NCBI RefSeq assembly: GCF_032854445.1
Contig: NC_088295.1
Span: 18,463,385 to 18,527,384, forward strand
Direction of reading: 5' to 3'
Source: Liolophura sinensis
Lineage: Eukaryota; Mollusca; Polyplacophora; Chitonida; Chitonidae
Length of the DNA stretch: 64,000 bases
Part shown: positions 1 through 64,000 of the stretch, in pieces
How the letters are laid out: each line of letters begins with the position of its first letter
Numbering within the stretch: the stretch's first letter is position 1
The notes under the pieces: generated by a model
The model's input: the letters and a program-made list of their open reading frames with translations, nothing else
Told to the model about the DNA's origin: nothing
The model's database searches: none
Program-made: the position numbers and the translations under genes

Positions 1-40
<40 letters not shown>

Positions 41-52
41 TATATATATATT
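1..52. repeat. (AT)n microsatellite
   Basis: An almost pure AT dinucleotide run opens the window, broken by one AA near position 33. It may continue to the left of the window. Confidence 0.95.
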
Positions 53-632
53 CGGCTTAAGTAACAAAATATCGAATTACTTTTGACTTTTGTAAAATAC
101 ATGTTAATAACGAGAATTTTTGTGCTAGTGTAAGGTTAGTAAGAAGAGATGTGTTATGTGTATGTTAGAACAGACTGATACTTAAATCAGACGTAGCCTT
201 GGTGTAAATGTAATGGTATGAGCAAGGATCCGTCTGCTATAATGAGTGACCCGAATCCCTCTTATAGAGACAGCAGTTCAGACATCTAAGATACCTCTTA
301 TTGGTAGTCTGATCTTATTGGGATTCCCCTGATTGTCGGCATGAGCTGGGAAACTTCACACTGGGACATGACATGATACCTGTGATGCGGAATTTGGGGG
401 ATCCTTTGAATAGGGCAAGAGTTGGGATACTTCCTATTGGGGCATAAAGGGATCCTTTTTATTAGAGACACGAACTGAGATGCCTCTGGATTGGGACATG
501 TTGAAATCATTCTTACTGGGGGCAGAGGTTAGAATCGAGTTAGATAACTGGCAGCATGAGTTTTTCCAATTAGAGGCATGAGCTTGAGTACCACTGATGG
601 AGTTTGGACCCTTCAGACTTTGGATAAGAACA
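53..632. repeat. degenerate flank of the 85-bp minisatellite
   Basis: From about 230 onward the sequence contains decayed versions of the neighbouring array's words, such as GGGACATG, TGGGATAC and GAGTTGG, spaced irregularly at roughly 40 bases. It looks like the old eroded edge of the array rather than unique DNA. Positions 53-230 show nothing recognisable. Short open frames here are not credible genes. Confidence 0.5.
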
Positions 633-3625
633 GGTATCTCATGTTATGGGGATGTAAAGTGGGATACCACTGTTTGGGGGACAGGAGTTTGAACCCTTCC
701 CACCGAGGATATGAGTTAGTATCTCATGTTATGGGGATGTAAGGTAGGATACCTCTGTTTGGGGGACAGGAGTTCGAACCCTTCCCACTGAGGATATGAG
801 TTAGTATCTCATGTTTTGGAGATGTAAGGTGGGAAACCACTGTTTGGGGGACAGGAGTTTGAACCCTTCCCACTGAGGATATGAGTTAGTATCTCATGTT
901 ATGGGGATGTAAGGTGGGAAACCACTGTTTGGGGGACAGGAGTTTGAACCCTTCCCACTGAGGATATGAGTTAGTATCTCATGTTATGGGGATATAAGGT
1001 AGGATACCACTGACTGGGGGACAGGAATTTGAACCCTTCCCACTGAGGATATGAGTTAGTATCTCATTTTTTGGGGATGTAAGGTAGGATACCACTGACT
1101 GGGTTACAGGAGTTTGGACCCTTCAGACTGAGGATAAGAGTTGGTATATCATGTTATGGGGATGTAAGGTAGGATACCACTGTTTGAGGGACAGGAATTT
1201 GGACTCTTCCCACCGAGGATATGAGTTAGTATCTCATGTTATGGGGATGTAAGGTAGGATACCACTGTTTGGGGGACAGGAGTTTGAACCCTTCCCACTG
1301 AGGATATGAGTTGGTATATCATGTTATGGGGGTATAAGGTGGGATACAACTGACTGGGGACAGGAGTTTGGACCCTTCCCACTGAGGATATGAGTTAGTA
1401 TCTCATGTTATGGGGATGTAAGGTAGGATACCACTGTTTGAGGGACAGGAGTTTGAACCCTTCCCACCGAGGATATGAGTTAGTATCTCATGTTATGGGG
1501 ATGTAAGGTAGGATACCTCTGTTTGGGGGACAGGAGTTCGAACCCTTCCCACTGAGGATATGAGTTAGTATCTCATGTTTTGGGGATGTAAGGTAGGATA
1601 CCACTGTTTGAGGAACAGGAGTTTGAACCCTTCCCACTGAGGATATGAGTTAGTATCTCATGTTATGGGGATGTAAGGTAGGATACCTCTGTTTGGGGGA
1701 CAGGAGTTTGAACCCTTCCCACTGAGGATATAAGATAGTATCTCATGTTATGGGGATGTAAGGTAGGATACCACTGTTTGAGGAACAGGAGTTTGAACCC
1801 TTGCCACTGAGGATATGAGTTAGTATCTCATGTTATGGGGATGTAAGGTAGGATACCACTGTTTGAGGGACAAGAATTTGGACTCTTCCCACCGAGGATA
1901 TGAGTTAATATCTCATGTTATGGGGATGTAAGGTAGGATACCACTGTTTGGGGGACAGGAGTTTGAACCCTTCCCACTGAGGATATGAGTTGGTATATCA
2001 TGTTATGGGGGTATAAGGTGAGATACAACTGACTGGGGACAGGAGTTTGGACCCTTCCCACTGAGGATATGAGTTAGTATCTCATGTTATGGGGATGTAA
2101 GGTAGGATACCACTGTTTGAGGGACAGGAGTTCGAACCCTTCCCACTGAGGATATGAGTTAGTATATCATGTTATGGGGATGTAAGGTGAGAAACCACTG
2201 TTTGGGGGACAGGAGTTTGAACCCTTCCCACTGAGGATATGAGTTAGTATCTCATGTTATGGGGATGTAAGGTAGGATACCTCTGTTTGGGGGACAGGAG
2301 TTCGAACCCTTCCCACTGAGGATATGAGTTAGTATCTCATGTTTTGGGGATGTAAGGTAGGATACCACTGTTTGAGGAACAGGAGTTTGAACCCTTCCCA
2401 CTGAGGATATGGGTTAGTATCTCATGTTATGGGGATGTAAGGTAGGATACCTCTGTTTGGGGGACAGGAGTTTGAACCCTTCCCACTGAGGATATAAGAT
2501 AGTATCTCATGTTATGGGGATGTAAGGTAGGATACCACTGTTTGAGGAACAGGAGTTTGAACCCTTCCCACTGAGGATATGAGTTAGTATCTCATGTTTT
2601 GGGGATGTAAGGTAGGATACCTCTGTTTGGGGGACAGGAGTTTGAACCCTTCCGGCTGAGGATATAAGATAGTATCTCATGTTATGGGGATGTAAGGTAG
2701 GATACCACTGACTGGGGGACAGGAGTTTGGACCCTTCCCACCGAGGATATGAGTTAGTATCTCATGTTATGGGGATGTAAGGTAGGATACCACTGTTTGA
2801 GGGACAGGAATTTGGACTCTTCCCACCGAGGATATGAGTTAGTATCTCATGTTATGGGGATGTAAGGTAGGATACCACTGTTTGGGGGACAGGAGTTTGA
2901 ACCCTCCCCACTGAGGATATGAGTTGGTATATCATGTTATGGGGGTATAAGGTGGGATACAACTGACTGGGGACAGGAGTTTGGACCCTTCCCACTGAGG
3001 ATATGAGTTAGTATCTCATGTTATGGGGATGTAAGGTAGGATACCACTGTTTGAGGGACAGGAGTTTGAACCCTTCCCACTGAGGATATGAGTTGGTATC
3101 TCATGTTATGGGGGTATAAGGTGGGATACAACTGACTGGGGACAGGGGTTTGGACCCTTCCGACTGAGGATATGAGTTATGGGGATGTAAGGTAGGATGC
3201 CACTGACTGGGGGACAGGAGTTTGGACCCTTCCCACTGAGTATATGAGTTGGTATCTTATGTTATGGGGATATAAGGTAGGATACCACTGTTTGAGGGAC
3301 AGGAGTTCGAACCCTTCCCACTGAGGATATGAGTTAGTATCTCATGTTATGTGGATGTAAGGTAGGATACCACTGTTTGGGGGACAGGAGTTTGAATCCT
3401 TCCCACTGAGGATATGAGTTAGTATCTCATGTTATGGGGATGTAAGGTAGGATGCCACTGACTGGGGACAGGAGTTTGGACCCTTCCGACTGAGGATATG
3501 AGTTGGTATATCATGTTATGGGGGTATAAGGTGGGATACAACTGACTGGGGACAGGATTTTAGAACCTTCCGACTGAGGATATGAGTTGGTATATCATGT
3601 TATGGGGGTATAAGGTGGGATACCT
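633..3625. repeat. 85-bp minisatellite array, about 35 copies
   Basis: A tandem array has a unit of about 85 bases containing GGATATGAGTTAGTATCTCA, then ATGGGGATGTAAGGTAGGAT, then GGGACAGGAGTTTGAACCCT and TCCCACTGA. Copies differ by scattered substitutions, and some units are shortened (around 3160-3190). Variant units recur at multiples of the period, for example the GGAATTTGGACTCTTCCC variant near 1195, 1870 and 2797. This indicates block duplication by unequal exchange. By position it should lie in intron 1 of the SLC5A7 gene or just beyond it. No coding capacity is evident. Confidence 0.93.
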
Positions 3626-6457
3626 CTGTTGAGCGCAGATCCTTTTTAATTTGGGAGTGGGAAATGTTAAGCATCACTCTTAGTATGAGTTCTAAATGGT
3701 AGTTCTAGGCTTCAAAACAGATATACGTTTACCAAATGTCAACCAAAGTCGACGTTCCGACTCAATAATGGCAAGACCAATTCCCTAACATAACCACCAA
3801 AAGCTAAGAAAGAAACATAAAGTAATAAATCAGGACGGATTCCTGTTAAATCAGGACGTATTCATACTAAATCAGGACGGATTCATGCAAGAAACAACAA
3901 CGGTTTTCAGTGATATGAAAAAAGACAAGGAATGTTCTAGGCGAGTGAATGAAATCAGTATCTAAATGGTGTACCATGCTAGTTGATAAATGGGCGCTAA
4001 TCAAAACTTATATATCAGTTGCGCTTAAAATGCGCCTTTTCATAGAACTAACTTAACGGCCAAATTCAACATGACGATTACGGCCCCTATTCAAGGGTTA
4101 AGTGGGAGAGTTATACTCATTATAAAACTTTAAAAGGTTAGAGTAAAGGAGTTTGATGGAACATTCTTGACACACCAGTTTTTGCAGTAATAACTGTTGG
4201 CGTTGTTTGAAGTCGTCATTTTACACTGAAAAATCTAGCAAATGCTACAAGGCGAGATATGTATACTCCAAATGCAGAACCGTTGGGTATACTATCCAAA
4301 CAGGATAATGTACAATGTCAAAATTGAAACTATTCCGAAGAAACAGTTTTAGTCTTTGGTGCGCCTTCTGAAGAGTCCTTAATTTTCACTAAACCCAGCA
4401 AATGTGGATGGATATATGGGGTGAATGGGTTTTTTATAGCTAGTAGATCTTCAATTTACCGTTTAGTGAATGAGAACGATCGAGTCTGACGAAGATTACT
4501 CTTAATAATTTCTGTATATTGTCCCATTCATTTGTGGCCTGGGGTCCTAGATGGCGGAAAGAGTTGCAGTTTCATGCACCAGGTGCCACGAGATGGGATC
4601 CTTCCAGCATGGGACTATATATTGGGAGCATGAGCTGGGATTTTTGCAACTGGGAAGGCTGCGTTTTTAAACCAAAATCAAAACAGAGAAATTTAAAGCC
4701 ACCTTTACCTATTCTTCATCCATACTGTGACTAATTCAATTTCCGAACAGACTTGCTTGAAAAAAAATATTTTCCTTATCACTCATCGTATTTCTTGAAG
4801 GGTGAAAAATCTCCGTTACTAAAATATACATTCCTGGCCAGCTTTGATTTGTTCATTTGTCTGCAGAGATATGAATGAATGGGTGCGACAAAAAGCAGCT
4901 AATGCAGATATGGCAAATACGTATTCCACAGCGAGTTGCTGGCGAAAGGCGGTTTTGCCAAGTCCTTGGGGAGCAGCAACACCTCAATTATGCCTTCATT
5001 GAGAGACATGTCTCGGGGGAAGCATTTCTCTACGATTGGCTACATTAGGCTTGCCATGTTCGATTCGCTTCAGCCAGCCATTGATCAGCGAGCTATAGCT
5101 GGCTTAGCGTGAGGCCACGGCGCGCTCGCCTGCTTCCGTCCCCTGGTCTTGGCCGTGCTTTAGCCTGACAATTACCAGCATCGCAACACTAATGTCCCTC
5201 ATTATGGTCTCCTGGCTTCCCCAACGCTTAGACATGTTACATAGACTTGACGGGAAATTCGATCAGGTCAGATCAGGCGGGGAAAAAGCAACATGTATTC
5301 ACTCTGCAAAAGGCCTGCAAATAGCCGTAAAGATAATTTTCTCACTCGATGCTGTGTTTTTTTTTCTTTACTACACATTGATAGAGAGAATTAATTTTTT
5401 TTAAGTTTGTCAACGTAGAAACTATTTACACTAACCATTGACTGATCAACACGGCTTGGTACCCCACACTAACTCTTCACTGGACAGCTCAGTGAGACAT
5501 TCGTGAGTGACCACTGGACATCCGATCGCACTCTAATACAGCTTTTAACTTGGAGAGTCTCAGCAGCATCTGTTCATTTCTCAACAAGCTGTTATGACCA
5601 ACTCGATGGGGCGAACTAGGGACAAGGTTTGCCCTACAACATCCAGCTAATATATCAAGCATATTATCTTTTAATTCATTACCTTTCGAGAACATTCAAA
5701 GTATTATATTATAACAGTCATTCTGAGCAATAATGGGAGCAAATACGCTCAATGTTTTTCACATTCTAATCAAGTTTATTAATTTCCTTCGTTGAACAGA
5801 GAGCTTTCAAGCGTATATGGGATTACGTGTGACTTCCTGTTTGGCTAGGCATTTCATAACCACTATATCTGGGAGAAGCCCAGTGAGCCGAGAATCTGGC
5901 GTAGGTGCAAGGCATTCCTTGAAGCCTTTATCGGAAAATATTTAATGAAGCTGTACCCCATCAATTAATCATTCTTTCTTCTGAACACAATGTCCCATTT
6001 GTGGTTAAGGGAGAAAAACCGCCTTGATATGATTTGTAAGAGAGACTGTATCTATAATGAAAACATTCAGGCAAACAAATTGATTCGGAAATTTTGTTCT
6101 GGGTTTCCTGTGATAAATAATCATTTGTTTTGTGGTTTGTGTAACAGCCAACCTCGGCTGCAGCATAGGCATGTTTATGATTGTGAATCTGAATACCGAG
6201 AGATGAATTGTATACAACAGAAAACTGTGCGCAAAAAATGATGCAAAATCTCATGGGAATGGGATAGGATAGGATAGGCTAGAAAAAGCGATTACATGGT
6301 TGCACGCATCAATCAATACACTGGTCAGTAAAACTAACATAATTATAGAATACAAAGATTTTCTGTAAGAGTCTCCAGGGCCTGTAACTGTGCTACATAA
6401 CTATTTAGCACTGCTTACACATTTAGGTATCGAAAATACCAATGAGATATTACGACC
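3626..6457. other. gene-free stretch, mostly unique AT-rich DNA
   Basis: No convincing exon was found on either strand. A 21-base motif (TAAATCAGGACGGATTC core) is repeated three times at 3825-3888. Around 4510-4680 there is a patch with decayed words of the 85-bp array (GGGATCCTTCCAGCATGGGA, GAGCATGAGCTGGGATTTTT). A GC-richer segment at about 4920-5165 stands out from its surroundings and might be a decayed transposon, but it carries stops in every frame. Open frames at 5961-6254 overlap on both strands and show no recognisable domain. Confidence 0.5.
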
Positions 6458-6690
6458 AACACACCTGAGAACACGATATTCGGAAACAGAGTGCGGGTGT
6501 AGCACAAACAGGGTCTTGTGTGCAGGAAAAACAAATGGAGTTTTGTCTGACCAACAGACCTGAGAACACGATATTCTAAAATATCTGTATGCAGGGTTTT
6601 ATAGTGTGCAGGAAAAACAAACAGGGTTTGTGTGTAGGAAAAACAAACAGGGTTTGTGTGTAGGAAAAACAAACAGGGTTTTGTGTGTCT
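6458..6690. repeat. short tandem repeats, 26-bp unit and a 93-bp duplication
   Basis: The phrase CTGAGAACACGATATTC occurs near 6466 and again near 6560, which marks an approximately 93-base duplication. From about 6600 the unit GGAAAAACAAACAGGGTTTG plus TGTGTA repeats three to four times with a 26-base period. Minus-strand open frames here are only translations of the repeat. Confidence 0.8.
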
Positions 6691-6777
6691 TGTCTCATAT
6701 TTCCAAATATGAGAACACCATTAAAATCAGCCAAACGTTCAAACTGAGGTTGTGGACGCCCCGATGGTGAGGATGGC

Positions 6778-7460
6778 GTTATGAACCACACTCACCTGTC
6801 ATCGTGAACACTCCGACCATCATCCCGATGGTGAGGATGGCGTTATGAACCACACTCACCTGTCATCGTGATTACATCGACCATCAGCCTGATGTTGAAG
6901 ATGGCGTTATGAACCACACTCACCTGTCATTGTGAACACTCCGACCATCATCCCGATGGTGAGGATGGCTTTATAAACAACACTCACCTGTCATCGTGAA
7001 CACTCCGACCATCAGCCCGATGTTGAGGATGGCTTTATGAACCACACTCATCTGTCATCGTGATTACACCGACCATCAGCCCGATGTTGAGGATGGCGTT
7101 ATGAACCACATTCACCTGTCATCGTGAACACTCCGACCATCAGCCCGATGGTGAGGACGGCTTTATGAACCACACTCACCTTTCATCGTAAATACTCCCA
7201 CCACTTTTTCTGATGTCCAGAATGATGTTCTCAGCCACACTCACCTGTCATCGTGAACACTCCGACCATCAGCCCGATGTGGTGAGGACGGCGTTATGTA
7301 CCACACTCACCTGTCATCGTGATTACATCGACCATCATCTCGATGTTGAGGATGGCGTTATGAACCACACTCACCTGTCATCGTGATTACATCGACCATC
7401 ATCTCGATGTTGAGGATGGCGTTATGAACCACACTCACCTGTCATCGTGAACACTCCGAC
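6778..7460 (-). repeat. 64-bp minisatellite made of an SLC5A7 exon end plus its splice donor
   Basis: Eleven units begin (plus strand) near 6778, 6842, 6906, 6970, 7034, 7098, 7162, 7226, 7292, 7357 and 7421. On the minus strand each unit carries about 40 bases matching the last codons of the SLC5A7 exon (GTCGGAGTGTTCACGATGAC) followed by the donor AG|GTGAGTG and about 12 bases of intron. The rightmost unit is the genuine exon-intron boundary. The unit near 7034 has lost the donor GT (AGATGAG), and the one near 7226 has diverged in its exon part. In the genuine frame each typical unit meets TAA shortly after the donor. The array has evidently grown leftward into intron 1 from the exon edge. 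Confidence 0.9.
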
Positions 7461-7613
7461 CATCAGCCCGATGTTCCGGCCGGCTAGCATCACCTCCTCG
7501 CTGTCAGCATTCTTCTCGCTGCTCTTGGACTTCCTGGAAGCCCAGATACCAACAGCCAGGATGAGTAGGTAAAACACAACAATGGCGATGACGCCAGGCA
7601 CGTGCACTGTCAT
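7439..7613 (-). CDS. SLC5A7: High-affinity choline transporter 1 (CHT1), first coding exon
   Basis: This exon encodes the N terminus of the Na+/Cl- dependent choline transporter of cholinergic nerve terminals, which imports choline for acetylcholine synthesis. The 58 complete codons start with MTVHVPG. They contain the first membrane helix ([20 protein letters not shown]), a charged loop, and the family motif [13 protein letters not shown]. The protein end matches the known human exon, which closes after FTMT with one base of the next Ala codon. The donor is ACAG|GTGAGTGT (GT at 7438-7437), phase 1. A possible acceptor (CACACAG) at 7652-7654 would make 7614-7651 5' untranslated sequence after an upstream non-coding exon. 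The remaining exons were not found to the left and must lie outside the window. The exon's 3' end is the founder of the adjoining 64-bp array. The family assignment is firm; whether this copy is functional cannot be seen from one exon. Confidence 0.9.
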
Positions 7614-7744
7614 GGTGATTCCGTCTGCCTCTTGTCACTCAAACTCCAATTCTGTGTGAAACAACGTAGGCTTAATGAATACTATGTTATTTCAAGATAA
7701 TCAGTTGCACATAAAATATGAATTTTGCACCTCCAGTGACACAT

Positions 7745-7831
7745 AAATGCCTCACTATATATATATACATATATATGGTTCACATTTTTTTTAATTGAGT
7801 GAATATATATATGAATGAATATGAATATGAA

Positions 7832-7880
<49 letters not shown>
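7745..7880. repeat. AT-rich microsatellites
   Basis: Runs of (AT)n occur at 7757-7776 and 7834-7874, joined by GAATATGAAT-type words. They sit between the arms of a larger inverted repeat. Confidence 0.85.
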
Positions 7881-7882
<2 letters not shown>

Positions 7883-8026
7883 ATTCATATCTGCTAAGTC
7901 AAATTTCCCCTCAATTAAAAAAAATGTGAAACAACAAAAATTCATTTTGATGGTTCACATCACAGCTGCTATTCATATCTGCTAAGTCAAATTTCCCCCA
8001 ATTAAAAAAAATGTGAACCATCAAAA
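7776..8026. repeat. nested fold-back (MITE-like) elements
   Basis: TTTTGATGGTTCACAT at 7945-7960 is the exact reverse complement of ATGTGAACCATCAAAA at 8011-8026, making an 82-base hairpin-capable element with 16-base arms. A second copy of the arm, GGTTCACATTTTTTTTAATT at about 7777, pairs with the AATTAAAAAAAATGTGAA arm at about 7913. The sentence TTCATATCTGCTAAGTCAAA occurs at about 7883 and 7971. Together this looks like one element inserted in or duplicated with another. Confidence 0.75.
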
Positions 8027-11000
8027 AAGAACAATCGTTCGTGTTTTGGAAGAGAGGAAGAAGTGAGTTCACTTATCATCTGTATTAGCGGTGCATTAGT
8101 CTACAGAACCCTCACAAGGCTTGGGGTTTAATTAAACGTTAAGGCAAACCATACCAAGCTGCTATTGTTCTTTATTTATTCTATTTGCGGACTGTGTAAA
8201 CAGCTAACAAAGTTGCGATGATGTGGCGGCGGGCTGGTCGTTTCCACGGCCTTAACTTCATTTGGAGCTGAAGTTTTCCTGTTATCCCTACAAACCAGCA
8301 TTCCAATCACCGAGATTAAATTTGCCGAGCCCGCCGAAGCACTGACAGTCCTTAATGTTGTAGAGTATAAATTTGCCCGACTATTGGGCCTGTACAGTGA
8401 CTGAGAGCGTCGGGCCGGGGATTGGGTAGAATAATTGGCGGGGTTTATCTGCTGAGAAGGCGTTATGAGCAGAGGTCTCCCTTTCAATCAGGAACAGCCT
8501 CCGTGGACAACATGTAAACACTTAAACAATCCACCTTAAATTAATTAGACGATACTTGGAAGTAAGAAAAAATAAACGTTAATCCTTAACTGTTGTGAAC
8601 AGCGCCACAACGTGACTGCTTAAAAAAGATTTTAACTGCGAAAGTAGGCATCATCAAACCGAGTAGACAGTAATTTCTTACGAAACAGATAGCAATGGTC
8701 GTTTCAACTATTTGCGTCATCTCGCCGTGACCTTCAGAGAGAGTTAGGTATACCTCATTACTGCTTATTATCCCGGTTAACTTTAAGCCAACTCTTTGAT
8801 CAGTGACCACTTATATTTAAATAACCCCAATCAGGAAGCGTGAAAAGTTTCATCAATCAATACATATCATTACTTAACAGAACCTTGACCTTTGATTGGA
8901 ACTCTGCTAGTGTGCTTCTGTCTCCCCCTGGGTAGCTGGACAGACGCAAGTTGCATGCTCTGTGAATGGAAGCGAACCACAATTGTGCATATCATAAACT
9001 GGCAAATTCACAGCCACGCACACTTTCGACCCACAGCATTAAACTATCACAGCTAAAAAAGAGGCAATTATTTGTTTGATTTCAAACATATAAAATATGT
9101 ATAATTCCAACACACAGACGAAAAGGTTCCTGCCTATAGGCCTGTCCATTGCCTTGATATATATATACTAAATTGGCACATATTATTTCATCAATTTTAT
9201 CAACACTACAGACGGTATATACATGCACAATCTATTTCCACGGTAAGACTTAAGCTGAATTTAGACGTTCTACAGGAATATAGCGAACTCTGACTGTTAC
9301 ACTCGAGCAATAACGTTGGGAATACCATCAGCGTTTGTACAGTTAAAAATATGCTTGTGGAAACAATCAGCGCGTTTACTGCTCTGTGATTGGCAATCAG
9401 TCACAGGGTTCGTTGAAACTGGTGTGACCAAATCGTGCGCACTGTAGCATTGGACCGATAGTTTAATTCTTCACTATACAAAGTATGTTTTGTCTGAAAG
9501 GTTCATCAGTGAGACTATTCTTGGATGTTAACCAAGATTGCCCCATATCAGACGTAACCAACATCCAGTTATAAAAGTGTACCATGAATATTTGATAAAC
9601 TTAGTAAAGCGGCTCACAGAGAGAAGGCACTAAAACACGCAAAGCTCAGGCAGAACATTGCACTGGGAACGTTTATCGACCTGTGTCACAGCATCCTCAG
9701 GGAATAGCCGGGTGTCCTTTCAAAGTTGACATATCTATTTTTTTTTTACAGTATGCTCCTTAGGCTACTCGCCTATAGAGGTATTCATATTTAGTGCCTC
9801 GGGTATCTCATACACAACTTATCTGGTATTTGTTTTCCGCCGCCTTACTTCAGTTAACTAAACGTACAGTAATTAAAATTGTCGTAATCCGAGATAGATT
9901 GTCGTGACAATATTTTCAAAAGAGAACGATTTCGTTGGCAAAGTACCATGCGAGTAAATATTTGTCAAATATTATTTTATGGTTGCGAACTCTTCAAGTT
10001 TAACGCCAAACGGCTCGTTATGTTTTACAAGAAAATAAAATGGCGGCGGTCACAACAATGTTGAGGGCCAGGATAAAATATTATTCACGTGTTGTACTTC
10101 GCTTCCATATTTTTAAGCGTATTAACCATTAAGCATAGCAATGCAATACATACAATTAAATTGGAAACGTTATTGAACTCCTGTATCAGTTACCAATAAA
10201 TTTTGCATTTTGTAATTTTAGTATACTACTTTTCAATATGTCTCACCAGGTTCTTATGAAATTCCCTTTATTCAATGAAGCAGGTCGTAGCTTAACTTTG
10301 AACATGTGACATTATTTCGTCTGTGCGAAAACATGATTTCGTCTCTTCAACAATTATATACACCTCGGATTTTAAAACTTTAAACTTTAATGGATTGTGC
10401 AGAACATAGAAGACTATCTTTGTTTACCTAGTTATTAGTAAAACAGTAGCAACGATCAGCTTGACTGGAATGAAACTTGATTTATATTTAAACCATAATC
10501 AATGGATTTGTAAACATGTTTTTGTGAGCGATAACAACGACGGTAAAGCTTTACTGTCATCCCATGTGCGTCACAGTATACTTAAAATACAAAAATAAAA
10601 GAATGTAACAACCTTTGTGAGACCATAAATCAGAAAAGACCACTTGAAGATTATCCAGGATATTTTTGAATCACCACTTCAAACCATTTCTTGCCGTCAT
10701 TACAGATAAAATGTATACAAGCCGTAAGCCTTTCTACGTCAAATTTTATTTCTGAGACCACGATCTACGTGGGTTGGATGTCCCATCAGTCGTTGTATGC
10801 CATGTATTATTCATTCTGTTTATCAGTTTATAGCAGAGAACATAATTTACCCAAAATAGCAAGAGAAGCCGAGTTAAGCAGGCTTGTCGCCTATCGTTAC
10901 CTATTCCCTGTATGTAATTGGCCTAGGTTATAAATCCTGTAGCTTCACCAGAATCAGTCTGTCAGGTGAAAATCTATCAGACAATATCTTGCCCTCATCA

Positions 11001-14000
11001 AGGAAAGCTGTTTTTAAGTCAATTATTGGCACTACATGCCACTCATTACTCTTGCACTTATGCAAGCTAATTTCAAACATGAAGTTTCAGTCCTTTACGT
11101 TTGTCCAGTTTGTTTTGGATCTGCTTCTGTTCGTGGAATCAGACGTCCAATACAGACATCTAGCCTTATCAATTCACGGGTCGAAATAAAAGTATAATAT
11201 ATTACTGAGTGGACCCAAAGGCAATACGAGATATTAAATTAACCATTGAACAAAATGTTTTTGTTTCTCCCGCTAAGGTACAAGCTGGGTCCAACAATAA
11301 ATCACCGCCTATACCAGTGTATTGGTTTAAGTCTTCAATAACAGCTACTCTGCTGTTGCTTATCACGACGCTTAGCCTTGGATTTCGTTGAGATCCCCGG
11401 CGTATAGCCGTGGCGCATGACTGTCGGTTCTGGACGAAACCAATCGGACAAATACCAGTTTATTCTCCGGCGCATTAATTTCGCGAAGTGTGCATTTACC
11501 CAGAGTCAATATTTGCAATCCTTTGGGAGGAAATTTAACAGCAATAACTCAAAGATGATCAATTGCTTACAGGTGCTTTAGTTTCCACCAGTCGTCATTG
11601 GTTTCTGGAAGTCAAAGCGTGCGCGGAATGATTGTGTGGGGTGGGAAAATGCAGAGTGGTGAGTTGGAGTCGGAACACACGGAAGTCAGACGGTTTATAG
11701 CATTCATCAGATAAACAGGTCTTGCGCATGCGCTATATTTCAGAAGTACCATGTACATGGCTACAAAGATTTATTCATAATTTCCACCTCACCAAAATAA
11801 TAAAGCTATTGACTGGAAATCCGAGTGACCTGGAATGCCCTTTAGCCCAAACAAACACACTGATCACAATGAGCTTTTAAAATCAATGGTCTGATATTTG
11901 CTGTCAAAACCGCGTCGCCACGGTCTTCTTCTGATGAATAGAGCGGCCCCTTATGCTAAACCGAATTATCATACTGGATGCGTAGGTGGCACTCTTTGGT
12001 GGAATTCCAACACGCCCAGCAAAATGGCGCAAACACTGGGGTTCTGACATGGGGTGGTCTTTCTGGGAGTTAACAAAGTTAGAAAGCTAGAGTTACCCGA
12101 CTTATAAAATTGGTTCGGGTGCAGTTTATTAACATGGTGTTATATACGGACTTGAAACGGTTTGAGAAAATCAATATTGCCGGCACAGAGGGAACCCCGT
12201 GCCAGAAGGATTGGGTATAGCTTGATTCCAGAAATCCGAAGGAAATCAATACATCAAATAGAAAACCAACACAAAACGCATTGTTAACAAAGGACTTTTA
12301 TCCTGAAGTGGAACTAAGACGGCCCTTGTTCCAAACTATAAGAGCAACGTACCCAAAAACTTATTCATGTAAGATTAGTCACGACAGAGAAAAAGGATTA
12401 GGCCCTGAGAAGATATAAAGAACCATGCCATTGTTTCTCCTTCGGTTATTTGAGCAAGAAACTGAGATCAGATGTCCTCGTAGGGATGATGGAAGCTGGA
12501 TATGTTGACGAAAGAAGTACCCCATCGTTAGAGAATAGATTAACACAAAAAACGCACCGATGATGGGTATATTTCGTACTTTTAAATTTTGTAGTATTTT
12601 ATTACAAGATTCGCCATTGGTTGATTGACTGGTGCTGTATTTCACTAGAACGACTGTATGGCGGATGAGGTATATAGTCGCCTGCATCCGGACATAAGCG
12701 GGTTGGAGGTGGATTCGAAAACTGCGACAACGATCATACAAGTGGTATGAATTGAGCTAGGCAAAGCCGCTGTCAGAGTGAGACATCTAGGAAGCTCTTT
12801 CACCACCCTTTTTACTTTAGCTATTTCCGAGTGGCAATCGCAGCAAAAAGCTAAAGTTATTGTTTATTAGCCAGTTCCAGTATTTCATCAGAGAAGATCT
12901 ATAGCTCCGGAGGTGTTCTTCCCGTCACCATCAGATGGAGCGCAAACCGGCTGAACAGTAAAGCTTAAACCATTATATCATGTCAGATTGTTGACACATT
13001 CTCTGAACAATGGATGTAGTGATCCTACTGAAGAATTGTTGACGGAAGAGAGAGATCCTGGTTAAAATATCCTTGCAACAATCATGGTTTCGCTAAGGCT
13101 TGTATGGCACTACGTGCTCTAAACAGAATACATGGCTTTACACGTCTGCATTGGGTTTCCGTCCTCTAAACTATAATCATTCAATTAATCAGTCATGTAA
13201 GGACAAGTACACATTTCTGATCTTACCCGATGACATCAGAAACTCGGCACTCTTAGGCTATATATCCCATATCGCTGCAGGCGATAGACCGTATGAAGTC
13301 TTTCGCTACTTCAAGTTTCCGTTTAGTCAGTAAGGTTTACAACTTACCTTGTTACAAGAAATGTCTGCCTTTTCCACTCCGTTAAACCCAAAAATTGAAG
13401 CGGAACATAGCCTCGAGTAATAAACCGAACCTCTTCACAAATCACGGAAGTGTCTTAGGAGCTGATCCTGAAAAACAAAACTGAAGCTGAAGACGTTTCT
13501 GGTGGCGTATTGTGAGTGGGGTGTGGACCTCATAGCATAGGTCCAACCAATTCTACCATCAATTCCCAACCCACGCAAGGCTGCAAACAAATGGAAAAGA
13601 AATCAATGGACTCTAGCCAAGCAGGAAATCTTCTCAATTCCCATTGTTATGTAAGAAAAACATGGAGAAATTTTCAGGGAATAAAAGATCGGCCCGGATA
13701 ACCAAGTACTAAAAAATCTGACAGTTTACAATCGCATTAATAGATAATCTTTTTCTTGTTTGGAAACAAATGTCTGATGGTCTGGTCTCCGACACAGCCA
13801 TATCTTCGGAAGCCGTCAAACCTACAGCCGGATATTCGGGCTAATTATTGACAAGTCTTCACTCTCTACAAACTGGCCAAATGAATTAATAATGGAATAC
13901 AACACTAGTCTTAGCCGACAGGAGGCGGAGGTTAAAGGGTAACCTGCATGGATAATTATTGGTTTAAACCTGGAAGGAGTTTGCAACACCAAAGTAATGC

Positions 14001-14525
14001 TACAAGTATTCAATTATGCCTAAAAACACAAAATGATAGACTTGATCAGAACATGACGGAGTATGATTTAAGCAAATAATGCACCATAACATTACTTAAT
14101 TGGCAAAAGTTTAGCTTTATGTGAAAATGTGGGCATTTAGCTGAATAGAACTGGATGGAACATTCCTTAGCTGGAGTAAACGTTTGTGCGAGCTATGAGC
14201 ACATTTAATTTTAAAAAATGAAAAGAACATTAGAAAGTAAAAGCATCATTACCTTCCATATAATTTGCTTATGTTGTGTCTGCGATACTGTCTTTGAGAC
14301 TTTACACTGTAATGTTATCTACTAGGTTTTATTTTTTTTTGGTTTCTCATAAAGGTTTAACTCTGTGTTGCCCAGTTGGATGGAATTGCATGGTATCGAC
14401 TACAACTGTTTGTACCTCTGCACAACAACTCTCGCTTGGACACAAGCAAGCCTGTGAGTTTCAACAAAAAAAAACACACGTCATGCAGCTGATGTTTCCG
14501 ACAGTGAAATGTGCTCCTGAACAGT
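8027..14525. other. long gene-free stretch
   Basis: No exon with recognisable protein similarity was found in 6.5 kb. A minus-strand open frame at 8176-8487 (103 codons) lies in a locally GC-richer patch but matches no family I recognise. Short plus-strand open frames at 10691-11391 are low complexity in neither direction and also unassigned. The region could hold 5' non-coding exons of SLC5A7, since the first coding exon may have an upstream acceptor. A perfect NRF-1-like palindrome at 11724-11733 is the only promoter-like signal noticed. Confidence 0.4.
11724..11733. promoter_or_regulatory. NRF-1-like palindrome GCGCATGCGC
   Basis: The decamer GCGCATGCGC matches the core of the nuclear respiratory factor 1 consensus and stands in otherwise CpG-poor DNA. 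It could mark a promoter, for example of an upstream non-coding exon of SLC5A7. No gene start can be tied to it, and chance is possible. Confidence 0.3.
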
Positions 14526-14562
14526 AGTGCTGCGCTAGCACGCTAATCACTCGGTCACGGAG
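14526..14562 (-). mobile_element. SINE-A head fragment (tRNA-like end)
   Basis: The plus strand reads GTGCTGCGCTAGCACGCTAA then TCACTCGGTCACGGAG. This is the reverse complement of the tRNA-like head of the commonest SINE in the window (SINE-A; box A word TGGCTCAGTCGG in intact copies). It adjoins the tail of a second copy. Confidence 0.6.
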
Positions 14563-14569
14563 TTTCTTT

Positions 14570-14727
14570 TTTTTTTTTTAATTGGTGTTTTACGCAGTAC
14601 TCTAGAATATTTCACTTATACGACAGCGGCCAGCATTATGGGAGGAAAGCAGATGGAGCCCGTGGAAACCCACAAGCCCGGGAAGTCAGCATCAGCTGGA
14701 CTTGAAAACATAGCGACCGCAACGAAG
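14570..14727 (-). mobile_element. SINE-A copy, truncated
   Basis: After a T-run the plus strand carries the SINE-A 3' region (ATTGGTGTTTTACGCAGTAC, TTTCACTTATACGACAGCGG) and then a decayed body ending near the CGACCGCAACG word. It is inverted relative to the plus strand and lacks the tRNA-like head. It borders the left edge of the 49-bp satellite. Confidence 0.75.
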
Positions 14728-14739
14728 TATCAAGTCCTG

Positions 14740-17700
14740 TAATAAGCCATGTATGCAGTTCTCTGGTCACATTGTGCTGATCAGTCCTGTGATAAACCAG
14801 ATGTACAGCCCTTTGGTTACATGACCTGATCAGTCCTGTGATAAACCACATGTACAGCCCTCCGGTTACAGTGTCCGGATGAGTCCTGTGCTAAACAACA
14901 TGTACAGCTCTGGTCCCACTATCCTCACCAAATGTTCAGCTCTCTGGTCACATTGTGCTGATCAGTCCTATGATAAACCACATGTACAGCTCTCTGGTCA
15001 CATTGTGCTGATCTATCCTATGATCAACCACATGTGCACCTCTTTGGTCACACAGTCCTGATCAGTCCTATGATAAACCACATGTACAGCTCTCTGGTTA
15101 CATGACCCCATCAGTCCTTTGATAAACCACATGTACAGCTCTCTGGTCACATAACCTGATCAGTCCTGTGATAAACCACGCATATGCCTGCGTCTGGTCA
15201 CACTGTCCGGATCAGTCCTATCATCAACAACATGTACAGCTCTGGTCACATGACGTGATCAGTCCTATGATAAACCACATGTGCAGCTCTCTGATCACAT
15301 GACCTGATCAGTCCTATGATAAACCACATGTACAGCTCTCTGCTTACATGACCTCATCAGTCCATTGATAAACCTGCAGGGGCCTCCGTGGCTCTGGCCA
15401 CACTGTCCGCATCAGTCCTATGATAAACCACATGTACAGCTCTCCGGTCACATGAACTGATCAGTCCTGTGATAAACCACGCATATGCCTGCGTCTGGTC
15501 ACACTGTCCGGATCAGTCCTATCATCAACAACATATACAGCTCTGGTCACATGACGTGATCAGTCCTATGATAAACCACATGTGCAGCTCTCTGGTCACA
15601 TTGTGCTGATCAGTCCTATGATAAACCACATGTACAGCTCTCTGATCACATGACCTGATCAGTCCTATGATAAACCACATGTACAGCTCTCTGCTTACAT
15701 GACCTCATCAGTCCTTTGATAAACCTGCAGGGGCCTCCGTGGCTCTGGCCACACTGTCCGCATCAGTCCTGTGATAAACCACATGTACAGCTCTCCGGTC
15801 ACATGAACTGATCATGAATATGATAAACCACATGTACAGCTCTCTGGTCACATGACTTGATCATGAATATGATAAACCACATGTACACCTCTCTGGCCAC
15901 ACTGTCCGCATCAGCCCTGTGATAAACAACATGTACAGCTCTCTGGTCACACTGTCCGGATCAGTCCTGTAATAAACAACATGTACAGCTCTGGTCACAT
16001 GACCTGATCAGTCCTATGATAAACCACATGTAAAGCTTTGGTCACACTGTCCTCACCAATCCTGTTATAAACCAAGCGTACAGCTCTCTGGTCACATGAC
16101 CTAATCAGTTCTCTGATAAACCACATGGACAGTTTTCTGGTCACATGACCTGATCAGTCCTGTGATAAACCACATGTACAGCTCTGGTCACATGACCTGA
16201 TCAGTCCTGTGATAAACCACATGTACAGCTCTGGTCACATGACCTGATCAGTCCGATGATAAACCACATGTACAGCTCTCTGGTTACATGACCTGATCAG
16301 TCCTGTGATAAACCACATGTACAGCTCTGGTCACATGACCTGATCAGTCATATGATAAACCGCATGTACAGCTCTCTGGTCACATGACCTCATCAGTCCT
16401 ATGATAAACCACATGTACAGCTCTCTGGTCACATGACCTGATCAGTCCTGTGATAAACCACATGTACAGCTCTCTGGTCATATGACCTGATCAGTCCTAT
16501 GATAAACCACATGTACAACTCTTTGGTCACATGACCTGATCAGTCCTATGATAAACCACATGTACAACTCTCTGGTCACATGACCTGATCTGTCCTATGA
16601 TAAACCACATGTACAACTCTCTGGTCACTGCTGATCAGTCCTATGATTTTATCTATTTATTTGATTGGTGTTTTACACCGTACTCAAGAATATTTCACTT
16701 ATACGACGGTGGCCAGCATTATGGTGGGTGGAAACAGGGCACTGCCGGGGGAAACCCACGACCATCCGCAGACCTATGATAAACCACATGTACAGCTATC
16801 TGGTCACAAGACCTGATCATTCCTATGATAAACCAAATGTACAGCTATCTGGTCACATGACCTGATCAGTCCTATGATAAACCACATGTACAGCTCTGGT
16901 CACACTGTCCGGATCAGTCCTATAATAAACAACATGTACAGCTCTCTGGTCACAGTTTCCGAATTAGTCCTGTGAGAAACCACATGTACAGCTCTGGTCA
17001 CATGACCTGATCAGTCCTATTACAAACCACATGTACAGCTCTCTGGTCACATTGTGATGATCAGTCCTATGATAAACCACATGTACAGCTGCTGATGAAT
17101 CCTTTGATAAACCACATGTACAGCTCTGTGGTCACATGACCTAAACAGTCCTGTGATAAACCACATGTACAACTCTCTGGTCACGTTGTGCTGATCAGCC
17201 CTATGATAAACCACATGTAGAGCTCTGGTCACATGACCTGATCAGTCCTATGATAAACCACATGTACAGCTCTCTGGTCACATGACCTGATCACTCCTAT
17301 GATAAACCACATGTACAGCTCTCTGGTCACATGACCTGATCAGTCCTATGATAAACCACATGTACAGCTCTTTGATCACATGACCTGATCAGTCCTATGG
17401 TAAACCACATGTACAGCTTTGGTCACACTGTCCGGATCAGTCCTATAATAAACAACATGTACAACTCTCTGGTCACACTTTCCGAATTAGTCCTGTGGGA
17501 AACCCCATGTACAGTGGACACATGACCTGAACAGTCCTATGATCAACCACATGAACAACTCTCTGGTCACATTGTGCTGATCAGTCCTATGATAAACCAC
17601 ATGTTTATCTCTGGTCACATAACCTGAACAGTCCTATGATCAACCACATGTACAGCTCTCTGGTCACATTGTGCTGATCAGTCCTATGATAAACCACATG

Positions 17701-18838
17701 TTTATCTCTGGTCACATAACCTGATCAGTCCTGTGATAAACCACGCGTACAGCTCTGGTCACACTGTCCGGATCAGTCCTATCATCAACAACATGTACAG
17801 CTCTGGTCACATGACGTGATCAGTCCTATTATCAACCACATGTGCAGCTCTCTGGTCACATGACCTGATCCCTCCTATGATAAACCACATGTACAGCTCT
17901 CTGGTCACATGACCTGATCAGTCCTATGATAAACCACATGTACAGCTCTCTGGTCATATGACCTGATCAGTACTATGATAAACCACATGTACAGCTCTCT
18001 GGTCACATGACCTGATCACTCCTATGATGAACCACATGTACAGCTCTCTGGTCACATAACCTGATCAGTCCTGTGATAAACCACATGTACAGCTCTCTGG
18101 TTACATGATCTGATCAGTCCTGTGATAAACCACATGTACAGCCCTCCGGTTACAGTATCCGGATGAGTCCTGTAACCTGTACAGCTCTGGTCCCATAATC
18201 CTCACCAAATGTTCAGCTCTCTGGTCACATTGTGCTGATCAGCCCTGTGATAAACCACATGTAGAGCTCTGGTCACATGACCTGATCAGTCCTGTTATAA
18301 ACCACGCGTACATCTCTCTGGTCACATGACCTGATCAGTCCTGTGATAAAATACATGTACAACTCTCTGGCCACATGACCTGATCAGTCCTGTGATAAAC
18401 CACATGTACAGCTCCGATCACATGACTTGATCAGTCCTATGATAAGCCACATGTACAACTCTGGTCACATGACCGAATCAGTCGTATGATCAACCACATG
18501 TGCAGCTCTTTGGTCACACTGTCCTGATCAGTCCTATGATAAACCACATGTAGAACTCTCTGGTCACATGACCTGACCGGTCCTGTGATAAACCACATGT
18601 ACAACTCTCTGGTCACATTGTGCTGATCAGTCCTATGATAAACCACATGTACAACTCTCTGGTCACATGACCTGACCGGTCCTGTGATAAACCACATGTA
18701 CAGCTCTCTGGTCACATTGTGCTGATCAGTCCTATGATAAACCACATGTACAACTCTCTGGTCACATGACCTGACCGGTCCTGTGATAAACCACATGTAC
18801 AGCTCTCTGGTCACATTGTGCTGATCAGTCCTATGATA
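14740..18838. repeat. 49-bp satellite array, about 80 copies, with higher-order structure
   Basis: The basic unit of about 49 bases reads CTGATCAGTCCTATGATAAA then CCACATGTACAGCTCTCTGG then TCACATGAC. Variants replace CATGACCTGATC with CATTGTGCTGATC or CACTGTCCGGATC. At 18540-18830 two variants alternate to give a clean 98-base dimer repeated three times. At about 15140-15790 a multi-unit block (with CACGCATATGCCTGCGTCTG and TGCAGGGGCCTCCGTGGCTC markers) is repeated about 300 bases apart. Units have many ATGs and few stops on the minus strand, giving spurious open frames such as 18437-18814. A SINE-A copy interrupts the array at 16647-16771. Confidence 0.95.
16647..16771 (-). mobile_element. 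SINE-A copy inserted in the 49-bp satellite
   Basis: The 3' half of SINE-A (minus orientation) runs from the ATTTATTTGATTGGTGTTTT tail to CGACCATCCGCAG. The target word CCTATGAT flanks it on both sides (16640-16647 and 16773-16780). The copy is 5'-truncated, as expected for target-primed reverse transcription. The insertion postdates local array expansion because its unit is split and not propagated. Confidence 0.85.
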
Positions 18839-19720
18839 ATAAATCCTATCTGTATCCTATCTTATAAACCTGGTTTCCAAACCCTTTATGTATCCAGTCA
18901 GAGGTCACGTAAGCAGATCTTTAGTCATGTGGGTCTAAAGCTCATTGGTGACAGTCTCAAGAACGGTGAAAACTATACGTTCAAGGCTTAGCGACATTTT
19001 TTTACCAGTCTACTGGTTTATTTATAAACCAGATTGGTTAAAAGCCTGACATCATTGCATCCATAGACCACTGTAAAGGTGGTGCATTATCAGGTGCTGA
19101 GCAGTCCAGTATTACAGCCATTTGATCACCTGGCCAGGGACTGTAAAGTGACAGATCACTTTTAATCAAAGGTGTAACACTTTGGTCACATGGTCGGGAT
19201 CAGTCCCTGGTTGTCACGTGAAAACATTCACTTTCAGACTCGGAAACAGAATCATTAAACTTCCTGGCATCCAATTGTTTAAGTTCGAGTCGTCTTATAT
19301 GATGTTTGCTGGAGATCAATTGATTTCCAGCAATATGGCATACACATCACATGCTTAAAAGTTCGTGGGTCACTTCCCAAAGTGGAGTGATTTAATCCAG
19401 GCGGTCCATTGACCTGTACCTATAAATTTACAGCCTTACCGTGGAAACATTTATCAGCACGGCGTAAACTACAATTAAGTGAATAAATAAAAACTATACC
19501 TGGCCCCAAAGATGAATCCATTGCAAGCCCTTTGTTCCTTAACCCTTTAGTCCCGGTACAGATCAGGTGTAAAGATCTTTGGTAGTAATACCCTCATTAG
19601 TCCAGTGACACAGCATATGCTCTTTGATCACAAAAGCTGGATCAGTTAAGTAATAAAGCACGTGTACAGATTTTTGACTAGGCTGATCACATGGGTGTAT
19701 CGCCGGAATGATCATTCTGA
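18839..19720. repeat. eroded right flank of the 49-bp satellite
   Basis: Words of the satellite unit persist in decayed form, for example GGTCACATGGTCGGGATCAG near 19190 and TGATCACAAAAGCTGGATCA near 19625, at irregular spacing. This suggests that the array was once longer and that its edge has drifted out of homogenisation. Confidence 0.55.
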
Positions 19721-21090
19721 CATGGAACGTGGTCGATACATTGTGGATAAGTAGTCACAGATCTCAACGAACTTCCTGCTACTTGACAGACAAACACTTA
19801 CTTTTCATCGCTTTCATTGGGCTTTCTTGTCTTGTCACTTTAGTACGAGTTTACTTCACGGTGGGTATTAATGATTTAATATCTTGACACGTGTCCATGC
19901 ATTCTAAACCCTGCGCAGAGGATATTGATCTATGAGGTGTATAAAGGAAAGCCGCAAAAAGAAACACTCGTCATTGTAAAGCGTCGCTGAATGGGAGCCT
20001 GGGGCCTCTCCAAGCCTAGCGATGTTCGTGTCGGACGGACAGACAATTAAGGTCCATTTAGAGTATCTGCCTGCATCCTGGTACACATCCGATCTGCAGA
20101 GCTGAAGCGTGAGCCGAACACACACAACCTTATTACCAGCAAAGCAGGGTTCACAGCAGCATAATTACGACCAGATATAGCTGAACAGTTCTTCTAGATC
20201 ACACCATCTATACAGAGAGCGGGCCGCCTTAGATTACCAGGATCAAACTCACAAACGATACAGGCTATGACAGGAGTTACCAAGGTGCTGGGTAAAGATT
20301 GTCACCGCCACAAACACATACACAATAAAACCGTTTTTCCAATCACTAGCTGCAAAGGTCTGCATTGATCATTTATAATCAAGTTACAGGCCTTGGCCAT
20401 ATGATTACCAAGATACATGTTCCTTCTCTTAATCCGTAAGCAAGGGATAAATCTAAGGGTGATTCGGGCTAAGGTATTTAGTCTCTGTGGATCAAATGAT
20501 AGCAGTATTTCCATATTCTAAAACTAACATCGCCAGTGACTTTGGACATAACATCACATGTCGTTAACAGAATTAATTAGCCTTTTTAACTCAATGATAA
20601 GGTAATTCTGCTTTCTGTACCAGAACAGAGGAATGAAATTTACGACTGATTTTATCAGATATCTGGTTTGTGCGGGAAAAGACCGAGTTAAGGAGAACAT
20701 AATGATCCCTGACAAAACAATGGTCAATATATACCTGATGGGAAACTAAGAACAGAAACCTAAAACCCTCGTTCCCATGACAACAGCAAGATTGATATGC
20801 CGGTAGGCCTTGAATCTCGATGTAAAAGTTTCAATCAATGTTAATTGTTGTCAATCACGAGGCAGATGAACATGCAGTTCTAGTCGGCATGCGTCTGATC
20901 CTGGCAAAAGGCTAACAGCTATATAATCCCGTCTACAAATTGATGAGGACATCTTGGGGTCACGGAAATACAAATTACTACTTCGTCCATGGATAAAAAA
21001 ACTAATGCCATTTCCCAGAAAATACACGCTTATAACCACTTCCATAAAACCACTCGGCAAGTAATGTGGATACTAGAGTGACAGTACAAG
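19721..21090. other. gene-free stretch
   Basis: No recognised exon, RNA gene or repeat was found. Minus-strand open frames at 19904-20125, 20302-20514 and 20851-21060 have ordinary short random lengths and no domain I recognise. Confidence 0.4.
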
Positions 21091-21900
21091 CTGTCTTCAT
21101 TACCAATTATTCCTCATCAGCGTAAAGCTCGGTAGGAACGCCAAGTGCCGCCATATGCGCATTTATCAAGAGTAAAGACTAGAAAATAATTAGCTTTCTT
21201 CATTAAACGTAATAAAGAAAGATAGCGTCGAATGATCTTTGGTCTAAAAAGATGGCATAAGTTAAATCTGTTTTCAGTTAAGATAAACATTACACTTGAT
21301 GAGACAAGAAAAACGCCTTTTTCTGCTTCCTAATGTTTTTCAGGCCTCCTGACCAAATTGGACAGCGATTAAGGGCTAAGGAGTACCACAGTAAATTTAT
21401 TTTTTCAAATCGGAAATTTTAAGAACATATTCCATTTTGTCGCACCACGATCACAGTAAGTAATTCTGTTTCATACGCGTTTTGTTTTACACCGTGTGCA
21501 AGGAATGTTGAGACAAAAGTGACTAAACAAAAGGTCTTCATTACCAATTATTCCTCAACAGCGTAAAGTTCAGAAGGAACGTCAATGACCTTCATATGCG
21601 CATTCATCAGGACTAAGGACACAAACATAATTAGTTTTATTTATTAAACATGATAACGCAAGATAGCCCAAACAAACGGCATAAGTTAAATCTGACCAAA
21701 AAAATCCGTCAACATTTTCTTCGCTTCCTGATGTTTACAGTCCAATTAGTATAGCGATTAAGAATGAAAGAGTGCGACAGTAAATTTCTTCAGTGAACGA
21801 GTCAATCTGGATAAGAGTTTCAAGAAATCGGGAGTTTTAAGAATACTTTTCAGAACAATTCAAGTTAGTATTTCTGTCTCAAATGCGTGTTACTTAGTCC
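21091..21900. repeat. diverged tandem duplication, about 445-bp unit
   Basis: TCTTCATTACCAATTATTCC occurs at about 21094 and 21536. Both copies continue with parallel words in the same order: CAGCGTAAAG, CATATGCGCATT, ATAAGTTAAATCTG, GCTTCCT-ATGTTT, CAGTAAATTT, TCGG-A-TTTTAAGAA, GTA-TTCTGT and TGCGT. The copies are clearly homologous but carry many substitutions and indels. No open frame is conserved between them, so this is a non-coding repeat. Confidence 0.75.
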
Positions 21901-22495
21901 TCCTGTTTACTCTTTCTCATTTCGCACTCGCTGAGTTTAAGTATAGAAATATTTAATACTAAGTCTAGAGATTCTGTGTCCTGCAATACTGTCAAATGGA
22001 AAGATGCTCATTCTATCGCTAAATATGATCCATGCAAGCTTTGTGAATGTCCAAATACCAACTGAGCATCAAAATGCAGAACACTTGTTAACATACTTCC
22101 CACACCTTGCCTTCACATAAAACGTCCGTTGCAAAAGGATCTAAAGACGTTACTATGCATACAATTATAGCACCAGACACATGAGATACTCTCTCACAAT
22201 ATCCCGACACCTTACCGATTTTTTTTATAAGCAGTAGGCCTATATTTGCAATATATCTAAATTTGCAGAGCATAATACAGAAAAACGCAATATAGGTAGT
22301 AATAACAGTTCCACGTAAAATATGATACCAATGAACTGACTCCTGATTATTTCCACGTCATGCACTCAAGGAAAAGATCAAGTGGTTACACACAGCTTAG
22401 AGAACAGGCTACTTGATGGAAACTGTACAAAAAACATGACATGCATCTGGATTTCCCTCACAGCCCTGTTCACCCATGTCGCTTGTTTTTGGAAT

Positions 22496-22712
22496 AATTA
22501 CCTGACGCAATGAGTTCTTGCCTTCGAAACTGAGTTTATGCAGTTTTAATTAATGGATTAGAGATAGTGCTCTAATTACATTTTCCTTACAGAATTACGA
22601 ACTTTCAAGACATGTAGTGTAGAGCTTGTGTTGTTATGTGTCACGTAATCAAAGGTTTGGTCGCGAGTTTTACAGACAGCTGAATATAGGCTACTGGCCA
22701 AAAGAAACAGAT
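22496..22712 (+). repeat. dispersed repeat copy 1
   Basis: This shares an ordered set of words with 60977-61175: CAATGAGTT-TTGCC-TCGAA, ACTGAG, a T-rich middle, TTTACAGACAG-TG, and GCTACTGGCC/GTGACTGGCT. The two copies are in the same orientation and about 38 kb apart. The type of element is unknown, and neither copy shows coding capacity. Confidence 0.5.
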
Positions 22713-22728
22713 TATAACACAGTCGTCG

Positions 22729-23694
22729 ATGCTCTGGTTTTACTCTCTCAGCTGTAAGTCTTTTATACCCATTCAGTTCGTCAAAACAGGACCGTGTGAC
22801 TACATTCCATACAGTTCGCACAAAGCATCCGGTGACTTTCTACAATTAACTTCTCTGAACATGATTATGTGCCTATACATGTGTCCACACATGAACAGAG
22901 GCAGGTATATACATCTCATCCACACAGTTCATCTACAAACAGAACCATGTGACAACATGTCCACACATCTCATCCACACAGTTCATCTACAAACAGAACC
23001 ATGTGACTACATGTCCACACATCTCATCCACACAGTTCATCTACAAACAGAACCATGTGACTACATGTCCACACATCTCATCCACACAGTTCATCTACAA
23101 ACAGAACCATGTCACTACATGTCCACACATCTTGTCCACACAGTTCATCCACAAACAGGATCTTGTGACTACATGTCCACACATGTCATCTACACAGTTC
23201 ACCTACAAACAGAACCATGTGACTACATGTCCACACATCTCATCCACACAGTTCACCTAAAAACAGAACCATGTGACTACATGTCCACACATCTCATCCA
23301 CGCAGTTTATCTACAAACAGAACCATGTGACTACATGTCCATACATCTCATCCACGCAGTTTATCTACAAACAGAACCATGCGACTACATGTCCACACAT
23401 CTCATCCACACAGCTCATCTACCAACAGAACCATGCGACTACATGTCCACACATCTTATTCACACAGCTCATCTACAAACAGAACCATGTGACTACATGT
23501 CCACACATGACATCCACACAGTTCATCTACAAACAGAACCATGTGACTACATGTCCACACATCTCATTCACACAGCTCATCTACAAACAGAACCATGTGA
23601 CTACATGTCCACACATCTCATCCAAACAGTTCATCTACAAACAGAACCATGTGACTACATGTCCACACATCTCATCCACACAGTTCATCTATAA
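22729..23694 (+). other. 321-codon open frame formed by a 54-bp repeat; doubtful gene
   Basis: An open frame runs from an ATG at 22729 through about 15 copies of the 54-base repeat, giving an 18-residue protein repeat (HLIHTVHLQTEPCDYMST). A second frame over the same DNA is also open for 22949-23260 and 23273-24064 (repeat TTCPHISSTQFIYKQNHV). Because 54 is divisible by three, any frame without a stop in the unit stays open through the array, so openness is weak evidence of coding. I see no convincing splice sites, signal peptide or family. A His/Cys-rich repetitive protein cannot be excluded, but a non-coding minisatellite is more likely. Confidence 0.3.
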
Positions 23695-23764
23695 ACAGAA
23701 CCATGTGACTACATGTCCACCCATCTCACCCACACAGTTCACTCACAAAACAGGACTATGTGAC
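22907..23764. repeat. 54-bp minisatellite, about 16 copies
   Basis: The unit is CATCCACACAGTTCATCTAC then AAACAGAACCATGTGACTAC then ATGTCCACACATCT. Copies are well conserved with point differences and essentially no length change, so frames are preserved throughout. The first and last units are degenerate. Confidence 0.95.
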
Positions 23765-24400
23765 TTTATTATGAGCAAAGCTTTGTGGATTCATTTCCAT
23801 ACAGTATGTAACACCATGGACATTGGTATTTTCCTAAATTTCCAAACAAACAACTTCATACACGAATCTCAATATGAGCCCAGTCATAAAATAGGCTCAC
23901 AACCCACATCGCCATACTTTTTACGTGCATCTTACAGTATTGGCTGTGCCTACCTTGAAATGCCGTACAACATACATCGTAAAGAGCCTGTGCCCGCATT
24001 TCCAAACAGTTTACGCAATAAACAAGGCCCTGGATTCCTCAATTTCCATGTAAGATGCACGTAAGAAGCATAATCAAACTTTTTCACACATTTTGCATAA
24101 CAAATAAGGTTTTGTGTCCAACTTTCCGTAGATCCTGCATTTTAAACTAATCTCCGTGCCCACCATTATATACATATGGTATAAAAAATAAGGCCCTGTT
24201 CTCATCTTTCCATACATCTTGCATCACGAACTACACTCTGTGTCCACCTTTTGATACATCTTGGGTCATGAACTAGATGCTGTAGCCAAATTTCCATACA
24301 TCTTTCATCATGAACCAGGTGTGATCACCTTTTCACACATCTTGCATCATGCGCAAAGATCTGTGTCTACTCTTTTAAGCTTTGAACAAGGTTCTGGACT
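23765..24400. repeat. degenerate continuation of the 54-bp array
   Basis: Decayed units remain recognisable as a period of about 50-60 bases with the words GTGTCCAC, CCATACATCTTGCAT and AACAAGG, for example near 24105, 24210, 24255 and 24330. The gradual decay away from 23764 mirrors what is seen at the edges of the other arrays. Confidence 0.6.
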
Positions 24401-27400
24401 CCTATAGGACTTAGGGATTAGCTATGAGCTGAATTGGCATATTGTACATTTTATCTTATACAAAATGATTACCGGTATCCAGAAGATTTCTGTATGGTTT
24501 TGCAGTCAAACGTGTTGCACTAGTATTTTGGTCTTTGCTTAAATACAACGTTAAATGCAAACCTTGGGACCATAGGCCCATGCAAGTAAACAGAAAATCA
24601 CCATATTCTGCTGCACGAAGCCACTGTCAGCAAAGAGACTTCCACGTGATCAATCAATGAATCCAAGTGAATGCAAGACTTCGATTGTGATGTATACGTT
24701 GTACCAAGACAAAAATTCACTAGGAAAGCTAACTATTGACAACATATATATATCTACCGAGTCACGCGTAGTTTGACGATCAATGATTGCCCGGATTAGC
24801 AATTCGTACATGGATACCCCAGCCACCGGCTCCTTATACGGACAAGGTTCCGGAAGGGGCGGAGCTTGCAAGGACTTGGCGAATCTGGTCACATGACTGA
24901 TAAGGACAAGCTGTAAATTTCATTGACAATATATCATACAGTTCAGTCATTTCCATCAGTGACCAATAACTCAGAACTGTTAACAGAACACGTCACCTAA
25001 AACATCAAGCAAAATTTCGGGGTTACGTCTAGCTGATATTGGTAGTAGTCATATTTCATACAAAATTTAGTCAGATCGAAATGCAAGTCTCCATGTCTAG
25101 AGTGTGTAAAGTCTGGCTTTTTAGTAGAATTTCATTCTCATTCCACAGTATAACTGCACTGCATGTCAGTTGCCTTAAATAAATACCAGATCATTTTCAA
25201 CCAATCTTGGTACCTTCTTATTAGTAACAGACGACAAACAGTTACATACAATATTCTGCACGAAACATTCCAAAGAATTTGTGCGTTTTTCGACTGAGAT
25301 TGGTTTTCACAGCGTAGCTAAGATAGGCTGAGACTGAGAAAGCGTGCCTTATGTCGAGGCCTGCGTCCTTTACAGGTTAATCAGGTCCAATGATTGTCAC
25401 AACGAAACCAAGATAATCGAGTTGGTCAATGAGGCCTAATGACATGAATATGGTCACAGGTTGTGGCAGATCGATAACTGGATTTCCGCACCCGAGACTA
25501 ACTACCGTTGCATCTTGGGCATCTACCGTTCTACTTTGACTCCTGTCAAATGACATCTTCGAAAAACTTACCTTCCTCGATGATATATATGCTGGAGAGG
25601 GTGTTGTTCCTGGCGGCTACACTCTAGTGCTGACCTGGTGTATGGTAAAAGACAAGCTTCTAGACTGCCAGCCAAGGGCCTGGTCGACTGTCAGGCATGA
25701 AACATCGGAGGCAGGCGCATTGTCCGCGGCATCAAAGGAAGGAAGCTAGTAGAAGGGTGGTCAGAAGATTGTCGAGGAATCAATCAGCACCGTACAGACG
25801 GTCCAGTCTTCGTCCTTTACGAAACCTTCTATAGTCCTCCACGCAACTCTGCCTTGGCGTAGAAAAGGGTAAATACAGCTTAGGACAACGTCACACGACC
25901 CTGTAATCTGAGGTCACACTGATCCGACAACTTCCTACTATCCACCACGTCTTCTTCATCCGCAATTATTTATCACAATCAATAGAACACAGCAGCCAAA
26001 GGGAGAGGAACTATGGGGGTACCCAGCCGCATACTTGTATACACCTCCTCAACTGTTTGTCAAACAACCAAACAGCAAGTTGCCACAAGTGGGAGGCGGC
26101 ATGTTCCAGCTAGACGAACAATAGCTCAAATCAATCGAGAACACACCCACGTCACGGAGAATCAAAGAGACTGGGCGCCAACAGTTGAGCCAGGCAGCTA
26201 GTAACCGAACTGATCACATGTCCGCGTCAGTATCAGAAAATGACCGACATTGTCACACTTGAAGCATTGGGGTAGTTTTGAGACGTTAAAGGATGCCCAG
26301 TGCTCGTGGATATCGGGCGTTAATGAGTTCTTCTAACACTACCAAATACAATAATTCGCCTGTTTGTCTAGACAATAATACACTATGATTCTGACCTATA
26401 GTGCTTAATGAGCTGACATCTGTCACTCCTCATATCCTATCAGATCCCGAATGACCATAAATATAGTCTTGCATTTACATGAATTAAGTCCAAAAAACAG
26501 AACGTTTGATTAAATCCACCCATGGATTAATTCGCTGACAAGTAACAAGAGAGCAAATTGCAGCCACAAAGCCTCGTTTAACATAGCATGGATTCAGGGG
26601 CAGATAAAACATAAAAAGCTCGGCTTTGATGGATTACAGTTTTATGGATTAACAAGGAATAGTGGCGCTGGGAATGATTTAGCCAGACTGCCTAACAATG
26701 TAATCTTAACTAAAATCAATATCCCCGGGATGAGTTGAGAGCTTAACGAAGGAATCCTACAGGGTAGAACTCAGTCTTGGAACGGACACCGTAGTCCACG
26801 GCTCCAGGCAACTCCAACATTACTTTGAGGGAATTCCCGAATTAGCCATGTGTAAGCGATCTAGTTCCAGTGTTGGCTCATCAACCAGGCAGGCCAGAAC
26901 CAAACCTTCCTCTTTACAGCTAATAAAATACAAGTACGACACTTAGGAGGAAACAGCGGGATATTTAGCAGATGTTCTCTGTTCGCCTCGTTTGTCAAAA
27001 AGAAAACTGGTCATACAACCACGTATACACAGTGGACTATTACAGAAGACAACGTAAGACAACCAGAAGATTAATGTAGTTCGTTTTTCCGCTCAGAGAT
27101 CGATCTTTGAACAAACAGAATGTGGTATTGGGTTAACGGGGGCAGTGTTCTGACAACCGTAACGAAGTCAGAGATGGAAAGCTGGAATGGGCCTATACAA
27201 GCTCTTCGCTATAAACCCATGAATGTATACAGTTACATTATTCTGCCATTCCGCAAATTTAACTGATATCATTACCTATATATCCACTAGGGTTCAACAG
27301 AAAAGTGTGCCTGTCTTAACATCACTGTGTTAGGGCCTTACATTCTACACATGTACATCAAGATTAAACGATATACATGTATATTTCACGATAGTTTAAG

Positions 27401-28535
27401 TCAGTAAAGTAAAATTAGTGTTCTGTCATTATAATAAGTGATCAGTGAATTGTACAATTCACTGTTCTTAAGGGATAAGAAATCTCTTTTAAATGAAAAC
27501 TTTATTGTTAACATTCGCGTATGAACCTTATAGACATTCATTCATGCACCAGCTTTACAAATGATTATTCTTATCTGTCATTACCAAGGTCAAAAACTGA
27601 TGACATTGCAGAAGGTTTAGGAACAGTTATGAAGCTTCTTACACACAAAAATAAAAAAAATGACGACACATAATACAGGATATATGTTGTTGGCATATAA
27701 TTCTCCGCAATGAATATTCCTTGTTTTTAATATTTTAATAATAATAATAATAATAATAATATCTAAAACAAATAAGGTGTTTGCCCCTTGGTGTATTCTT
27801 AAGGACAAAATTATGTATCCGTCATATTTTCAGTACACTGAAGTGGCCCACGTCCAGGAGATGACAAGCTGTAAACTCCATATACACACGAATGCCTCAT
27901 TCCGAGGACAGAGTGGAGTGGTTAACGTCAGCAGAAGCCTGCAAGTCGCTACAGACTTTCTAATCAATTCCACTGTTAATAACTAAATACCGCCTAATGA
28001 CTTTGGGTTATAATGAAGAGACCGCTACTATTGGGGCTGTTTGCCATCGTTTATTGCCTTGTTTGTTTCCCACGTAATCCCAAATAATAGACTCCACTTC
28101 AGGTTTAATTAGCTCAGAGTATAGAGGATAGTGAAGAATGCCATACGGTATGTGTGAGTTTACACAAACCGCAGGTACATGCATGGTATTGCGCATGTCA
28201 GAGCGCTTTGGGTTAAGCACAGAGACAAGAATTTTACTGGATTCACGTGTGCAGCAACTGACTGTGCTTTGTAAGATTAAAGTCAATTCCCATGAACCAG
28301 TGATCGAGTAGGAACTAAGCATCTGGTTGCAATATAGACGTCATTGAACTCGCAGTAACGTCACATAAGCGTTATTAGCGATGTCTGAACAATTTCCAAC
28401 GACTGCTCTGGTCATACGTCATAAATATTTTTAAATGCCCCAATGAAAACTAAAAAAAATGGTTGTTCTCATGTACATTTGTATCAAACCAGCCACGAAT
28501 TCACAAACATTTGATAACTGAGAACATAGTGTAAT
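24401..28535. other. gene-free stretch with one orphan splice-donor candidate
   Basis: Four kilobases show no recognisable protein exon. On the minus strand a strong donor word GAGGAAG|GTAAGTTTTT lies at about 25563-25580 after a GC-richer 250-base patch, and it could end an untranslated or unrecognised exon. Open frames at 24650-24892, 26013-26201, 27777-27986 and 28008-28322 have no domain I recognise. An (AAT)n microsatellite sits at 27733-27762. Confidence 0.4.
27733..27762. repeat. (AAT)n microsatellite
   Basis: About nine AAT units in tandem (AATAATAATAATAATAATAA core). Confidence 0.9.
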
Positions 28536-28539
28536 GTAT

Positions 28540-28855
28540 AAACTTCTACGGTTTATCTTGAAGAGAGCGTCGTAAGCGGTAGATCCAGGATTCAATCCCG
28601 ACCACACCATTAAAATCGCCAATGGTACTACATGTACTTAGCTTGCGCTCCGCGTGAGACAAATGGCCAAAACGCTGGTCGACCCATCTCAGTACAATGT
28701 GACTGAGCGGGCGCTGTTTTGGTGTCAGCATGGCGTTCAAGTGTGTCAGCACTGTAAATATGTCGGCATTAGCTGTGCCCTGCTACAGCTGTAGCAGACA
28801 CTGACATTATATGGCCAAAATATTGTTGGAAGCGATGGTCAAACATAATCAAACA
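28540..28855 (+). mobile_element. SINE-B, tRNA-derived, full-length or nearly so
   Basis: A tRNA-like box B word (GATTCAATCCC) near 28589 is followed by a body containing GTCAGCATGGCGTTCAAGTG, TCAGCACTGTAAATATGTCG and GCCCTGCTACAGCTGTAGCA. The tail TATGGCCAAAATATTGTTGG followed by AAGCGATGGTCAAAC ends in an A-rich CAAACAAAA run. I recognise this body and tail as typical of an abundant molluscan SINE type, from general familiarity and not a database search. Its exact ends are uncertain. Confidence 0.6.
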
Positions 28856-29535
28856 AAATGTCAAATCTAAGCAGAGAAGACAGTGAAGACACGGAGTATT
28901 CTCCCCTATAACGCATAACTGGCGCGGCAGAGTTATCTGCTCCTGTATCGCTTCAGCTGGAATTTATAATGTTGCATACGCAACTTGCGATTTAAATGGT
29001 CTTAATATTTAAATGCAATAACAAATTATTGGTGGACACCTGGTCTTACCAGGCTCGATGCAATGGGCATAGTACTCAAATGTATGATTATTGGCATCCA
29101 CAGTATACAAGTGAGAAGATTACAGACCCGAGCAAGACGTACTTCACAACTTCCATGATACATGTATATCTATGAAGCCAATTCTAACCAAATTCAAAGT
29201 CGGCGATAACTCTTAAACGTGATTGAAGTTCGATGTTTTAGGAGTACTAACGGTCTAACTATTTCTGCTGTAACAAATATGCAATGGGTTCTACATGAAA
29301 CCGGTAAGTCTTTAGTTTTGGTCACTGGTGGTATACAGGGTATAATGCATCTACAGCCAACAATAATACACAGTTCCTGTTTTAGCTGGATAACGAGGAA
29401 TTTCGAGTAAAATCAAAATTTGACAAAATGTATAAGGAACATAATACTTCTGCGCGGACATACCGACTATATGCATGCATTTACCAATAGACAGCTGTCA
29501 AATGCATTCAGTGCTTAGTCCATAATAAACAAATG

Positions 29536-29789
29536 ACCTCGGTGGCAGAGTAACTAGTGTGTTATCACATCATAATAACTCAAGGGCCTCTCACCATTGC
29601 GGTACAGCTCTTGCTGGCTTCCCCTCCGATCGTACGTGGGAAGGTAGGGAAGACCTGTTAGCAGCCTGCTGATAGTCGTGGGTTACCAACGTTCTCTGTC
29701 CTGTTCCCTTCCACTCTACTGCTGGCCGCCGTCATATATCAGAGAAATGTTATTGGGTACGGCATAAAACACCAGCCAAATAAATATAT
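29536..29789 (+). mobile_element. SINE-A copy, diverged, near full length
   Basis: This plus-strand copy has a decayed head (GACCTCGGTGGCAGAGTAAC), the CCTCTCACCATTGCGGT word, the GATCGTACGTGGGAAGGTAG centre, TGCTGGCCGCCGTCATATAT, and the tail GGCATAAAACACCAGCCAAA followed by TAAATA. It is more diverged than the other copies, hence older. Confidence 0.8.
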
Positions 29790-30553
29790 GCAATATATCA
29801 CCAGTTTATCACCGCGGAGAAAGAATATGACTGGCTGAAGTGGTTGATACAACACCTCTTTTGAAATCAAGATATTGTACATTAAAGGATTAGTGTCTAG
29901 ATTTAGCTACTGATCCTAATTATAAAAATTATAACCTGTTTAAACTGTATGTTACCGGGATAGCGTCGGAGAAACATAATAAGGAAATCTAGCCAAAACA
30001 ATAGATCTACAGCACTAACAGATCTCCAGGTACGGCTCAGTGAGTGACGCCACAGATGGCCAACCCAAGTCTTGCTGGCCTGTATAAGCTTGGAATTCGT
30101 ATCAAAAAGATGTCATTTTCGAGATAGATTCTAGCTACACAAAAGCAATTATACTGCCGTATCAATTTGAACCTATAGTTGACGATGATGAAGTTCCAAT
30201 TGTTGACACTAACAGATCTGGTCAGACTTCAGATTCCGAGTTTTGAGTTTTGCGTGTCGTGTGTTTATTTTAAGATTTAATATTTATTTACTATTCTTTC
30301 TGAGGGGTTTCGTCAAATGCTTACGTCATACTAACGTCATACTGTACATATGTGTATGACTATGCGCACCGCGTGGAAATCTTGTCCAGTTGGAAGAATA
30401 GAAATGAGTGTGTTAACTTGTAAACTGTCTCCCTTGGCTTACTACTTAATTATTTCATATCCATCTTACGGATATACCATATTTGGCGACGAGGTAAGCA
30501 AGAACCTTATGGCTATACTTCCTGATTTTACGCCTTCTTGAGCTGCACTCGAG

Positions 30554-30814
30554 ATGGCTTGTGGGGAGATTGATGCACCCATCCCGTTTCTACCTACTCC
30601 CGGCGAACCGATCATACCCTGGCCGCACTGGAAACGTCTGTTTGAAAATTTGGGTTTTAATATCCAAAGCAGTACTCTATCATGCTATGCAACTTCTACA
30701 GCTGCTAGTTGTCAGTTACCCCTACCACAGGTTATGGTAAGAGAAGCTGTTGTTCATGACTGTAACACTGTAGCTAACATTAACAGTGCTACATCTGTCT
30801 TCAAACTTTCCTGA
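30554..30814 (+). pseudogene. Ty3/Gypsy retrotransposon gag-like fragment
   Basis: An 86-codon open frame contains FLPTPGEPIIPW followed by an aromatic/basic stretch (HWKRLFENLG). This resembles the start of Gag in many invertebrate and fish Gypsy-type elements. After about 50 residues the similarity is lost and the frame ends. It lies 150 bases upstream of an RNase H remnant in the same orientation, consistent with one decayed element that has lost protease and most of reverse transcriptase by deletion. No long terminal repeat was identified. Confidence 0.5.
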
Positions 30815-30965
30815 ACTGTTCTCTGATAAGTTAGGCAAAATTCAAATGTTTACTCATCAGCTTTCAGAGAATGATGTCAATTATTTTGTCTGACATTCAT
30901 GGTTCAGTGTGCTTTTTTGGCCCAGCGGGATTCTAGGCTAAATTTGTTGCTAAAGTTATGCTAAT

Positions 30966-31325
30966 GTGAATGCCTTGCGCGAAGTGAACAATACTGAACC
31001 GTATTACTTGACTGACGCCGCAGATAAAACATTTTGCGATATTAAGTCTGTTATTGTTAACAGTCCAGGTCTCGCGTTGTTTCATCCAAACCGCGACGTT
31101 ATTGTTGTTACCACCGATGCTAGTGCGTATGGTATTGGTGGAGTCCTTTCTCAAATTGCTCCAGATGGATCCGAGGTTATGGTAGCTTGTGCATCGCGAA
31201 CAATCACTGCCGCAAAACGAAAGTACTCTGTGGGAGAACGCGAAGCCTTAGCCTGTGTATGGGCTATTGAAGTGGCACATGTATCTGCGGGAAAGACATT
31301 TTATTCTTCGAACAAATCACCATAA
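30966..31325 (+). pseudogene. Ty3/Gypsy reverse transcriptase-RNase H remnant
   Basis: A 119-codon open frame carries the Gypsy RNase H core: the connecting word SPGLALFHPNRDV, the TTDASAYGIGGVLSQ block with the first catalytic Asp, and SVGEREALACVWAI with the catalytic Glu. Upstream polymerase motifs (YxDD) are absent, and downstream the frame is lost where the rest of RNase H should continue. It is a broken copy and cannot move by itself. Confidence 0.85.
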
Positions 31326-31559
31326 ATGAAGATATTCCAAGTAATTATTTCGAACTCCTACAGTGGCGTTACACGTCTAGACTGACAACATGCTACAGCT
31401 GAAGATGAGGATCTTACAACCCTCAGTTACCTCCGGATGGCCTGATTCAAGAAACAATTGCCTTTGAACAGTCAGCCATATTTTACACATAAATTGGAGC
31501 TAGCGGCACACGATGATACCGTTTCGTGGTACACATGTTGAAGTGCGTCGGGAAGGTTA

Positions 31560-31834
31560 CTCTGACGAGATCGTTTGAGATAACGGTCCGCAACTAGTAT
31601 CGCATGAATTTATTTACTTATTTCACTGGTGTTTTACACCGTACTCAAGAATATTTCCAGAAGAATATTTCCCCGTTCTATGAAGCAGTAGCTTCTCTTA
31701 GCCGAAAGGGGGATGATGATGCATTGTTTATTCCTGCTGTAGATAATGTACCTGTAGATCCAGTGAATCCTACAGGAACGGTTAACTCACAACCAATTAG
31801 AAACCGTCCAGCCTGGACTGAGGAGTATGGGTAG
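31560..31834 (+). pseudogene. Gypsy integrase remnant split by a SINE tail
   Basis: At about 31575-31603 the plus strand encodes DNGPQLVSHEF, the integrase core word around the second catalytic Asp, preceded by an in-frame stop. Directly after it comes a 50-base SINE-A tail (31607-31656). The open frame then resumes with SPFYEAVASLSRKGDDD and ends with RNRPAWTEEYG and a stop, resembling the C-terminal end of Gypsy Pol. The integrase catalytic Glu region is missing. Confidence 0.6.
31607..31656 (-). mobile_element. SINE-A 3' tail fragment
   Basis: TTTATTTACTTATTTCACTG then GTGTTTTACACCGTACTCAA and GAATATTTC match the SINE-A tail in minus orientation. Only about 50 bases are present, placed inside the decayed integrase region. 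Confidence 0.75.
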
Positions 31835-32098
31835 ATAAGTGATTCAATGTTTCATTATTATTCTTAAATGTATGTCCAGTGAGAAATAGCATTACCTTAT
31901 TTCTTATTCGATCAGGATTCCATTCCATATTACGCATCAAGTTACAGTGGCATATGTTAAACAATTGTTGTTATATGTACACATTCAACACATGCTTCCC
32001 TTAAGTTTACAATGTACAGAGATTTGCTATCTGTTAGTTTACAGATCAGTCAATAGTATTTCATTACCACTGTAGGTGCTGTTGTGGAAATCTTTTTA
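31835..32098. other. short unassigned spacer
   Basis: No feature was recognised between the Gypsy remnant and the THAP remnant. Confidence 0.4.
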
Positions 32099-32357
32099 TT
32101 TCAACTGTGTTGCTCTCGTAGCTGCCAGCTGTGAACTGGCGAGACGGGTAAGGCAGTGTTTGGTGGGTCTAGAATCCTTGGATGCTGTGAATCCACGCCT
32201 TTCTGAGGGGCAAATCGTCTGGTAACTCGTAAAAACTAACCCCATGGTTCTTCGACGACCTGTTTTTAGAACCGTATGCAGAACAGCAAGTAATTTCGTG
32301 GAGAAGTTCGACGTGCTTGTTGTCACTCGTGTAGCTGTTTAAAAGAGAAGAACACAT
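32099..32357 (-). pseudogene. THAP zinc-finger domain remnant
   Basis: The minus strand encodes CCSAYGSKNRSSKNHGVSFY then ELPDDLPLRKAWIHSIQ, the first half of a THAP (C2CH) DNA-binding domain. In the same frame, after a TAG at 32169-32171, it continues with LPYPSRQFTAGSYESNTVE, which aligns to the usual CS-x-HF-x-x-x-x-YE end. Three of the four zinc ligands appear lost: the second Cys is Ser, the third Cys is Pro and the His is Gln. With the nonsense codon, this is a dead copy. THAP domains occur in host transcription factors and in P-element-like transposases; which source applies here cannot be told. Confidence 0.65.
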
Positions 32358-33100
32358 TTATACAAACTATATCTTTAATGAAAGAGCTATGCAAACTGTG
32401 CGGAACTCTATTTTTTTTACATTTTTTAAAGTTTTCATAAGAGAGGAAAAGGGATTAAACATCGTCATTTTCTACAAAATCCACCGATTCGTGGCACATT
32501 TAAAGTCCCGCTATGTTTTATGGCTTGTCCAATGAAAAGCCTCCTTTCTACCTCTTGAATATTCATTGTGAGGTCAAGGCGCTTAAGGTTTTACTCTTGC
32601 CAAATGTTTAACATGGATTTCCTGTCACGTACGTATATGTACGTATATCGTGATAATTTTAAGGTCTGTAAAAGCCAACGCTAAAGAGAAAGAGTTTGGA
32701 ATGTACTAAGAGGGCCACAACATCATGCCTACATGCGTGGCTGTTGTCTGCCAAAATGTCTGGGATTCCATGTCCTGAAGAGCAACTCGGCAAAGCGAAG
32801 CACGATGACGTATGTAATCTGTTCAGAAGGCGGCGTAAAGGAGACTTCGATGTTCAACAATTAAATACTCAAATAACAAATTCTATTGACACAAAATTTA
32901 GATATTTTATTTAACCTTAAGTATACCTCTTTCATTTAAGATACAGATTGTATAAATGTGTTCTTTACCAATTGGCGAAGCTCCGACATCTCGTAAAGGT
33001 TGGACTTCTACGACGTAATTCGGCGCAGTCTACCGAGTGTTGGCGGGAAAAGGGCATAAAACCAGCCTTATCATCTGGTGATTTTAAATGCCATTTCACT
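32358..33100. other. gene-free stretch
   Basis: No recognised exon. A plus-strand open frame at 32696-32914 has basic clusters (LFRRRRKGDF) but no family I can name. Confidence 0.35.
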
Positions 33101-33106
33101 CAGATT

Positions 33107-33370
33107 GTCTTTATTTATTTAATAGGTGTTTTACACTATACTCAAGAATACTTCACTTATACGACGGCGGCCAGCATTATGGTGGGTGTAAACTGGGCAC
33201 AGCCCGGTGGAAACCCACGACCATCCGCAGGTTGCTGCAGACCTTCCCACTTAAGGCCCGAGAGGAAACCAGCATGAGCTGGACTTGAACTCACAGCGAC
33301 CGCATTGGTGAGAGGCTCCTGGGTCATTGCGCTGCGCTAGCGCGCTAACCGACTGAGCCACGGAGGCCCC
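33107..33370 (-). mobile_element. SINE-A, full-length reference copy
   Basis: Read on the minus strand this copy has the tRNA-like head TGGCTCAGTCGGTTAGCGCG (box A) and GAGTTCAAGTCCAGCTCATG (box B). A central body follows with a CCATAATGCTGGCCGCCGTC word and the tail ending GTAAAACACC-type, TAAATAAA. The word CAGATT flanks it at 33101-33106 and 33371-33376 as a short target-site duplication. The structure is that of a tRNA-derived SINE, possibly of the V-SINE type described from molluscs. That family name comes from memory and needs a library search. Confidence 0.85.
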
Positions 33371-33845
33371 CAGATTATTGTAAACTTTTTCTATATTTAG
33401 CTAATATTCATAGGGGGTAGCGAATTATTAATAAATAATACATCTGGACACACATCATTTAAGGCACCCTAGTGGAGTTAAACTATGCAAACGTTCGTGT
33501 TCAACGGCTTTGGCACAGGCGATGTCATAACCTCAAAACTGGAGACTTATTAATGACCTTACATGAAAATGCATAAGAATCAGTTACTTTTCTGCCATAT
33601 AATGGGACCAACTTTCATCACACTGAGTAAATTTTACAATTTTCTCATAAATAAAGCCCGCCATATGAGCAGATCAGAGCGTCACTACAGCGTAAGTTTA
33701 TCTTTAGTTAACAGCTTTAACGCCTCACACGTTGACACCGGTAACTGAGGATTTCACTCCTTCATATTACATTAGTCTGGGTTTGTACTACTAACACAGC
33801 ATTTTGACCAGTTCTTAATTGTATGGATATATGCAAGCTTGGGTC

Positions 33846-34035
33846 TTAACGTCGTGGATATTTTTCAGTCATACAACGACGAGGAGTCATTAGTCCCTGT
33901 TTCCCTGCTCCAACCTCTCAGTGCAGAGCGGCAAGTGATGCACCTAAAAGTACTCTTTTGTCTTTGATCTGACCAAACCTGGGTTTGACCCATGGTCTCC
34001 CAACTTTGAGCCGGACGCTGTAATAAGCATAATAA
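33846..34035 (-). mobile_element. SINE-C copy
   Basis: The plus strand begins with the tail-side words TTAACGTCGTGGATATTTTT and CAGTCATACAACGACGAGGA. It ends with GGTTTGACCCATGGTCTCCC and GAGCCGGACGCTGTAATAA, which as a reverse complement looks like a decayed tRNA-like head. I recognise the tail as a common molluscan interspersed repeat. A 49-base tail of the same family occurs at 41774-41822. Confidence 0.6.
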
Positions 34036-35104
34036 AGGTCTAATAAATTGCAATTAACATCACTGCATTTTTCTTCTACTCAAGCTTGGGTGCCTGACAT
34101 GAGGCCGATATCACCAAACGCTACCCGGCACGTATGTCCATTCGCCAACTACCACACTGTCAAAGCTTGCTCTGGCTTTACACTCCATGGACAGTGATGT
34201 CTTTTATATAACAGCACCTCCAATTCCTTGGCAAATACACGTTATTTTGGCAATACATATGTTTGAGTGTCTCATCATGAAGCTCTGTCTGCTCCAGTTG
34301 CATACTGCACAATAATCTTGAATCACGCCAAGGTCATTTGGGTCAAATTGGTAAGGCAAAATACTAGTAAAATCAAAATCTCTGCCTCAACCTTTGTTTT
34401 CACTGACAGGTACTTGTATAATACAAGCATTTCATTTTCTTAAATTAAGAACAGGATCCCAATGGATACCTAACGCGTTAGTTTAGTTGAATGTTCATTT
34501 CGGTTCGGTTCGGTTCGGTTCGGTTCGGTTCGTGCGGAATTGAAAGATCAACCTGGCCTATTGGTGGGCAGTTAGCAGAAGTACAAAGGGAGGCAGTTTA
34601 GAGTATACGTCCGTGACAAAAAAAAAACATTCAGGCATCTGGATTGAAGGCATAGTTTTAGCCTCCAGGAGGACGTCAATGTCTTGTACGAAGCATCACC
34701 CTGCTCCAGCTGGTCAAGACCAATTCCGAGTGTACCGGCTATAATAATCATTTTTTCAGGTATGTAACACCCTTGAAATCGTAATTGGTACCGATGTAGT
34801 CTGAAACTTGCATCACCAAGTGTCACGCTCAGAGAGAATTCCATATGGTGGTCCCTTACATTAACAAATTAACACTAAATGTAGGCTGACTATAAGTATA
34901 TATAAGTGAACATTTTCCCCTTAAACTAGTCTTAATGCCAATCCTATTGTTTTGGCAAGAATGAACGTATCACGTATTAGTATACCTCTTTACAGGCTTG
35001 ATGCCAGGACATCTGCAAGATATTCCTTTTTGCTGATAATTTGTCAAAGACATTACATCAAGTCCCACGCAGAAAGTTTTCAATCAATCAAGTAATGCAA
35101 ACAC
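34036..35104. other. spacer downstream of RPL18
   Basis: Apart from the pentanucleotide run, no feature was recognised. The minus-strand open frame 34572-34844 is unassigned. Confidence 0.4.
34501..34532. repeat. (GGTTC)n pentanucleotide microsatellite
   Basis: About six perfect GGTTC units occur in tandem. Confidence 0.95.
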
Positions 35105-35122
35105 CATAAATCCACTTTCTTC

Positions 35123-35128
35123 TTTATT
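35123..35128 (-). terminator. RPL18 poly(A) signal AATAAA
   Basis: The plus strand reads TTTATT, i.e. AATAAA on the minus strand, 40 bases after the RPL18 stop codon. That is a typical distance for the short 3' untranslated regions of ribosomal protein genes. Confidence 0.8.
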
Positions 35129-35167
35129 ACTGTGAGTGAAGTGAATAGTTGAAAGTTGAGCGCTGCT

Positions 35168-44598
<9,431 letters not shown>

Positions 44599-44611
44599 TT
44601 TGGACACCGCC

Positions 44612-44622
44612 GGAAGAGGAAG
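44612..44622 (-). promoter_or_regulatory. RPL18 5' TOP motif and likely transcription start
   Basis: The minus strand reads CTTCCTCTTCC just upstream of the ATG at 44598. A C followed by an unbroken pyrimidine run is the 5' terminal oligopyrimidine signal of ribosomal-protein mRNAs, which places translation under mTOR/LARP1 control in animals. If transcription starts at 44622 the 5' leader is about 24 bases. An AT-rich TATA-like word (TTTAT) lies about 20 bases further upstream. Confidence 0.7.
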
Positions 44623-45273
44623 CGCAGAGCGTTATGGGTAATAAATTCGCCTGGTCGATGTTGTAGCAGACGAATTCGTTTCTGATGTACATTAATTCAG
44701 TGATCTTTGTAGTTGCCCACTCTTCCGGGAACATTACAGCAATAAATTACACTTTCAATGTGATTATAAGCGATGGTATGTTGGGAATGTTTTTCCTTAC
44801 AAAGTGTCGCATTACAGAAGCCACTCACTGTCTCACTCCACTCATGTGAGTGTTACCACTCACAAAGTTCCCATGATTAAGGTAAACCCCTCTCACGTGT
44901 TATCCTTAGAAGAACGCGGAATGCAACCAAATTAATAGGGCAGTTAATGCCTTTTTTTATGACTTGGGTCTTTACTGCATCTATATTAGTCTCAGCTTTT
45001 TACAGTGGTAATGTTGCTTTTCCTTTTTATATATACTTGCAGCTGTTCTGCCTTTCTTACTTATTTACGTTGCAGGTGTTTGAAGAACATAATTTATGCA
45101 GTCTTAATTATTTATAATGTTAACTCATAGATAAAACAGCTACTGAAAAGCAGTACCTTTTGTTTTCAGGTTAACACGGCCATTTGATCTCAGATGACAA
45201 GATAGTTTGATAGCTCAAACTTTGACCTTTGTGCTAGTCATGTGACTTCACCAAGCCGTTCGACCATGTAAAG
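44623..45273. promoter_or_regulatory. head-to-head intergenic region between RPL18 and SPHK
   Basis: Only about 650 bases separate the RPL18 start (minus) from the SPHK start codon (plus), so the two genes probably share a bidirectional promoter or have abutting promoters. No CpG-rich core or further motif is evident beyond the RPL18 TOP/TATA-like words. A plus-strand AG acceptor for a separate 5' SPHK exon cannot be excluded. Confidence 0.55.
45266..45271 (+). promoter_or_regulatory. start-stop upstream ORF before SPHK
   Basis: The six bases ATGTAA form a start codon followed at once by a stop, two bases before the SPHK initiator at 45274. The context ACC before this ATG is good. If present in the mRNA, such a minimal uORF would stall or divert ribosomes and lower SPHK translation. 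Confidence 0.45.
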
Positions 45274-48200
45274 ATGGCTACACCCGGCCTGATGGACGTG
45301 GACGATCGGCAAGAGACGTTGTTGTGTGGAAATTTCTCTCTTTTCCCACGAAAAAAGCCTGAATTTCACGTGAGACTTTCGCAAAAAGCCATTTGGTTTC
45401 GTCCAACAGAAGCTGATAACAAGGATGATAAAATAATTTTTACTTCTGATGTGATCGGTTGTCAATGTCGCCAAGGAGCACAGGATGATAGCTCTGCATA
45501 TTTCACTGTCTATGCGTACCCTTTTCGAAAGAAACTGTTTTCTGGAAAGATGACAAGACAGAGACAGTCTATAACTTTTGATATCCATGATTTCGAAAGC
45601 TACGAGGAGAATCGGAAAGTGTCGGCAAAATGGCGCCGTGTTATCTTATCACTAGCGCAGGGAATTAAGGTGACAAAGAAGGTAAGGGAGGCTCAAACCG
45701 GACCAGTGGTCTGCCCGTCTGTACGTTAACAGCTGAACACAAATAACAGATCCTTACTCACCCATGACATGTACATGCATAAATAACTAAAGCCTCTAGT
45801 GAACTAACTCATGCCAGCCGAGTGTCAGTTAGGCTTTCATGTACAGGTAACATTGATGTAGTTCAGTTATATGTTCAGTTTTCTGATTTGTCTTCATTGT
45901 GTTAACCATGCTGGCATGCTTTCAAATCTAACATTAGACAGTCGATCAGATTTCTTCAGATGTGACAATTAAACATTGACACTTAATTGACTGTTGAAAA
46001 TTTGCTTCTATTTTTGTATTTTCTTGTTTGTTTTGAAAGTAACCACTGCCTACTTAGCAAGATCATATTTTTGCCCTGTTCATTTGCATAAACTGTTGAT
46101 ACAATATGATATTGCATCGCCAGGTGCACATTATGGGTCATTCATCAGGTGATACTGCACAGTGATTTGTGTTTCTGTAGGGATAAAATCCTGTGCTCCT
46201 GTGAGCCATGGGAAACTCAAGGTATTGGTGAACCCACACAGTGGTCCTGGCAAAGCCTTGCAGATTTTCCAGAAACAAGTTATACCCATGTTGGATGAGG
46301 CAGAGATAAAGTATGATTTAATTACAACAGGTGAGTTTGACAGGTCACAATCCAGGGAAAACATTTAGGATGCTAGCATAACGTCATTATGGTTTGATGC
46401 CTTACTCCAGAGCATTTTACATACGCAGTTAGACTCCAGTTTATGCCTAATTAAAGGAATCCGAGGAAGGTCATGCAAGCATATAGAAAAGATTTCCCTT
46501 TGCCAGTTAGATTTGTTTTCTTGTTTCCTTTAATGTTGTAAATTTGTGAACTTTAAGTTTGTCATTCATATTTACTATTTATTGTTCAGATTACAGAAAA
46601 TGAAGGTTATTACAGCTTCCATCCAGTGTTATGTAGGAGGTCCCGGGTTATAGCTAGGATTCTTTACATCTACTAGTTTTTGTAGCATTTATGCAAAACA
46701 TAAAGAATTGGTCAGCCTGTTCTCAGTATAAAGTAACTGTAACTTATCTCTTACAGCATACAGCAAGGTGACTTGCATTTGTGGCCACGTTTGATCTCTA
46801 ACAAAGAATTCCATGATCTCCTCTGGACCTTTAACTGTCTTCGGTGACAAGCTTTTGAGAGAGATCCAACATGGCCAAGAGTACAAGTCGACTATAAGGT
46901 CAGAAATCTTTGTACATGTCATGTTTGGGGAATCCAAAACAATATACTTGTATAACTAAAGACATGCAAACTGTGATTTGTAGTACATGTGCTATGATAT
47001 TTTAACAGAGTATGCTGGCCATGCCAAGGACCTGGTGGGGACCATGGATCTGTCTGAGTGCTATGCTGTAGTGATTGTGTCGGGAGATGGACTAGTGTAT
47101 GAGGTGAACCATGCTTCTTCAGATATTCTCATTATACTAGAAGCTTGTGCAAACATAACCTGGTTGAATGCCACATCAAAATTTACATTGATTTCACCAC
47201 CAGCAACATATTTCTAGGTTTGTATATGCCTTCAACTGCAACAAAAGGTTATTGGCTGATAAGGCATGGTGATATTAATTTACATGTACTTGATCATACC
47301 CTTACAATCATGAGGTGTACACCTCAGTGAGAGGTTATACATGAGATTATGTGGGGTGTATGCCTCATTTACACCTTAGTGTGAGGTATAGATGAGGTGT
47401 ATATCGGGTGTATGCCTCATGTACACCTTAGTGTGAGGTATAGATGAGGTGTACACCCCATCTATATTATCAGAGGTGTATAGGCCATATGCCTATACCT
47501 CAGAAATACCTCAGGAACTTTGAAAAAAATTAACATTTAGAAGATGTACCTCAGGTACACTTTAGAAACTAGAGTTTTTGAGCGGTTTTTTGAACATGAG
47601 ATTATGTGCTTCAAATGCACCTCAGCAAGTTTGAAAAAAAAAAATCAACACTTAGTAGATGTACCATAGGAACTTTGAAAGTTAAAAAAGGTAAATGATC
47701 TACCTCGGGCACACCTTACAGACTTTGAGAATTTTTGAATATAATTTAGCAGTCGTGTACCTAAAGTACACCTCAGCCACTTTTTTAAAGTTTTAAAACA
47801 AGAGATCAGATTTACATATATCTGATATATTTGCCCCTGATTATTCTTAGATGGCTGCCCTGAACAGGGTGCATACATATATTCCAGGCTGTGAGAGAGC
47901 AACCCAATTATGCACTGCTTGATGCTTCTTGGGACAGAATTTGTAACAAGTTTGAGCACATGAACAGTTCGTAATGGCATAGAAAAGGGATAGCATTAAA
48001 TTTTGATCAAGCAGCTAACAGGCCTCACCTAAATGTATATCACTGTTGTTGTTAGTCAGGTGAGATTTAGAGACACTGTAAACGAAGAATAGCATGCACT
48101 TACAAACATACTTAAATTTATTTATAATTTACACAGCCAATATTTAAGTGTTTTGAGCTTCTTTTGTAACAAAATAAGAGTTAAAACACACCTCTACAGG

Positions 48201-51011
48201 GTACAACTCCACTGAGGTGTAACATAGATGTACTTGAGGTACTAACTTGCGTAATTGGTAGTACCCCAGATACACCTAAATTATACCTTAGACACACCTC
48301 AGTTCAGATAGGCTTTGTACCCCAGTGGTACACATCAACTGTACCTCAAGTATACCTCCAGTACTCCTTGTAAGGGTAAGGATAGGGACCTACATGTAAA
48401 AGCTTTATAATCATTGATCTTTAGTGTAGTGCACAGTAAAGTAGGCTGTATTGATTGTTGATAACTGCATTTTGATAGTGGCTGTTATCTTTTATTTATC
48501 TTCATTGTCCAAGTCACTTGGTTTCAAAATGGTAACATCAGTGAAAGATATGCACATACAGGTGATGCACTCATACAAGTGTCTGAATTGTAATACACAG
48601 CTTTCTCTAATGCATATCTTTCTTCATAGTAGTGCATTTTTTATAATTTTTCATGAAATCAGCCCCTAATTTACTAATTTTCTCAGATCTGTGTAAATGA
48701 TTACCGGTACTTCTGTAAAATGTAGTCAGTGAAATAGCAGTATAAACATTGAAATGATGACCCAAGCTTGTATAAGGCAATGTTACATGAGCAGTGATCA
48801 GCAGAATAATGTAGGTTATCACTCACACAGATTTTTGTCTCACCATTCCTTTCTTGATAAACTTTATATGTTTAATTATTTTATGAATTACATATTTGCT
48901 TAAGTTTCATGTTAAATATTGTATACATATATTTCCAGGTTATCAATGGGTTCATGGCAAGAACTGATTGGGATAAAGCTATTAAAATGCCTCTTGGAGT
49001 TTTACCAGGAGGTTCTGAAATGCCCTGTGTTGTTCCATTAACTACTCAGCTGGGTAAATCAGATACCTATAGATTTACTGTGATTGAAAGTTTTTCTGTT
49101 TTAAATGCTAAACATTACAGAAAATATAGCATTTCCACCTAAAACTTTTAAATTATAGACTTTCAGGCAGTGTCTGCAAAATTTTGACCTAGTATTCAGT
49201 CATGCTGCTTACTGTGTTACTCCAGAGTTATTTACCACTTTCTTACAAGCAGTGATCACATTACGTGGGAATTCAAACCTCAAGACCTCTTTGGTGATGT
49301 TTGACAAGTAACGTTAGTAGTTCTGTACTGTTGTATTATTCCATGGTGGTAGTTTTTAAAAAATGTCTTTCCCTTTTTTTCCTTTTCTAGTGAACCAATG
49401 ACTGAAAATATCGTTCTGCATTCCACATTCATTCTGATAAAACACAGAGTACTCCCTATGGATCTTGTCTCTATTGAGACACCCAAAGAAAAGGTGTACT
49501 CTTTTTTATCCACATGTATTGGCTTTATTGCTGATGTGGATTATGAGAGTGAAAAATACAGAAGTCTTGGTGGTGCTAGATTCACACTGGGTGCGCTAAA
49601 ACGAATTATGGGTAAGTGGGATGGTCTTCAGGATGACAGGAGTGAGGGAGACAATGCCTATCTGAACCTTTTATGAAGGATAACAATTCACAAAGACAGT
49701 ATTTTCGAGATAGGTTAATTTATGTACACACCAAACACCGAACAGAAACGTTTTTGAGTGGAGTGTTCTGGGCTAGCGATCTTTGAGCATTTTTTAGTGG
49801 AGAAAAACACCCATAAAGCTTTATACATAAGTGCTCAAAGAGTGAAACATCTTTGACTTCAGCTGATTAATTATTTGTTTATATTGCTCTGCGACTGTCT
49901 GTAGCTTAAGTGTGGAAGTATTATACGCTATCTGAAAGATCTACGCACCAAGTGAAAACTCTTTTTTATTTTACTTTTGAAGTGATGAACTGTTGTATTT
50001 TTCGTTTGTATCTTTCTCCTGGTAGCTCAAAAATGAACATGTTACACCCTACATAAGTATTGCACTCAAGTGATTTGTTGAATGCAGATTTTCTGTTTTG
50101 CCTTGTTCCTAGGACTGAAGACCTACAGGATGAGAGTTTCCTACCTCCCTATAGCAGAATATGAACAAAGTCAGCCCAATGGCCAGCCTGCTGGAGAGAA
50201 GGTGCTAAGAAAAATCAGGAGTTTTTCACTGAAAAGTAAAACAGATAGTTTAAATGCCATTGATTCGAATGGGGTGATTGGGCCAGACATGGTGGGCGAC
50301 AAACTACGATCATACTCTGTCCCAGGTGAAGGGCTAGAGGGTCTGCAGGATCTACAGGCAGGGAAAGAATCAGAGGTTGGTAGTAGAGACAGGAGCCAGT
50401 CTGAACACAATACCATTAACCTTCAGACTGAGGAGCAACTGTTCTCTAGTCTGCTACAGGATAGTCCAGGTACTGAAAGTCAGACAGAGGATTCTGGGGA
50501 CATGAAACCTGGCGATGTACCTCAGGCAAAGATGAGTGCTTCTGAGGATAGTCTCTTCAGTGATAACGGCATCATCCGGGAGAATGTGACTGCTGTGAAG
50601 ACAGGCGACGCTCCAGTCCCCACCCCACTTGTTCCGCCTCTATCTGAGCCTGTCCCAGACAACTGGGTGACGGTGGAGGACGAGTTTATTACAGTAGCAG
50701 CCGTGTATCAGAGTCACCTGTCTAATGACTGTATGATGGCCCCACAGGGGCGCCTCAGTGAGGGCTTTGTGTACCTGACATTATTGAGGAAGGCCGGGGT
50801 GACACGGGGCACCTTGCTCAATCTCTTCTCCTCCATGGCAGAAGGAGCTCATGTGGACTCTCCCCATGTGGAGACCATTAGGGCTCTGGCGTTCCGTATA
50901 GAGCCCCTTTGTAAGGAAGGTGTCATAATGGTGGATGGAGAGATGATAGAGTTTGGGCCCCTCCAGGGACATATACTGCCCCAGCTGGCCAGAATCCTGG
51001 CCATTCGATGA
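45274..51011 (+). CDS. SPHK: Sphingosine kinase, 6 exons, one apparent frameshift
   Basis: Phosphorylates sphingosine to sphingosine-1-phosphate using ATP. Exons are 45274-45681, 46181-46330, 47009-47103, 48939-49053, 49391-49611 and 50113-51011, about 629 codons. Exon 1 encodes an N-terminal extension like that of long invertebrate sphingosine kinases. Exon 2 has the nucleotide-binding word GKLKVLVNPHSGPGKALQIF. Exon 3 has VSGDGLVYE with the catalytic Asp. Exon 4 should give the LPGGSGNAL motif, but one G is missing after 49016. Exon 5 has GFIADVDYESEKYRSLGGAR. Exon 6 has a Ser/Gln-rich, poorly conserved insert of about 150 residues and then the C-terminal lobe (GVIMVDGEMIE). Adding one base in exon 4 restores both the motif and the splice phase into exon 5. 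The exon 1-exon 2 phases also disagree by one base. Otherwise the gene looks intact, so assembly error is likelier than decay. I cannot decide between the SPHK1 and SPHK2 vertebrate names. Confidence 0.9.
47297..48378. mobile_element. non-autonomous DNA transposon (MITE) in SPHK intron 3
   Basis: TACCCTTACAA at 47297-47307 is the exact reverse complement of TTGTAAGGGTA at 48368-48378, giving 11-base terminal inverted repeats around 1082 bases. The termini are dense in short inverted words, ACCTCA/TGAGGT and TACACCT/AGGTGTA, typical of subterminal transposase-binding repeats. There is no transposase frame. A TA dinucleotide at both ends could be the target duplication. Confidence 0.75.
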
Positions 51012-51450
51012 CCAAACAGTGTAAATATTATAATAGAAGAGTGAAGTGGTGTGGAAACCAACATCAGCTGTAAAGATATGACATTTGTGCGTGCCTTTAA
51101 TTTGTAGAGAATATCAGAAAATTTTTTTGATATCATGTAATTTATTCCACATACTAAGTCTTCCTCAGAGATGGTTAGAGTGACCATTCCATTTTATTGC
51201 GAAATTTTCACTATTTTTATACTCCTAGATTAGAAAGCATTTATCAAGATGATATATAAGTGCAAGACTTCTGTGGGAAATCTAAAGTCCCAAGGAAGAG
51301 AATGACACTAAGCGCTTTGGGATGTGTCTCAATCAGAATCATCAGAATCAAATACGTATACAGTGGATTTTTATTAAATTACCATGTCAGATTTTCACCG
51401 GGTTTAGTGTTTGTGTTTCCTGTGATTTGTGTATGACTATATATATGTAC
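51012..51450. other. SPHK 3' untranslated region and flank
   Basis: No canonical AATAAA was seen close after the stop codon, so the transcript end is not fixed. No other feature was recognised. Confidence 0.4.
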
Positions 51451-52385
51451 TACTGTAAAGTAATTATTATTCGCTGGGATTTATTTTCGCGGATTTTCTC
51501 CAAAAATGTGTTCGCGGGAATTAATTTTCACGTGTTTAAGAGAATACTGAAAAAAAAAATCTTAAAAATTTTCAAGATATAATATGACCGAAATTATTCA
51601 AGGACGTCAAATAGGTATCATCATGGGTGCCTTTAATCCTCCTCTGTTTTCTGCGGTGTTGCAAATCCTCGTGATCTGGATCAGAGATTAAAACAATGGG
51701 AGATGGATTACTAGTATCACTACGTAAGAAGATTACTTTCGCATCTACCGTGAGCTGTACTCAAATATGTGTCACTTCTTTTTGAACCATTGATGAGTAC
51801 TTTTAAAGGGGCCTGTCATCTTTTCAGCAGTTCAACGCAAAACACATGAATTCACCATTATCGGCGCCAGTCACTCAATCGTTATCAAGCAACACGGTAA
51901 GTTTTGCTTTATTTGCGTTTATTTTCGTCCTCGGTAGCCTGCCAGAAATCCCAAACATTGCCGTAGCTGTCAAACGGCCATTGTGTTGTTGAACACACTT
52001 CACAGTTTGTTAGAAGCTCACCCATTGGACCACAGGAGAGACAGCCAAGAGATAGCGTGTATCAGAGCAACATTCCTTAGAAGCCAACACGTGAAGGTAT
52101 CAACTTTCCTTTCACTTTACCGACTTAGTGAAGACTAATCAAGCTAAAGACGAATGAACTCCCACTTTGTTTTATACCCACCAAGCCTGAGCACCAGAGT
52201 TTGTATGTATTTGAAATATAATTTCCCTTCCTTGCTGTTAAAAAATTTAGCTGGCCTTTCAGCCTGGCAAAGATTTCATTTCATTATTACTACTGGCTGT
52301 AGTATGCGATTCAATATAAGATATTTTCGCTGGAATTATTCTTCGCAGTAAATTATTCACCGCGAAAATTAAGTACTTCACAGTA
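51451..52385. mobile_element. 935-bp non-autonomous DNA transposon with TACTGTAAAGTA termini
   Basis: The left end TACTGTAAAGTAATTATTAT then TCGCTGGGATTTATTTTCGC matches, inverted, the right end GCTGGAATTATTCTTCGCAG then TTCACCGCGAAAATTAAGTA and CTTCACAGTA. Besides the outer 12 bases, the TTTTCGCGG and ATTCGCTGG words recur near both ends in inverted order. The interior has no transposase. Placement just downstream of SPHK fits a MITE-type insertion. Confidence 0.75.
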
Positions 52386-54840
52386 TCTGTGTAGCTATCC
52401 TCCTAATCATCTTCATAATTCATTACTCGTTAACGGTGTTGAAGATCCAGTACACGTTTGTTCTGGAATCTGGGTCACAAACACATCCCTAACGCAAGCT
52501 GACCTGATTCATCAGTGTGAACTTACTATAACAGTACACCCATGAAACTACTCTTACTGGGGAATTATAACTGTATGTACGGTACTCAGAAACGGAAGAA
52601 GCATAGGAGCATATCTCCCTCGCGGTGACTTAGGAGATCAATATCCTGAGGTTTGCAGTAATTGTGCATCAGAACATAATTGTTGCTTCAGGCTTGATAC
52701 CTTTGTGCTGGAGTAGGACCCTAATGGCCCACATAGAAGATTAGACTGTACAACGATCTTCTTAGCCTTGTTTGAATGCTTGGTTTTAAGTAAGCATTGC
52801 CTAGAGCTTGGTTTTAACTCCAGTCGTAGTCATCGCAATGCGCACCATGATCATGTATCCTCTCAGGTGTGCACACCATCAAATGCATGTGAATTACTTC
52901 AACTGAAGAGGCTATACTGAGATTTTTGTTTAAAAAATTTCGCTAATCAAATCATAGTGTGTACGTTCGAAAATGTTATGAGACCCGCTTGGAACTACAT
53001 TACCCATTTTGAACAGTAGGCCTAACACGTGCACAGACTAGGATGTTATTGTGTGAACGGTAATAATCTGGGCTATTCTGAAATGATAGGAGTAACTCAC
53101 ATTAGATTTGTGCTGGGTTTTTTGCCAAACATCTCCGGTATGGTTTCCTTAAATGTTCAAAGTTGTTCTTTTCCAGACGTAAATCTTCGCCTCTGATCAC
53201 TGCACTTTATGGTAATTAATGAGCAGGCAACCTTCGTGGTGTATCAGTTCTTGTTTGTACTAAAATCTAATTCTCCAATTTCATGTACAGATAGTATCGT
53301 GGTGTAAGCTTGTGCAAGATTACGTTTTGTTTTATGACAGTCATTTTTCCTTGCAATGAATTTGACATGACATTTTTGTGGCGTCTAGGTATGTATAAAA
53401 TATAGGGTATTTTTTTTATTTAATTGAAAAGTTTAACTTAGTAAAACCACACAACACACAAGGTATATCTAGACTGATGCGATTCTTCAGTAATATAGTT
53501 ACTAGCGAACCCGCAAGAAGAGCAACCATGTAAATATCACCTCTCAAATCCACAGTTAATTAAGTGTATAGCAATTAATGGCACACCATTATTAGTGTAT
53601 TATTAATACACAGCTGGGAGGCCTACTCGTAAATATGCTTGTTTAAACCAGGGTAAACAGGACTATCAATTTGTCATTGAAGGTAAAATGCCCCAGTTTT
53701 TGTTGCACAATGTCAATAGGAGACGAATGAATTCTCTTGTATCTGAACCCTTTTAGAGACAAATCTGGAATACTTGAACGGCAACGATGTATTATCTGTA
53801 CCGGTATAGCATGGTGAGTATATAGCATATCACTTCAGTGTCCTTGAGATTTCTTCATTCTTCAGGTTAGTTTCATGCCATTTTCTATATGTATATATAG
53901 GCTTAACTGCAGATAATTATTACATCTTTTTTTTTTTTTAAGTTGTCATGTGGTTGTGTTGATGACTTCTCTGACAGGCATGTGAACAAACAGGTCATAC
54001 GATATAGGTAGGCTTAAATATGGGGGAAAAGGCTGTTTGTATAGGCGTTTCTGCCTTAGCTGTGGTTGCTACCCTCTTACACGCAAGTTACCCACAATTT
54101 ACGTAGAGCCAGTATGAAAGACTACAACAAAGAGAGTTAAACCATGCAGAGCAGTGGAGACCGTGTGGTAGTTGGCTAATAGTCACATCTATTACAGGTT
54201 AATGCGGCCTCAGTTTGTCAATTTACCTCAGTTAGGATTTTATTGCTCAGATAATATAGTAACTTAGACGCCCCGTAGCACCATGGATGGCTTAAGCTTA
54301 ATTAGGTACAAAAAAGCGTGATGTTAAATTGCAATATACTCGCCGACAATGGTCTATGCCGGACATATAGAACAAATTGATGAGAAAATCCGCCTGTATC
54401 ATCTGCATGTTGCCTGATGCAATGTACTATAGCCTCTTCACGTTCAGGTATAATCATGTTGAGTCTGCCGATCTTGACGGCTTCATTGCTTCCATAAAAC
54501 ATTTAAGCGGATTCCCAACTGAACAAAACTCCCCACCTAGATTACAACCCAACGTCGGCTTACGTCTGTAAGGTTGCTCTTACCCAATCACAGGTGCACA
54601 AAGGTGGGCATTAAGAAATTGCTAATACGTCGAATTGCTGAGGTCGAATAAACGTTCACGAAGACAAAACAATGTCTGGCGAATGATGTCGACCCGTAAC
54701 TTTGAGACTAATTTTAAGGACACGTTTTCATTAAATTTAGCCTTTGAACTCCAAAACTGAGTGCGTGAAGTAAACTCGGTTAATGATTTTCTTATCCAAA
54801 GGCTGCCCAGTTTTTCGTTGTATTAACTGTTGGTAATACG
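52386..54840. other. gene-free stretch
   Basis: No recognised exon or repeat family was found. Poly-T runs occur near 53410 and 53930. Open frames at 53643-53828 and 54302-54571 are short and unassigned. Confidence 0.4.
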
Positions 54841-55440
54841 TTATACATTGCTTACATGCCGATGACAGTTGATTGTTTGTACATGTACATTGAGCATGTC
54901 CTATATATCGGTGACTGTTGATAGGCATTTATCAAGTCGATGGCTGTTAGTTGTCCCTACATTGATCATGTCCTACATAAATCTGTGACTGTTGATTTGT
55001 TTACTCAGTTCGTTAGCGCGCTAGCGCAGCATGATGACCCAGCAGTCTTTCACCAGTGGGGTCCCTGTGAGTTCAAGTCCAGTTCATGCTGGCTTCCTCT
55101 CCGGTCGTACGTGGGAAGGTATGGCAGTTTCCATCCACAATAATGCTGGCCGCCGTCGTATAAGTTAAATATTCTTGAGTACATAAAAAATAAATTAATT
55201 TGTTTATGTGTTAGGCATTTTTAACGTCGATGACTCTTAGTTGTCTGTACATTGAGCATGTCCTACATAAATCTGTGACTGTTGATTTGTTTATGCGTTA
55301 GGCATTTTTCATGTCGATGGCTGTTAGCTGACCCTACATTGAGCATGTCCTATATAAATCTGTGACTGTTGATTGTTTATGCGTTAGGCATTTATCATAT
55401 GTCGATGGCTGTTAATTATCTATGTTCATTAGGCGTTTTT
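54841..55440 (+). repeat. minisatellite of about 85 bp, split by a SINE
   Basis: Units contain TTAGGCATTTTTCATGTCGA, TGGCTGTTAG, CATTGAGCATGTCCTACATA and AATCTGTGACTGTTGATTTG. Five to six copies are recognisable, with indels. A SINE-A copy interrupts the array at 55003-55196. Confidence 0.85.
55003..55196 (+). mobile_element. SINE-A copy inside the minisatellite
   Basis: The plus-strand head CTCAGTTCGTTAGCGCGCTA is followed by box B (GAGTTCAAGTCC), GTCGTACGTGGGAAGGTATG, TGCTGGCCGCCGTCGTATAA and a TTCTTGAGTACATAAAAAAT tail. It has an internal deletion in its centre. ATTTGTTTA flanks it on both sides, as the target-site duplication. Confidence 0.85.
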
Positions 55441-56090
55441 TACATGACGATTCTTACATTCCGATAACCTTTGAATGTCTACTCATTAGTCATATCTGAC
55501 TCCTGTTTTGAACTTGTTCTCGCCTCTATATCGGTGGAAAATTGCCGATGTGGCGTATAAGCCATAGCCATTCATTTATTCATCCCCATCCATTAGTCAT
55601 TTCATTCACGTCGATTTTCTACAGAGCCTGCGTCACTCATTTCTGACATGTTGATGACTGTTGACTGTCTGCATGAGTTGTTCATTTTTTACTTGTCAGT
55701 GGACATTGATTTTCTACACATATACTCATTTCCTTTAGGTCAGTTGTCTATGCTTTGGCCTCCCACCACAATGCTGGCCGCCGTCGGATAAGTGAAATAT
55801 TTTTTAGTATGTCATAAAACACCAAGCAAATAAATAAAATTATACATTAAACTTTTCTTATGTCGATGGCTGTTGATTGTGTGTACATTACTCATTTCTT
55901 ACACGTTGCTGACTGTCTTTGCCTTAATTCGTACACTTGAATTCGTACAAATTCTTTCAAGTCGATAAATGATTATATATACCTACGACTATTTCTAACA
56001 TTTCAGCAACTGATACCTATTTCTTTCACGTCGATTGCTGGTGATTTGGAGCCATTTCGTCGTGTATGACAATATGTGGATCTATACTCA
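55441..56090. repeat. eroded continuation of the minisatellite
   Basis: Decayed units appear as repeated words such as TGTCGATGGCTGTTGATTGT, ACTCATTTCTTACACGTTG and TTTCTTTCACGTCGATTGCT at irregular spacing, gradually losing similarity to the right. Confidence 0.6.
55752..55836 (+). mobile_element. SINE-A 3' fragment
   Basis: CCTCCCACCACAATGCTGGC then CGCCGTCGGATAAGTGAAAT and CATAAAACACCAAGCAAATA is the 3' third of SINE-A on the plus strand, 5'-truncated and embedded in the eroded minisatellite. Confidence 0.8.
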
Positions 56091-57240
56091 ATTACGTCAC
56101 AGCTATAAACATTTTATTTAGAATTACGTGTAAACAGAATGTTGTTGATACCTAATTTTGTTGATCCTCTTCACTCAGAACTATTGACAGTAGCTTATGG
56201 TAAGTGTAATAAAATTATATTCATTTCAAGCTGAATAATAACATATACATAAAGCGTACCTTAGCAGAATTCACCGATAATCGGTATGAGCTGGATGAAG
56301 AGAAAGACAAAGATGTCCTGTGGACCATCATGATACCATTGTGTATAATCAATGCACAAACTTAGTGACACAACAAGGGTGGAGGGCATAATTTATCTTG
56401 CAGGCTGTTGTTGACAGACACCAGCATATATCCAGATTAATGCACCGTGCATTATTAACATATAAAGTGCAGTTACGTTTGAATTTTGTTTTCTGCATAC
56501 TTGATATAGTATACAACGTCTTGTCAAGGTGATTAAATATGTTTTCATAGGAAAATCTTCCTCTTTTTACACAGGATATTGCATTTTCAGGAAAAATCGT
56601 GCGAGAATTATATAAAATATAGTCCAAAACGCAAAGGATATGCTTTCATCCTGGGAGAAAATTGAAGTTTTGGACAGAAAAGACAATGCACATCATCTCC
56701 GCAATGTCTAATCTTGTATCATATACGTAACATTTGTCCATTGAGAAACAACTAGAGGAACGCAGTGTATAGGTCCACAAATATGGACAGTGCGAATTCT
56801 CCCCTTTCTGCTAGAAAAGGGAATAGTATAATATTGTAACATATCCTTTTAAGAGAGTAGCCCCCCTGCATCTCCTGTACCGAGGGTTCATTCTATGATC
56901 CAGCCATACCTAATTACCTTGTCAGATCTGGATTTCAGTCTACGTATAGGCATAAGTACGCCTGCGTCACATTGTCACTGTACAGACACTAATGGCTTCA
57001 CGGTGTTCAATCAGTGCATTCGTTATATACCGCGGGATTCTAAAAATACTTACAGCACTCTGAACTGTGTATATATGAACAGAACATGTTAGAATGTTTT
57101 GCCAGAGTCCTTGAAGGCACTGACATTTTAGAACGACGCAGGGTTATAACGGGAGAAGCAATTAGCACACATATCTAAAACGCAATTTTGTAATTCGAAT
57201 TTCAAATTCATTCTTTGATTATTCTCAATATATTACGCAT
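56091..57240. other. gene-free stretch
   Basis: AT-rich DNA with no recognised exon, RNA or repeat. Open frames at 56349-56627 and 56895-57092 are unassigned. Confidence 0.4.
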
Positions 57241-57760
57241 TACTTATATATCAACGCTTGATGATTCTCTATAGGCTACATTGCCTATATAATACTTAAG
57301 TGTTGATGCTTATCTACATTACCCGGCATTACTTACATAATAATGTCTGATGATTATCACTACATTATCTATTTTATAGCTAACAACTGTCGATGGTTCT
57401 CTGCATTACCTAATCCATTACGCAATACACATGCGTGTATTTTGATGGTCGGTGATTCTTTACGTGTTATATACGCAGCGCACATGTATTCGATGATTTG
57501 TCATTATACGTTATACCTGAGACTATTATATACAATTATTATGTATATAATAGTCCCAGGATATACACAGTACACATGTATTATACGTTATATTCACTAT
57601 ACACAGGTATGTGTTGTGGCGGTTGGAGATTCTCTGTACGTCATGCAGTACACGAGTATTTTGAGCATTATAGTAATAATGATACACACTAATGCATACG
57701 CCATTATGGATGCGCAAACCTGTGCACAGTCGTTTCTAGTGAGTATACAGTGCAGCCATG
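57241..57760. repeat. degenerate tandem repeat with a perfect hairpin
   Basis: Loosely repeated words (GATGATTCTC/GTCGGTGATTC, ATTACGCATTAC/ATTACGCAATAC, ACACATGTATT) recur every 60-90 bases, suggesting an old tandem array. GACTATTATATACA at 57521-57534 pairs perfectly with TGTATATAATAGTC at 57542-57555 across a 7-base loop. The 146-codon open frame at 57343-57783 follows the repeat and has no recognised domain. Confidence 0.45.
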
Positions 57761-58931
57761 AAGCTTGTACTTTGTGTCATTAACAGCGTATTGTGCGGCA
57801 GGTGCTCAGAATTGTGTGGTTGTACGCAACACAGTACTGTGCACTAGTCGTAACGTACCACACGTACAAGATAAAGCACAGCACGGCTTGGCTGCTGCTC
57901 TGTACCAAAAGTTTAAACCTGTGTGGTGCTGTTCAGTAGCCGTGCGCACTGTCAAGCGATGAAAGGTTCCTTCTTTAACTTCCGCCATTCGGTGTCACCC
58001 TTCAGGGCTTGACGATTTTTGCCACCTACAGTCCTATAATCACCATCATACATAGGTGAACCAGTCTTGAGTATGCAATAAAATACAAATTCAGTGAGTA
58101 AATAAATTCACAGACACTTCAAAATGAGTCACCATTCTTTATTTCAAAAACATATAGTCACCATTTTTCAAATGTTACATATTCAACTCTTTGATGAGAA
58201 ATTTTCATGAGAATGCTGACTTAAAGAAATCGAACATCTCGTCCAAAGTAGGATATGTGTAAGTACATGTATGATAACGGCTTGCCTTTTTTGATACCCT
58301 TGCCACCCTGCGGTGAATGAAACTCCAACTTGATCGAAGTCATTATACAGAGGTTACAAGGAGTGTTCTTACTTATGAACAGAAATCATAGCAGATATAC
58401 ATGTAATGAGCATACGGAGTAGAATAACAAGATCATAAATGAGCAACTAATTTAAATCCACTGTTGTTGAGATTGTGTCGCAAATATATCACCTATACTA
58501 CGTTCCAACCAGGGTAATTCACAGTTTTTTTCGGACAATTTTTTATGAATTCAATCACTGAGTTTGCACCTAGTATTTACGATAATATTCAGCGTTCCCG
58601 TCATTCACAGCCCTTTTGGACAATTCCTGATGAGTAGTGCCATTACTTAGCCTGGACCTAGCATTTACGAGAGTATTCGGTCTATGGTCTAGAGTTTTAC
58701 AAGGCTGTTTTGTTTTGACCACAAACTCCGGACTACTGATATCGCATTGTAGGCAGGTTGCTGATAACACCTCCCATCGGCAGGTGCTTGATGAGGTGGG
58801 GTGGCTTTATCCGACCTTCTGTACTAGTACGTTAAATAACTTTGAGTTTGATGTAATAATAAAACACATACATTGGAATTGTTTTTTTTTCTAGAAGCTT
58901 ACCAAATAGCTTAAAGAACTGCCCTTGAAAC
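57761..58931. other. spacer downstream of the FAXC-like gene
   Basis: No recognised exon. Positions 58520-58680 contain a diverged tandem duplication (CACAG-TTTT-GGACAATT and ACCTAG-ATTTACGA-A-TATTC occur twice about 100 bases apart). Confidence 0.4.
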
Positions 58932-58937
58932 TTTATT
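58932..58937 (-). terminator. poly(A) signal of the FAXC-like gene
   Basis: TTTATT on the plus strand is AATAAA on the minus strand, 70 bases beyond the stop codon at 59007-59009. Confidence 0.6.
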
Positions 58938-59006
58938 TAAGACATCTTCATATTGTTGAGTGTTTCACCAGGAAGTTAAGCGAACGAAGAGTTGTTCCCT
59001 GCCCAT

Positions 59007-62000
59007 TTAGTTGTTGCCGTTGAATGTTTTTCCGGTAGTAATGCAAGATTCCCAGTCTGGCCAAAACTTCTCCTTCATTCTGCCACAGAAAGACACCAGG
59101 TTTGGACATTTTTCTGGAAGGACAAATGTAGTTGTAAAAGGTTATACCAACATTCCAGCAGTGTAGGTCAACAAGTATATTGTTTATCCGATAGTTTTCA
59201 CTCAGTGGTATTTATTGTTCTGACTGACAGCGAGCTTGTATCAGTCAGTAGAGTGTTGTAGTTGCCGAGTGATTGGTGGGGTGGTACGCTTACATTTGGC
59301 GATATGAATGTCTGTACTCAGTTTTCACCTATATAGTATTACTAATTAACAGCTGCGTGTGGCATCTTCTTCCCTAAAAAAAACCCAGCGAGCTCTTGGC
59401 AGGGATGCCCCCACATTTACATGATACCTGATAATTATGAAATAGGGCAAGTGGAAGATAATCTTGGAGAACACACATGGAAAGACACATATAAGATGTA
59501 AGTCAAATTTGTGCTGGACAATAAAAAGCCTGTGGTTGAATATGGCGTGTTTTGTGCGTGTGTATTGCAATATTCGTAGTGTTGTTGCTTAACAGCGCTG
59601 ACGCTCACGGAAATGGATACTCTGTCAACTGGTTGTAGATAATGAACATTGGCATACTCGTCACATTATCTTGTGCATAGATGTCTAATATGAGGATTCA
59701 GCAACCTGCGGATGGTTGTGGCCAGGGTTTCCGCCGGGCTCAGCCCGGCCCGGTTTCTTCCCACTATATCGCATGCCGCCGTCGTATAAGTGAAATATTC
59801 TTGAGTACGGCGTAAAACACCAATCCAATAAATAAATAAATAATATGTACACGTATACATGTTCTCACCTTTAACAAAAATCTCGTGCGGAGAGCCGGGC
59901 ATGTGCCAGATCATCTGAGAAACCATGCCGAAGACCGTACAGTCTACCTCTGTAGGATGGTCTCCCATGAAGAATTCCTTGTCGCCTATATGAACAGAAA
60001 ATTTAATGACAGCAAATACTGATAACATAATGTACATGTATATAGGTATAGGCCTATAAATCGAGTCTTATTCTGCCAAGGTTGTATTGTGATCAGCTGA
60101 CGACTGTTTTGTGTGACGGTGGTATCTGCAAGAATACGATGTAGGATTTCATTCCCGCTAAAATGATGCACTAGTCTCCATATTTCTAGTGCAATGTTAT
60201 CACGTTGTTGAAAGTCTATCTGTATTTCTTTCTAAAACAATTCAATTCTATGTTACCTGATTCGTGTGCTTATGGAAGCCGGATAAAGCCATCGTCGTAC
60301 CATCGTTCCATGGCGCGAAGCGATGGCAAGAAACTAGCATCGTCCCATCGCTTCGTGCCATCTTGTCATCGTTTTGCATCATCTTCCCACCGGCTTTAGG
60401 GCAAGTGACGTGTTGCATTATGGTACACACATATTATCATTATTACAGTCTTTGAGCCAGTCACATTTATTCAGCCAACTGTAAAATCAGGTACCAAAAT
60501 TGCCTGTCGCTAGTGATACCCAACACCACAAACTTTACACACTGATATGTTAGTTTATACAATTGCAAGGAAAATGCAGTTAGAATAATTTTTCTAATTC
60601 ATAATGTTAAACTCCAGAAGCGTGGTTTCCACACCAAGAACGCATTGCCTCGGGTGACGTCATCATTATTCAAAGAACAAGTGGCATGCCGTGCAATAGG
60701 CGTGGAGAGCAATTTTTTTTTTACAATAGATGCACCAACATGCATGGCGTTTACAAACACCCAACTCTAAAACCATACTGCCGTGAGATCATACATTACA
60801 AGAGATAAAATAAAATTCATGTATGAAGGTTATATACTAAAACGTGCGAACAATGTGAAATATGGATGTGTCAGAGACAAATTTAGATTGAAGTTGATAG
60901 CAGCCTAAGTAACATCGTCAAAACATATAAACTCCCTCCAATATCCAGCATGTCACTGTTTTTTTCAATAATTAATGAGGCCACCTGAGGCAATGAGTTA
61001 TTGCCGTCGAAACTGAGCTTGTATAGTTTAACAATATGAATTAGAAAAAGTGTTTTAACTTTATTTTTTGTGAAAGAATATGGACTCCCAACATATTCAT
61101 ATATATATAGCATGAATTTCAGTAACTATAGTATGCCAAACTTTACAGACAGTTGCATTTAGGTGACTGGCTGAAAGACTATAGTTAAGAATAAACCCTC
61201 GGCACAAATCCATATGGGTATGTATAAAATATATAAACACATCAGTAGCGGGAAATGAAAGTAAAGACAACAATGCACTGCTCTGGTCACGTGAGTATTC
61301 TTAGCACGCTAGCATCGTACCATCGTGTCATCGCTTCGTGCCATCGTGTCATCGCTTCACATCATCGCGCCATCGCCGGGCGATGGAACGATGGTAGGCC
61401 TACGATAGCCTTTCCCGCTTCCATATGTGCTTGTTTGGCTACCATGAGTAAAGGAAAGAGTTACTCACATTTCGCTTTTAATACAATATACCTACCGAGG
61501 AAATCGGAGAGAGCGGTTATATCCGCCTTGCCGATGGTCCAGATATCCTGAGGGCTGTGACGACCGATGCCGTGTCCCCACATCTCCTTACGGATTGTCC
61601 GCTGTAGAGTTTTGTGACCAGCCACAGTTTGAAATCCTGTGTACGGCAGAACAGATCTGAGAGGGTCCCAGATCTTCGCTGAAAGTCACAGCGCACATAG
61701 ACCAGTACAGATTCTCCTCAGTCATCTTCTGGAAGGCCCTTGCCGTCGCCCTTTCTTCAGGCTTCAGCTTTGCGTTGACATCTATTCCTAATTCCCGACT
61801 CAGGTAGTCTATGGCAAGCTGAGAATCCTCGATCTTCACACCTCTGTACTCAATCCAAGGTGTCTTTCCCTTCCGAGGAAAACTTCGCGGAGTGATCATT
61901 CTACAAATGGCATGTGAGGGATATTAGTTTTGCAGCAAGAAGATAGTTATTTAACAATACTGTCTTAGTCTCTTGCACATCCCTGCACAACTGGAGAGTT

Positions 62001-63712
62001 GAACAGACATATTTAAACGCCATCAAAAGATTTGGCTATGTGAAGTTCAGCTGAGATCAGGACTAAAGACGCGATAGCCTGGTGAGAGTCGAACGCGATT
62101 GAGTGTAAAATATCATGAAAATGTCGTTCTTTGTTCTTTGTCACATAAAATGTCGTATGGTCGATTTGTGTAAAATATTGCATAGGCGCGTTGGTCAACT
62201 TTTAAAGTTAAACTGTCGTGTTGGCGCCCAGGCGCTTTGAGGTCAAAGGGCCAAAGCGACATTTTAAACTTCCTTCTGGTCAAAAAAAAAAGATACGCGC
62301 ATGCACACATCTGCAAACTCCTTGCAGATCAGTCACCGGAGTTTGTACTCAGCGAAACTGAAGAAAATCAGGAAAATCCCAGCTGGTGGAATTCACGAAA
62401 GGCGACATTTAAAGATGTCAACCTTTTTTATTTCAGTGACAAAATGTGGGAGAAACGCGCCATTTTACACTAAAATATCAGAGCGACAATGCAACATTTT
62501 AAGTTGCAACACGCGTTGGTGTGTTGTCAGTAAATGTATCTTAAAGTAGAAAACCGCGTCAATTTAAAGTTCTCTTCCCCTTCTGCTCGACAAAGCGATA
62601 TTTTGTTTATCAGAAGTGTATCCAAATAAAGGACGACAGAGCAACAACTTGAATTTTGTAGCAAGGCTACCAGAGAGTCCGCCCGTGTACGAGACACATG
62701 AATACAAAACTTACCGCTCGTGCTACTGTGCGGTTCATGCGCGCTAAACCTGAGCTCAATGCATGCACCACTTTTTAATACATCACCCCTAATACCTTGC
62801 GTCGATGAATTGTCGTGTACCTCGACGGCCCGGCCGAGCGATGGAAACAGTAAACTTACATAAGTGTAAGGCCGGGTTGACCCAGAGCTAGATCGTTGGA
62901 AGCAAATAGCAGGTATGAGGACCACTATCCCAGCCAATCAGGTGAGTGTAACGCTTGTGTTTTCATCCCGGTTGAATGCAAAATCCCCGATAGCTTGCTG
63001 ATAAACCTAACCAAAGGATCGCTTTTACCAACATTAAAATATCTGATCGATAAGGTTGTAGTTCTTTGATCTGTTTGAAAAATTTCAACAAAATGATATA
63101 AGAAATAAAATAATTGAAACAGGATACATTTGTTTTTTATTCTCGTTCCTTGCAGAAAATTATACTAATGAAGGAACAAACACGCGACCTCCATGACGGC
63201 TTAACAAACGACATTTACTATTATATATGTTGGTTTCTAATTTTAAGATCACTAAAGGAGGCTTGCTAATTTGAAGAGAGGAGGTAAGCTGAGTTCATTT
63301 CATCGTAATACTTTTGCCTTTGTTTTAAGATCGAAGAAAATAAACTCCACCTTGTTATCGTCTGGTGTTTAAGTATTAATATTTAAATGTGTGTGCATTT
63401 AAATACTACATTTCTATTGTTTCAAAATTTTAGCGCATTCCTACTATCGTCCAAAAATAATTCAAAACGTCGAAAGGGCTGTCTTAAATGTTACGTTACG
63501 CATATATTACAGATTGTTCGTTCACAGAACAAAAGAGCTCGTTTCGTCAATGTGGCAGACCTACCATGTACGGAATTTTCGCCATCCGCAAAAATGTTTC
63601 CAGTTTGACAGGGAATGGAGATGGACTTGGAGCATGAGGGCCTCTGCCTATCTGGTACAAAACAACCAATGGTTCATCCATATCACTGGAAGTCTTGGAA
63701 TCCGGGTGACAT
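59007..63712 (-). CDS. FAXC: Failed axon connections-like protein (GST/metaxin fold), N terminus outside or unseen
   Basis: Minus-strand exons are 63565-63712, 61496-61900, 59869-59985 and 59007-59113. The first has the thioredoxin-like start VVLYQIGRGPHAPSPSPF then VKLETFLRMAKIPYM. The second has RKGKTPWIEYRGVKIEDSQL, EENLYW, then after a one-base frameshift near 61677 the family word EMWGHGIGRHSPQDIW and ALSDFLG. The third has GDKEFFMGDHPTEVDCTVFG. The last has CPNLVSFCGRMKEKFWPDW and ends GNN-stop. Junctions 2-3 and 3-4 agree in phase. Junction 1-2 is off by one base. In flies and vertebrates Fax-family proteins act in axon development with a GST-like fold of unknown enzymatic role. An upstream exon (before the acceptor at 63713-63715) was not identified. 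Other metaxin/GST-like proteins are the alternative, but the HGIGRHS and FWPDW words favour Fax. Confidence 0.85.
59697..59845 (+). mobile_element. SINE-A 3' half, antisense in FAXC intron 3
   Basis: GCAACCTGCGGATGGTTGTG then GTCGTATAAGTGAAATATTC and ACGGCGTAAAACACCAATCC plus (AATA)n is the 5'-truncated SINE-A. Its tail ends 23 bases from the splice donor (59867-59868) of the third FAXC exon. Confidence 0.85.
60264..60410 (+). repeat. CATCG-rich fold-back element, copy 1
   Basis: GTGCTTATGGAAGCCGG begins a block of CCATCG-type words on both strands (ACCATCGTTCCATGGCGCGA, GCGATGGCAAG, CCCATCGCTTCGTGCCATC) that ends with CCACCGGCTTTAGG. An inverted relative lies at 61297-61435. Confidence 0.6.
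60977..61175 (+). repeat. dispersed repeat copy 2
   Basis: Homologous to 22496-22712: GGCAATGAGTTATTGCCGTC, GAAACTGAGCTTG, TTTACAGACAGTTGCATTTA and GGTGACTGGCTGAAAG follow in the same order. It lies in intron 2 of the FAXC-like gene. Confidence 0.5.
61297..61435 (-). repeat. CATCG-rich fold-back element, copy 2 (inverted)
   Basis: Words GCATCGTACCATCGTGTCAT, CGCTTCGTGCCATCGTGTCA, GCCATCGCCGGGCGATGGAA and CCCGCTTCCATATGTGCTTG form the reverse-oriented relative of copy 1. It sits 60 bases from the end of the large FAXC exon. Confidence 0.6.
61901..63564. other. FAXC intron 1
   Basis: No additional exon was recognised. Around 62100-62530 several words recur in both orientations (GCGACATTTTAAA, GCGACATTTAAAGATGTCAA, ACATTTTAAGTTGCAACACG), suggesting an old fold-back element. 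The open frame 62527-62937 (minus, 136 codons) is unassigned. Confidence 0.4.
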
Positions 63713-64000
63713 CTACAAAGGGAAAACATCTTCAGCAAGTTAGAACCGTGCAATCAGCACCCTGCAATCAGCACGGAAAGTCGGACAGATCTAGAAAGAC
63801 CTCAAGACGGAGGCTCCTTGCGATTTGCCGAAGCTCTAAGGCACGTGGTACTATAACAGCTTAGTTAACGTTGCTTCTCAGCCATTCCTCGCCATGTAGT
63901 AATCCATAGTTAGGGCCCAATCAAAGCGTCTTCTGGAGCTTCCCCATATGATTAAACCACTGACAGAAAGCAGCTTTCTACCTATAATCTCCATTACAAC
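63713..64000. other. upstream intron of the FAXC-like gene
   Basis: The acceptor CCCTTTGTAG (63713-63715) precedes the first visible FAXC exon, so this stretch should be intron. No upstream coding exon was recognised before the window ends. Confidence 0.5.

Follow-up and report, generated by a model that had tools for sequence, protein, structure and literature searches.

In Liolophura sinensis, a 64-bp minisatellite lies across the end of coding exon 1 of SLC5A7 (CHT1), and as judged from its sequence it is a molluscan instance of an already known kind, the mirage minisatellites of amphioxus. The array is probably of near-neutral, intronic character, with the first donor used and the decoy donors behind it silent. 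The features concerned are collected in Table 1, where positions refer to the 64,000-nucleotide stretch of DNA that was analyzed (the window).

The translated product of exon 1 (MTVHV...FTMT) matched PDB chain 8j74 (CHT1/SLC5A7) with an E-value of 7.4e-14 over query residues 1–58 and chain residues 1–59, in agreement with the gene identity given in the original prediction. We take this chain to be the human high-affinity choline transporter. Exon 2 was located by translation, the peptide there reading VGGAY. Its first base is C1:18461899, C1 being the contig that holds the window, and the boundary TTTTGCCTTCAG|CGACCTGG (intron 1 end/exon 2 start) is in phase with exon 1, so that intron 1 measures 8,923 nt. 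The gene was traced as far as exon 7; exons 2–7 (C1:18453.8–18461.9 kb) are all open and lie beyond the window. On the other side, an acceptor-like GTTTCACACAG was seen at window positions 7652–7653 (minus strand). Its exon would begin 38 nt upstream of the ATG, and coding exon 1 may be preceded by another exon.

Table 1. Features of the SLC5A7 array and its surroundings (positions in the window), followed by the exons recognized at other donor-motif arrays of the genome
Feature	Position	Strand	Evidence
64-bp minisatellite, 11.1 copies; unit 0 is the real exon end	6760..7475	-	TRF and sequence
Ten decoy units	6769..7411	-	Sequence, unit alignment
AACATCGGG, exon-side 5' edge of unit 0	7467..7475	-	Sequence
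ACCATCGGG, intron-side close of the array	6760..6768	-	Sequence
SLC5A7 (CHT1) first coding exon, 175 nt counted from the ATG; phase 1 at its 3' end	7439..7613	-	PDB match
Authentic donor GT, ACAG|GTGAGT	7437..7438	-	Phase matches exon 2 acceptor
TAA in the exon frame when the real donor is skipped, common to all decoys	7422..7424	-	Translation
26-bp tandem repeat, SLC5A7 intron 1	6604..6688	.	TRF
85-bp tandem repeat, SLC5A7 intron 1; 30.4 copies over 599–3179, on to 3630	599..3630	.	TRF
SNF2/BTAF1-like exon at donor array			Pfam 6.9e-6
BMS1 exon at donor array			RIBIOP_C, 6.6e-11
OGDH exon at donor array			6e-21
ABCC2/MRP1 exon at donor array			1.6e-15
CUL1 exon at donor array			8.5e-14
RPC1 exon at donor array			3e-9
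SPT3 exon at donor array			2.9e-7
Deoxyribose-phosphate aldolase exon at donor array			0.0027, weak
GH3-type xylosidase exon at donor array			0.00027, weak

Tandem Repeats Finder (TRF) treated the repeat in the window as a single array of period 64 with 85% matches and a score of 1020, its extent enclosing the minisatellite of about 11 copies that had been predicted at 6778–7460. Read on the minus strand, a typical unit opens with 37 nt from the end of the exon and closes with 27 nt of intron, which matches the predicted composition of exon 1 end, donor and a few intron bases. Donors are spaced 64–66 bp apart, and the mean pairwise identity among units is 86%. A genome search with the 64-bp unit returned at least 11 matches, every one at the SLC5A7 locus; match counts from such searches are lower bounds for repeats.

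Besides the 85-bp repeat of intron 1, further long minisatellites occur in the window at 14733–18839 (49–50 bp) and 22911–23765 (54 bp). A lipid kinase-type gene at 45238–51008 (plus strand) has exons matching DAGK_cat (1.7e-5) and YegS_C (1.2e-10) and is presumably a sphingosine kinase. An exon with a GST_N_4 domain (4.4e-16) at 61591–61923 on the minus strand perhaps belongs to a failed-axon-connections homolog, and a retrotransposon fragment with an RNase H-like reverse transcriptase domain (3.6e-23) lies at 30954–31322 (plus strand).

The two edges of the array, AACATCGGG and ACCATCGGG, agree at eight of nine positions and would have been separated by 64 bp in a single-copy ancestor. The initial duplication may have been primed by this near-repeat; alternatively, the near-repeat may be no more than an incomplete last copy. 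For the age of the array, three CHT paralogs were compared (the tandem copy, C12:30.676 Mb and C1:30.294 Mb; C1:19.561 Mb was left out). Exon 1 of the tandem paralog is 73% identical, ends at the same boundary and has one donor, ACAG|GTTAGT, with no array over it; a 35-bp repeat of 3.1 copies sits deeper in that intron. The paralogs at C12:30.676 Mb and C1:30.294 Mb likewise have no array at exon 1. Either the SLC5A7 array arose after those duplications, therefore, or the paralogs have lost it.

The architecture is not peculiar to SLC5A7. Triple clusters, defined as three exact CAGGTRAGT motifs in a row at a spacing of 44–74 bp, numbered 1,228 genome-wide (538+690), as against 178+90 for the reversed motif, 191+76 for a second control and 176+146 for the reverse of that control (range 267–322). 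Single motifs were also more numerous, however, with 9,743+10,161 CAGGTRAGT against 3,839+3,746 for the control, and correction for the number of motif loci weakens the enrichment to a modest one. By hand count, the first 100 donor triples came from 26 arrays on C1 up to 75.3 Mb, compared with three and four arrays in the same stretch for the two control lists. When the first 100 single hits of each motif were grouped with gaps of at most 350 bp, arrays of at least three copies made up 7/56 donor loci and 3/83 control loci (one-sided p = 0.05); with at least two copies the figures were 8/56 and 8/83 (p = 0.28). Counted per independent locus, donor-motif arrays are in excess by about 1.5- to 3.5-fold, depending on the definition, and the difference is at best borderline significant.

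An acceptor pattern, TTTYTNCAGRT, gave 171+89 triples versus 12+12 for its reverse, with half of the 100 listed triples coming from one array at C1:2.078–2.084 Mb and many of the remainder from one dispersed 53-bp repeat family. Most copies of this acceptor-like tandem repeat open with TTTCTGCAGG, and it is possibly part of a mobile element. Among the matches listed, its loci are at C1:16.8, 23.6, 37.1, 51.9, 71.8 and 78.3 Mb and on C3, C4 and C6.

For the 25 sampled donor arrays other than that of SLC5A7, the sequence was fetched and the reading frames upstream of the first unit were read. Including SLC5A7, 10/26 arrays start at or beside the donor of a recognizable coding exon, two of them on weak matches (Table 1). 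The names BTAF1 for the SNF2-type exon and GH3 for the xylosidase-type exon are our assumption, and the aldolase exon had no match in PDB. At eleven arrays no exon is evident; Pfam gave no match for peptides from two of these (L016 and L018), and for a third (L026) the BMS1-like exon lies on the other strand, at a distance of a few kb. The other five adjoin an open frame lacking a database match, in Pfam, PDB and NCBIfam for L020 and L027, and in Pfam and NCBIfam for L036 and for the exon common to L030 and L031. The latter two loci (C1:49.738 and 49.777 Mb) are inverted copies about 38 kb apart, each with a near-identical exon and a 26-bp donor array.

The position of arrays relative to splice sites was assessed in the SLC5 family. 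Fifteen stretches were picked by exon density, blind to repeats: ten at the outset, and five more once the initial result had come in. L050 held the ends of two convergent genes and was dropped, leaving 14 stretches with about 12 genes. Ten reference peptides were used in tblastn to locate the exons, whose boundaries a script then set. Those at the ends of a stretch were left out, 96 were retained and three copies inside an array were removed; a few boundaries are doubtful (e.g. exon 8 of L049, apparently fused to exon 9). A splice site counted as covered when an array took in 5 nt on its exon side and 6 nt on its intron side, a window set in advance.

The first run, on nine stretches, gave 8/71 donors and 3/71 acceptors covered by arrays; once the three in-array copies and exon 8 of L049 had been taken out manually, these became 5/67 and 0/67 (two-sided p = 0.058). 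Over the 14 stretches, arrays covered 7/96 donors versus 0/96 acceptors (two-sided p = 0.014 for a two-stage sample, uncorrected for stages), with exons of the same gene non-independent and the seven arrays coming from four of the roughly 12 genes. Looser windows gave eight donors and no acceptor at 4 nt, and nine donors (from five genes) and one acceptor at 3 nt. Eight of these nine donor arrays repeat the GT donor; the exception is exon 8 of L045, where the second copy reads CAG|CTGAGT. Farther into the intron the imbalance was 16/90 on the donor side versus 3/86 on the acceptor side at 150 bp, and 19/87 versus 13/84 at 600 bp.

Arrays make up 17.4% of the sequence outside recognized exons in the 14 stretches. 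Against this background, and even in the loosest window, donors were covered somewhat less often than expected (9/96, binomial p = 0.02) and acceptors far less often (p = 2e-7). Since donor coverage is below background, arrays are tolerated at donors and not concentrated there. It is tempting, though we would not yet wager on it, to generalize that many chiton introns, a sizeable fraction of the total (7/96 SLC5 donors in this sample), open with an exon-end/donor minisatellite while acceptors stay free of them, with a directional rule by which repeats past the first donor are ignored and repeats over the acceptor are not. If this were true, hundreds of genes would amount to natural experiments on how one donor is selected by the spliceosome when many identical ones are on offer.

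One of the surveyed arrays, at positions 6605–7853 of stretch L044 (C13:20.910–20.912 Mb), has a 129-bp unit in 9.7 copies, which repeats the donor of an SLC5-family exon together with the last 76 nt of that exon. Its copies resemble the exon peptide closely enough to pass as exons.

At SLC5A7, ten units lie downstream of the authentic donor at 7438 and GT is intact in nine of them, as expected from the predicted row of about ten decoy 5' splice sites, nearly all with GT. Seven read CAG|GTGAGT (donor first base at 7374, 7310, 7244, 6987, 6923, 6859 and 6795, minus strand) and are the same as the real donor over nine bases; the deviants are AAG|GTGAGT at 7179, CAG|GTGAAT at 7115 and CAG|ATGAGT, with GT gone, at 7051. 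Predicted U1 pairing is –14.6 kcal/mol for the real donor and for each of the seven, and –12.6, –8.9 and –7.9 kcal/mol for the three deviants in the order given. Donor strength alone thus cannot favor the real site, and on these predictions any preference for it would have to come from position or exon context.

Equal pairing also speaks for a regulatory role, in which some transcripts would be spliced at decoys and undergo decay or encode a stub, and array length or the levels of splicing factors would set the output of transporter. Translation supports the truncation at about 63 residues that had been predicted: read-through from exon 1 stops after 63 codons for 10/10 decoys and, because the TAA precedes the first decoy donor, every decoy would give the identical 63-residue product. 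A single stop would therefore serve all decoys. The first decoy junction is 47 nt downstream of the TAA, so that by the 50–55 nt rule for nonsense-mediated decay the first decoy transcript might escape, whereas decay would be expected from the second decoy on. Nevertheless, such control by unproductive splicing is unlikely. Arrays built in this way are found at unrelated genes too, which speaks against a device specific to the transporter and deprives the predicted choline-transporter switch of its special status; moreover, normal splicing is reported for the amphioxus mirages in the accounts available (PMC3087553, PMC3902484).

Variation among the units was considered as a sign of selection on the decoys. 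The nine donor columns of the decoy units show 3 changes in 90 cells, and all eleven units together show 41 changes in 374 exon-like cells and 19 in 253 intron-like cells, counts that are inflated by the shared descent of the units. Lower variation around the decoy donors could hint at constraint. As evidence of selection it was set aside, because the units share ancestry and 15/58 contiguous nine-column windows are at least as invariant, a count that takes in the donor window itself and consists mostly of windows overlapping it.

A second functional reading treats the row of strong sites at the opening of an 8.9-kb intron as a platform that would recruit U1 and so guard against premature polyadenylation or boost transcription. 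Six AATAAA/ATTAAA signals are present in the 8,923-nt intron, at offsets from 1,492 to 8,893, and the seven exact CAGGTRAGT motifs of the array are the only ones past the real donor in intron 1. The predicted accessibility of the eleven donor 9-mers is low and unordered (0.0002–0.019), which argues against the platform and leaves it improbable. The same values led to rejection of RNA structure as a means of hiding the decoys, since the real donor is not singled out.

It is very doubtful that the array is an intermediate of intron or exon gain, its exon-end copies awaiting later recruitment as exons in the manner proposed for amphioxus globins in the model that PMC3087553 outlines: the 64–66 bp units have no pyrimidine-rich stretch ahead of ACAG, and the exon frame hits a stop within the first intron part. 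An assembly artefact is scarcely credible, error-prone though repeats are in assembly, because HiFi reads averaging 8,347 bp at 14×, as stated in PMC11068029, far exceed the 716-bp array and make its collapse or invention unlikely, and because units that differ by about 14% on average leave reads placeable. The assembly was first published as Liolophura japonica, the species being later corrected to L. sinensis (PMC12441733).

The favored reading is a near-neutral mirage-type minisatellite. One 64-bp duplication would have happened to take in the end of exon 1 with its donor, perhaps primed by the short near-repeat at the edges, and slippage or unequal exchange would have enlarged the array. 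All extra copies are downstream of the authentic donor and hence inside intron 1. We infer that the spliceosome stays with the first donor because it is the sole copy joined to the full exon; the decoys would then leave with the intron, making the array close to neutral and the copied exon ends most likely harmless. A repeat over the acceptor would leave the true exon start preceded by a spurious AG or an interrupted pyrimidine tract, and the donor/acceptor asymmetry, observed in one family, fits tolerance of extra downstream donors but not of acceptor repeats. By analogy, the amphioxus precedents, as far as their accounts go, suggest undisturbed splicing here too. The decoys need not stay silent, as classical studies of duplicated donors reportedly showed that the SR protein SF2 can activate intron-proximal donors.

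Choice among identical 5' splice sites has been studied mostly on artificial duplications. Chiton RNA-seq could show that choice at many loci, if the survey holds genome-wide. Gene annotation is affected as well, because copied exon ends may be taken for exons, and the arrays are relevant to models of intron gain.

Several known systems share part of this arrangement. Intron gain through tandem duplication of AG/GT proto-splice sites (Rogers; Gao and Lynch, as cited in PMC3087553) likewise involves a tandem-copied splice signal, but the chiton copies sit in an existing intron and no new intron arises. The C. elegans repeat CeRep25B, an intronic minisatellite tied to alternative splicing, resembles the chiton array in lying near splicing decisions; it is, however, a repeat family with regulatory motifs, and its abstract describes no copying of exon ends (PMC4039745). 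Exon-end copies are likewise absent from the available description of the intron-1 minisatellites of earthworm metallothionein, unlike the chiton array. Recursive splice sites have the same AG|GT juxtaposition as each chiton unit; recursive splicing was rejected because no pyrimidine tract is seen, by eye, ahead of the unit AG|GT. Among the matches listed in a search of open-access literature, neither arrays of this kind from a mollusc nor a genome-wide comparison of donor and acceptor arrays came up.

The closest counterparts, and the sole examples described in the papers available, are the mirages of amphioxus, described as minisatellites across exon–intron boundaries in Adh3, the globin genes BflGb6 and BflGb9, troponin C and PGBD5, with units of 10–160 bp, many of them carrying AG/GT decoys, unit identity of 81–100% in BflGb6 and splicing reported as undisturbed (PMC3087553, PMC3902484). 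Minisatellites of this origin had been predicted to be rarely described; if that meant unprecedented, these cases from Adh, globin, troponin C and PGBD5 contradict it. The SLC5A7 array has a tandem unit of minisatellite length (64 bp × 11.1) spanning an exon–intron boundary, its end unit is the authentic boundary, with donor 7438 in phase with exon 2, and GT decoys recur in 9/10 copies. In the reports available, amphioxus mirages copy donors and acceptors, whereas the chiton SLC5 sample has copied donors and no acceptor in the preset window. The hosts differ too, a mollusc in one case and a cephalochordate in the other, yet the chiton array and the mirages, as described, have in common tandem copies of an exon–intron boundary with AG/GT decoys.
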